A stretch of 64,000 nucleotides of DNA from contig NC_092674.1 of NCBI RefSeq assembly GCF_964355755.1, forward strand, positions 8,625,001-8,689,000, read 5' to 3'. Made by a program: the position numbers and the translations under genes. The stretch is from Antedon mediterranea (Eukaryota > Echinodermata > Crinoidea > Comatulida > Antedonidae). Within the stretch, counting starts at the first letter, position 1, and each line of letters opens with the position of its first letter. This document shows, piece by piece, positions 1 to 64,000 of this stretch. The notes below the pieces were generated by a model. It made no database searches, was not told the origin of the DNA, and worked only from the letters and a program-made list of their open reading frames with translations.

Positions 1-246
1 ATTTTTTGCCTTAAGCATCATTGCATTACAATTTCTGCTTTATTTTTTATTCAGTTGTTGATTATTGTAAAATAGATTTGAAAAAATAATGATTATAGCT
101 CAATGCAATAATTTGAATTGAAGCTATCAATACCTTGCATAGATAATTTGGCTTAGGATCTAAGCATACAATATTATCATTTGTCAATTGTTTTGATTTG
201 CATAGTGAAGAAGAATATACAATACAAATATCTTGCAAATAAAAGA

Positions 247-312
247 TCTGTGGCTTGGTGGTTGTCATGCTTGCTTTACAATCCCAGGGTCTTTGGTTCA
301 AATCCTGTCAAA
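247..312 (+). repeat. tRNA-Val-like SINE head or tRNA pseudogene
   Basis: The stretch reads like the middle of a tRNA-Val: an A-box-like TGGCTTGGTGG, an anticodon arm TTGCTTTACAA with TAC in the anticodon position, and a B box GGTTCAAATCC. The acceptor stem does not pair cleanly and there is no good 3' half, so a working tRNA gene is unlikely. It is best read as the pol-III promoter head of a tRNA-derived SINE or a decayed tRNA copy. No clear tail or target duplication was seen. Confidence 0.45.
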
Positions 313-489
313 GTTCTTTGATTTCTCTGATAGCCAATGTAGAACCACTAATAATAGCTTATAATAGTAGAATCATGTATATGATGTCAAATCGTGTGAA
401 AATAATTATATATAAAAACATTCACAATAGCGTGTCTGTGTACACTATCAAACTAGTTTGACAAAAAAAGTGTGATGTGCCCAAATACG

Positions 490-610
490 GTAGTAATATT
501 CCCAAATATGGTGGTATAGTGATATGACATCATCATGTCCATATATGGGCTGCACGTCACATTTATTTGTCACATAAAGTTTAATAGTGTAAACAGAGCT
601 TTGAAGTTGT
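490..610 (+). repeat. dispersed repeat, copy 1 (second copy near 58818)
   Basis: The words TGATATGACATCATCATGTC and CATAAAGTTTAATAGTGTA recur in the same order and spacing class near 58818-58893, with a few substitutions and a 20-odd base indel. Two diverged copies 58 kb apart in one window indicate a dispersed element of moderate copy number. No coding potential or termini could be assigned. Confidence 0.5.
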
Positions 611-612
611 TG

Positions 613-1297
613 AAGTTGACCAATTCTTTTTAAATTGAAAACTATTTAATAGTTTATAAGATTTTATTAGATTAGATAATCTTCTTACATAAAAATGATC
701 ATAGACTTTGAGAAGAATCTTGTGGTAATCAGTGTGCTTGCTTGATTCGTCACTACGCCTAAAGACAGTGTCCAGGTCCCTGATCATCTTTTATACCCTA
801 ATCCTAGCCTGCCAAGACAGACATCATTTAGATATTTTAAAGTACAGTAATCCAATACTTAGCATTTTGCTGACTTTTTCTTTACTATAGAAACGTACTA
901 GGTTTATATGGGATGGTAGCCATTTTAATTGCCATGTAATCGGTCTGCTTAATCGCCTTAGGCCTTTGATTTCTTCTGCAACCTCTCTCGTTATCCGATT
1001 ATTAATTTTACACATTATTAACTGCCTTAATAGTAACATATAGATGCACTAAATTATAGTTAGTATTCTGCATAATCCTATAAAGCCGGAGCTTAGGCAC
1101 ATAGCCTAGCAATCAATTCCACTGCAGTATACTGTACAATCATAGAGTGTGTTTCTGCTAAAACCCTGCTAAATAATTCCAAAAACAATATCTTTATTGT
1201 AAATAATGATAAAAACCACATCACAATACACCATCCTTTTCTACCCCCTTTCAACGAGTTGGTGTCTTGTTAGGGAAGATTGACGAAGTGAGTCTTT
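613..1297. other. no recognisable gene
   Basis: AT-rich sequence with short open frames only. No splice-flanked open frame, RNA gene or repeat structure was recognised here. Confidence 0.5.
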
Positions 1298-2320
1298 GGG
1301 CCTGTTTCTGCTGAGCAGAAATAATCGATTATTAACCGTTTATTTTTTTAATCGATTATTTTTGGGCAGCAGAAACGGCGCAAAATAAAATAACCGATTA
1401 AAAATAACCGATTAAAAACACTCAATCCATTGCGTGTTTTAATCGATTATTTCTTGTTTTAACCGATTATTGCGGAGCAGTTTTGAGCTGCAACACAAAT
1501 AGCGATTATTGACCTCACTTTGACCTCTACAGTATGACAAACTTCACTTCACAAAGCATATTTTTTATATAGTATGTTTAATTGTTTTAAGGATGCACCA
1601 TTATTATGTGTGCCGCTGTTCAAAAAGCGTTTTCCAAATAAATTATTATTATTATATTATTAAAGCATGCTGTTTATTTGCGCGATATCGACGACGATCA
1701 GCAAAACCACGATCGCGATGTAGACCGAATAACAATCAAATGTTAAACATTTGATTTTTATTATTTTGTGGGGGAGAATTATACCGAGAGACTCCGGGAT
1801 TCTGTGTTACAAGTACACCCGTTACATACCACCAGTCCAAGCTAACGATGTTTTACATGTCATTTTTTAGGCCTGTTGTCTGTTGACTTGTTTCGGTAGA
1901 AATATATCTATAGGCCTAGCAGGCCGAAGGTATAACCAACGAACGGCGAAACGAACTTTTTTCGCCGACGTGTCCTTATTAATATAACATCATTATTCTG
2001 TTGTATGTGGTACGGTAGTAGGCCTAGATGTTTATTTTACAAATAATATAGCTTTAGGTAAGAGTAATTTTTAATCCTACATGTGAGAGCATAGAGATAT
2101 TATATGGTGAGAGTTTTAGGCAGCGATAGACAAACCAACTCTCATCGGCCTTTCATAACTTGAACTGCGCTGTGGGGGAATGATGACGTGATTTTAAAAA
2201 CCGATTACCTGAATAACCGATTAAAGTCGTAGCAATTTTCAATTGCAACGCGATTATTTTTGTGGTTTGCGGTGACTGGAAAAAATCGATTATTTTGATT
2301 TTTTCAGCAGAAACAGACCC
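1298..2320. mobile_element. Non-autonomous PIF/Harbinger-like element with subterminal motif arrays
   Basis: The ends are inverted copies: GGGCCTGTTTCTGCTGA at the left and TCAGCAGAAACAGACCC at the right, one mismatch. TTT flanks both sides (1295-1297 and 2321-2323), matching the 3-bp A/T-rich duplication of the PIF/Harbinger superfamily; three bases can match by chance. Both subterminal zones carry many copies of AATCGATTATT and AACCGATTA (about 1325-1475 and 2190-2300). Such arrays often serve as transposase binding sites. No transposase frame is present, so the 1,023-bp element would depend on a partner elsewhere. Confidence 0.65.
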
Positions 2321-2323
2321 TTT

Positions 2324-3989
2324 AACTTACAATCAAGGTCGAACAACATTGACATGAAACAGCTAAAAAGTCTGCTCCATTTTTCTTCAGCCTCAATCGT
2401 ATTATTTTGAAAATCCTATTAAACATTGGTTAGTTTCTAATTCTACAGTATTTCAAAGAAAATGTATTCATGCATTTATTATCCATTTCCTCGCAGCATA
2501 AATAGGTCTGTATACATTTAGTTTAGTTTTTAGAGACAATTAACTAATTATAAATATTAACAAAGTACAGTAGTGTAGCTCTTCATTCAGACATGTTACT
2601 TTTACCATGTCTCGAAAAGAAATGATGATGGTGGTATGTTGGGATGTTCCCACTTAAGGGGGTTATCCGACAGGGGTTTTTCAAAATGTTTTTATATTCG
2701 AGTTGTAGCTCTCTTCTCGGAGGCCAATGTCGGTTTATCCAGGTAAGCTAGTTAAGTTAATTATAAATATTAATCTAATCCAAGCTTAGCCACATAATTT
2801 TAGTAGCCTAACCAGAGAGTAACTGGCCTAACATTTGTCAATCTTCCCAGGATCTGCCAGTGAGTTCTACCCATGGAGTAAAGAATAATAAGCTTTACTC
2901 CATGGTTCTACCACTGTCTATTCTTGGATCTGTATCTTACACCATTATAACAATGGCCTGCCACTATGTTTAAAAAAAAACAATAGTGTCTTGTCCTTCA
3001 GATGCCTAGTCTTGTTTCATATTGACTTGATACTATGTAGATTATAGTATCCAATGATTAATGTAGAAGAAGATTAAGAATTAATCCTGCCATGATCAGT
3101 CCATCATTACAATACGAAGAGAAAGTTAATTACTATAGTGTACTGTTATCTTTTCTCATTATCTTATCATTTCCAAGGCTGTGTGACCAAAAGTAATGGT
3201 AGTTATTAAACAGCAAGACTCCAGCTTGTAGCCAATGTAGTTCATAGAACAAACCCCTTTTTTTCCCTCTGTTCAAACTAGCGCAGCAGTGGAAGTGTAA
3301 TAAAGGCCTAGTTTTGTTATTAGAAATTCCATAATAGTGTTAGAAATTATAGTTCTAATTATAGCTCATGATGATTTTGGTAATAATTACTAGCCAGTGT
3401 TATCGTAAAACTGACCACATCACTTGTCTGCTCCTGTTTGGGGGAGCCCCTATTGCATTCCTAGCTATGGGCTTGGGCCTCTTGCTTGAGAACCTTGCAA
3501 ATGCCTTAAAGTAAATTTAAGCTGGATTGAGACTTGCATTGTTGGGTAAACTGTCTGAAACAACACTATTATCTTCATAATTTCCAAGGTTGTGTAGGAA
3601 AAAATAAGAATGGGTTATTAAACAGCAGGCCTGGAGCTTTTTAAAGGGTTATTCATTGATTTAAACTGAACCTAATCTGAGTTGAAATCTGTATTGTTTA
3701 ACTGTAAATCCATCTAAGCCACACCAATATTTTTGTGATACAGTAGATCTTCCTCATTTGAACTGGGGACACTTTCAAGGGGAAATGTATATGTTTTAAT
3801 ACTACGGTCAGCCCATGTTCAGATGAAACTCCTAGTAAATGGAATCTTTGTTGTTGTCTAATATATTATTCAGTTTTCCAATAAAATATTGATCATAAAA
3901 TTAATTATACTTAGGTTGATCATTTAATATTTATATATGTTCAAAATATTACTTTTACTTATGTCATATGATATATTAATTGTATTTAA
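2324..3989. other. no firm gene; two diverged direct repeats
   Basis: Mostly AT-rich. About 60 bp at 3168-3230 recurs diverged at 3578-3640 (ATTTCCAAGG ... GTTATTAAACAGCA in both). A short open stretch ends at a good donor (CCAG then GTAAGC, near 2742), but no acceptor or homology supports it as an exon. Confidence 0.4.
2871..2905. repeat. perfect 13-bp inverted repeat
   Basis: CCATGGAGTAAAG is followed after nine bases by its exact reverse complement CTTTACTCCATGG. The pair could form a hairpin in RNA. It is isolated and shows no U-tract or link to a gene, so no function is assigned. Confidence 0.7.
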
Positions 3990-4009
3990 TAATTATAAAA
4001 TAGAATATA

Positions 4010-5281
4010 TTGAAACAAAGGCATCTAAAAATACACTGTCCCAAAAAAAATGATGACATTTCTAAAATTAGAGCTGATATCGACAAATCTAATGAAAGAA
4101 TGAAAAAATTGGAGAAGGAAAACAAAAATCTGAAACTTGACTTTGAGTCTTGGAGGTTATGGGAAAAACGGACAATGAACAAGGAAGAACAAATAAAGAC
4201 ATTACGTCAACAAGTTACAGAAACGGAGCGTAGCTTATCCATAGCTAAAGACGAAATATATGAACTAAAAAGAACGCAAATTGCCATCGACACCTCAGAT
4301 TTTGAACTACAACGTAGGACGAGAAAACAAATAATGGAAAGTCACACAAGTTCTACGACAACGCAAACAAGGAAAGTTTCTTCTAACACAAACGATTCTA
4401 TTACACAAACTGAACAATTGATTGATAATCTGTTTGAGGAGCTTACCAACAGGCAGCCATCTTCTACTCCTTCAAAACTGACCAAATCAAAATCATCTGC
4501 GTCTGCTGCATACCAGGATCAACTAAGCCAATATAGAAACAAACACAAACAGATACACTCTGATACAGCTTTAGATAAAAAAATCTTGATTATTGGAGAT
4601 TCGATGATAAAACAGTTTAAACCAAAACGACTTAGCAGGTCAACAAATCTGAACGTAATCTGTCAGACAATGAGAGGCGCGAAAATTGATGACATTGCAC
4701 ACAAGGCAGCAGTACTGTCAACAGAACATAATGTGGATAGAATTATTCTACACGCGGGAACTAATAACTCCTCAGATGACCCAGCCACTATTGCAGTAAA
4801 AATATCATCTCTCGGAGAATCTTTACAACCGAGAAGAGTAACAATCTCCTCGATAATTCATCGAAAACATGAATCTCTTACAGAATCTAAGCGTATAAAC
4901 GATGCCAATGACAAGATACGAGCAGTTGCTAGACAGCGAAATTGGGGCTTTATTGACAATAGTTGTATCATGTCAAAACACCTGTCTTCGGATGGAACTC
5001 ACCTAAACCAAATTGGAGTTGGGTCATTTGCCAAAAATGTTATAAACCACATCAATGGAAATTCGTGCGACGAATCTTTGTCTGTACCTGTGCCTGACAT
5101 ACACAAGCCACAGTCGTCGATTTTTCATCGTGCGAATATGTATCAACGACAAACGGAAGCAAATCGTCCATTGGAGAATCATCAATTTCTACAAATAAAA
5201 CCCCACAGAGACCAAATACACCAAGAGTGGAGCCAGTACCTGGACACAGTCCGCCGACTGCAAAAGGACACAGCGCCATAA
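4010..5281 (+). CDS. LINE ORF1: coiled coil plus SGNH (GDSL-like) esterase
   Basis: In CR1/L2 LINEs, ORF1 binds element RNA, and several families carry an esterase of the SGNH type. Here residues about 15-95 are charged and heptad-like (coiled coil). The esterase follows: Ser block IIGDSM near residue 194, HAGTNN near 248, and DGTHLN near 328 carrying the catalytic Asp and His, so the triad looks complete. The frame is open from 4004, but the first codon at 4010 is TTG and the first ATG is 4100 (residue 31). The true N-terminus is probably lost with the 5' end. The C-terminus EWSQYLDTVRRL overlaps ORF2 by 55 bp in another frame. A second copy of this tail lies at 5354 (see findings). Confidence 0.85.
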   Translation: MKQRHLKIHCPKKNDDISKIRADIDKSNERMKKLEKENKNLKLDFESWRLWEKRTMNKEEQIKTLRQQVTETERSLSIAKDEIYELKRTQIAIDTSDFELQRRTRKQIMESHTSSTTTQTRKVSSNTNDSITQTEQLIDNLFEELTNRQPSSTPSKLTKSKSSASAAYQDQLSQYRNKHKQIHSDTALDKKILIIGDSMIKQFKPKRLSRSTNLNVICQTMRGAKIDDIAHKAAVLSTEHNVDRIILHAGTNNSSDDPATIAVKISSLGESLQPRRVTISSIIHRKHESLTESKRINDANDKIRAVARQRNWGFIDNSCIMSKHLSSDGTHLNQIGVGSFAKNVINHINGNSCDESLSVPVPDIHKPQSSIFHRANMYQRQTEANRPLENHQFLQIKPHRDQIHQEWSQYLDTVRRLQKDTAP

Positions 5282-8200
5282 GTACTCATTTTTCTAAATT
5301 AAAATTATGTGTACTTAATGCTCGATCCACGCAACGCAAAGCCTCAAGAAAAGGAGTGGAGCAAGTATCTGGAAATGGTGAGACGAGTACTAAATCCACA
5401 GAAAAGCATAGGTCTATAGAAAAAGCACATCTTAATTTTGGCGTTCTAAATGCACGTTCACTGCGTAACAAGTGTGATGAATTTGTGGACTTAGTTGTTA
5501 GCTATAATCTAGATGTAGTGGCGGTGTCTGAAACCTGGTTAAGACCAGATGATGATCTTGTGATTGGAGATTTAACTCCACTAGGATATCGCTTTGTGCA
5601 TGTCCCTAGGGTGGACAAAACTGGGGGTGGTGTTGGAATTCTGTCTAAGTCAAGCTTAGTTGTTAACTTGAAAACGGATGTACATACATATGCATCATTT
5701 GAGGCTATACATGTGCATATTACGTCTAACTCGAAATCTCTTCGTTTAGTTAACATATATCGACCACCAACCTTGTCTGTTACAGAGTTCCTAAATGATT
5801 TTGAAAAAATGTTGTTTGACTTTATTCTCTTTTCGTCTGAAATTGTTTTCTGCGGAGACTTTAATATCCATATGGATAATAAAAAAAATGTGGCAGCGGA
5901 TAGATTTAAAACACTGCTTAGATCGTTTGGTCTCCAGCAGCATATAAATGAACCCACACACTGTAGTGGGCACTGCCTCGACCTTATCATCACTAGAGAT
6001 GATCTACTTCTCTCGGATGTAAAGATGCACCCTGGCCTGTCAGATCATTTTGCCATATTTTGCAAGTTTGATCTTAAACGGCCCACAACACACAAAACTG
6101 TAAGAAAAAGTCGCAACCTAAAACAAATTGATATTGATAAATTCACAAATGACATTAAAGCCTGTGTGTCTAATATAACTGATGTAAGTGTAATTCTTGA
6201 AGACAGTGTAGAAAGCTATTCTGATCTCAGAGCTGTACTTGATTTACATGCGCCAGTTCAGAACAAAACAATTAGGCAAAAGGAAGCTAAACCGTGGTAT
6301 ACCGATGAAATTCGATCTGAAAGGAAAGTACGTCGTCAACTTGAACGTAAATGGATGAAATCAAAGCTTCCTAAGGATAGACAGGAATACTGTGTTCAAA
6401 GATGCGTTGTAAATGGACTGATTGAAAAGGCCAAGACGCGGTATTACTCTAGTCTGGTTAGTGACTGCACAGGTGATCAAAAGAAACTTTTCAATATAGT
6501 AAATAAACTTTTACATCACTCCAAGTCATCGGTCCTTCCTTCGTCTGTCTCCGATGAAGCTCTTGCTGAACGATTTTCTGTGTTTTTTGTAAATAAAATT
6601 AAATCAATTCGTGATTCACTAGAAAATGAAAATACTGGCGAAGTTATAACTGCTTCTGATAAATGTAATATATCTTATGGTTTAACTAGGTCTATACGGT
6701 TTTCTCAGTTCGAACCTGCAAGTGATGAGGAAATTTTAAAAATTGTCAAAAATTCTCCCTCTAAATCATGTGCACTTGACCCGGTACCAACTTCACTGAT
6801 TAAGAAATGTACTTCTGCATTTATTCCATTAATCACACATATTGTTAATAAGTCTCTTGAAAGTGGTTCTTTCCCAGAGTCTCTAAAAGTCACCCATGTT
6901 CGACCCACATTGAAAAAAACAGGTCTAGATCCCGAGATTCTGAAAAACTACAGACCTATCTCGAATCTTAGTTTTTTAGGAAAAATAATTGAGAAGGTTG
7001 TTTCTAAACGGATTTTGTCGCATGTACAAAAACATGGCCTACTTGATCCGTATCAATCTGCCTACAAAGCGCATCACAGTACTGAAACGGCATTACTTCG
7101 TGTAAATAATGACATCCTACGTGGGATGGATGATGGAAAGCTAACTGCTCTAGTATTATTAGATTTAAGTGCAGCATTTGATACGGTTGATCATTCTGTG
7201 TTGTTAAATAGACTCAGTACTTATATTGGTATTGAAGGAAATGCACTTGATTGGTGTCGGTCATATTTGGAAAAACGACCTCAACACGTATGTATTGGTG
7301 ATGCTATTTCAAAAGCTTCTTTTCTAAACTTTTCGGTACCACAAGGATCTGTTCTTGGGCCGCAATGGTTTACTATTTATTTACACCCGATACGGGATAT
7401 CATAAGTAAATATGATCTGTGCTATCATGTTTATGCTGATGATACTCAGATTTATATTTCTTTTAAACCTACTATGAAACACAGTGACATTTCTTTGGAA
7501 TTGCTCCAACATTGTATCTATGAATTGCGTGTCTGGATGAAAAACAACTTTCTTAAATTAAATGATGAAAAAACAGAATTTGTTCTCTTTGGATCAAAAC
7601 AGCAGTTGGAAAAACTGCCACCAAGCTTTATTCACATTGGTGAAACCCAAATTGACCCGGCTAGGCAGGTTAGAAATCTTGGGGTTGAAATGGATGTGGG
7701 TATGACTATGATTTCTCATATCTCAAAAACTATTTCTGCGTCGTCTTTTCACTTGCGAAACATTCGAAGGATTCGTAAGTTTATAAATGAGACAGCAGCT
7801 AAACAACTTGTTCATGCTTTTGTCACTTCACGACTAGATATGGGAAACTCTTTGCTATACGGGCTACCACAAAAACAACTCCACAGGCTCCAACTGATTC
7901 AAAATACAGCGGCACGAGTTGTTAAAAAATTACCAAGATATGGACACATATCAAATACTTTGGAAATATTGCATTGGCTCCCTGTTAGGTACCGCATTGT
8001 TTTTAAAATATTACTCTTTGTTTTTAAGTCTATAAATGGCATGGCTCCTGAATATATTTCTGACATGCTTAGGCTGTATGTTCCCGGACGTAATCTGCGC
8101 TCTAGTGACTCGCTGCTTCTACATCAGCCTAAGTCTCACCACTCATGGGGTGACAGAGCATTCTCCGTTACTGCTCCTCGTCTGTGGAATGCTCTACCGA

Positions 8201-8295
8201 GCTCTATAAGATTTTGCAAAACTGTTGATACTTTTAAAAAATTATTAAAAACACATTTATTCATTAAGGCATATGGAAATCATGAGGTTTCTTAA
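5227..8295 (+). CDS. LINE ORF2: AP endonuclease and reverse transcriptase
   Basis: The protein nicks target DNA and copies element RNA into it (target-primed reverse transcription). The endonuclease spans about residues 70-280: VLNARSLRNK, ETWLRPDDD, GGGVGIL, NIYRPP, CGDFNIHMD (near 208) and LSDHFAIF (near 271). The RT follows at about 530-830: NYRPISNLSFLGKIIEK, LLDLSAAFDTVDH, SVPQGSVLGP and the catalytic YADD near 736. The C-terminal ILHWLPVRYRIVFKILL and RLWNALPSSIR blocks are typical of CR1/L2 elements. PQWFTIYL replaces the more usual PLLFTIY. The open frame starts at a GTG inside ORF1 with no nearby in-frame ATG, so translation presumably uses reinitiation or coupling. No frameshift or stop is seen. 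Confidence 0.9.
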   Translation: MEPVPGHSPPTAKGHSAISTHFSKLKLCVLNARSTQRKASRKGVEQVSGNGETSTKSTEKHRSIEKAHLNFGVLNARSLRNKCDEFVDLVVSYNLDVVAVSETWLRPDDDLVIGDLTPLGYRFVHVPRVDKTGGGVGILSKSSLVVNLKTDVHTYASFEAIHVHITSNSKSLRLVNIYRPPTLSVTEFLNDFEKMLFDFILFSSEIVFCGDFNIHMDNKKNVAADRFKTLLRSFGLQQHINEPTHCSGHCLDLIITRDDLLLSDVKMHPGLSDHFAIFCKFDLKRPTTHKTVRKSRNLKQIDIDKFTNDIKACVSNITDVSVILEDSVESYSDLRAVLDLHAPVQNKTIRQKEAKPWYTDEIRSERKVRRQLERKWMKSKLPKDRQEYCVQRCVVNGLIEKAKTRYYSSLVSDCTGDQKKLFNIVNKLLHHSKSSVLPSSVSDEALAERFSVFFVNKIKSIRDSLENENTGEVITASDKCNISYGLTRSIRFSQFEPASDEEILKIVKNSPSKSCALDPVPTSLIKKCTSAFIPLITHIVNKSLESGSFPESLKVTHVRPTLKKTGLDPEILKNYRPISNLSFLGKIIEKVVSKRILSHVQKHGLLDPYQSAYKAHHSTETALLRVNNDILRGMDDGKLTALVLLDLSAAFDTVDHSVLLNRLSTYIGIEGNALDWCRSYLEKRPQHVCIGDAISKASFLNFSVPQGSVLGPQWFTIYLHPIRDIISKYDLCYHVYADDTQIYISFKPTMKHSDISLELLQHCIYELRVWMKNNFLKLNDEKTEFVLFGSKQQLEKLPPSFIHIGETQIDPARQVRNLGVEMDVGMTMISHISKTISASSFHLRNIRRIRKFINETAAKQLVHAFVTSRLDMGNSLLYGLPQKQLHRLQLIQNTAARVVKKLPRYGHISNTLEILHWLPVRYRIVFKILLFVFKSINGMAPEYISDMLRLYVPGRNLRSSDSLLLHQPKSHHSWGDRAFSVTAPRLWNALPSSIRFCKTVDTFKKLLKTHLFIKAYGNHEVS

Positions 8296-8612
8296 AGTTG
8301 TTTAGACTTAGAATTGTTTTGTATACCTTTTCCTGGCCAGCATTATCTTTGGGGTGCCTCTGTCTTGGTTGTTGTCTCTGAGCACCCGGTCGTCTGTGGC
8401 AAGGCAAATGTGTATCCTGCTCCTTTGTTTGGTCACCTAGGTAGGGGTCCGGGACCGCGACAGAATGACAACGGATGGGGACCCTCCAAAGAAATTGCAT
8501 TTTATTTGCCAGGAATTTGTATGATTTATTTCTTTTTTATTTTTAAATGCGCCTTGAGCACTCTGGAGTGGTATGTGCGCTATAAAAATCTTATTATTAT
8601 TATTATTATTAC

Positions 8613-10835
8613 TGTATCTCCATTGAGATCTAGCTACTGATGCCCATAGCATTGTAATTTGCCTTTGGATTTTCAAATTTTTATTTTTTATTAATTATAA
8701 TTCGGAAAAATTTGTCATCTAGGTATTTTTTTAACATTGTAATTTTTTTCCAGTATGCCTTCCAATTTATAAATTATAATACTACTAGTATACATAAATA
8801 TTACAAAAATTTGTCAACATTTGTAAGATGTTAGCTTTTTATATGGTATACAGTACTCCTTATGAATATTGTGTGAATATATCAAATACATTTAATAATC
8901 AATGCTTTCTTTATGATTAAAAAAGCGATTTATAAAATGAGCCCCTTCTTGCAGATCTACTTGTAATTTTCTTCAGTCGGTGTGTCATAGAACATTAAAA
9001 TGATTATTCACGGATGAGCATTTACCTACTGTGAATTACGTGATGAAAATGTGTTATAATACTCGCATACGATTGACTCAACATTAATGTAATTATCAAT
9101 ATTAATTACATCATCAACATCATCATCATCATATAAAAACTGTGATGTTATCAAAAATTGTTTAATAATTGGTATATTTGTCATAGATTTATTATAATTA
9201 ATTTTTTGGTTCCTATGGTTACCTAATAGCATCGTTGTGTAAAGTATATTTCTATGGTAACAATGGCGTATACGGGGGCGTATAAAACAAAATTTACAAT
9301 ACTTTTTAATTTTTCTGGAGGATAGGTTGCTTTTATAGATTATCAGCTGCTCAACAATAAAATATCAAATATAATATAATTATAGCTTAAGATATTAAAT
9401 AGTGTATTCTTTGAGTGAAAAATGTATCATTGGCAGGGCAGGTACTGTACAGCATTAAAACTTATCTCATGAAAATCCTTAAAGATGTATTGTCTCTCTG
9501 AAAAAACAATTTTTTTTAATTTTTTTTTTAATATGTCATTTTAATGTCACATAATAGTTATCCTCTTTGACCAAAAATTGGACTGAAACTAAATGTATTT
9601 ACATTAAAAATCAGTAATTTAAAGCAAAAAAAAAAGTCAAATTGACTGCCACAGTGCCAGCAGATTTAATTAATACAGTATTCATTTTTCATGTTTTTGG
9701 GAGACAATATATCTTTAAAAGTTTCAATTTAAAATATGTTAATACTGTAATAGTTCCATACTGTGACTGGTGTTTTATAGATATGTTATTGACCTATTTC
9801 CACTCTACAAAATATGTACAATAAATGCCCACTAGAGCAAATAAATTTGTGTAAAGCAGATGGTATCTGATTACCTGTCCATTACTACTACTTGATGTAA
9901 CAGTTACATGGCTTCGTCAGTGCTTGTAACAGATTATTGCATTTGGGGGGGTGGGGGGTCAATACCATCCACTCACTCTTTCCTCTGCACTCTTATTTTG
10001 ATCTAGTATAGAACTTTGAAACTGTGGAAGATTAGCCTATTTGAAATTGTGGTGTGTTTTCTTTTATTATACACCAGTAATATGGTTATTTTATGTATCA
10101 TACCATAGACCAATCAATAGGTACTGTAGTTTTCAATCCGCAACGACTAAAGCTAAGTATATTAATTCATGGTGCCCAAGTTGGGACATGCTTCCCCACT
10201 CCCCACCTCAACAGTGTTTTGGTGGTTTCTCTGTCCAGGCAGCGATCAACGACATATTAATTGACATGACCTTACTAGGTCGGCAGTTGTTGCAAATCGA
10301 AAGCTCTCCAATGATTCCATGTTGAGGTGGACTTGTAATTGTATGTTCCTCACCATTTTGTAATGTCTCACCATCTGACAGTGCTATTTCATCATACCTA
10401 ACATGGTCATGTGAGAACAAGTTTTCATTTTCTATTTATTAAGTACTCAGCCATTTCGCTATAACTACGTCAACATTTATTATAGTAACTTAAATTTTGT
10501 GCCAGTATTTTATTTCAAGAATAGCTGTTAATGTTAATATGATAACATTATTATTACCCTAGATTTCATATTGACTATCTGTTACATGTTACTGACTGTA
10601 TTCATATTAATATCAATAATACATAATTCATTATAAATAGTACATGAGTTAAGGTGTGAAATATTTTTATTACATCCTTGATGATTTATTGTACGGTTGT
10701 GGTAATTGTATAAAGTGAAAGATGCAATTTCAACTCGTGGGTGTTGTTATGATGGGCCCAGGTGGGTGGGCAACCTACTTTACTTGTTATATTATAGTTG
10801 TATTAGGCCTCAGTGGTCAGGTCAGTGGCATAACA
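8613..10835. other. no recognisable gene
   Basis: AT-rich sequence with short simple repeats, such as a CATCAT run near 9113-9130 and a G-rich run near 9945. No exon with credible splice sites or homology was found. Confidence 0.5.
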
Positions 10836-11467
10836 CAGGGGCGGATTTTGGGCCCCGGCCCCCCCCCCCCTTTTGTAATATATATATATTATGCACCCAT
10901 TTACATACGATTTTATCAATGATTTTACAGGAAAAGAGGATACAAATCAACATTAAAAATCGTTAAAATCTTCAATTTTTTTTTCAAGTTGAACCGAGTT
11001 CAACTTCAACGTTACGATCGGTAAAACTGACTGACCAATCAAATAGTTCATAAATTACGTCATCATTGTTTGTGAAAAAATACGTACGCGCTGACAATTC
11101 TAGATTTTTTTCAATTTTCACACGGGCCCGGCTGCGCGTGACCGGCTTTGGCTTTGCAAAACTTCACGTCCATGGTGTGTCCTCCCAGGTACGTTGAAAA
11201 AACCAAGAAACCATTAACGATCGGGTAAAAAATACATAAAAATTCGCGACGGAAAAACAGGCTTTAGGCGCAAAAAAAAACAGTTCTGTATATCAAATAT
11301 CATCTATAAAACCCATTATATTCAGATAATTATATGACTAGAATCGACTGGCCAAAAACGCCTCAGATGCTATCTCCGGGCTTCTAGAAAAAAAAATTTC
11401 GGACCCCCCTAGGCGATTATTTTTCCATATCGGCCCCCTCTTTATCGAAATCCTAGATCCGCCCCTG
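10836..11467. mobile_element. Non-autonomous hAT-type element (632 bp)
   Basis: The left end CAGGGGCGGATTTTGG matches the reverse complement of the right end, CAGGGGCGGATCTAGG; the CAG...CTG termini are hAT-like. TAACA flanks both ends (10831-10835 and 11468-11472), a 5-bp target duplication at the short edge of the hAT range. No transposase frame lies inside. A poly-C run follows the left TIR near 10859. Confidence 0.75.
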
Positions 11468-11640
11468 TAACAGCTATGTGTGCTCATAGGCTAAACCTAT
11501 GGCCCAAAATCTTGAGGGCCCCCAGAGCAGCCCCAATGGAACTACCCAGCAGGGGAGAATCCTTTTATGAGTGCTAAATATTTCCCCCTGTTCATTGACA
11601 CCACATGTAACCCAAACTTTGAATTAGATGGAGATTCGGC

Positions 11641-11760
11641 TTTATACGGCTTTACCACGTAGAAACACCGGTTCTCGTCAGATCACCGAAGTTAAGCAAC
11701 GTTGGACCTGGTTAGAGCTTGGATGGGAGACCATCTGGGAATAGCGGGTGCTGTATACGG
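11641..11760 (+). rRNA. 5S rRNA-like sequence (SINE head)
   Basis: The 120 bases align along their whole length with animal 5S rRNA, including CCGGTTCTCGTC, GATCACCGAAGTTAAGCA, CTGGTTAG and GGATGGGAGACC. The outer helix is kept by paired changes: the 5' strand has TATAC and the 3' strand GTATA. The sequence is probably not an active ribosomal gene because it continues into a SINE body. Confidence 0.7.
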
Positions 11761-12000
11761 AGCTGGGGTCCCATTAGGCATTTGAATCAGCACTGCTGAC
11801 TCTTATGGCAGCCCCTGCATCTAGTATCTGCCACAGACCTCTGGTCAAGGTGGGCACTGGACGAGAGAAGCCCTTGATCAATATCAGGACCAATCAAGGT
11901 GCTTTAAACAGTCCTGGCTTTGTTTGTATCAAACCTGTTAGTGGCGGTAATTATCGCTGTTGGTTTCGATTGAATAAAATAAAATAAAATAAAAATAAAA
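11641..12000 (+). mobile_element. 5S-rRNA-derived SINE (SINE3-like)
   Basis: A full 5S-like head (11641-11760) is fused to an unrelated body of about 210 bp. It ends in an AATAAAATAAAAT-type tail at 11973-12000, the layout of 5S-derived SINEs. The internal pol III promoter parts are preserved: A box AGTTAAGCAACGTTGG and IE/C box TGGATGGGAGACC. No clear target duplication was seen. A simple 5S gene is less likely because of the body, the A-rich tail and the missing T-run terminator just after the head. Confidence 0.75.
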
Positions 12001-12106
12001 TTCAACAATAGGTTATCCACCTACTTTAGCTCCCACACTTATAACATAACCATAATTTTCAACCCTGTTATTTATTAGTGTTTTTTTTTTTCATTTCTTT
12101 TTAGAT

Positions 12107-12155
12107 CCAAACAACAAGATGTTTGTCCAAGTTCTAGTTGCTCAACATTGTGAAG
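12107..12155 (+). CDS. possible terminal exon with CAAX-like end
   Basis: A strong acceptor (long T-rich tract, then CTTTTTAG) precedes an open reading SKQQDVCPSSSCSTL and a TGA. The end CSTL has the form of a prenylation box (Cys, two residues, Leu), as in small GTPases and G-gamma subunits. No upstream exon of such a protein was found, so this is a weak suggestion. Another frame across the same acceptor stays open to 12400, and the site may be chance. Confidence 0.2.
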
Positions 12156-12159
12156 TTCT

Positions 12160-15100
12160 AAGATGGCTGTTAAAAATTCCAAGTTTGAAGACTAAACCCC
12201 AACTACGCCATGATGTTATTGTTTGTGTAACTTCATTCCCATTTTATGTTTGTGGATGCTTTATGGACGTTCTTCCTATAAAGATGTTACAATTTTATTT
12301 TACAGTCAACACATTCAAAACCAGCCATAAACCCTCATGTATAAAATGTTCTTGTTTAAACTGGACATTATTAAAGGCCAAAACTTTTTTCATATTTTAA
12401 AATACATTCTATAACTGGACTTTCTAGAAAACAAGAGGGGAAGCCAAAGGTGTCTGGTTTGGGATATGTTGACTGTATGTTGTTTTATTACTTAATGTGT
12501 TAATCATGGTACTGGTACTACTCACTGTATGGTATGTTATGTGCACTTGTCTGAGCTAGGCAGTGCCTTTACCATTGAGACTAGTGGTGCATTTTGATAA
12601 TATAGTTTCTGTTTTATTAATAATATTAAGGGACTTTTTTCGACAAACCAAACAAAGGCTGTTTCTGTAGCGAGCAATTGACTGTGTGGAAAAAATACTC
12701 TCAATTCTTGAAAAAGGGATAAATTATAATATTAATGGTTAAATGGCATTAATGGTTATGTAATGCCATTTAACCGGTATACTTTCAGCTAGCTGCAATG
12801 AAAATAATGATAATTTATTGATTGATTGATTGACCTGTAGTCAAATGTCATAATTATAATCTTGACCATCAGAGCTCATTGTATTTTGGATATGTTGACT
12901 ATTGTCCAATAAGGGGTTAAGGGGTTATTCAGCATTATTGATTCACCCACAAACCTCACCGACTGAATCTGTGTGATTTCTGAATTTGGGGTGAATTGTG
13001 ATGCTATCACAACACTTACTAAAAATCAGGACATTTCCCAATTGAAAATTTCTTTTCAGAAATTTTCAGTAACCGTTTGGTGTTAACATCTCATAATACA
13101 CTAATTAATAAGTTCACTTTAGGTATTTTTATATGTTACTTATTATTTAAGGCTGAACACAATAAAAATGTGTGGAAAACAAATCTTTATCCACTATAGT
13201 GGGAAACGGTAGCCTAGCAATGCTTAGTGATTCATTTGCCTACACAAACCCACCCGTAACCCATTTCTATCCCTCCTAATAACCCCTACCGTTCTACCCA
13301 CCACCTTATTATTTTTTTTTTCTTTGTTTAAATAGCCCACCATAATTTATTTAAATATTCAAAAACTTTTGACCAATCAAAACTACTTTAAATAAAGAGG
13401 CTTAAAACAAATTAACTATAAAAATATAAGCTATAATTTTTAAAACAAAAACTTTTTTTTTATTAACAGCTTATGTAACATACTTTATATAATATTCTTG
13501 ATACAGTATGTGTAACATTTATTTTAATTAACAAAGGGAATTTTACTTTTAATAAAAACTATATACTATAAAAATGTAAGGTAAACTAGATAAAACACAA
13601 TGTGTTTCAAGTTTTATTTGGCTGAAGTAAATTTTTCTAATTTTACTTTGTTTAAGTTAAGTTTTAAAATACATATAAAATTAAGTCAGTATGTTAAAAT
13701 AATGATAATTCAATATTTATAAAGTATCCATTCTATAAAGACGTATCCAAACGTTCAGTTATAATTAGACATATCATCTAATCAATGATTAACAAGATTT
13801 TTTAAGCTCACAAAAACTTAATGTAATTTGCCAACACACATTTCCTAAACTTTTCTTCCTTTTGAGAGGCATCCTGACACCGATAATCAATTTTATCTCT
13901 TGTTTTTATAATTTAATTTCAAAATATGTTTTTAGGCTTTCTATAATAATTTATAATCAATGTTTACATACAATGTTGAATTGTTACAAAAGAAGCGCTT
14001 AGACAAGCAATTGATTATATGAAATATAGTATGTAATTAATCAAATAAAAACTAAAATTACTATGATAATTACATTAGAATTCACAAGTTGACAAACTGA
14101 ACAATTACAATAACTGGGTCTGAGTAACATCATTAAACTCGCATTACAATTTTAAATTTTTTCTTTCGTGATCACCTCTCGTTTGAATCTAGAGGGAGCC
14201 ATTTTCAAATTATTGTCCGATTAAATGTTATTGAGTTTAAAAACCAGATGTTTGAGCCGCAAAACCAGTAGTGTCAAGTGCACATCAATGGCTTCTACAT
14301 TAGTGTGAGTCATCTCGTTTGTCCTTATTGGCTGGCCTGTAAAAAAAAATAGCATTCCTATATAAACTGAGCTAATGGTCAGACCAGCTGTTTTGGCTAT
14401 TATAGACTTTTAAAACTGCCTAGCCTATGGGGAGTTTCCTGCCTAACAAATTCTACACTCCCTTGTAATGTGGTTAGCAATTTGCAGTCATTTTATTACT
14501 CATAAACTAGAAAATGACTGGTTGCTCTATGATTTTGATGTTATCATTGTTCGTAAGGCGTCTTAATGTGATAAAATTAAGCCTATTCACAGTTTGAACT
14601 GGTTACAATCGACTTGGCATACATTTGTAAAAAGGTTTTTAATGTTATTGTAAACACATATAAAACTACTGTAATTTTTCAGCATGCCAGCTGATTCTTT
14701 TCATACATTTTTCATCCTCCGACATAAATATATAAGGTTTGTTATGTGTCCCTTTAAAATCAACAACCCCTTTAAAAGAACAAAGAGACTTCCAGGGATA
14801 AGTGCTTCTTAATTGCCTCGTATGTGACATGAAGTGGTTTGGAAAACCCCCTTAAGCTAAGAGCACATGACCTTTTTAAGGGTGTAAGGGGTCAATGCCT
14901 ACTGGTTAATGTCAAATACAGACTACAAGTCCTTAATAACATCAAATAGTTATTACCAAAAACCATGCAAAGTGTATGTACCATGTAGTGAAGTGAAAGA
15001 TCCAATACTAAACTATTTCTTTAACTTAGGAAGCCCAGGGTGGGCTTTTAACTGCATCAGTACATAAAATAAAGTTAAGAAACTTTCATTCAGACTTATA

Positions 15101-17089
15101 TTTGCCTCTCTACAGTAACAAATGAACTTGTTTTTGTTTTGTTAGCTACACATACTATTATAAGTTTTAAATGATGCTGCTTTTTAATTTTATTTTCTGA
15201 TGCCTGATTGGTCAAACAATGTTTATGTTTATTAGACATGTATTTATAAATTTGTATGCACTGTATATTTTTGTTTTATCTAAGTTTGCCACCAATGTTT
15301 TATCTTCAATCCCTATCTCACCTAACCCATTGTCTCCGAACTTATCTGTCTGTTTCCACCTTACCGAATAAAAACCCCAGAAACTAAAGCTTTCAGAAAG
15401 CCCACCTAACTTACCAAAAAATTATACATGTTTTGGTTTGAGTATTAATTTGTTATTACTGAATATTTCTGTATGAAGATTGGACGCCGTATATAAATAT
15501 ATTAGAGGAGTCGAAAAAACAGTGACCAAAGAAAGTGTATGTATTATTGTAAGACGACAAGCAGAGAAAAGGGTTCCAATGGAAATGTTTAATAATCGGT
15601 TTTGGGTATATTAACATAACAACAATATTGTTACATAAATTATCAATAATTAATTAATCAAGTAGTTATTGTACACGCTAAGGTTTAACTTATTAAGTAA
15701 GATACACTGTTTGTGTTGGAAGGATTTTCATTACACATGTCTTCCTAATATTATTTTAATATTTTAATTATTAAGTTATGTTGTTATCATATCACTACAG
15801 TAAATTAAAATGTCCATGAGTATGGAATGCCAAATTCAGTTTTGCGCTTTTGGCGTTTCATAAATGAAATATTTTAAAGTTTGTAAAATATTTATTATGG
15901 CTCTATGGTCAGCTGTAAGGTCAAATGTAGTTCAGTTGGTATATATTTGTTCTAACCATATGGATAATAGTCATTTCTGTAACAAATTCCTAAAAATGAA
16001 AAATTGTGATCTTTTTTCTGTTGAGGATAATGTTATTGCATTAAGAAACAATGAAAGCATACCACTGCCTATGTGCGTATATAAATATTGTAATTTTTGT
16101 TAATATTCCAACTTTCTCTTTTAAAACTCATTTTTTAACACTTATTTATTTGTTTTATGTCACATGATTCATTTTAGGCTTGGTCCATAGAAAATGATAT
16201 GTTGCCAAAATTCTTAATTTTATTTGATATAAATATACTATTTACAGTAATATACCTGTATACCATTTAAGACTGATGTTTAAGTTATTTTAATAAATTT
16301 GGGTTACATATATACAATAAGATACTGTATTACTGTACAACATTACTACACAGATGACATCCCATAGATAGAATAATGACAAACATTGGTAGTTAAAGCA
16401 TGGTTTCCACTAGCCTACGCAACATAACGCAGCGTAACATTGGTACATGTAGTTAAGTACTAAAAGTAGGCTTACAATACATAAACATTTCTGGAAAAAA
16501 AGTTTAGAATATCTTGCCATCGTTTATTATAAAAAAATTTAATCTTAAAGATTGCGTGTTTAAAATAATTAAACTGATGAAGGATATATTAGATGACTAA
16601 GTGCGAAATTGCCAAAAATTGATATAAAATTTCAAATTATTGAAGGACATGGACATTTTGTTGAACTTTCTGTTGTCTTAATTTCTTTTTTATATTCATT
16701 TGTCATTATTGCTGTTTCTGTTCAGTGACCTTTAAATGAGAAAAGTGGAATTTACTAGAATAACCAATAGAAAGGTTAAAATCTCTGTCTTTTTTCCTTT
16801 TTATGTTGGTTTTTGTTTGGTTTCTACATGGAAGAGTCTGATTTCAATATTATATTTTCTGTCCATTTTTTTTTTGTAATTTTATATTACACATAGTTAC
16901 CTAGTGTATGTTATATTTTGTTTGTATAAACTTGACACGTTATCAAATGTACTATATTATAATCATAAAAACAAGGATAAAAATAATTAATAAGATGGTA
17001 TACTATTATGAATTTCAATACTAATTGGGGCGTTGTTTGTATCAAATACTGAATTGTAATACTTTGTACACAGGTTTAGATATTAAGCA
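12160..17089. other. AT-rich non-coding stretch
   Basis: No gene, RNA gene or complete element was recognised over almost 5 kb. The sequence is rich in A/T homopolymers with scattered short open frames. A TIR-like word (GGTTTCCACTAGCCTACG) near 16402 has no identified partner. Confidence 0.5.
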
Positions 17090-17563
17090 GGGCTTGCCTC
17101 CAATTAGGGACCGTTTCTACTAAAGGTCTATATTTTGTGGTTTGGATTGATAAACACAACCTATGTTCTTTATGGTCTTAACTTATTCTAATTATTGACC
17201 AACATTGATCTTTTATTGTTTGTCAAAAGTTAAATATCAATGGTCCACAATTAGAAACATAAAATGCTAAAATGTTGTTGAATCTATACAGTTTGACAGA
17301 AACAATGAATAAATGAATATTTTGTCCATAATAGTCCTTTTTTTATAAACCAAAATTTACAGAATCTCTTCTCCCAACATTTGCTTAGTTAAAGTTAATG
17401 TCGAAATTATTTACCGCTTTTAACAATCAACAGATTGTCCCAAAGCGATTAAAATAAAATTGAGATGAGAGAGAAAACAAATTTAGTTTATACTAAAACG
17501 TTTGGAATTGACAGTATCAATGAATATATGGTCCAACAATGGTCCTTAATTGGAGGAACGCCC
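17090..17563. mobile_element. small TIR element (MITE), 474 bp
   Basis: The left end GGGCTTGCCTCCAATTAGGG and the reverse complement of the right end GGGCGTTCCTCCAATTAAGG match with three differences, and both continue ACC. The interior is non-coding and contains further GTCC-type words. No clear target duplication was seen, so superfamily is open. Confidence 0.55.
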
Positions 17564-17762
17564 GTATTTTGGTTGTTTAAGACAACAAATGTAGGTAAAA
17601 TAAAGTAATTTGTGGAGTGGTTGCCAGTTATTTTTATATAAGGTAGATAAAGAAAATATGGTTGATGACGGATCGTCGTAATTCCATATCTGTTGTATAA
17701 TCTTTTTTGAAAAGTAGGAATTATTTGACTTTTGAAATAAAAAATTAACATTATTACTCAAA

Positions 17763-19372
17763 ATGGTATTTTTCATTGATGAAGTTTATTCAGCATTGAG
17801 AAACTTACGTCCTTTTCCAAGGACCAGCAGTGTTTTTGTTAAAGCAGGTAAGAAAATGTTGGCCTATATGATTTAATTTTAATAAGAATAATAAGAATGA
17901 AAAGCATTTAGTAAAAGCGATACATTAATCGAAACTAAACTAATCAATTATTATTCTACCTTGAAAATGTCATCTTTCATCACGTTCAAATCATGAAATG
18001 TTTCTTTCAGATATACTATATTACTGTACAATAATACAATTGTTCAAAAACACATTTTTGAGAAAGACCAAAAGTCCCACTGTTCTGTCTGCTGAAGGTG
18101 AGTTTAGGAACTATCGGATCTTCCCAAATTCGGAGTTGCACATGGCAAACTCTTCTCTGTTTTGAGGATATATAAGTGAGGAACCGTCGCGGCTCGTCTC
18201 AAATGAGAGTTGCGCATGATACTGTTCTGTATGAAGGACAGGTAGGTGAGAAACCATCGGATCTTCCCAAATGCGGATTTGCACATCGGACTCTGCTCTG
18301 TTTTGAGGATAAATGGGTGAGGAACCATCGGGTCTTCTAAGATGTGGAGTTGCACATGGCGACACTCTGCTCTGTATGAAAGACAAATGAGTGAGGAACT
18401 ATCGGATCTTCCCAAATGTGGAGTTGCACATCGCACTCTGCTCTGTATGAAGGACAGGTAGGTGAGAAACCATCGGATCTTCCCAAATGCGGAGTTGCAC
18501 ATCGCACTCTGCTCTGTTTTGAGGATAAATGGGTGAGGAACCATCGGATCTTCTCAGATGTGGAGTTGCACATGGCGACACTCTGCTCTGTATGAAAGAC
18601 AAGTGAGTGAGGAACTATCGGATCTTCCCAAATGCGGAGTTGCACATCGCACTCTGCTCTGTTTTGAGGATAAATGGGTGAGGAACCATCGGGTCTTCTC
18701 AGATGTGGAGTTGCACATGGCGACACTCTGCTCTGTATGAAAGACAAGTGAGTGAGGAACTATCAGATCTTCCCAAATGCGGAGTTGCACATCGCACTCT
18801 GCTCTGTTTTGAGGATAAATGGGTGAGGAACCATCGGGTCTTCTCAGATGTGGAGTTGCACATGGCGACACTCTGCTCTGTATGAAAGACAAGTGAGTGA
18901 GGAACTATCGGATCTTCCCAAATGCGGAGTTGCACATCGAACTCTGCTCTGTTTTGAGGATAAATGGGTGAGGAACCATCGGGTCTTCTCAGATGTGGAG
19001 TTGCACATGGCGACACTCTGCTCTGTATGAAAGACAAGTGAGTGAGGAACTATCGGGTCTTCTCAAATGAGGAGTTGCACATCTCACTCTGCTCTGTTTT
19101 GAGGATAAATGAGTGAGGAACCATCGGATCTTCCCAAATGTGGAGCATTGCGCAGTAATAGTTGCATACACTTATCCATAATTTCTTTTTGTACATGGTT
19201 TCCGTTTGCAGGCGGAAAAGGGCGCAAAATTGAAGTTGTTACATTGCCACATAACAATGATAACTTGACTTGGTTGAAAGTTTGTTATTTAGGCCTACGT
19301 AACATGATACGCATTCGACGTTATTCCAGGAAACGTTTTCTACAATATAAAGTTACGGCTTATATGGCCTAA
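17763..19372 (+). CDS. predicted small spliced gene, unrecognised (about 110 aa)
   Basis: Three candidate exons join in frame: 17763-17847 (MVFFIDEVYSALRNLRPFPR and on, donor GTAAGA), 18011-18097 (acceptor TTTCTTTCAG, donor GTGAGT) and 19212-19372 (acceptor CCGTTTGCAG, beginning GGKGRKIEVVTLPHNN, stop TAA at 19370). Each junction leaves one base, so skipping exon 2 also keeps the frame. Exons 1 and 3 look coding in composition; exon 2 is doubtful because its 3' end resembles the minisatellite that follows it. The last exon could also be cut earlier, after TGGTTGAAA. I do not recognise the family. The C-terminal half is basic; no signal peptide is evident. Confidence 0.35.
18085..19147. repeat. 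minisatellite, 145-bp period (two ~72-bp half units)
   Basis: Units alternate between CACTCTGCTCTGTTTTGAGG and CACTCTGCTCTGTATGAAAG versions, each with GGAGTTGCACATCG or GGAGTTGCACATGG and a GGAACYATCGGRTCTTC core. From about 18555 to 19040 three 145-bp units are nearly identical. The first units are more diverged. The array lies between candidate exons 2 and 3 of the gene at 17763. Minus-strand open frames through it are a by-product of the period. Confidence 0.9.
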
Positions 19373-20774
19373 GAGATATTTCTAGAGTACTTTCAACGTC
19401 CGTGCAAAATGGAAATATATTGTAAGCTATTTCCTGACTGTGTAAGCGGATAGCCATCGCCAACATTTAACCTAGGGCCATAATAATATAGGTGTTCTCT
19501 TAAGGGAATTTGAACATCCGTGCAAACTAGAAAGATATTGTTAACTCCGTAAGTGTAGAGACAGGAGCCGCATTTAACCCATAGGCGTTCTGTTGCTATG
19601 TCACCCACGGGCGTTATATATACTTGATTAGGGTGCCAGTTGTTTTTGGTGAAATATTGAATTATTATAATGAAATAACAATGCGCAGATTGTGGTTGAG
19701 AGAGATGGTAAATGGATCTAGTTTTAGTAGGCCTACAGGTACAGTACATTATAACAAAATCTCCAGACATTTCTTCCGATCACCTCAAAATGGCAATATG
19801 GCCGTCCTCAGAAAAGAATTGCCAGTGCTGGTACTGATGTACCATGTTAGAACGTGGATAGAAAGCTTCTATACTCTTCAACAACAGATGCCCATTTCAC
19901 CTGCCTAAACTACTTTACTAAATGCATATTTTTCTCCAAATTATGTTTTTGAATATCTGTGTTTATTACCATAATTGTTGATTAAAGCTTTTTTCTGTCG
20001 GTGATCTGAATTATGAAACTACGTACTAGTTTTCGTCAAAGTAGGTCATGACACACTATTAATATCGACCATTATTATTAGATCGTAGTATACTACAACC
20101 GGTAATGTCTGAAATTGTGATTTGTTTGCGTAATACCAATAATTAGCCTACGATTTCTCTTAATATCAATATCAATAATAATATGTGTATGTAGATCAGT
20201 GACTCGGGGCTAAAGCACAAACGTACCATTTTATTCATGTGTGGGTTGAAATAAACAATGAGCGAGGCCTAATGTAAGAATCGATTAAAGTAATTTTTTT
20301 ATATATTACGCCTACATATATTGTTTCTCATCACTACATATTGACTATAACATTATCAAGAAATATACAACATAATTTTACTTTATTCAACTACCGTTGA
20401 AATAAACAGACGAAGTGCATGATATTTATTAAAACTAGGTCTCCGTGTACTGGTTCGATTGTCCTTAGTTTCAACCGTGTCATATGTTTTATTTATGGTG
20501 TCAGAATCCTATCATCGTCGATAAAATACCAATAAATCGGTAGGTATTAGCTTAGCGGTTCGGTTACACAGGAATGAAAATGAAGTGTTTAATTTGCCGA
20601 GTTGTTTTATGCGAAAATGCGTAAGGATTGTAAAGAGCAATTTATGGTAACAAGGGTGAGTTGACAAAAAAACTTCAACCACCAGGAAATAATACTGTAC
20701 AATGTAAACAGTAGGCCTACAAATGAGAGTGACACTTTCAGTATAATAGTCTGTGACACCGCGAGGAAATTATG
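19373..20774. other. no firm gene; one diverged direct duplication
   Basis: About 85 bp near 19390-19470 recurs diverged near 19505-19585 (CGTCCGTGCAAA / CATCCGTGCAAA; CATTTAACCT / CATTTAACCC). A 94-codon open frame at 19624 has no recognisable homology or splice support. Confidence 0.4.
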
Positions 20775-21015
20775 ACGCGCGCGTACAAAATCAGAAGACG
20801 TTTCAACGCGCGCGTACAAAATCTGGAGACATTTGAACGCGCGCGTACAAAGCTAACCATCACTAATCAAAGTTTGAACGCGGACGTACAAAGGCGTATC
20901 CTTAATATGGGAGTTAAACGCGTGCGTAAAAATCTTACCATCAATGATCAACGTTTGTACGCGCGCGTACAAAGCATACTACAATTGATCAACGTTTGAA
21001 CGCGGGCGTTTCAAA
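20775..21015. repeat. cluster of seven ACGCGCGCGTACAAA motifs
   Basis: Copies begin at 20775, 20806, 20837, 20878, 20918, 20959 and 21000. Four are exact ACGCGCGCGTACAAA; the others differ at one to three positions. Spacing is 31, 31, 41, 40, 41 and 41 bp. The core is a CpG-dense palindrome, unusual in this AT-rich window. It may be a decayed 41/31-bp minisatellite or a clustered protein-binding site about 2 kb upstream of NHLRC3. Confidence 0.75.
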
Positions 21016-22963
21016 GCTCGTACCATTATCGTAGCAACTCGTCTCATCCATTCATCAACGCTTACGTACGCGTAAACGTTTATGTCAGAACAGCTTGTTC
21101 AGATGATGGTAGCTGCTAAATTGGGAACGGTGTACTTCTGGTGAAACAGAGGAAGCACGACAATTAATCGAAAGGAAGCCCCAAATGTTTCTCTAATCCC
21201 AGGCGACAGAATTACCTTATCTTGATTTGGTAGGATGCTCGGTCTGGTGCAGTGCTATTGTTCGATTCCTCGTTCAATTGTATGTCTACCTTTGCTCTTA
21301 TCCCAAGGAAACGATAGGGTTTGGCTCCCGGGTTTGGCTATAGAAACGGAAAGGGTTCATTTAAACACATGTCGATAGCTGATATAAAAAAGTAGAGGAG
21401 CAGTTTTCAATTTAACTTTCAATTTTAGTGTAAAAGAACATTTTCATAGGCCTATCCCACATCATTTCCATTAAAACAAAATTACACATTTTCTTCACAA
21501 TTGGTTCATTCATAATGTTTGAAGATGCACAGACGAGACCGGCGGTGACTTTGATCTCGGATAAAGTTGGGTGATTACCATTCCAGGCAAAAGAAAAGCG
21601 ACTTGAACATTTAGGATTTCAAATATAGAATAAATTTGGATAACGCATTATATATAGTGCCGGGCGCAATCTTTGATTACACATGTCTCTATTAATTTCA
21701 CAAGTATCATTTTCCACTTGTATCCAGCCGAATAGTAGATTACATTCATCGGTTCTCTTTGTTACAGATTTACATTGGCCTAGCCGTTGATTAGCGTTTA
21801 TAGAATGTGCCACATTTCATGCCTACGATAAAAATAATAGGACAAATATTTGTTTAGATATCATAAAAGTGACAATTTTTCATAAGATTGTTAAGTTCAT
21901 TGACCACGGTTTTGCTTTTGTAAAGAGCGTGCATCAATTGACCTAAACTTGACATAGATATTTATTTGCTCCCTAGACTACTGTAAAAATATTGAAGGGA
22001 GTAAGTAACATACGTGTAACAGCGTTGACTTTATTTGGTGCGTGGTGGCGGTTGTGACTTTATTGCGTTTTGGCGAATCAGTGGTCTGTAATTCCCAGAA
22101 ATTATGTTTAAGATTAAATTACTTTAAATGTGTAACAATTAAATTAATTACATAATTGATTATTAATCATTTGTGTGGTATTTCATAATCCGATTGTGTA
22201 TAATTGTTATTGTCTAAAATTGTTATAGGAAACTTTAATTAATATGAGATAATTAAACAGCACTATTAGTTTTTATTAATTTAAAATCTAGGATTGACTT
22301 CCTGTATATCGACTTGCCAGAAAATATCGGTTGTAATTTGTACCGAATGAGTTGATATAAAACTTTAGCCTTTTATGATGTGTATCAATATTAAAGATTA
22401 AGCTAGAAACCACATATAGCAGGGAATCACTGTGAAACAGGGCATATGGCCTCTACATTCCCAGCTGGTTGAAGACTGGCATGTATTTTTGGATTCATTA
22501 ATTCATTTATTCTTTACTTCGTATTCAAATAGGCCCTATACCGCATTACAGATACAAATTGCTCTTTATCTAGGTAATACATAATCACATAATAAAACAA
22601 TAATATACAAAAGATAGGGTATTTTTTATTTGTGAATCCTCATTATACATATCTTCATATAATACATTTATATTCATAATATATATAATTTATTTCATAA
22701 TGTATCAATTAATTTATTACATTCGAATCTTTCATGTCATTATATACCAGGTAGGCCTATACACATGCCTTATATATAGGCCTGCATAAACAGCAACTTT
22801 TAATCTATTTATAAAATATTTGGCCTAAGAAGAATTATATTTACCTTTAATAATAAATACAAAACATCAATTTAGTTTTCTACCCAAATATTATTATAAT
22901 TATTGATATTAATATGTAATATCAAATTAAAATATTTCGGGAAATCCGCACTTAAACACGTAC
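21016..22963. other. region upstream of NHLRC3, no gene seen
   Basis: No coding exon recognised. The last 1 kb is very AT-rich and the promoter presumably lies at its end, next to the E-box pair at 22964-22986. Confidence 0.4.
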
Positions 22964-22986
22964 GTCACATGATTGTTATCACGTGA
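22964..22986. promoter_or_regulatory. E-box pair resembling CLEAR elements before NHLRC3
   Basis: GTCACATGA (22964-22972) and the palindrome TCACGTGA (22979-22986) sit just before the NHLRC3 ATG. TCACGTGA is the core of the CLEAR motif bound by MiT/TFE factors at lysosomal genes. NHLRC3 is a secretory or lysosomal-type protein, so the position makes sense, but binding is inferred from sequence only. Confidence 0.35.
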
Positions 22987-22990
22987 TTAG

Positions 22991-25900
22991 ATGAACATGG
23001 AGTCCTCCACTGTTACGATGTCGCTGTGTTTGTTGTTTACTTTTTGCTGTTTATTTCTAATTTCTTCGGCTGCACCACAAAAAGCTTTGTACAAATTAGA
23101 TGATTCTTGGCCATTAAATACATCAGTATTTACTGGGCAGGTTTACAGTGTCGATATTGATGAGAAAGCTGGAGAAATATATGTTTCACAGGTGAGTTAT
23201 TTGACTTTCCCAGACTAGGCTAGACTCTACTACTAGGCCTAGGCCTAGGCCTAGTAGGACGCTAGTTCCGTTTCGCACCTGTCATTTATTTCGACTCAAA
23301 ATGGGTTAAGAAACTTTATCGTGAGTACCACACCTTAAAATTAGGCCTCAAAAATACTTTTAGGAAGGAGATCACACAAAAAGTGACAAATAAATGCTTT
23401 AAATTGATGAATTTACAGACGTGTTTCTCGCACATCGGTTCGTCAATTTCGCATACGCCATGTTCAATGTTGTTGTTTCTATGGAGCGCCAAAAGAGCCT
23501 CAATTTTAATATATTTTGCCAATGTCAATGCAACAAAAATGTTACTGTTGATACCCTACATGATTTTAAAATCGACAAATTCATCATCCATATACATGCA
23601 TGTACTGTAGTTTTTATACCTCAAATGATCTAAATAATATTCCTCTTAGTCTCAGGCCTAGGCTAGGTACCCCTAGGGTTTTGTTGCATTGACATTGACA
23701 AAATATATTAAAATTGAACGTAATTTTCACCAATAAATGCATTAAATATACGCATTATATTGAGTTTTTAGCCCTCTATTATGATTGCTCTTTTGGCGCT
23801 CCATAGAAACAACAACATTGAACATGGCGTATGCAAAATTGACGAACCGATGTGCGAGAAACACGTCTGTAAATTCATCAATTTAAAGCATTTATTTGTC
23901 ACTTTTTGTGTGATCTCCTTCGTAAAAGTATTTTTGAGGCCTAATTCTAAGGTGTGGTACTCACGATAAAGTTTCTTAACACATTTTGAGTCGAAATAAA
24001 TGACAGGTGCGAAACGGAACTAGCGCCCCTAGTAGTAGAGAAAGAGTGAGTAGTCCTTCTAGGCCGAGTAAAAGAGTGGTGTTTATTATTACGTGGATGC
24101 CTTAAAACCTTCCTCTCCCCCGCTGGTGGACAGTTGCTTATATGGAAAGACTGCACATTGTCAGTAGACAGACATTGCAATTATTTTTCTGCACTACCTA
24201 ATCATTAAAACTGTAATTGGGCGCTAGTGTGTAAGTGCCCGTCTTAATATTATATAACATCTCAAAAATAAATAAAATAATTGTTAGCCAGTCCCAGTTT
24301 GTATTTATAATTTGGTTAAATTCCTAGCCTTAGGTAGGGGTGTCACGAAAGCTCAGACCACGAAAGCTCAGACCCCCTAAGACCTAAGATCACGAAAGCT
24401 AAGACACAAAAGCGCCGTGAAGTTGGTTACTTATTCCTTATTCGACATTCGTCAATGGAAGTTGGTTCCTTATTCGACGTTCGACATTCGCTAGGCTAGG
24501 CCAAAATTTCGAAAATGATAATTTCCCAGCGGTAAATATGCCGTGCGCCACCAACCAATCTCCTGCTGTTACTTATTCCCTATTCGACATTCATTCTTGA
24601 AGTTGGTTCCTTATTCGACGATCGCTAGGCCGCGGCCGACCGGCTGGCCCAAATTCGTACCAAAGTAGACCTAGTGTAGATGTACCTATTTTATCACAGA
24701 TTTACATTTTTTAGTTCCGATATTACGACCATACCAACGCCTCGGGCCGGGTTCACAATAGTATAGATTGACGTAGTATGGTCCTGGAATTCCAGAAATG
24801 TGCCACTTGCCCCGACCCAGATCGGGCAAGTACGGATTTTAAAGCAATTTAAAATGCGTATTTTTAGCATTAATTTAGTAAACACCACTTTTAAAGTGGC
24901 CATATGACCACACACCGACGCCTCGCGTCGGGTACACAATAGTATAGATTGACGTAGTATGGTCCTGGCATTCCAGAAATGTGCCACCTGCCCCGGCCCA
25001 GTGCGGGCAAGTACGTGTTTTAAAGCAATTTCAAATGCGTATTTTTAGCAAAAATTTACTAAGAATTAATAGCACCACTTTTAAAGTGGCCATATGACCA
25101 CACCTCGACGCCTCAGGTCGGGTTCACAATAGTATAGATTGATGTAGAATGGTCCTGGCATTCCATAAATGTGCCACTTGCCCCGGCCCAGTGCGGGCAA
25201 GTAAGTGTTTAAAAGCAATTTCAAATGCGTATTTTTAGCATTAATTTACAAAGAATTAATAGCACCACATTTAAAGTGGCCATATGACCACACCCCGACG
25301 CCTCGGGCCGGGAACACAATAGTATAGATTGACGTAGTATGGTCCTGGCATTCCAGAAATATGCCACTTGCCCAGGCCCAGTGCGGGCAAGTACGGATTT
25401 AAAAGCAATTTAAAATGCGTATTTTTAGCATTAATTTAGTAAACACCACTTTTAAAGTGGCCATATGACCACACCCCGACGCCTCGGGCCGGGTATACAA
25501 TAGTATAGATTGACGTAGTATGGTCCTGACTTTCCAGAAATGTGCCACTTGCCCCGGCCCAGTGCGGGCAAGTACGTGTTTAATAGCAATTTCAAATGCG
25601 TATTTTTAGCATTAATTTACCAAGAATTAATAGCACCACTTTTAAAGTGGCCATATGACCACACCCCAACGCCTCGGGCCGGGAACACAATAGTATAGAT
25701 TGACGTAGAATGGTCCTGGCATTCCAGAAATGTGCCACTTGCCCCGGCCCAGTGCGGACAAGTACGGATTTTAAAGCAATTTAAAATGCGTATTTTTAGC
25801 ATTAATTTAGTAAACACCACTTTTAAAGTGGCCATATGACCACACCCCGACGCCTCGGGCCGGGTACACAATAGTATAGATTGACTTAGTATGGTCCTGG

Positions 25901-28900
25901 CTTTCCAGAAATGTGCCACTTGCCCCGGCCCAGTGCGGGCAAGTACGTGTTTAAAAGCAATTTCAAATGCGTATTTTTAGCATTAATTTACTAAGAATTA
26001 ATAGCACCACATTTAAAGTGGCCATATGACCACACCCCGACGCCTCGGGCCGGGAACACAATAGTATAGATTAACGTAGTATGGTCCTGGCATTCCAGAA
26101 ATATGCCACTTGCCCCGGCCCAGTGCGGGCAAGTACGGATTTTAAAGCAATTTAAAATGCGTATTTTTAGCATTAATTTAGTAATCACCACTTTTAAAGT
26201 GGCCATATGACCACACCCCGACGCCTCGGGCCGGGTACACAATAGTATATATTGACGTAGTATGGTCCTGGCTTTCCAGAAATGTGCCACTTGCCCCGGC
26301 CCATGCGGGCAAGTACGGATTTTAAAGCAATTTGAAATGCGTGTTTTTAGTGTTATTTTACTAAGTATTAATAGCACCACTTTTAAAGTGGCAATATGAC
26401 CACACCCCGACGCCTCGGACCGGATTCACAATAGTATGGATTGACGTAGAATGGTCCGGACATTCCAGAAATGTGCCACTTGCCTCGGCCTAGTGCGGGC
26501 AAGTACGTGTTTTAAAGCAATTTAAAATGCGTATTTGTAGTGTTATTTTACTAAGTATTAATAGCACCACTTTTAAAGTGGCCATATGACCACACCCCGA
26601 CGCCTCGGGCCGGGTACACAATAATATAGGTTGACGTAGTATGGTCCTGGCATTCCAGAAATGTGCCACTTTCCCCGGCCCAGTGCGGGCAAGTACGGGT
26701 TTTAAAGCAATTTCAAATGCGTATTTTTAGCATTAATTTACTAAGAATTAATAGCACCACATTTAAAGTGGCCATATGACCACACCCCGACGCCTCGGGC
26801 CGGGAACACAATAGTATAGATTGACGTAGTATGGTCCTGGCATTCCAGAAATATGCCACTTGCCCAGGCCCCCAGTGCGGGCAAGTACGGATTTTAAAGC
26901 AATTTAAAATGCGTATTTTTAGCATTAATTTAGTAAACACCACTTTTAAAGTGGCCATATGACCACACCCCGACGCCTCGGGCCGGGTACACAATAGTAT
27001 AGATTGACGTAGTATGGTCCTGACTTTCCAGAAATGTGCCACTTGCCCCGGCCCAGTGCGGGCAAGTACGTGTTTAAAAGCAATTTCAAATGCGTATTTT
27101 TAGCATTAATTTACTAAGAATTAATAGCACCACTTTTAAAGTGGCCATATGACCACACACCGACGCCTCGGGCCGGGAACAAAATAGTATAGATTGACGT
27201 AGAATGGTCCTGGCATTCCAGAAATGTGCCACTTGCCCCGGCCCAATGCGGGCAAGTACGGATTTTAAAGCAATTTAAAATGCGTATTTTTAGCATTAAT
27301 TTAGTAAACACCACTTTTAAAGTGGCCATTATGACCACACACCGACGCCTCGGGTCGGGTTCACGATAGTATAGATTGACGTAGTATGGTCCTGGCATTG
27401 ATCCAGAAATGTACCACTTGCCCCGGCCTGGTGCGGGCAAGTACGTGTTTTAAAGCAATTTAAAATGCGTATTTTTAGTGTTATTTTACTAAGTATTAAT
27501 AGCACCACTTTTAAAGTGGCCATATGACCACACCCCGACGCCTCGGACCGGGTACATAATAGTATAGATTGACGTAGTATGGTCCTGGCTTTCCAGAAAT
27601 GTGCCACTTGCCCCGGCCCAGTGCGGGCAAGTACGGGTTTTAAAGCAATTTAAAATGCGTATTTTTAGTGTTATTTTACTAAGTATTAATAGCACCACTT
27701 TTAAAGTGGCCATATGACCACACCCCGACGCCTCGGGCCGGGTACACAATAATATAGATTGACGTAGTATGGTCCTGGCATTCCAGAAATGTGCCACTTG
27801 CCCCGGCCCAGTGCGGGCAAGTACGGGTTTTAAAGCAATTTAAAATGCGTATTTTTAGTGTTATTTTACTAAGTATTAAAAGCACCACTTTTAAAGTGGC
27901 AATATGACCACACCCCGACGCCTCGGGCCGGGTACACAATAGTATAGATTGACGTACAGTAGTATGGTCCTGACTTTCCAGAAATGTGCCACTTGCCCCG
28001 GTCCAGTGCGGGCAAGTACGTGTTTAAAAGCAATTTCAAATGCGTATTTTTAGCATTAATTTACTAAGAATTAATAGCACAACTTTTAAAGTGGCCATAT
28101 GACCACACCCCAACGCCTCGGGCCGGGAACACAATAGTATAGATTGACGTAGAATGGTCCTGGCATTCCAGAAATGTGCCACTTGCCCCGGCCCAGTGCG
28201 GGCAAGTACGGATTTTAAAGCAATTTAAAATGCGTATTTTTAGCATTAATTTAGTAAACACCACTTTTAAAGTGGCCATATGACCACACCCCGACGCCTC
28301 GGGCCGGGTACACAATAGTATAGATTGACTTAGTATGGTCCTGGCTTTCCAGAAATGTGCCACTTGCCCCGGCCCAGTGCGGGCAAGTACGTGTTTAAAA
28401 GCAATTTCAAATGCGTATTTTTAGCATTAATTTACTAAGAATTAATAGCACCACATTTAAAGTGGCCATATGACCACACCCCGACGCCTCGGGCCGGGTA
28501 CACAATAGTATAGATTAACGTAGTATGGGCCTGGCTTTCCAGAAATGTGCCACTTGCCCCGGCCCAGTGCGGGCAAGTACGGATTTTAAAGCAATTTGAA
28601 ATGCGTGTTTTTAGTGTTATTTTACTAAGTATTAATAGCACCACTTTTAAAGTGGTAATATGACCACACCCCGACGCCTCGGACCGGATTCACAATAGTA
28701 TGGATTGACGTAGAATGGTCCGGACATTCCAGAAATGTGCCACTTGCCCCGGCCCAGTGCGGGCAAGTACGTGTTTTAAAGCAATTTAAAATGCGTATTT
28801 TTAGTGTTATTTTACTAAGTATTAATAGCACCACTTTTAAAGTGGCCATATGACCACACCCCGACGCATCGGGCCGGGTACACAATAATATAGGTTGACG

Positions 28901-31900
28901 TAGTATGGTCCTGGCATTCCAGAAATGTGCCACTTTCCCCGGCCCAGTGCGGGCAAGTACGGGTTTTAAAGCAATTTCAAATGCGTATTTTTAGCATTAA
29001 TTTACTAAGAATTAATAGCACCACATTTAAAGTGGCCATATGACCACACCCCGACGCCTCGGGCCGGGAACACAATAGTATAGATTGACGTATTATGGTC
29101 CTGGCATTCCAGAAATATGCCACTTGCCCAAGCCCAGTGCGGGCAAGTACGGATTTTAAAGCAATTTAAAATGCGTATTTTTAGCATTAATTTAGTAAAC
29201 ACCACTTTTAAAGTGGCCATATGACCACACCCCGACGCCTCGGGCCGGGTACACAATAGTATAGATTGACGTAGTATGGTCCTGACTTTCCAGAAATGTG
29301 CCACTTGCCCCGGCCCAGTGCGGGCAAGTACGTGTTTAAAAGCAATTTCAAATGCGTATTTTTAGCATTAATTTACTAAGAATTAATAGCACCACTTTTA
29401 AAGTGGCCATATGACCACACCCCAACGCCTCGGGCCGGGAACAAAATAGTATAGATTGACGTAGAATGGTCCTGGCATTCCAGAAATGTGCCACTTGCCC
29501 CGGCCCAGTGCGGGCAAGTACGGATTTTAAAGCAATTTAAAATGCGTATTTTTAGCATTAATTTAGTAAACACCACTTTTAAAGTGGCCATTATGACCAC
29601 ACACCGACGCCTCGGGTCAGGTTCACGATAGTATAGATTGACGTAGTATGGTCCTGGCATTGATCCAGAAATGTACCACTTGCCCCGGCCTGGTGCGGGC
29701 AAGTACGTGTTTTAAAGCAATTTAAAATGCGTATTTTTAGTGTTATTTTACTAAGTATTAATAGCACCACTTTTAAAGTGGCCATATGACCACACCCCGA
29801 CGCCTCGGACCGGGTAGATTATAGTATAGATTGACGTAGTATGGTCCTGGCTTTCCAGAAATGTGCCACTTGCCCCGGCCCAGTGCGGGCAAGTACGGGT
29901 TTTAAAGCAATTTAAAATGCGTATTTTTAGTGTTATTTTACTAAGTATTAATAGCACCACTTTTAAAGTGGCCATATGACCAAACCCCGACGCCTCGGGC
30001 CGGGTACACAATAATATAGATTGACGTAGTATGGTCCTGGCATTCCAGAAATGTGCCACTTGCCCCGGCCCAGTGCGGGCAAGTACGGGTTTTAAAGCAA
30101 TTTAAAATGCGTATTTTTAGTGTTATTTTACTAAGTATTAAAAGCACCACTTTTAAAGTGGCAATATGACCACACCCCGACGCCTCGGGCCGGGTACACA
30201 ATAGTATAGATTGACGTAGTATTGTCCTGGCTTTCCAGAAATGTGCCACTTGCCCCGGCCCAGTGCGGGCAAGTACGGATTTTAAAGCAATTTAAAATGC
30301 GTATTTTTAGCAATAATTTAGTAAACACCACTTTTAAAGTGGCCATATGACCACACCCCGACGCCTCGGGTCGGGTTCACAATAGTATAGATTGATGTAG
30401 AATGGTCCTGGCATTCCACAAATGTGCCACTTGCCCCGGCCCAGTGCGGGCAAGTACGTATTTAAAAGCAATTTCAAATGCGTATTTTTAGCATTAATTT
30501 ACTAAGAATTAATAGCACCACATTTAAAGTGGCCATAATATGACCACACCCCGGCCCCTCGGGCCGGGTACACAATAGTATAGATTGACGTAGTACTGTC
30601 CTGGCATTCCAGAAATATGCCACTTGCCCCGGCCCAGTGCGGGCAAGTATGGATTTTAAAGCAATATAAAATGCGTATTTTTAGCATTTTTAGTAAACAC
30701 AACTTTTAAAGTGGCCATATGACCACACCCCGACGCCTCGGACCGGGTACACAATAGTATAGATTGACGTAGTATGGTCCTGGCATTCCAGAAATGTGCC
30801 ACTTGCCCCGGCCCAGTGTGGGCAAGTAGGGGTTTTAAAGCAATTTAAAATGCGTCTTTTTAGTGTTATTTTACTAAGTATTATAATAGCACCACTTTTA
30901 AAGTGGCCGTATGACCACACCCCAACGCCTCAGGTCGGGTACACAATAGTATAGATTGACGTAGTAGTGTCCTGGCTTTCCAGAAATGTGCCACTTGCCC
31001 CGGCCCAGTGCGGGCAAGTACGGATTTTAAAGCAATTTAAAATGCGTATTTTTAGCATTAATTTAGTAAACACCACTTTTAAAGTGGCCATATAACCACA
31101 CCCCGACGCCCCGGATCGGGTTCACAATAGTATAGATTGATGTAGAATGGTCCTGGCATTCCATAAATGTGCCACTTGCCCCGGCCCAGTGTTGGCAAGT
31201 ACGTGTTTTAAAGCAATTTAAAATGCGTATTTTTAGCATTAATTTACTAAGAATTAATGGCACCACATTTAAAGTGGCCATATGACCACACCCCGACGCC
31301 TCGGGCCGGGTACACAATAATATAGATTGGCGTAGTATGGTCCTGGCATTCCAGAAATGTTCCACTTGCCCCGGCCCAGTGCGGGCAAGTACGAATTTTA
31401 TAGCAATTTAAAATGCGTATTTTTAGCATTAATTTAGTAAACACCACTTTTAAACTGTCCATTATGACCACACACCGACGCCTAGGGTCGGGTTCACGAT
31501 AGTATAGATTGACGTAGTATGGTCCTGGCATTCCAGAAATGTACCACTTGCCCCGGCCTGGTGCGGGCGAGTACGTGTTTTAAAGCAATTTAAAATGCGT
31601 ATTTTTAGTGTTTTTTACTAAGTATTAATAGCACCACTTTTAAAGTGGCAATATGACCACACCCCGACGCCTCGGGCCGGGTTCACAATAGTATAGATTG
31701 ACGTAGTATGGTCCTGGCATTCCATAAATGTGCCACTTGCCCCGGCCCAGTGCGGGCAAGTACGTGTTTTAAAGCACTTTAAAGTGTTTCTGGAAAGTCA
31801 GGACCATACTACGTCAATCTATACTATTGTGTACCCGGCCCGAGGCGTCGGGGTGTGGTCATATGGCCACTTTAAAAGTGGCGTTTACTAAATTAATGCT

Positions 31901-34900
31901 AAAAATACGCATTTTAAATAGCTTTAAAACACGTACTTGCCCGCACTGGTCCGGGGCAAGTGGCACATTTCTGGAATTTCAGGACCATTCTACGTCAATC
32001 CATACTATTGTGAACCCGGCGCGAGGCGTCGGGGTGTGGTCATATTGCCACTTTAAAAGTAGTGCTGTTAATACTTAGTTAAAAAAACACTAAATATACG
32101 CATTTTAAATTGCTTTTAAACACGTACTTGCCCGCACTGGGCCGGGGCAAGTGGCACGTTTATGGAATGCCAGGACCATTCTACATCAACAATCTATACT
32201 ATTGTGAACCCGACCCAAGGCGTCGGGGTGTGGTCATATGGCCACTTTAAAAGTGGTGTTTACTAAATTAATGCTAAAAATACGCATTTTAAATTGCTTT
32301 AAAATCCGTACTTGCCCGCACTGGGCCGGGGCAAGTGGCACATTTCTGGAAAGCCAGGACCATACTGCGTCAATCTATACTATTGTGTACCCGGCCCGAG
32401 GCGTCGGGGTGTGGTCATATGGCCACTTTAAAAGTGGTGCTATTAATACTTAGTAAAATAACACTAAAAATAAGCATTTTAAATTGCTTTAAAACACGTA
32501 CTGGCCCGCACTGGGCCGGGGCAAGTGGCACATTTCTAGAAAGTCTGGACCTTTCTACGTCAATCCATACTATTGTGAACCCGGCCCGAGGCGTCGGGGT
32601 GTGGTCATATTGCCACTTTAAAAGTGGTGCTATTAATACTTAGTAAAATAACACTAAAAATACGCATTTTAAATTGCTTTAAAACACGTACTTGCCCGCA
32701 CCAGGCCGGGGCAAGTGGTACATTTCTGGATCAATGCCAGGACCATACTACGTCAATCTATACTATCGTGAACCCGACCCGAGGCGTCGGTGTGTGGTCA
32801 TAATGGCCACTTTAAAAGTGGTGTTTACTAAATTAATGCTAAAAATACGCATTTTAAATTGCTTTAAAATCCGTACTTGCTCGCACTGGGCCGGGGCAAG
32901 TGGCACATTTCTGGAAAGCCAGGACCATACTACGTCAATCTATACTATTGTGTACCCGGCCCGAGGCGTCGGGGTGTGGTCAGATCATATGGCCACTTTA
33001 AAAGTGGTGTTTACTAAATTAATGCTAAAAATACGCATTTTAAATTGCTTTAAAATCCGTACTTGCTCGCACTGGGCCGGGGCAAGTGGCATATTTCTGG
33101 AATGCCAGGACCATACTACGTCAATCTATACTATTGTGTTCCCGGCCCGAGGCGTCGGGGTGTGGTCATATGGCCACTTTAAATGTGGTGCTATTAATTC
33201 TTAGTAAATTAATGCTAAAAATACGCATTTGAAATTGCTTTTAAACACTTACTTGCCCGCACTGGGCCGGGGCAAGTGGCACATTTATGGAATGCCAGGA
33301 CCATTCTACATCAATCTATACTATTGTGAACCCGACCCGAGGCGTCGGGGTGTGGTCATATGGCCACTTTAAAAGTGGTGCTATTAATTCTTAGTAAATT
33401 TTTGCTAAAAATACGCATTTGAAATTGCTTTAAAATAACGTACTTCCACGCACTGGGCCGGGGCAGGTGGCACATTTCTGGAATGTCAGGACCATACTAC
33501 GTCAATCTATACTATTGTGTACCCGGCCCGATGCGTCGGGGTGTGGTCATATGGCCACTTTAAAAGTGGTGTTTACTAAATTAATGCCAAAAATACGCAT
33601 TTTAAATTGCTTTAAAATCCGTACTCGCCCGCACTGGGCCGGGGCAAGTGGCACATTTCTGGAAAGCCAGGACCATACTACGTCAATCTATACTATTGTG
33701 TACCCGGCCCGAGGCGTCGGGGTGCGGTCATATTGCCACTTTAAAAGTGGTGCTATTAATACTTAGTAAAATAACACTAAAAATACGCATTTTAAATTGC
33801 TTTAAAACCCGTACTTGCCCGCACTGGGCCGGGCAAAGTGGCACATTTCTGGAATGCCAGGACCATACTACGTCAATCTATATTATTGTGTACCCGGCCC
33901 GAGGCGTCGGGGTGTGGTCATATTGCCACTTTAAAAGTGGTGCTATTAATACTTAGTAAAATAACATTAAAAATACGCATTTTAAATTGCTTTAAAACAC
34001 GTACTTGCCCGCACTGGGCCGGGGCAAGTGGCACATTTCTGGAATGTCCGGACCAGTCTACGTCAATCCACACTATTGTGAATCCGGCCCGAGGCGTCGG
34101 GGTGTGGTCATATTGCCACTTTAAAAGTGGTGCTATTAATACTTAGTAAAATAACACTAAAAACACGCATTTTAAATTGCTTTAAAATCCGTACTTGCCC
34201 ACACTGGGCCGGGGCAAGTGGCACATTTCTGGAAAGCCAGGACCATACTACGTCAATCTATACTATTGTGTACCCGGCCCGAGGCGTCGGGGTGTGGTCA
34301 GATCATATGGCCACTTTAAAAGTGGTGTTTACTAAATTAATGCTAAAAATACGCATTTTAAATTGCTTTAAAATCCGTACTTGCCCGCACTGGGCCGGGG
34401 CAAGTGGCATATTTCTGGAATGCCAGGACCATACTACGTTAATCTATACTATTGTGTTCCCGGCCCGAGGCGTCGGGGTGTGGTCATATGGCCACTTTAA
34501 ATGTGGTGCTATTAATTCTTAGTAAATTAATGCTAAAAATACGCATTTGAAATTGCTTTTAAACACGTACTTGCCCGCACTGGGCCGGGGCAAGTGGCAC
34601 ATTTCTGGAAAGCCAGGACCATACTAAGTCAATCTATACTATTGTGTACCCGGCCCGACGCGTCGGGGTGTGGTCATATGGCCACTTTAAAAGTGGTGTT
34701 TACTAAATTAATGCTAAAAATACGCATTTTAAATTGCTTTAAAATCCGTACATGCCCGCACTGGGCCGGGGCAAGTGGCACATTTCTGGAATGCCAGGAC
34801 CATTCTACGTCAATCTATACTATTGTGTTCCCGGCCCGAGGCGTTGGGGTGTGGTCATATGGCCACTTTAAAAGTGGTGCTATTAATTCTTAGTAAATTA

Positions 34901-37900
34901 ATGCTAAAAATACGCATTTGAAATTGCTTTTAAACACGTACTTGCCCGCACTGGGCCGGGGCAAGTGGCACATTTCTGGAAAGTCAGGACCATACTACGT
35001 CAATCTATACTATTGTGTACCCGGCCCGAGGCGTCGGGGTGTGATCATATGGCCACTTTAAAAGTGGTGTTTACTAAATTAATGCCAAAAATACGCATTT
35101 TAAATTGCTTTAAAATCCGTACTCGCCCGCACTGGGCCGGGGCAAGTGGCACATTTCTGGAAAACAAGGACCATACTACGTCAATCTATACTATTGTGTA
35201 CCCGGCCCGAGGCGTCGGGGTGCGGTCATATTGCCACTTTAAAAGTGGTGCTATTAATACTTAGTAAAATAACACTAAAAATACGCATTATAAATTGCTT
35301 TAAAACCCGTACTTGCCCGCACTGGGCCGGGGAAAGTGGCACATTTCTGGAATGCCAGGACCATACTACGTCAACCTATATTATTGTGTACCCGGCCCGA
35401 GGCGTCGGGGTGTGGTCATATGGCCACTTTAAAAGTGGTGCTATTAATACTTAGTAAAATAACACTAAAAATACGCATTTGAAATTGCTTTTAAACACGT
35501 ACTTGCCCGCACTGGGCCGGGGCAAGTGGCACATTTCTGGAAAGTCAGGACCATACTACGTCAATCTATACTATTGTGAATCCGGCCCGAGGCGTCGGGG
35601 TGTGGTCATATTGCCACTTTAAAAGTGGTGCTATTAATACTTAGTAAAATAACACTAAAAACACGCATTTTAAATTGCTTTAAAACACGTACTTGCCCGC
35701 ACTGGGCCGGGGCAAGTGGCACATTTCTGGAATGTCCGGACCATTCTACGTCAATCCATACTATTGTGAATCCGGTCCGAGGCGTCGGGGTGTGGTCATA
35801 TTGCCACTTTAAAAGTGGTGCTATTAATACTTAGTAAAATAACATTAAAAATACGCATTTTAAATTGCTTTAAAATCCGTACTTGCCCGCACTGGGCCGG
35901 GGCAAGTGGCATATTTCTGGAATGCCAGGACCATACTACGTCAATCTATACTATTGTGTTCCCGGCCCGAGGCGTCGGGGTGTGGTCATATGGCCACTTT
36001 AAATGTGGTGCTATTAATTCTTAGTAAATTAATGTGTTTACTAAATTAATGCTAAAAATACGCATTTTAAATTGCTTTAAAATCCGTACTTGCCCGCACT
36101 GGGCCGGGGCAAGTGGCATGTTTCTGGAATGCCAGGACCATACTACGTTAATCTATACTATTGTGTTCCCGGCCCGAGGCGTCGGGGTGTGGTCATATGG
36201 CCACTTTAAATGTGGTGCTATTAATTCTTAGTAAATTAATGCTAAAAATACGCATTTGAAATTGCTTTTAAACACGTACTTGCCCGCACTGGGCCGCGGC
36301 AAGTGGCACATTTCTGGAAAGCCAGGACCATACTAAGTCAATCTATACTATTGTGTACCCGGCCCGACGCGTCGGGGTGTGGTCATATGGCCACTTTAAA
36401 AGTGGTGTTTACTAAATTAATGCTAAAAATACGCATTTTAAATTGCTTTAAAATCCGTACATGCCCGCACTGGGCCGGGGCAAGTGGCACATTTCTGGAA
36501 TGCCAGGACCATTCTACGTCAATCTATACTATTGTGTTCCCGGCCCGAGGCGTTGGGGTGTGGTCATATGGCCACTTTAAAAGTGGTGCTATTAATTCTT
36601 AGTAAATTAATGCTAAAAATACGCATTTGAAATTGCTTTTAAACACGTACTTGCCCGCACTGGGCCGGGGCAAGTGGCACATTTCTGGAAAGTCAGGACC
36701 ATACTACGTCAATCTATACTATTGTGTACCCGGCCCGAGGCGTCGGGGTGTGATCATATGGCCACTTTAAAAGTGGTGTTTACTAAATTAATGCCAAAAA
36801 TACGCATTTTAAATTGCTTTAAAATCCGTACTCGCCCGCACTGGGCCGGGGCAAGTGGCACATTTCTGGAAAACAAGGACCATACTACGTCAATCTATAC
36901 TATTGTGTACCCGGCCCGAGGCGTCGGGGTGCGGTCATATTGCCACTTTAAAAGTGGTGCTATTAATACTTAGTAAAATAACACTAAAAATACGCATTAT
37001 AAATTGCTTTAAAACCCGTACTTGCCCGCACTGGGCCGGGGAAAGTGGCACATTTCTGGAATGCCAGGACCATACTACGTCAACCTATATTATTGTGTAC
37101 CCGGCCCGAGGCGTCGGGGTGTGGTCATATGGCCACTTTAAAAGTGGTGCTATTAATACTTAGTAAAATAACACTAAAAATACGCATTTGAAATTGCTTT
37201 TAAACACTTACTTGCCCGCACTGGGCCGGGGCAAGTGGCACATTTCTGGAAAGTCAGGACCATACTACGTCAATCTATACTATTGTGAATCCGGCCCGAG
37301 GCGTCGGGGTGTGGTCATATTGCCACTTTAAAAGTGGTGCTATTAATACTTAGTAAAATAACACTAAAAACACGCATTTTAAATTGCTTTAAAACACGTA
37401 CTTGCCCGCACTGGGCCGGGGCAAGTGGCACATTTCTGGAATGTCCGGACCATTCTACGTCAATCCATACTATTGTGAATCCGGTCCGAGGCGTCGGGGT
37501 GTGGTCATATTGCCACTTTAAAAGTGGTGCTATTAATACTTAGTAAAATAACATTAAAAATACGCATTTTAAATTGCTTTAAAATCCGTACTTGCCCGCA
37601 CTGGGCCGGGGCAAGTGGCATATTTTTGGAATGCCAGGACCATACTACGTCAATCTATACTATTGTGTTCCCGGCCCGAGGCGTCGGGGTGTGGTCATAT
37701 GGCCACTTTAAATGTGGTGCTATTAATTCTTAGTAAATTAATGTGTTTACTAAATTAATGCTAAAAATACGCATTTTAAATTGCTTTAAAATCCGTACTT
37801 GCCCGCACTGGGCCGGGGCAAGTGGCATATTTCTGAAATGCCAGGACCATACTACGTCAATCTATACTATTGTGTTCCCGGCCCGAGGCGTCGGGGTGTG

Positions 37901-40900
37901 GTCATATGGCCACTTTAAATGTGGTGCTATTAATTCTTAGTCAATTAATGCTAAAAATACGCATTTGAAATTGCTTTTAAACACGTACTTGTCCGCACTG
38001 AGCCGGGGCAAGTGGCACATTTCTGGAAAGCCAGGACCATACTACGTCAATCTATACTAATGTGTACCCGGCCCGAGGCGTCGGGGTGTGGTCATATGGC
38101 CACTTTAAAAGTGGTGTTTACTAAATTAATGCTAAAAATACGCATTTTAAATTGCTTTAAAATCCGTACTTGCTCGCACTGGGCCGGGGCAAGTGGCATA
38201 TTTATGGAATGCCAGGACCATACTACGTCAATCTATACTATTGTGTTCCCGGCCCGAGGCGTCGGGGTGTGGTCATATGGCCACTTTAAATGTGGTGCTA
38301 TTAATTCTTAGTAAATTAATGCTAAAAATACGCATTTGAAATTGCTTTTAAACACTTACTTGCCCGCACTGGGCCGGGGCAAGTGGCACATTTATGGAAT
38401 GCCAGGACCATTCTACATCAATCTATACTATTGTGAACCCGACCCGAGGCGTCGGGGTGTGGTCATATGGCCACTTTAAAAGTGGTGCTATTAATTCTTA
38501 GTAAATTTTTGCTAAAAATACGCATTTGAAATTGCTTTAAAATCCGTACTTGCCCGCACTGGGCCGGGGCAAGTGGCATATTTCTGAAATGCCAGGACCA
38601 TACTACGTCAATCTATACTATTGTGTTCCCGGCCCGAGGCGTCGGGGTGTGGTCATATGGCCACTTTAAATGTGGTGCTATTAATTCTTAGTAAATTAAT
38701 GCTAAAAATACGCATTTGAAATTGCTTTTAAACACGTACTTGTCCGCACTGAGCCGGGGCAAGTGGCACATTTCTGGAAAGCCAGGACCATACTACGTCA
38801 ATCTATACTAATGTGTACCCGGCCCGAGGCGTCGGGGTGTGGTCATATGGCCACTTTAAAAGTGGTGTTTACTAAATTAATGCTAAAAATACGCATTTTA
38901 AATTGCTTTAAAATCCGTACTTGCTCGCACTGGGCCGGGGCAAGTGGCATATTTATGGAATGCCAGGACCATACTACGTCAATCTATACTATTGTGTTCC
39001 CGGCCCGAGGCGTCGGGGTGTGGTCATATGGCCACTTTAAATGTGGTGCTATTAATTCTTAGTAAATTAATGCTAAAAATACGCATTTGAAATTGCTTTT
39101 AAACACTTACTTGCCCGCACTGGGCCGGGGCAAGTGGCACATTTATGGAATGCCAGGACCATTCTACATCAATCTATACTATTGTGAACCCGACCCGAGG
39201 CGTCGGGGTGTGGTCATATGGCCACTTTAAAAGTGGTGCTATTAATTCTTAGTAAATTTTTGCTAAAAATACGCATTTGAAATTGCTTTAAAATAACGTA
39301 CTTCCACGCACTGGGCCGGAGCAGGTGGCACATTTCTGGAATGTCAGGACCATACTACGTCAATCTATACTATTGTGTACCCGGCCCGATGCGTCGGGGT
39401 GTGGTCATATGGCCACTTTAAAAGTGGTGTTTACTAAATTAATGCCAAAAATACGCATTTTAAATTGCTTTAAAATCCGTACTCGCCCGCACTGGGCCGG
39501 GGCAAGTGGCACATTTCTGGAAAGCCAGGACCATACTACGTCAATCTATACTATTGTGTACCCGGCCCGAGGCGTCGGGGTGCGGTCATATTGCCACTTT
39601 AAAAGTGGTGCTATTAATACTTAGTAAAATAACACTAAAAATACGCATTTTAAATTGCTTTAAAACCCGTACTTGCCCGCACTGGGCCGGGCAAAGTGGC
39701 ACATTTCTGGAATGCCAGGACCATACTACGTCAATCTATATTATTGTGTACCCGGCCCGAGGCGTCGGGGTGTGGTCATATGGCCACTTTAAAAGTGGTG
39801 CTATTAATACTTAGTAAAATAACATTAAAAATACGCATTTTAAATTGCTTTAAAACACGTACTTGCCCGCACTGGGCCGGGGCAAGTGGCACATTTCTGG
39901 AATGTCCGGACCATTCTACGTCAATCCACACTATTGTGAATCCGGCCCGAGGCGTCGGGTGTGGTCATATTGCCACTTTAAAAGTGGTGCTATTAATACT
40001 TAGTAAAATAACACTAAAAACACGCATTTTAAATTGCTTTAAAATCCGTACTTGCCCGCACTGGGCCGGGGCAAGTGGCACATTTCTGGAAAGCCAGGAC
40101 CATACTACGTCAATCTATACTATTGTGTACCCGGCCCGAGGCGTCGGGGTGTGGTCAGATCATATGGCCACTTTAAAAGTGGTGTTTACTAAATTAATGC
40201 TAAAAATACGCATTTTAAATTGCTTTAAAATCCGTACTTGCCCGCACTGGGCCGGGGCAAGTGGCATATTTCTGGAATGCCAGGACCATACTACGTTAAT
40301 CTATACTATTGTGTTCCCGGCCCGAGGCGTCGGGGTGTGGTCATATGGCCACTTTAAATGTGGTGCTATTAATTCTTAGTAAATTAATGCTAAAAATACG
40401 CATTTGAAATTGCTTTTAAACACGTACTTGCCCGCACTGGGCCGGGGCAAGTGGCACATTTCTGGAAAGCCAGGACCATACTAAGTCAATCTATACTATT
40501 GTGTACCCGGCCCGACGCGTCGGGGTGTGGTCATATGGCCACTTTAAAAGTGGTGTTTACTAAATTAATGCTAAAAATACGCATTTTAAATTGCTTTAAA
40601 ATCCGTACATGCCCGCACTGGGCCGGGGCAAGTGGCACATTTCTGGAATGCCAGGACCATTCTACGTCAATCTATACTATTGTGTTCCCGGCCCGAGGCG
40701 TTGGGGTGTGGTCATATGGCCACTTTAAAAGTGGTGCTATTAATTCTTAGTAAATTAATGCTAAAAATACGCATTTGAAATTGCTTTTAAACACGTACTT
40801 GCCCGCACTGGGCCGGGGCAAGTGGCACATTTCTGGAAAGTCAGGACCATACTACGTCAATCTATACTATTGTGTACCCGGCCCGAGGCGTCGGGGTGTG

Positions 40901-43900
40901 ATCATATGGCCACTTTAAAAGTGGTGTTTACTAAATTAATGCCAAAAATACGCATTTTAAATTGCTTTAAAATCCGTACTCGCCTGCACTGGGCCGGGGC
41001 AAGTGGCACATTTCTGGAAAACAAGGACCATACTACGTCAATCTATACTATTGTGTACCCGGCCCGAGGCGTCGGGGTGCGGTCATATTGCCACTTTAAA
41101 AGTGGTGCTATTAATACTTAGTAAAATAACACTAAAAATACGCATTTTAAATTGCTTTAAAACCCGTACTTGCCCGCACTGGGCCGGGGAAAGTGGCACA
41201 TTTCTGGAATGCCAGGACCATACTACGTCAACCTATATTATTGTGTACCCGGCCCGAGGCGTCGGGGTGTGGTCATATGGCCACTTTAAAAGTGGTGCTA
41301 TTAATACTTAGTAAAATAACACTAAAAATACGCATTTGAAATTGCTTTTAAACACGTACTTGCCCGCACTGGGCCGGGGCAAGTGGCACATTTCTGGAAA
41401 GTCATGACCATACTACGTCAATCTATACTATTGTGAATCCGGCCCGAGGCGTCGGGGTGTGATCATATTGCCACTTTAAAAGTGGTGCTATTAATACTTA
41501 GTAAAATAACACTAAAAACACGCATTTTAAATTGCTTTAAAACACGTACTTGCCCGCACTGGGCCGGGGCAAGTGGCACATTTCTGGAATTTCCGGACCA
41601 TTCTACGTCAATCCATACTATTGTGAATCCGGCCCGAGGCGTCGGGGTGTGGTCATATTGCCACTTTAAAAGTGGTGCTATTAATACTTAGTAAAATAAC
41701 ACTAAAAACACGCATTTCAAATTGCTTTAAAATCCGTACTTGCCCGCACTGGGCCGGGGCAAGTGGCACATTTCTGGAAAGCCAGGACCATACTACGTCA
41801 ATCTATACTATTGTGTACCCGGCCCGAGGCGTCGGGGTGTGGTCATATGGCCACTTTAAAAGTGGTGTTTACTAAATTAATGCTAAAAATACGCATTTTA
41901 AATTGCTTTAAAATCCGTACTTGCCCGCACTGGGCCGGGGCAAGTGGCATATTTCTGGAATGCCAGGACCATACTACGTTAATCTATACTATTGTGTTCC
42001 CGGCCCGAGGCGTCGGGGTGTGGTCATATGGCAACTTTAAATGTGGTGCTATTAATTCTTAGTAAATTAATGCTAAAAATACGCATTTGAAATTGCTTTT
42101 AAACACGTACTTGCCCGCACTGGGCCGGGGCAAGTGGCACATTTCTGGAAAGCCAGGACCATACTAAGTCAATCTATACTATTGTGTACCCGGCCCGAGG
42201 CGTCGGGGTGTGGTCATATGGCCACTTTAAAAGTGGTGTTTACTAAATTAATGCTAAAAATACGCATTTTAAATTGCTTTAAAATCCGTACTTGCCCGCA
42301 CTGGGCCTGGGCAAGTGGCACATTTCTGGAATGCCAGGACCATTCTACGTCAATCTATACTATTGTGTTCCCGGCCCGAGGCGTTGGGGTGTGGTTATAT
42401 GGCCACTTTAAAAGTGGTGCTATTAATTCTTAGTAAATTAATGCTAAAAATACGCATTTGAAATTGCTTTTAAACACGTACTTTCCCGCACTGGGCCGGG
42501 GCAAGTGGCACATTTCTGGAAAGTCAGGACCATACTACGTCAATCTATACTATTGTGTACCCGGCCCGAGGCGTCGGGGTGTGGTCATATGGCCACTTTA
42601 AAAGTGGTGTTTACTAAATTAATGCTAAAAATACGCATTTTAAATTGCTTTAAAATCCGTACTTGCCGGCACTGGGCCGGGGCAAGTGGCATATTTCTGG
42701 AATGCCAGGACCATACTACGTCAATCTATACTATTGTGTTCCCGGCCCGAGGCGTCGGGGTGTGGTCATATGGCCACTTTAAATGTGGTGCTATTAATTC
42801 TTAGTAAATTAATGCTAAAAATACGCATTTGAAATTGCTTTAAAATACGTACTTGCCCGCACTGGGCCGGGGCAAGTGGCACATTTCTGGAATGCCAGGA
42901 CCATTCTACGTCAATCTATACTATTGTGTTCCCGGCCCGAGGCGTTGGGGTGTGGTCATATGGCCACTTTAAAAGTGGTGCTATTAATTCTTAGTAAATT
43001 AATGCTAAAAATACGCATTTGAAATTGCTTTTAAACACGTACTTTCCCGCACTGGGCCGGGGCAAGTGGCACATTTCTGGAAAGTCAGGACCATACTACG
43101 TCAATCTATACTATTTTGTACCCGGCCCGAGGCGTCGTGGTGTGGTCATATGGCCACTTTAAAAGTGGTGTTTACTAAATTAATGTTAAAAATATGCATT
43201 TTAAATTGCTTTAAAATCCGTACTTGCCGGCACTGGGCCGGGGCAAGTGGCATATTTCTGGAATGCCAGGACCATAATACGTCAATCTATACTATTGTGT
43301 TCCCGGCCCGAGGCGTCGGGGTGTGGTCATATGGCCACTTTAAATGTGGTGCTATTAATTCTTAGTAAATTAATGCTAAAAATACGCATTTGAAATTGCT
43401 TTTAAACACTTACTTGCCCGCACTGGGCCGGGGCAAGTGGCACATTTATGGAATGCCAGGACCATTCTACATCAATCTATACTATTGTGAACCCGACCTG
43501 AGGCGTCGGGGTGTGGTTATATGGCCACTTTAAAAGTGGTGCTATTAATTCTTAGTAAATTTTTGCTAAAAATACGCATTTGAATATTGCTTTAAAACAC
43601 GTACTTTTGCACGCACTGGGCCGAGGCAGGTGGCACATTTCTGGAATGCCAGGACCATACTACGTCAATCTATACTATTGAGTACCCGGCCCGATGCGTC
43701 GGGGTGTGGTCATATGGCCACTTTAAAAGTGGTGTTTACTAAATTAATGCCAAAAATACGCATTTTAAATTGCTTTAAAATCCGTACTTGCCCGCACTGG
43801 GCCGGGGCAAGTGGCACATTTCTGGAAAGCCAGGACCATACTACGTCAATCTATACTATTGTGTACCCGGCGGCCGGCCCGAGACGTCGGGGTGTGGTCA

Positions 43901-46900
43901 TATTGCCACTTTAAAAGTGGTGCTATTAATACTTAGTAAAATAACACTAAAAATACGCATTTTAAATTGCTTTAAAACCCGTACTTGCCCGCACTGTGCC
44001 GGGGCAAGTGGCACATTTCTGGAATGCCAGGACCATACTACGTCAATCTATATTATTGTGTACCCGGCCCGAGGCGTCGTGGTGTGGTCATATGGCCACT
44101 TTAAAAGTGGTGCTATTAATTCTTAGTAAATTATTGCTAAAAATACGCATTTGAAATTGCTTTAAAACACGTACTTGCCCGCACTGGGCCGGGGCAGGTG
44201 GCACATTTCTGGAATGCCAGGACCATACTACGTCAATCTATACTATTGTGTACCCGACGCGAGGCGTCGGTGTGTGGTCATATGGCCACTTTAAAAGTGG
44301 TGTTTACTAAATTAATGCTAAAAATACGCATTTTAAATTGCTTTAAAATCCGTACTTGCCCGATCTGGGTCGGGGCAAGTGGCACATTTCTGGAATTCCA
44401 GGACCATACTACGTCAATCTATACTATTGTGAACCCGGCCCGAGGCGTTGGTATGGTCGTAATATCGGAACTAAAAAATGTAAATCTGTGATAAAATAGG
44501 TACATCTACACTAGGTCTACTTTGGTACGAATTTGGGCCAGCCGGTCGGCCGCGGCCTAGCGAACGTCGAATAAGGAACCAACTTCACGAATGAATGTCG
44601 AATAGGGAATAAGTAACAGCAGGAGATTGGTTGGTGGCGCACGGCATATTTACCGCTGGGAAATTATCATTTTCGAAATTTTGGCCTAGCCTAGCGAATG
44701 TCGAACGTCGAATAAGGAACCAACTTCCATTGACGAATGTCGAATAAGGAATAAGTAACCAACTTCACGGCGCTAGACCCAACACCTAAGATTACAAATA
44801 CTAAGATATACTACAGCTTAAAAACAATACTTGTTTATCCATACATAATTTTAAACACAGTAGGTTTCATTTATTACCATAAATATAATTTAATACTACC
44901 GCAAAACATAGATAAACTCACATTATTTTCGCCCGTTGAGTAAATGTATATTTTTTCTTTACAACAAACAAACTTGACGGGTTGTTTGTTGGTATATATT
45001 TACTCCATTGTGTTGCTTCAGAGGATGTTTTTCTTCCTTTCTTGTATTTTGACTCCAAATTTGTTGACTAACTTTATCCTGAACACCACACTTTAAAATT
45101 AGGACTTATAAGTACTTTCAGAAGGAGAAACACATAATAACAAATAAATAAATCCTTTAAATTGATGATTTTACAGATGTGTTTCTTTGTATACTGTAAT
45201 GACAATGTAACTCCTCGAGCTCGGCCCCCCCCATGCTCAATGTTTTTGTTTCTATGGAGCGCCAAAAGAGCAACAATAATAGTACAAGTATAAAAACAGA
45301 AAGAAAACGAAACAAAAAAACTTATCATGATTTTTAAATTAAAATTTATTTGCCAGTATTTATTTCTTCGTACTTGCATGATTATACTATTATCATTACA
45401 ATTTTAATTTTACATTGTTCCATCCACACTGTAGATGGACTCCACAGAGTTTTCAGCCCTCTATATAATTTTTGCTCTTTTGACGTTCCATAGAAACAAA
45501 AACATTGAACATGGCCCATGGGGTAGGCCTACTGTCCTGTAGGCTAGTCATTTTGTGTGCGAGAAAAACGTCTGTAAAATCTTCAATTTAAAAATGTATT
45601 TGTTACTTTTTATGTGATTCTTTTTCATGAAAGTGCCAATTCTAAGGTGTGGTATTCAGAATAATTGTTGGGAGTTAAAATACAAGGCAGGTGCGAAAGA
45701 TAAATATTTGTAATCTTAGGTGTTGGGTCTTAGCTTTCGTGATCTTAGGTCTTAGGGGGTCTGAGCTTTCGTGGTCTGAGCTTTCGTGACACCCCCTTAG
45801 GTAGAGTACAGTCCACCCTTTAATTTACTAAATTACTAAATCAAATAATATTACTGTTTTTGTTTTAATTCATCAATAGTAAAACCTTTTCATTTACTAA
45901 AAAAATTAAATTTTTCTGTAGAGGGGTGTTAAATTTCATCCTATTGTAGTATTCTCTGAAGATGGACATCTGAAACGAGTGCTGACCTTTGATACGTCAG
46001 TTGTGAGCATGATCCATGGTCTACGAGTCTTTCAAAACGTAACGTCAGGTCAAACCAGTGTGTGGGTGACAGATCTTGGAAATGGTAAACGTTTGCAGAA
46101 AGTGTTGATTAAACCCAAGGATAGTGTTGGACCAAGGCAATCCTAACAACAGGATGCTGAGCTCCGGAGATCAAAGAGTTTATCTGTGGCTGCGACACGA
46201 TCTGTTCCACGCCCCTTAACAGACACAGCGCGCCATGAAGAAGCAGCCAGACATAAGATCAAAGGACTGTTAGGAGTTCCTATCTTGACAAGTCGAGCTC
46301 AGTGTCCTGTTGTTAGATTGCCTTGATTGACTGCTCTCTTAGGATGTACTGCTCTGTTTGGGGATGTATGCAAAACATTTTTAATTAAATTTTAGTATCA
46401 ATGAACAGTGAAAAAAATGTTTTCCCTTTCATCTCTCATTGTCCCCCATTTACTGTACCACACACTGACAAATATGGCTTTTATTTCACCAGAAGTAAAC
46501 AATTTTGTATATGTGTGTATAAAATACTTGTGCATTCACTGTTTTTTGTACTACTTTAAACTTTATTGCCTGTTTTCAATTCTACAGCTACATATGGACA
46601 TACAGTGAAGGGGTTTTCCCCTGAAGGTAAACTTGAGACTATGATTGGAACAGCAGGGACGGCAGGAACAGGTCTAGCCCCAGTACAGTTTGATCATGTT
46701 GCTGATTTGGCCTTCAATGAGAAGGGGGAGATGTACATTGTAGATGGAGACGGTGGTAGTAATAATAGGCTAATTAAACTGTCTAAAGGTAATTACAAAA
46801 ATTGAGTTCAACTTCCACTAATAAGATTATTACTGTATACAAATACCGATGATGAGTAGAACAGGCAGAATATAATTTCATGATTTGAAAGACTGATTGA

Positions 46901-48079
46901 CTGTTCTATTCAAATAGACCAGTACATTTTTCAATGAATGAAAAATAATACAGGTTAGTTGTTTTTTGAATGCGCAAAGATAACAGAAAACAAAAATAAA
47001 CAACGTAATAGCCGCTATGAATGTTTACCAATTCAAAACAATTGAGTTAACCACTCAGCAGTGTTCAGCCATATATTATTATATTATCATTATTTTCTAG
47101 ATTTCAAACTGATGTGGCACGTTGGTGGACCAAACAGTACTAAAGATGGCTACTTTGATGTACCGCATAGTGTTGAGCTTGACGAGCACAATCGTGTCTG
47201 GGTCGCTGACCGCATGAACGGTAGACTTCAAGCTTTTGATGCGGACACTGGCAAATTCCTGGGAAAGTGGACAAGTTGTTTTTCAACTGGGCAACCATAT
47301 TCTGTCAGGTTAGTGACACATTGGCACCGTGTATTCAGAGCATATAAAGCGAGCGGTTAAGACAATGGAACCGTAATTAAGTAGCCATAACATCGACAAG
47401 GGTTCAAGGCTCACTTACTCCGTGGCTCTGGTGGTAGAACAAGTCTTCTCGGATAAAGACTATAAACCATAGGTCCAGTGTACACATCTAGCTAATCTAG
47501 CTAATTTCCCTCTGGGAAACCAGTCTTTGACTAAAATGGTTACCTGGTATAGGTATAAATAAATAACACATTCAAAAAAATTGTAATCAATATTAATAAT
47601 TGAATGGTTTATATAGTTTTTACATGATTTTTTTACTAATACTATCGATGAAAAAAATGTTTGCATGTATGTATAGTTATAAAACAAATAAAGTTGATTT
47701 GATATAAAACCAAATCAACAGTCAAGTTATAAGTGAATATGCTTTGTACATGGATTTATTTTTAATATATTACTTGTAGATAGCTTGTAAAATTTATATA
47801 AACCATTTCTTTTTCAGAATCAGTAAAGATAAGACGCATTTTATCGTTGCACTACTGAATGAAAGCAAAATACTTTTGGTTGCTACCCCACCGAATGCTG
47901 GTGCAATCGGAGAATGTGTTGTATTAGATACAATTACACTACCTCAAAACACAGCACCACATCTCGTCGGAGTAAACAACAAATCTGGAGTGTTTTACGT
48001 GGCGGAGTTAAAAACTCACACATGTCAAAAGTTTGTACCTATTGAACGAAAGAAAAACAAAATATATAATGATTTGTAA
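22991..48079 (+). CDS. NHLRC3: NHL repeat-containing protein 3, five coding exons
   Basis: Coding exons are 22991-23191, 45922-46084, 46588-46788, 47101-47308 and 47818-48079. All introns are GT-AG and the sum (1,035 nt) reads through as 344 residues, close to human NHLRC3 (about 347). Residues 1-28 form a signal peptide (hydrophobic LCLLFTFCCLFLI, then SSAA). Conserved blocks follow: ALYKLDDSWP, VDGDGGSNNRLIKLS, the NHL motif PHSVELDEHNRVWVADR, and a GECVVLDTI-PHLVGV C-terminus. Four N-glycosylation sequons (NTS, NVT, NST, NES) fit the secretory route. NHL repeats build a beta-propeller; the molecular role of NHLRC3 is poorly known. Intron 1 is 22.7 kb, filled mostly by the element at 24338-45794; introns 2 and 4 hold a MITE and a SINE. 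No break in the frame is seen. Confidence 0.95.
23258..24027. mobile_element. fold-back element with ~240-bp TIRs, 770 bp
   Basis: The left arm (23258 to about 23495) and right arm (about 23790-24027) are near-identical inverted copies, beginning GACGCTAGTTCCG and ending CGGAACTAGCGCC. CCTAGTAG flanks both sides (23250-23257 and 24028-24035), an 8-bp target duplication. The short open frames in the two arms mirror each other and are not genes. A diverged relative is nested in the right end of the giant element at 44774-45727. It lies in NHLRC3 intron 1. Confidence 0.85.
24036..24327. other. NHLRC3 intron 1 between two elements
   Basis: Unremarkable intron sequence between the 770-bp fold-back element and the giant element. 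Nothing recognisable inside. Confidence 0.5.
24338..24722 (+). repeat. left TIR of the giant element (non-satellite part)
   Basis: It begins with three copies of CACGAAAGCTCAGAC (24344, 24359 and, as CACGAAAGCTAAGAC, 24391). Further in, TTATTCGACATTCGT / GAAGTTGGTTCCTTATTCGA words repeat in two blocks. The mirror sequence is at 44463-44773 and 45728-45794. Confidence 0.85.
24723..31785 (-). repeat. satellite array, left arm (~181/190-bp monomers)
   Basis: Monomers of about 181 bp (with TTTAGTAAACACCACTTTT) and 190 bp (with CTAAGAATTAATAGCACCAC or CTAAGTATTAATAGCACCAC) alternate irregularly, often as 371-bp dimers; length suggests about 38 units. Each unit contains GCCATATGACCACACCCCGA, TAGTATAGATTGACGTAGTA and CCAGTGCGGGCAAGTACG. 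A higher-order duplication of about 2.26 kb pairs 27114-29375 with the block from 29376. Frames of roughly 100 codons recur because the period avoids stops; they are not genes. Confidence 0.95.
31786..44462 (+). repeat. satellite array, right arm (inverted to left arm)
   Basis: Same satellite in the opposite orientation, about 12.7 kb or some 68 units by length. Larger duplications are visible from shared private variants: 34594-36302 repeats at 36303-38011 (1,709 bp) and again in part from 40451; 38012-38762 repeats from 38763 (751 bp); the block from 33467 repeats from 39325 (5,858 bp). The changeover from the left arm, near 31775-31795, has no spacer and joins two monomers at different phases. 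Confidence 0.95.
44774..45727. mobile_element. fold-back element inserted in the right TIR
   Basis: Its ends are inverted copies: AGACCCAACACCTAAGATTA at the left and TAATCTTAGGTGTTGGGTCT at the right. Inside, 45080-45270 and 45460-45680 are inverted to each other and resemble the arms of the element at 23258-24027 (shared CTATGGAGCGCCAAAAGAGC). The left TIR at 24405 lacks this sequence, so it is a later insertion. The target duplication is unclear. Confidence 0.7.
46133..46325. mobile_element. MITE in NHLRC3 intron 2 (193 bp)
   Basis: CAAGGCAATCCTAACAACAG at the left pairs with the reverse complement of the right end (CTGTTGTTAGATTGCCTTG), one base indel; the arms continue to GAGCTC. TIRs are about 30 bp and the interior is non-coding. 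Target duplication not resolved. Confidence 0.75.
47330..47572 (+). mobile_element. tRNA-derived SINE in NHLRC3 intron 4
   Basis: The head contains AAAGCGAGCGGTTAAGAC, the A-box region of a class II (Leu/Ser type) tRNA, and a B box GGGTTCAAGGC 50 bp on. The body ends in TAAATAAATAAC. It begins about 20 bp after the donor of exon 4. Confidence 0.65.
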
Positions 48080-48172
48080 CATTTTTTTACTTATTGAATA
48101 GAGCTTCAGCTGAATAAGTGTCACGAACAAATAAGTACTGATCCCAACGTTTGTATTCAAATAAGCACTGCT

Positions 48173-48178
48173 AATAAA
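48173..48178 (+). terminator. poly(A) signal AATAAA after NHLRC3
   Basis: AATAAA lies 94 bp after the NHLRC3 stop, the first good signal. The same block of about 85 bp with its AATAAA is duplicated at 48513-48518, 340 bp on. Confidence 0.5.
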
Positions 48179-48205
48179 GATATATTTGTTTTTGTTTTCT
48201 TTAGC

Positions 48206-49497
48206 CATGCTTGAAATACTGTACATGCATTACATGTAAAATACTGTACATGCATTACATGTAAAATACTGTACATGCATTACATGTAAAATACTGTACA
48301 TGCATTACATGTAAAATACTGTACATGCATTACATGTAAAATACTGTACATGCATAACATGTAAAATACTGTACATGCATTACATGTAAAATACTGTACA
48401 TGCATTACATGTAAAATTCTGTACACATCACATGTAAAATTCTGTACATATATGCATTACTTTAAAATAAATAAGTACTGATCCCAACGTTTGTATTCAA
48501 ATAAGCACTGCTAATAAAGATATATTTGTTTTTGTTTTCTTTAGCCATGCTTGAAATACTGTACATGCATTACATGTAAAATGCTGTACATGCATTACAT
48601 GTAAAATACTGTACATGCATTACATGTAAAATACTGTACATGCATTACATGTAAAATACTGTACATGCATTACATGTAAAATACTGTACATGCATTACAT
48701 GTAAAATACTGTACATGCATTACATGTAAAATACTGTACATGCATTACATGTAAAATACTGTACATGCATTACATGTAAAATTCTGTACACATCACATGT
48801 AAAATTCTGTACATATATGCATTACTTTAAAAATACTGTACATGCATTACATGTAAAATTCTGTACACATCACATGTAATGAATTCTGTACATATATGCA
48901 TTACTTTAAAAATACTGTACATGCATTACATGTAAAATACTGTACACATATCACATGTACATATATTACTTTAAAAATACTGTACATGCATTACATGTAA
49001 AATACTGTACACATATCACATGTACATATATTACATGTAAAATACTGTACATGCAAAATACTGTACACATATCACATGTACATATATTACATGTAAAATA
49101 CTGTACATGCATTATATGTAAAATACTGTACACATATCACATGTACACATATTACATGTAAAATACTGTACATGCATTACATGTAAAATACTGTACACAT
49201 ATCACATGTACATATATTACATGTAAAATACTGTACATATATTACATGTAAAATACTGTACACATATCACATGTACATATATTACATGTAAAATACTGTA
49301 CATTACATTACATTACATGTACATATTACATGTAAAATACTGTACATGCATTACATGTAAAATACTGTACACATATCACATGTACATATATTACATGTAA
49401 AATACTGTACATGCATTACATGTAAAATACTGTACACATATCACATGTACATATATTACATGTAAAATACTGTACATGCATTACATATATTATATAC
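48206..49497. repeat. 25-bp minisatellite downstream of NHLRC3
   Basis: The unit ATACTGTACATGCATTACATGTAAA repeats in head-to-tail blocks (48216-48415 and 48556-48780 almost exact). Later units merge with a CACATATCACATGTACATATA variant in a 40-bp pattern. A 340-bp duplication (48127 and 48467) includes unique sequence carrying the poly(A) signal. Confidence 0.95.
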
Positions 49498-49688
49498 TCT
49501 ACACGTATTGAAGTTTTTTCCATTACTTTACATTACAGTTACATAAGTACCGAAAACAATGTCAATATACCACTGCTTGTTTGATCATAAGAATATACAG
49601 TAAGTTTATGTAATGAAATCATTTACAATTGTACCAATGTAATATGATAGCGAAAATTATATAATTTAAATAAATGAAAGATTATAAA

Positions 49689-50322
49689 TTAAAGCCCCAT
49701 TCCCTACGTTTTTTAGATCTAATTTAAGATCACAAACTATATTTAATGTAAAAATAATACTATATGGTCCTATTGTGATAACTTTTTTCGTCTTTAAACG
49801 GTTAAAAATGTGAAAAATAAGTCGATTTTAATAATTATAGCGGCCCGCTATAAATCCCAAAATGCATTGCGCGCGGATTGATATTTTTGTTTTTCACCTG
49901 TAATTCGCCCACTTTTCGATCGATCGTGAGGCCAAAACAAATGGAAGACTCCTAACTTTTCAGCGAAAATACCGGGTTTGCCCCAATTTGTATCAACGGA
50001 GTCTGGCAAAAATAGAAAGACAATTAATGCAGCAACTATACAACGTCAGGCTAGGTATATAGCTAGCGTACGATGTTCGTACGTTACCGATGTTTACCAG
50101 CTAGGCCTACAAAACTAAGCCTAGCCAGGCTAGGCCTAAGACCGTCCACGAGAGGTCGATCGCCGCGAGCTACTTAGGTAGTGCATTGTTTCTCACTTTT
50201 TATCATAATTTACCATAAAACGTACATTTAAGACAAGGAATGACATGGTTTAATGTTTTTAAAGTGATATATATGTATTATTTTTCAAAAAACGTCCAAA
50301 ATTGCAGGGAAGGGGTCTTTAA
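49689..50322. mobile_element. TTAA-flanked MITE, complete copy
   Basis: TTAA lies at 49689-49692 and 50319-50322. Between them the ends AGCCCCATTCCCTACG and (reverse complement of right) AGACCCCTTCCCTGCA form imperfect TIRs. TTAA targeting is used by piggyBac and Kolobok elements. An inverted second copy spans 51999-55300. The 626-bp interior has no transposase. The copy sits between NHLRC3 and RANBP2. Confidence 0.8.
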
Positions 50323-50514
50323 GAACTTTATTTTTATATTTCTAAAAAAATATAAAAATGTTAATTAATGGTGATCTAAGGTGGGTTATGGTAATTGTGG
50401 TGGTGGGATATGTTATGTACTATCATACAAGAACTATAATTTGTCTGTATGTGGAGCAATGTGTTTATGTATTTATGTTAGAATATTGGGGAGCTTAAAA
50501 AACAGTAGAAAATC

Positions 50515-50552
50515 CCAGGGAGATGTAAAATTATTTTTTTACATCTCCCTGG
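50515..50552. repeat. perfect 16-bp hairpin
   Basis: CCAGGGAGATGTAAAA, six loop bases, then the exact reverse complement. It is followed at 50560-50632 by a second, imperfect palindrome (TACTGTAGCGGAAACACCG ... GAGGTTCTACTGTA), whose TAGAACC and GGTGTCCCC words recur near 59128-59215. Confidence 0.7.
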
Positions 50553-50632
50553 AAATCGAGTAGCCTACTGTAGCGGAAACACCGTTATTAAGTGACACTT
50601 TGTTGGTGTCCCCTTAATAGAGGTTCTACTGT

Positions 50633-51702
50633 AATAAAAAGGAAAGATTTTACAGGAAGACTAAACTACGTGTTTCCAATATATGTATTTTGAAATTTTA
50701 AAAAATTAAAGAATGAATTTATCGATATTTATGGGAGAGGAAAGAAGGAACCAGTAATAATAATTTCCTCTGTATATTTTGTTGGTCAGATTGTTTGTTT
50801 TAATATGATTGCAATTAAAATGGCAAACACTTTTTTGCTCTAATTACCTTGAATTTTCTATAGGTCAGTACTATATCATGTTTATTAAAATGTTCAAGGA
50901 CAAATTAATTGAAAAAACATTTGACTGTCATTTTCTTTTTTTAAAAATGGTCATAAATGATTTTTTATTTTATACATGTTTTAATTTAGTGGAATAGTGA
51001 GACACAAAAAAACAGGCCTGTTTTCATACAGATCGCGAGGAAGTTTTATGATTGTGCATACAGAGTAGCCAAATAAGCACATGACCCACAAAGTGACCCA
51101 GTACAAGGCTGGTAAAGCATCCTTGTATGCTCAAGGAAAGCGGCGTTATGACCGAAAACAATGTGGATATGGTGGTCAGACCAAGCCTGTGTTTCACAAA
51201 AAGGCCAAGTTATTTTTTGAACCAAAAAACGTCTGTATTTCGGTTAAATGATTTTTTTTTCGACTCAATATTGGTGAAAATTAATAACTATTATGATACT
51301 TCAAAATTACCCAATTTTTTTCTAAATTTTTTTTTTTTTTTTTAATTTGACAAAGGGACAATACATCTTTATTGTAATTTAATAAAATTAATATCTTTTT
51401 AAGTTTTTGTAATGCTTGTTATTGTTACCCATAGGGCGTAGTAGTTAAAATATTAATAAATGACATTTTTATTATTTCATTTATTTTTTTGTAAATTGAT
51501 AAATAAAACGGATAAATTGAGATAAAAAATGATTTGAAAAATTAATTCTTTTTAAAAGTTAACAGCGCCCTCTTTTTCAATATCGTGTGCAAAAAGGATT
51601 TTCCATGTGTTGAAAATTTGAAATTACGATTTGAATTTCGACAGCGAAGACGGTCATAAATTCGATTTTTGTGTTCTTTTCTTTACATTTAACGATGTAA
51701 AT
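50633..51702. other. region upstream of RANBP2
   Basis: AT-rich, with a long T run near 51318-51344. The RANBP2 promoter and 5' UTR should lie in the last few hundred bases; no TATA box or initiator could be assigned. Confidence 0.4.
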
Positions 51703-54700
51703 ATGTCACGATCGAAAGCAGAGGTTGATAATTTTGTTGCTTCCTTTAGAAGGAAAGCAAAGAGTGAGCAAGAGGTATATTATTTTGCGTATATTTTTTG
51801 TATTTTCTAGACCGAAGCTAGCCTACTAGCTAGGCATATGATTGATAGATAGAAATCCGTCGTATAGGCGTATATTATTGCAAAGTATTTCCCGCGGCTG
51901 TTCTTGGTGGGCTAAAAGAGGCATACCCAAGCTAGGCCGGCGCTACGCTAGGCCTAGACCAGACCAAATGTACACATTGTATTGTTGGGTATTATTAAAG
52001 ACCCCTTCCCAGAGGGGTGGCGCCAGGATCTTCCAGATGCGGGGGCTACATTCCCCGACGAGGAGGCTATGCGAGCATCACTAGGCTGGGGGCCAGGGGG
52101 CGTTCTAGCGTCATTTGAGGTCATTTTAATCAGATTTAGGGTAGCCATTTTTTCCATTTTTTTATAATGCATAAATAAAATACTGCGTGCAAAAAAACGA
52201 TGCGCGATGACTGTTTCAATCCATATTTTTCAATTTAAAAAATAAAAGTTCAAAGAAAATTTAGAAAAATAGAGTTGGAGGTCCCGGAAATTGGACTTAT
52301 TATACTTCAAAACATGAAACAAAATATATAAGTCCCTATCAAGGTTGTGACTGAGCTAAGAAATATTTGAAAAATAGAGATGTTAGGTCCCGGAAAATGC
52401 ACTTCTTGTACTTCGAAATATGACCAGCTTTATTGTTGGGGCTGAGCTAAGAAACTGTTTAAAACTAGAGCTGCAGGTCTTCAAAAAATTGCATTTTATA
52501 CTTCGGAAACATCAGGCCTAGAGGCTTAAAAAACGCAAGCGTAGACCTTTTTCAGTCGGGGAAATAAGTTTATTCCTCCCAAGTGTATGCCTGCGTACCA
52601 TCTGGACTTCCGAGTGGTGAGAAATTCATGACATACAGGACATTGAAAATGTAATAACTTCTATAATAAGATGTTGGCTAAGCGAAAATGGCATGTTTTT
52701 TTGTTTAGTAATGGATGAAAAATTTATTTTAGGTGCCCCACGGTACAGAAGGTTACTTGTAAATTAAAAAATTGGTGAACATACGAACAATTAACATAAT
52801 TCGTTTTTGCTGTAGTGTAGCGTACGTCGACGCAGTACACGACATAACCGTCAGTAAACTTCGCCTGGAAAATAACTACAGTACACATTTTGGTCCCTGG
52901 ATGGAACATGATATCACGCGTCTCGACCCAACGTTGAACGATTCGTACAAAGGGATACCGCCAGACAAGTGCGAACCTAGCTATTGTTTAGTAGTAAGTT
53001 AGATCGCTGGCAATAATGAATGCATATAAAGTGCATAATATCACTCTGACGTACTCTCACGGTCAATGAAACGTCGCGGTTTTCTAGGCGCTGAAGCTAG
53101 CTACAAAGTAAACGCGAACGCTTTTTACTGTATATTATATTCCCCGACAAAAAGTACCCGTGTTCCCTTCGGTAACCGTCGGTAAACGTTGAACGATTCG
53201 TACAAAGGGATACCGCCAGACAAGTGCGCTAGCTAATGTTATTTAGTAGTAAGTTAGATCGCTGGCAATAAATGAATGCATAAAAGTGCATAATAGCCCT
53301 CTGACGTACTCTCACGGTCAATGGAACGTCGTGGTTTTCTAGGCGCTGAACAAGCTATATGAAGTGAACGCGAACGTGTTTTACTGTATATTATATTCCC
53401 CGACAAAAAGTACCCGTGTTCCCCGACGGGGGGGCTAGGCTCCCCGACGAAGGGGCTAGAGCTCCCGTAGCCCCCCCGCTGGCGCCACCACTGCCCCTTC
53501 CCTGCAATTTTGGACGTTTTTTGGAAAATAATACATATATATCACTTTAAAAACATTAAATCATGTCATTCCTTGTCTTAAATGTACGTTTTATGGTAAA
53601 TTATGATAAAAAGTGAGAAACAATGCACTACCTAAGTAGCTCGCGGCGATCGACCTCTCGTCGTGGACGGTCTTAGGCCTAGCCTAGCTAGGCTTAGTTT
53701 TGTAGACCTAGGTGGTAAACATCGGTAACGTACGAACATCATACGCTAGCTATATACCTAGCCTGACGTTGTATAGTTGCTGCATTAACCCATTGACCCC
53801 TAAGTTTATTTTGCTCCCCTGGGACCCAAAAAGCATATGTCATATAATTAACCCTAACTTTTTTTCTAAACACAGACATTAAAAAAATTAAAAACAAAAA
53901 TAATGCAAAGGACATTTTATTTTCAAATATACTATCAAATTTGTGTTACAACTGATTTTGGCGGAATATGGATTATGCAAATTTTAGAAATATTTTAGGA
54001 AAATTATTAAAAATTTGTAATTTATCTTTGACTACCAAATGCACAAAAATTAATAAAAATTTTATAATAAAACTCATCTCTTCATCAGAACCTATTTCTT
54101 CTCTTCAAAATAAGACCAAACTTGACCATTATGAATGACCGGTTTCGAAATTATGAAGAAATTAGTAGACTGACTCATCCGACGATGACCATATGGGGCC
54201 TAGGCCTATCGGGAGCCGCCCCGAGAGCCTCGTCGCCGCTGTTTGTTCACCGGGAATGTTAAAAAAAACATCCCGAAAGCGACTTGGAATTCGCGATTCT
54301 CACGCGCACCGGCATCCCTCGGGAGCTTAGTCCGCTGTTTTAGACGTGTAGCTTGCAGAAAATTTGACGAAAATGCGTCGAAAACTTATGAAATTAAAAC
54401 AAGTTTGGTATCAAAATGTTTGTCAAAAGTTATGCTTCAATAAACTGACCTTTGCGCAGAGTTTGAACAAATATTTCATGCCCATAATGCATCTGACATG
54501 TCAGGGTTCATATTACAATCAAAGGTAAACAATATGGCGCGGCCCTCGTGAGGACATCTTCACAACTTTTCTCCGGTAGAAAAATCACATTTTTACATGG
54601 AAATATGACGATTTAGACACTGTAACTGATACATAATCTTTATTTATTATACATTTATTGTATACAAGCTTCAAAATAGTGATTATTAGAAATAAAGATG

Positions 54701-57040
54701 GCTTTTAGACGATTTTACGTTGTATGTTTAGGCCTAGATTCATTCAACGCGCCTGTCGCGTTTCGAACAGCGTGCTTCGAAAAACGGTTATATTTTCGAA
54801 TTTTATTTTCAAACTAACTTCAACAATTGTTTTTATATATTTAGAAGCATATTTTTTTTTAAAAAGTTGTGAGTATTTTGTATAATTTGTTGTTACGATT
54901 CATGCACAGCAAACTGCGCATGTAAATTCGATTTACTTTTTTTTTGTTGATAATTTGTTTACAATGACCACCTTGACTTTTAACCTCATGAGCGCTTTAA
55001 GCGCTTATCGTGGTGAATCGGTTAATTGTCTTTCTATTTTTGCCAGACTCCGTTGATACAAATTGGGGAAAACCCAATATTTTCGCTGAAAAGTTAGGAG
55101 TCTTCCATTTGTTTTGGCCTCACGATCGATCGAAAAGTGGGCGAATTACAGGTGAAAAACAAAAATATCAATCCGCGCGCAATGCATTTTGGGATTTATA
55201 GCGGGCCGCTATAATTATTAGAATCGACTTGTTTTTCACATTTTTAACCGTTTAAAGACGAAAAAAGTTATCGCAATAGGACCATATAGTATTATCAATA
55301 AATCATCTTCTCTTCACCACACCCACAAAAAAAAACATGTTTTGTCAAAAATACAAATTGCAATTTGAAACAACTAAAGATGGGTATTTCAGTTGAAATT
55401 GTGCAAATGTGGCTTCGCATGCTGCAATGCAGCTAAAAGTAAAAGGACGTCACGTTAAAGAGAATGTTTTTGTTTCTGCTTGCGTGCTCATGATTTTACA
55501 AAATGTTTTCAGAGGGATGATGATGATGGTTGCGATCGGTGGTACAGAAAATAAAATAATTCCGATATTGTTCCTGATAACAAAGAAGCAGATTAAAACT
55601 GTGTAGTTGTTTATTTGACCCATTTGGCTTAGATTCCTATATGGCCTAGAGGACTTTCATAATACTACCTACTCACTAGCGGTCTAACTAAAATACAGTT
55701 AGTCTAGAGTAGTAGTTTAATACACTACCTGGCTCAGGCCATCCATATCCTCCTTCATCGTTACCACGTGGCATCGTGCAGATGTACACTAACCCAGCTT
55801 ACTAGCTAACTACACTCCCCACCCACCCTAGCTCTAGCTAGGTATGCACTGCGCTGCCACTAGGCCTAGCCTATTTTGGGTCTCATGTCTTGCAGCATCT
55901 GAAAATACATACAGTAGGCCCTACTAATACTGTACATTATTATTTTTTTTATTGACACTGGAAGTATCTAGGCTTTCCTGTTCTGTTACAATGAAATATA
56001 TTATTTATTATCCTCAGCAGTGAAAAAAAATATATTTTGTTGTTGAATATGCCATGATTTTAAACAAAAAACACTCTCAGCAAGTTTGCTTCATTAATAC
56101 GTCATTTTACTTTAGGTGCATGCGAAGAAGTAGTCACCGTGTTTGACAAGGGCATCATGTTGATTTTGAAGAAAGAAGAGAAGGAATAGTTTATATCAAA
56201 TTCTCAAATGTATTGCAGTTACAAATAATTATAATTTAGAGAATCCATTCTTTTCTCCCATTTTTTTATACTAGATTCAGCTTCGTGGATACCAGTTTGC
56301 AACATTTTACTTGGAAGCTAGGGAGTATGCTCTTGGTATAAAATGGGTACAGAGCTACCTAGCTGTTAAACATAGTGATAGCAGAGCTCACAAATTACTT
56401 GGCAGTCTTTATGAGGCAGTTAAGGACTATGGGAAGGCTATCGACAGTTATAAAAAATCATTGGAGTTTAATGAGACCCAAAAAGAATTGATGTTAAGAA
56501 GTGAGTGTTAAAACTTGTATGAATTTAATAATTTAACCAATCATGATGCAATGGATTGTCTGAACTACCGCTTGTGATTGGTCAACTTACAATATGTATT
56601 TCGTCCAAGTAGAAACCAAGCTTTAGCATGCAAATGTTATGAAATGTTTGCAATGTGTGTGCAAACAGTACACTAATGGTTTATATCATTACATCTAGAT
56701 CACATTGGCTACAAGTGCAGCCGAGTGTGTATCCACCCAATTTATTAGCGAAATTATAAACTACATGCCATTTCCTGCAATTCCTTTAATAAAATTCATG
56801 TTTCTTCAAAACATTTAAAAGTATGATAATATTGGAATGGGACTCTCATTAACAAAATTTTTAGCATTTAAGCTACTAACAGAGTTGTACTGTATTACAG
56901 CGCATCACGTATGCAAAACCCAGGAGAGCAACAAATCGCTCTCCTCAAATCACCGAGGAGAGCAATTCGCTCTCCTTGCAAAAATTTTAAATCGCTCTCC
57001 TCAAATATTTATGTTGAAGTTGAAGGATGGTCGCCCCCCA

Positions 57041-57071
<31 letters not shown>

Positions 57072-58315
57072 GCACAACAAATGTATACTGTACCTCTTCC
57101 CTAAAATCCCCCACACCCACCTTTACACACAATATTTTCCGTGGGGATCGTATTATTCTACAGTACAAAAAACTCAAGCCAATTTTTTTTTATGGCCTGC
57201 CTGGGTAGATTGGGTTTCAGGAGCCTGGAGAATCCTGTCCTGGCCAACTATTATGCCTTTAGCCTAGCTTTTCTAGCCTAGCTTGTTGGCCTAGAAATCA
57301 GACAGAAAACCTGAAAAGTATTTACCTGCAATTCATAAATTATACAATTCTAACATGCAACAGCCATTAAAATATTGATAACAAGTTACAAAGTGTCATT
57401 TTAAAATTATTAAGAAAGATATTTGATCGTGTTTACATGTGTCACACATGGGCGCACGCACAATAGGGGAGGGCTGAGAGAGCTTCTAGAAGATGCTGAC
57501 GTCACACATCAGCACGTGTTTTGAGGAGGATTTGAGTGACCAAAATTGGTTAGAACTTTCGAAGAAATAATCCATCTTCAAAATGACATAATTAAAGCAA
57601 CCAGCAGCTAAGCTTTTTAAAATAATAAACATTATATTTAGGCCTCCTATATTAATGTTTCCTTTTAAAATTAAATATATTTTATTAACTCGTTCCATAA
57701 AAACATAAAGGGAAAAATTATTGGTTGGGACATGATCTTCCTGTAAAGGAGGTGTTTCTATGACACCGTACTGGTTGCACTATGAGGCGATGAAGTAAAC
57801 TCGCCCTTGAATGCGCGCAGGCAGGGGAATCCCCTTTGTTGGTACCTCGCACTGTGAGATGGAGCGCGATGAATTGCTCTCTTTTTCGAAGGTTGTTGAT
57901 TGCGATCGCGCTCGCGATCCTTAAAAACGAGGGACTGCCATTAGGCTTGTAGCTTTATAACTTAGCTTATATATTATTAGCCTAGGCCTAGATTGGTTTT
58001 AACTTTTAAAAATCCACGTGTTTTTAGGCCTCTTGACAGAAAAATCAACACTGTCAAAAGCTAGGCTCTATTTTGAAAATTAAGGAGCGCGATAAATTGC
58101 TCTCCTCGAAGCCTGTTGAGGAGCGCGGAGGAGCGCGGTCGCGCAGGCGCTCCTTATAAATGATGCCCTGGTATTAGTGAGAATGTGTACCTTTTCCTCT
58201 TACAGTTGCATCCCTTGGTTGTACCATTCAGAATTATGATGTGGAGAAGTTGAGATATTGGGTAGAAAGAGCTGAAAGGTTCTACCCAGGTCACATCAAT
58301 ATTCATAAAATCAAG
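51703..58315 (+). CDS. RANBP2: RANBP2/Nup358 homologue, N-terminal TPR exons (partial)
   Basis: Three coding exons join in frame: 51703-51774, 56275-56500 and 58206-58315 (136 codons), with donors GTATAT, GTGAGT and GTAAGT. RANBP2 forms the cytoplasmic filaments of the nuclear pore and binds Ran and SUMO-E2. The start MSRSKAEVDNFVASF matches the RANBP2 N-terminus; exon 2 carries the TPR helices (FYLEAREY, SRAHKLLGSLYEA, DYGKAIDSYKKSLEFNETQK) and exon 3 ends with LRYWVERAERFYPG. The start ATG has A at -3. Exon 2 could alternatively begin at 56281, two codons shorter. The remaining exons were not found before 64000; if assembled correctly, intron 3 exceeds 5.6 kb. Introns 1 and 2 are full of transposons. 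The family call is confident; full-gene integrity cannot be judged. Confidence 0.9.
52010..53493. mobile_element. hAT-type element nested in the MITE (1,484 bp)
   Basis: Ends are CAGAGGGGTGGCGCCAGG and (reverse complement) CAGTGGTGGCGCCAGCG. CCCCTTCC flanks both sides (52002-52009 and 53494-53501), an 8-bp duplication within a known host sequence, which makes the call secure. No transposase. The right half holds a tandem duplication of about 255 bp (52931-53185 and 53186-53420). Confidence 0.9.
53789..55021. mobile_element. piggyBac-like TTAA insertion (1,233 bp)
   Basis: TTAA at 53785-53788 and 55022-55025 flanks ends CCCATTGACCCCTAAG and (reverse complement) CCGATTCACCACGATAAG. The intact MITE copy shows the empty site as one TTAA at 50024-50027. 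CCC-type tips plus TTAA fit piggyBac. A short frame near 54160 (DSSDDDHMGPRP) recalls the acidic start of piggyBac transposases, but this is weak. Confidence 0.8.
55301..56274. other. RANBP2 intron 1, 3' part
   Basis: It holds short open stretches behind good acceptors: near 55405 (LKLCKCGFACCNAAKSKR), near 55513 (RDDDDGCDRWYRK) and at 56116 (ACEEVVTVFDKGIMLILK, stop 56188). None has recognised homology, and they do not form a consistent frame. CTAG/TAGGCCTA words are dense at 55650-55900. Confidence 0.3.
56898..58170. mobile_element. hAT-like element in RANBP2 intron 2 (1,273 bp)
   Basis: Ends CAGCGCATCACGTA and (reverse complement) CAGGGCATCATTTA are imperfect TIRs. GTATTA flanks both sides (56892-56897 and 58171-58176). 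Subterminal words GGAGAGC/GCTCTCC and GGAGCGC repeat near both ends. A poly-C run of over 30 bases lies near 57033-57069; the proline-rich frames through it are artefacts. The right end is only 35 bp from exon 3. Confidence 0.7.
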
Positions 58316-59368
58316 GTAAGTTGTTTCTCAAAAAAAAAAACTGGTATACCAGACTGACTGAAATGTTTAGTGTGAAGTAACCCATGTTGGTAATATATCT
58401 CGGTATAAATTTGTAATTATTTTCGGAAAAGACAAAAAGTAGCGAAACAAACCTGCTTGACAGTTTCTGAGTCCTGTTTGGACAGCTTCTTCAGAAGACC
58501 AGAATATCTTCATGAATATTCAAAACCAGATGAACATTTTTAATTGTATTCTCGGTATACTTGATTTAATAATTGCACATAAAAGCATGCATTACCCCTT
58601 TCACACCAAAACTATGCAGTGATCTCTGAAGACACCCTATGGTTTGTGACCATTCAAAACGTTGAGAAACCCTTGGGCTACCCCTTTCACACCAACCTAG
58701 CAACACCGGGATATTTAAAATAAAATCGTAAATGACGCCCTCCGGAGTTTGATGTTGACACCTTTCACAATGTGTCCCTGCATTTCGCCCTCCAGTATCA
58801 AATAAAGTGATGCGCCAAAAAATGGTAGTGATATGACATCATCATATCCGTATATATTGGCATAAAGTTTGATAGTGTAGACAAAGCTTTAGACCAGAAG
58901 AGCCATGACGTTTTAGGAATTGTAACTTAGCCAACCAACTAGATATTGGTCCGTGTAACAACAAGTTACTGAGTACCATAATCACTTTGATTTAAACAGT
59001 TACTGTATTCTTTGCTTATTAGAGTGATAATCATGTTTACATGTCCACATTAAATGTACTTCAAGAGATAATTACAACTGTATGTATACATTGTACTACT
59101 TGATGTTATTGTACATTTTTTATATACAGTAGAACCAACCCTGTAATACATTACCCCAGGTTCCTTTTCATGTACCATCTTAAAATGGGGTGTCCCCTGA
59201 ATAGAGATGTTCCAAAGTATGAGTTCTGCTGCATAGCACAATGACAACTTGTTCTAAAAATACTTTTAGTAACACTATTAAAAAAATGATTAGCAAATTT
59301 TATTAATTATTGTAAATACTAAGAAATCCTTGAAGAAAAAAATGTATTTATTAATAAATATTAACAAG
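58316..59368. other. RANBP2 intron 3, first part
   Basis: It contains the second copy of the dispersed repeat (58818-58893) and a partial copy of the 50560-50632 palindrome near 59128-59215. No exon was found. Confidence 0.5.
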
Positions 59369-61187
59369 CAGGGCTCAATTTAGTGCTAGCCCGGCGTACA
59401 ATGGCTAGTAAAAACAGCTCCGGGCTACCTAAAGTATCTTCCTTTAAGCCCGGATGGCTAGTAGGTTGTGGGAACTCGAAATTGGGACGAAATGACCTCA
59501 TAAAAATAACTCCAGCATAAAAGACATATGTCTTGGCAACATCAGCAAAAAAAACCACTCGCGGGCTGCTGTGGCCATAACAAGTGATGATGTAGGCGGA
59601 GCCTCTCATAATCAAGCAAATTTTCCGAATTATGATTGGCCATTTATGTTTTTGTCACCCAGGTTATTGTGAAGTAGGCGGAGCTTCATTATCAGGTCAA
59701 ACGTGTCACAAAAATATGACCATAAATAACGAACTGTGATTGGCCAAATGTAGTAGAATTTTGTCAATGTTAAAAATAACTTGTCTAGTCTTGTCAGGCC
59801 TGGTTGTCACAGAGATCAAAGCTAGGGATATTTTGTAGGGCTGGGTGGCTGACTCTATCCCTGTAGGTAGGCCATGGAGGCCATATTTTATAATATGCGT
59901 AGGCCTAGATAGAATCAAAAGCCATCGTTTGGCATCGTGATGGCTGCTCAGCAGCTAGGCCTAGCTAGATACTACCATTTTAGTAACAGTTGAGTAGAGT
60001 AGGCCAGGTGCTCCAATGCGATCTAGGCTAGGTAGGCGCGCCTACGTCTATCCTAGCTACCCTACTATAAATAATAGGCTCTCTAGGCCTAGCCTAAGGT
60101 AGACAGAATCTAATTAGTTTTCTTGGCTAGGTTGAAGCCCAACAACAAAAAGACCACAATAAATCGATTCTGTGAATATGGTGAGCATGAAATAGATTAT
60201 GCGTCGCGACGCAAAGTTAATTTTTATAATGTGAACAATAAAGAAATACAATTTTGTGTAATTTTTCATGCAATAATAGTTTAATACAGTATTTATGTAA
60301 ATGTTTAGCAATTCTCGAGCGTTTAGATTAGTGCGCCCTCTATTGTACAAAATGCCTGAATTCATTTATATGGCGGCCCGCGATTTTTTTTTTCGTACAT
60401 AAGTTGGGGACCCCCTCATGAAACGTCACAAAATAAACATGAATAATTCATCAGTTAAATTTTCTTGTTCCGTGTGCACCCAAGCGTATAGCAACAAGAA
60501 GTGATTACACGCACAACTTAATTCTGCTATTTTATTATCAAACAATATGCATGTACTCAAAGGAACTTTAAAAATGCGCGTATGTGAACACATGAGATGG
60601 GAAGATTAGACCCACGAGAATAAAAAATGTATTTTTGTGTAATGTTATTGTTTAATTTTGCTGACTTATACCTAACACACACAAACACACACCCACCCCC
60701 ACAGTTACTACTAGAATAATAGACATGGGTTTAGAGACTAATAATTAGGCCTAATAGTATTAATAGAAACTATAATTTTAATACGTAATTCTTTAGTAAT
60801 AAATTATATTAAAAACACCTTAAACTAAAGGCTGATTATTTTGACAATTCACACAAAACGCCGCTATTCTTTTATGAAATCCCACGCGGCAACCACAAGA
60901 ATCGTACCGCACTTGTGTAATCACTTCTTGTTACTATACGCTTGGGTGCACACGGAACAAGAAAATTTAACTGATGAATTATTCATGTTTATTTTGTGAC
61001 GTTTCATGAGGGGGTCCCCAACTTATGTACGAAAAAAAAAATCGCGGGCCGCCATATAAATGAATTCAGGCATTTTGTACAATAGATAATAATAAGAGTG
61101 GGCTAGTAAAATAATGTATGGGCTAGTGAAATCTACAGTGAACTAGCCCAGTGGGCTAGCAACATGAAAAAGATAAATCGAGCCCTG
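59369..61187. mobile_element. hAT-like element in RANBP2 intron 3 (1,819 bp)
   Basis: Ends CAGGGCTCAATTTA and (reverse complement) CAGGGCTCGATTTA match with one difference. ACAAG flanks both sides (59364-59368 and 61188-61192). GCTAGCCC/GGGCTAG words repeat in both subterminal zones. No transposase frame. A second inverted repeat is nested inside (60340-61085). Confidence 0.75.
60340..61085. repeat. nested inverted repeat with ~165-bp arms
   Basis: Arms 60340-60505 and about 60921-61085 are near-perfect inverted copies, beginning CTATTGTACAAAATGCCTG and including GGCGGCCCGCGA and GTCCCCAACTTATGTACG. No target duplication is evident, so it may be an inserted MITE or part of the host hAT. Confidence 0.8.
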
Positions 61188-61192
61188 ACAAG

Positions 61193-61958
61193 TGTATTTT
61201 TTTTGGTATTTTAACTGAGTATGCAATTTAAAGTGCAACTTTTTAGTATAATCTGACGTGTGCACTACTTCCCTTCAATGTAGATTGTTAACTCTTCTAA
61301 TTTGTTCACCTTGAAGAAATGCACAGGCTTGGTTCACAATGTATCAAGGGTTAAGCTGATCTCGGGCAACGTTGGCTTGAGCAGTCGTAGCTTGCGCTTC
61401 ATCAAGAGTATTTGATTTAGGAAAGCATTGCTCAGTTTTGGTTAAATGCAGCTGAATTGATGGTTAACTAGAATTGGTAAAATATAACTAGGAATTCTTG
61501 GGATTGTAAAATTGGTCAAGCAGACCTTCATTTAAAGAAATAAGAGGAGAACACTCAATAGCTCCTGTTAAATTTTCAAGGAGATAAATTGTTACAATTT
61601 TTTTTATAAAAGAGAATAAAAAACATGTGTGGGATAGAGGGTACATCCCTCGCGCTCCTTTTAAATGAAGGTCTGGGCAAGCATATATGTTTCCCAATGA
61701 ATCTGATCTTGTCAAGTTTACAGCTCGGACTTCTGCAATGAATCTGCTGGGATAGCCTAATCTTGGCAAGCGCTGCTCGGACTTTGTTTTGCAATGGTTT
61801 AACCTTAATCTAGGCAAGCGTAGGCATTCCCTGCATTAAAAAAATAATAGGTACTTTATTTTAACACATAAAAGCTAGTATTATATCACCTCAATAAAAA
61901 AAGTGTTCTACTACAAGGCCGATGATTAACCCAGGCCTGATTAACCGGATCTTGGGTA
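61193..61958. other. no gene; degenerate repeats
   Basis: Words such as TGAATCTGATCTTG, CTAATCTTGGCAAGCG and TTAATCTAGGCAAGCG recur loosely from 61340 to 61820 and again near 62170-62220, suggesting an old tandem array of roughly 55-65 bp. Open frames on the minus strand lack homology. Confidence 0.35.
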
Positions 61959-62133
61959 AAGGGTCTTTCACACCTGTTCCGACACGGTTGTGGTCTGGCA
62001 CTGGCAAATCCAATGGTACTGCAATGTTTCGTTTTTTACGACTACGACCATATCGGTTGGTGTCGTGAAATCGAAACATTGACGTTTGATTCGCCGAACC
62101 GGAACCGTGACAGAACAGGTGTAAAAGACCCTT
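61959..62133. mobile_element. MITE, 175 bp
   Basis: AAGGGTCTTTCACACCTGTT and the reverse complement of the right end AAGGGTCTTTTACACCTGTT differ at one base, and similarity continues through CACGGTT. The interior is non-coding. Target duplication not resolved. Confidence 0.75.
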
Positions 62134-62241
62134 AGGAATTTCTCAAACTTGATTCACGATGAATCTGGGATAAACCTGATCTTAGAGGAAGCATATCTCG
62201 GCTCCAATGAATCTGCGGTTAACCAGCTGGGCAATTCCATG

Positions 62242-63879
62242 GTCACTCGCATTACACATTACAGTCATTTTTGTTAGTCTAAGCTTTGTACTTTCTATAC
62301 TAATTGGATTTTTAAGTCAATGTTTTATATGAACATACTTTAAGTGCAAGTCTTTAATAAAATACTATAAAAAAAATGTATGTCTTTTACTTCGACAATG
62401 ACGGCATTGCGAAATTCTGTCACACGCATTACACAAAAAAGACACAACAAAAATTTGATTAAATTTGATAAGAACGTGTCCTTAAACTAAAAATATATGA
62501 ATCAAAAGATCTTATATTTTTAATTGCTGTACTTTTAAAGTATAAAATAGGATAATAAAAAAATTCAACATTACATAGATTTTTAAAATATTTTACATTT
62601 TAACAAAAAAGTCCCGTCACTCGCATTACTGTCACTCGCATTACCGTTAGAAGTGAACTTAGTATATACTAAGCAAAGCAGAAAGAAAAGTAGACAATAA
62701 TTAAATAATGCAACATTAAACCACTCAAAGAATGTTATATCAATTTTCAAGTAAAAACTTTTATTTCAACTCATTTGGATGAAGTTCTAAAGGACATCAT
62801 CTATTTTTAACACTAACAGAACATCTTGATTTTTTACAAACACAGTAACAGAACACTTATACGGTCACTAAAAATGAAAATAGAAAATTCAAACAGCCAT
62901 TTTACAAATTATGGAACTCAAAGTTCTTCGCAAACCAGCATCAAGCATTCTTTTTGCCCTGGTAGTGGCTTTAGCAAAGCCATAGCACTTCTAAAAGGTG
63001 ATGGCCCGTCTGATGCCAAAGCAGCCTTCTTTGCTCTGAACTTAGCCACACGTTTTCTATTAGCAACTTTAAGAGCATCAATCTTCTGCTTCTTCAAAGC
63101 TGGTGGCAGAGCTAGAATTTTCTCTTTTCTTTTACTTTTTTACTTCTTTTCGAAATTTCATTTTGTTTGTTTCTGTATGAGGTGTATTTTCCCTCGGCTT
63201 TCAGTTTTTCTAGGTACTTTCTCTGTCGTTCGGCCATTTCTAAAGGCAGGATGCAAATTTGAATGATAATTTAAAATTATTTTTAAATAATAAGCAATTA
63301 TATATTTTGTTTTTAAAACTACAATGCTTTAGACCTGGTGGTTTAAAATATGCCTAGTAAATAATAATATATAAATAATAATATATAAATAAATTATTAT
63401 AGCCTTAGGCCTATGCGGTGTTTTCAAATTGTAGAATTTGAAATAATTAACACTAACAATATAAGAAAAAAAAACTTAAAAATTGTGATTAAATATAAAT
63501 GTATACTTATTCTTACCTTCTTATCTTCACAAAAGATTGTACCAAATTTGTTAAATCTCACCAGATTTAGTGTTTTTTATTTAATGAGCTCTTATAATGA
63601 TTTGATTTTTCAAATGATTTAACTGCAAAAAGGTCGTTGCTAAGGATTGTGCCCTCAACAAACCTAATGCTATAATTATTATACTGTAGTGCCTCCAAAT
63701 AAGGGCCAAATCACACATTGTATTATGAAATTAATGTATATACTAATTCTGGGACTAATTCATAACTAATGATAGATTAATTACTATTTTACTTTACAAA
63801 AAAAAGAGTTTTAGTAATGTCACTCGCATTACATTGTCCATTTTTTAACGTCACTCGCATTACATGTCACTCGCATTTC
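62242..63879 (+). repeat. seven dispersed GTCACTCGCATTAC motifs
   Basis: Copies start at 62242, 62419 (one change), 62616, 62631, 63819, 63850 and 63866 (one change), all in one orientation. They form two clusters on either side of the decayed open frame at 62918-63237. They could be subterminal repeats of an unrecognised element. Confidence 0.6.
62918..63237 (-). pseudogene. decayed basic, Lys/Arg-rich open frame
   Basis: Read on the minus strand from 63237: MAERQRKYLEKLKAEGKYTS and on to a stop after EKRKF. A shifted frame then continues (KKQKIDALKVANRKRVAKFR, SDGPSPFRS), and a second shift gives YGFAKATTRAKRML. The three pieces in order recall a family of uncharacterised basic proteins common in corals, hydra and other invertebrates, with a charged coiled region and a PF.S...LGKA..R...L C-terminal motif. 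I recall that family by pattern only. Two frameshifts make this copy non-functional. Function is unknown. Confidence 0.4.
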
Positions 63880-64000
63880 ACTTTTCAATGTCTCAACAAT
63901 TTTGTATTTACGGGGATTTTTTATTTTTATTGTCAAATTTTAATTGTTCAAAGTAGTATAGCTAAATTATAAAATTTCATTAAAAAAAAATATCATCATG
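63238..64000. other. no gene seen
   Basis: AT-rich sequence with the last three GTCACTCGCATTAC motifs (63819-63879). Nothing else recognised. Confidence 0.5.

Follow-up and report, generated by a model that had tools for sequence, protein, structure and literature searches.

Results

Two nested elements in the intron of an NHLRC3-like gene

The window, i.e. the whole 64,000-nucleotide stretch analysed here, comes from the genome of a feather star (Antedon mediterranea). A frame whose start we interpret as signal-peptide-like leads to a GT donor at 23191/23192, and the following exon starts after an AG at 45921, which makes the intron 22.7 kb long. An earlier sequence-only reading had placed a transposable element in an intron of NHLRC3; the donor and the AG are consistent with the intron. 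The name is based on similarity, and among four scanned exon translations there was a single NHL repeat match (47046-47360, 21.0 bits for a cut-off of 20), the other three giving no profile match above the cut-off. The host gene is called NHLRC3-like here.

The same reading described one 21.5-kb fold-back element at 24338-45794. The sequence is real, but it consists of two nested elements. The inverted tips GGGTGTCACGAAAG... and the 10-bp duplication CCTTAGGTAG on which that description relied are both present at the locus, but they are those of a ~1.08-kb fold-back MITE and not of the satellite-bearing element. The letters at the locus give the two copies of CCTTAGGTAG at 24328-24337 and 45795-45804. 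Between them lie a left MITE fragment with the tip and 15-bp subterminal repeats (24338-24410, plus strand) and the rest of the MITE (44775-45794, minus strand), which is 94-97.5% identical to five other copies. The outer inverted tips (24337-24409 and 45795-45723) are 98.6% identical over 73 bp, and the same tips with perfect 10-bp target site duplications (TSDs) were found in 5/5 other copies fetched. The exact 20-mer of the MITE tip had no occurrence in the viral or in the prokaryote collections.

The inner element, a satellite-filled fold-back transposon of 20,364 bp, occupies 24411-44774 within this MITE and has its own tips, AGCGCCGTGAAGTTGG...; it was delimited by comparing ten two-ended copies for their tip pattern, boundaries and TSDs. 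It is flanked by 9-bp target duplications, AGACACAAA on the left (24402-24410) and AGACCCAAC on the right (44775-44783), which agree at only 7/9 positions. From left to right, it comprises a unique TIR end (AGCGCCGTGAAGTTGGTTACTTATTCC..., 24411-24733, plus strand) with a ~58-bp duplication inside, a satellite array of ~37 monomers of ~190/181 bp (24734-31783, 7,050 bp, plus strand), the head-to-head centre junction (31784-31786), a second array of ~67 monomers, in which segments have recently been duplicated (31787-44448, 12,662 bp, minus strand), and the right unique TIR end (44449-44774, minus strand). The unique ends are ~320 bp long, and the two arrays, which abut at the centre without a spacer, make up ~97% of the element; the earlier count of nearly 20 kb for two opposed arrays was correct. 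The long TIRs running into the satellite were also partly well seen: the inner inverted repeats (24411-24880 and 44774-44305) are 99.6% identical over 470 bp, but the proposed right TIR is discontinuous, its 72-bp tip and inner repeat being separated by ~950 bp that are part of the 1-kb MITE from which the tip also comes.

Independent copies of each family led us to reject the one-element model, with GGGTGTC tips and CCTTAGGTAG as its TSD, to which we give next to no credence in spite of the presence of both features at the locus. Genome-wide, the outer tip and the satellite TIR form separate sets. The 72-bp tip is found in ~1-kb MITEs without satellite, including the five copies fetched, and the match to other satellite copies begins at query position ~69-74. 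Since tip and inner repeat occur in separate copies and MITE DNA lies between them here, the tips first described are not those of the satellite-bearing element; tip and satellite are adjacent in the window because one family inserted into the other. Besides the window element there are seven satellite-filled copies; the 1-kb flanks of six (B, C, E, F, G and H) are free of the MITE, and D alone has it, at a different MITE position. Empty sites, which the same reading proposed to look for, do exist, but as paralogous MITE copies and not as alleles: the window site AGACCCAAC is intact in 5/5 other MITE copies and the site of element D, GATTTTACA, is empty in 5/5.

Structure of the satellite arms

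The repeats have the properties of a satellite, namely homogeneous ~190/181-bp monomers in long head-to-tail arrays with TRF scores above 10,000, and a higher-order structure made of segmental duplications (R15-29 = R46-60, for instance, at 0.4%). The two arms are 98-100% identical per 100 columns over the first ~700 columns and less so beyond. Left and right monomers diverge by 10% on average, the nearest left-right monomers by 2-3% on average, and exact monomers are common to both arms (e.g. L06 = R12, L14 = R62). The run L03-L08 = R09-R14 holds over six monomers at 1.3%; when the order of the right monomers was shuffled (500 shuffles), the longest run had a mean of 2.3 and a maximum of 4.

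Palindromic arrays are error-prone and the locus is known here from the assembly alone, so that an assembly artefact, for example one arising from long-read hairpin chimeras, has to be considered. It would be extremely unlikely, given that the arms of each element differ in length and sequence (7,050 versus 12,662 bp in the window) and that ten loci each carry a distinct duplication.

A family of satellite-filled copies

The same assembly contains seven further satellite-filled copies (B-H, 7.8-18.1 kb), the window element being copy A, as well as a 1.4-kb copy (I) and an older copy of 33.5 kb (J). The shorter copies anticipated by the sequence-only reading were thus found in D and I, and its central proposal, a fold-back transposable element carrying a large satellite, holds: TIR ends and opposed arrays constitute the window copy, and a constant 9-bp TSD occurs at independent sites, perfect in nine of the ten two-ended copies (those of I and J scored by eye). 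The tip and the satellite that it had joined in one element proved to be separate families, meeting here by insertion. With ≤1 mismatch allowed, 23 sites for the 16-mer of the inner tip were counted in 354 Mb, versus 0 for the reversed control. The alternative offered by the sequence-only reading, an element that became a satellite, finds no clear support in the sense of free-standing arrays: among the satellite matches listed (part of 189; 19 of 25 candidates scored), all lie within family members but for six unassigned ones at C6:14.54-14.55 Mb, in an assembly from which collapsed heterochromatin may be absent. Extra 12-mer tip sites (L058-L060) showed no TIR similarity and were considered as chance occurrences. 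None of four candidates passed as a protein probe among the satellite 'ORFs'.

Collinear arrays at unrelated sites

Comparisons were made among copies A-H, leaving out N, which lacks its right end, I and J, whose monomers are few or broken, K, M and C2:18826806, which consist of diverged TIR pieces with one partial monomer, and C6:14574816, a 23-bp tip only. Whole-arm BLAST identity (~90%) was discarded as a measure of arm relationship and replaced by monomer-level alignment, because it mixes monomer registers. At 97% identity, blastn of paired elements gave a single row (A/G, TIR region); the sister pairs yielded no row, since their extensions crossed the mixed registers.

Two pairs of sister copies emerge, B/E on C7 and C8, and C/F at two C1 sites, with no flank similarity within 1 kb on each side. 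At d≤0.02, monomers stand in the same order for 71/79 in B/E, 49/71 in C/F and 15/25 in A/D, versus at most 12/70 (17%) in the other 25 of the 28 pairs. Nearest monomers are on average 0.002-0.003 apart in B/E, 0.006 in C/F and 0.010 from D to A, most other pairs being at 0.021-0.040. Over matched monomers the sisters diverge by 0.2-0.6% (B/E, C/F), a mean biased low by its restriction to alignment-matched monomers, and blocks of 1-15 monomers have been gained or lost since they split. Among the TIR arms, Bl/El and Br/Er are identical (0/317 each) and Bl/Er differ at 2/317, therefore arm-specific variants travelled together; Cl/Fr (0/326) and Cr/Fl (0/317) are identical as well. Shared centres are 99.0% identical over 602 bp in A/D, 99.7% in C/F and 300/300 bp in A/N, and other spanning matches 83-88%. 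For B and E, the automatic junction comparison gave a match only in inverted orientation (88%), so that their shared centre, in which B and E differ by 10 bp deleted at the hairpin tip, rests on letters compared by eye. On the other side of the balance, the two flanks of B have in common a direct repeat of ~350 bp (90%), and flanks of G and H are connected by short matches of 45-65 bp.

According to the model put forward for Tetris, short elements would have transposed and each array would have grown in place. Array lengths do vary, by the blocks described above, short-array copies exist (I and the older J), and such growth may apply to G and H, for which there is no sister copy. Nevertheless, B/E and C/F share most of their monomer order at this low divergence, and C/F their centre; independent growth would not recreate a collinear order, which makes growth in place very unlikely. 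Alternatively, elements with unrelated contents at insertion would have been overwritten later by gene conversion between loci. Satellite arrays do homogenise, and the arms of the window share exact monomers; yet ~16 kb would have to be replaced across different chromosomes, both arm-specific TIR variants included, with the other copies spared, and we consider this very improbable. The collinearity suggests instead that the full-length array transposed and was not homogenised later.

Probable superfamily

Mutator (MULE) elements generate TSDs of 9-11 bp, a range that includes the 9 bp observed here, and Galileo has a TSD of 7 bp. A MULE of the same genome (L054) has a 637-aa frame, 81-bp perfect TIRs and a 9-bp TSD (by eye). 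The autonomous copy with a transposase expected by the sequence-only reading was not found: of 36 PF10551 matches, none falls within ~0.8 Mb of any of 25 exact 12-mer tip sites, the nearest lying ~0.86 Mb away. The satellite-element TIR is absent from all three MULE loci examined, including a MULE 20 kb from fragment K, and MULE copy L053 has no inverted ends in the 7 kb examined. As autonomous copies, K (C4:9685422) and M (C3:15912937) were rejected, both being fragments within a common larger repeat, and so was N (C6:27395313), whose ORFs are part of a distinct insert of 13.8 kb that has long inverted ends. The satellite-filled element is best viewed as a non-autonomous, probably Mutator-like fold-back transposon, its TSD length being in keeping with a MULE origin.

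Discussion

The model we propose, to which we assign a probability of about 0.86, sees the segment 24411-44774 as a copy of a low-copy non-autonomous fold-back transposon that would move whole satellite arrays, the arrays then changing block by block. The ~320-bp TIR ends, enclosing two opposed 190/181-bp satellite arrays, would be recognised by a transposase supplied in trans, for which the Mutator (MULE) superfamily is the most likely source, and the whole element, arrays included, would be inserted with a 9-bp target duplication. The window copy landed in a 1-kb MITE in the intron of the NHLRC3-like gene. After insertion, the length of the arrays shifts by duplication or deletion of whole-monomer blocks, possibly through unequal exchange or replication slippage, and the palindromic centre would occasionally be trimmed or re-formed.

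The closest precedent is Tetris, with its TIR-220 satellite, in Drosophila virilis, described as a non-autonomous fold-back element whose transposase was not found (PMC4079207); its likeness to the present element is one of workings. In that account, tandem repeats of ~220 bp likewise come after a unique outer TIR domain, and Tetris has a TSD of 8-10 bp, versus 9 bp here, attributed by its authors to Mutator (PMC4079207). Its repeats are amplified inside the element, related arrays reach 66 repeats, and it is suggested that transposition may have been disrupted by larger arrays (PMC4079207). Structurally complete Tetris has TIRs of up to 1,735 bp with a middle domain between them (PMC4079207), whereas the elements described here are complete, TSD-flanked, contain ~25-100 monomers in arrays that abut without a middle domain, and seem to have moved together with their arrays. 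Long, internally repetitive TIRs are also a feature of Galileo (P superfamily), Drosophila FB and sea urchin TU, compared here by description (PMC4079207), but their repeats are much smaller. The Tm1 Mutator/Foldback family of root-knot nematodes is, by its title, a fold-back assigned to Mutator in an animal; that title does not mention satellite arrays, whereas our element is filled with them (PMC3169594). The miDNA4 MITE of Xenopus tropicalis and the oyster Helentrons CgHINE are described as carrying internal satellite-like arrays and may spread or seed satellites, but they belong to other superfamilies and their arrays are internal or central, not a head-to-head palindrome within long TIRs (PMC9659126, PMC12628747).

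That transposons seed satellites is known; in the literature surveyed, the travelling of large arrays by transposition is mostly proposed. Large copies that are nearly identical and lie at unrelated sites point to the movement of whole arrays as cargo, by which the satellite would spread through jumping. It is likely that the family, almost wholly satellite, is yet mobile at 14-18 kb, that complete higher-order arrays are mobile units dispersing along chromosomes, and that array length is no bar to transposition, contrary to the suggestion made for Tetris. Such a mechanism could account for scattered satellite arrays near genes. Furthermore, array turnover becomes directly measurable against nucleotide divergence in the sister insertions, whose TSDs are perfect and whose arrays are collinear, because each sister pair is a clock started from one array. 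The family also puts to the test what size, and what degree of palindromy, a transposon can have without losing its mobility.

A nest of two elements in one intron

The sequence-only reading had proposed one 21.5-kb fold-back element, of which the inverted tips, the CCTTAGGTAG duplication and the two opposed arrays (19.7 kb in all) stand, and the continuity of the right inverted repeat does not: it is broken by ~950 bp with no counterpart on the left side. A single fold-back element was not borne out by searches of the 354-Mb assembly (18 contigs, the window being C5:8625001-8689000), in which the matches to the opening 301 bp of the supposed terminal inverted repeat (TIR) fell into two sets; 42 matches were listed and 40 of 1,156 candidates scored, the counts being lower bounds. 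Among the matches listed, positions 1-72 of this query occur at many places, several times as inverted pairs that are mostly ~1 kb apart, and positions ~69-301 form inverted pairs at other places, in copies that begin at AGCGCCGTGAAGTTGG. Five pairs of the first set were fetched, all on contig C1, and every one holds the equivalent of window 44775-45795 between the same tips (94-97.5% identity) and is bordered by a perfect 10-bp duplication; four are 1,078-1,090 bp long and the fifth, with additional sequence, 3,133 bp. Since these five satellite-free copies share the tips, the internal segment and the 10-bp duplications, the CCTTAGGTAG duplication belongs to an outer element of ~1 kb, the MITE, and not to the satellite element A (24411-44774) inserted into it. 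The MITE family (loci L009-L013 and window 24338-24410 / 44775-45794) has GGGTGTCACGAAAG tips, 15-bp subterminal repeats and 10-bp target duplications in 6/6 copies seen.

The nest lies within a 22.7-kb intron (23192-45921) of a gene which, by similarity and in agreement with the earlier note, is probably NHLRC3; the translation of the preceding exon starts like a signal peptide, and one later exon matches the NHL repeat just above the cut-off. The same intron contains a small fold-back element (23251-24035; 249-bp inverted ends, 97%), which sits close to the left side of the nest and is akin to the MITE interior in pieces of 80-95%. Other features of the window are a non-LTR retrotransposon frame whose best match is a protein of the crinoid Antedon mediterranea (85% identity over 78%), a 5S rRNA match (11642-11759; 79.8 bits, with no other Rfam hit reaching threshold), tandem arrays at 18079-19154 (145/216-bp unit) and 48126-49508 (25-bp unit AAATACTGTACATGCATTACATGTA), and nested inverted repeats at 49754-55295 (49754-50027 / 55022-55295, 97.8%; 50024-50315 / 53494-53788, 96.9%) that are probably two more nested elements.

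Copies of the satellite element

Eight satellite-filled copies with AGCGCCGTGAAGTTGG tips were found: A (20,364 bp), B (15,928), C (14,296), D (7,783), E (17,221), F (18,053), G (15,403) and H (17,428). Foreign DNA has been inserted into D (1.9 kb) and H (2.6 kb), and A and D sit inside MITE copies. Perfect 9-bp duplications flank 7/8 of them, the flanks of A reading AGACACAAA/AGACCCAAC. With the 1.4-kb copy I (duplication GTAGGACTA) and copy J, which is older and 33.5 kb long (duplication CATAAAATG, TIRs at 88-92%, other transposons inside), the duplication is perfect in 9/10. The empty sites and shorter copies that the sequence-only reading had suggested looking for exist: the targets of A (AGACCCAAC) and of D (GATTTTACA) are unoccupied in 5/5 other MITE copies, and D and I are short copies. 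Genome-wide, the tip 16-mer with at most one mismatch has 23 sites and the exact 12-mer 25 (control 0 for each); three of the 12-mer sites, which were new, are without TIR similarity. At L049 (C2:18826806) lies a strongly diverged relative, possibly a pre-satellite form of the element, with TIR pieces of 79-95% and one partial monomer (86% over 74 bp); a second end was not found there.

A monomer search of the assembly gave 25 candidate regions, 19 of them scored, and 189 matches, part of which were listed. Among those listed, D, H, I, J and N (a right-truncated copy on contig C6) hold all but six; these map to C6:14.54-14.55 Mb, and a solitary tip of the family stands ~25 kb away. Copies A-C and E-G are absent from the listed matches of this incomplete search, and these matches give no sign of large free satellite arrays in the assembled part. 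The array of N contains a 13.8-kb insert (C6:27398223-27412025; L048 from 3324, L056 to 1025) that resembles a Polinton/Maverick: its inverted ends are perfect over 577 bp or more, and the 6 bp CACCCC appear to be duplicated around it. Its first 6.6 kb hold PC4-like and 2OG-Fe(II) oxygenase-like frames.

Probable movement and remodelling of the arrays

Every copy from A to H runs from TIR to forward array, reverse array and TIR, with unequal arms (1.6 + 12 kb in C, 7.1 + 12.7 kb in A). The satellite accounts for 19,712 of the 20,364 bp of A, in monomers mostly of 190 or 181 bp that are ~95% identical to the consensus. When the 28 pairs among A-H were scored for monomers in the same order at a distance of at most 0.02, B/E shared 71/79, C/F 49/71 and A/D 15/25, and the other 25 pairs at most 12/70 (A/G). 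The centre junctions agree over 600 bp at 99.0% in A/D and 99.7% in C/F, other centre-spanning matches being at 83-88%; read by eye, the centres of B and E are the same but for a 10-bp deletion, the automatic comparison having aligned them only in inverted orientation (88%). The centre of N matches that of A at 300/300 bp and that of D at 98.3%. The TIRs are identical arm by arm in B/E and in C/F, the two arms of B itself differing at 2/317 positions. No similarity was found between the 1-kb flanks of B and E or of C and F. The flanks of A and D are alike, as copies of one MITE family, those of B share a direct repeat of ~350 bp, and G and H have 45-65-bp pieces in common. If the full element transposes, sister copies should share their arrays but neither their flanks nor their (perfect) duplications. 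This is the pattern seen, and it points to whole elements having moved with their arrays. The A/D pair is weaker support, because D is much shorter and the matched monomers are ~1% apart.

Within A, monomers R15-29 of the right array equal R46-60 at 0.4%, and L08-16 of the left array equal L20-28 at 1.2%, which is evidence of recent block duplication. Sister arrays differ by whole-monomer blocks (+2, -2, +1, +10 and -4 in the long arm of B/E, up to 15 in C/F), whereas their matched monomers diverge by 0.2-0.6%, so that block change seems to outrun point mutation. The eight elements have five centre types, B and E counted as one, so the centre has been re-formed or trimmed on more than one occasion. 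Unequal exchange, slippage and hairpin processing would be the likely causes of both changes.

Search for a transposase source

The 9-bp duplications, long TIRs and fold-back form are consistent with Mutator, a superfamily that, in the view of the Tetris authors, seems to include most fold-backs (PMC4079207). The sequence-only reading had looked to an autonomous copy with a transposase, and the nearest of the 36 PF10551 matches in the assembly lies ~0.86 Mb from any exact tip 12-mer. One Mutator-like element (MULE; L054, C10:21528600-21535600) has a 637-aa frame, 81-bp perfect TIRs GCGAAATTTTTTTTACTCG and a 9-bp duplication ACCCCGGCC; its tips differ from those of the satellite element. A second copy (L053, 651-aa frame) showed no inverted ends within the 7 kb read. 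Five equal-score matches to the MULE profile, each with a 651-aa open frame (C2:1382286, C2:15352026, C3:9339044, C5:1627366 and C11:21020252), one of them being L053, suggest that this family has recently multiplied.

Relation to known fold-back elements

In one open-licence literature collection, we found no paper on entire satellite arrays transposed with target site duplications, and none joining crinoid, satellite DNA and transposable elements. The nearest precedent is Tetris (PMC4079207), whose TIR domains contain repeats of ~220 bp, whose duplications measure 8-10 bp and to which satellite arrays are related. Its authors propose that arrays of larger size may have interfered with transposition; the family studied here, by contrast, gives evidence that arrays of ~70-90 monomers can move.
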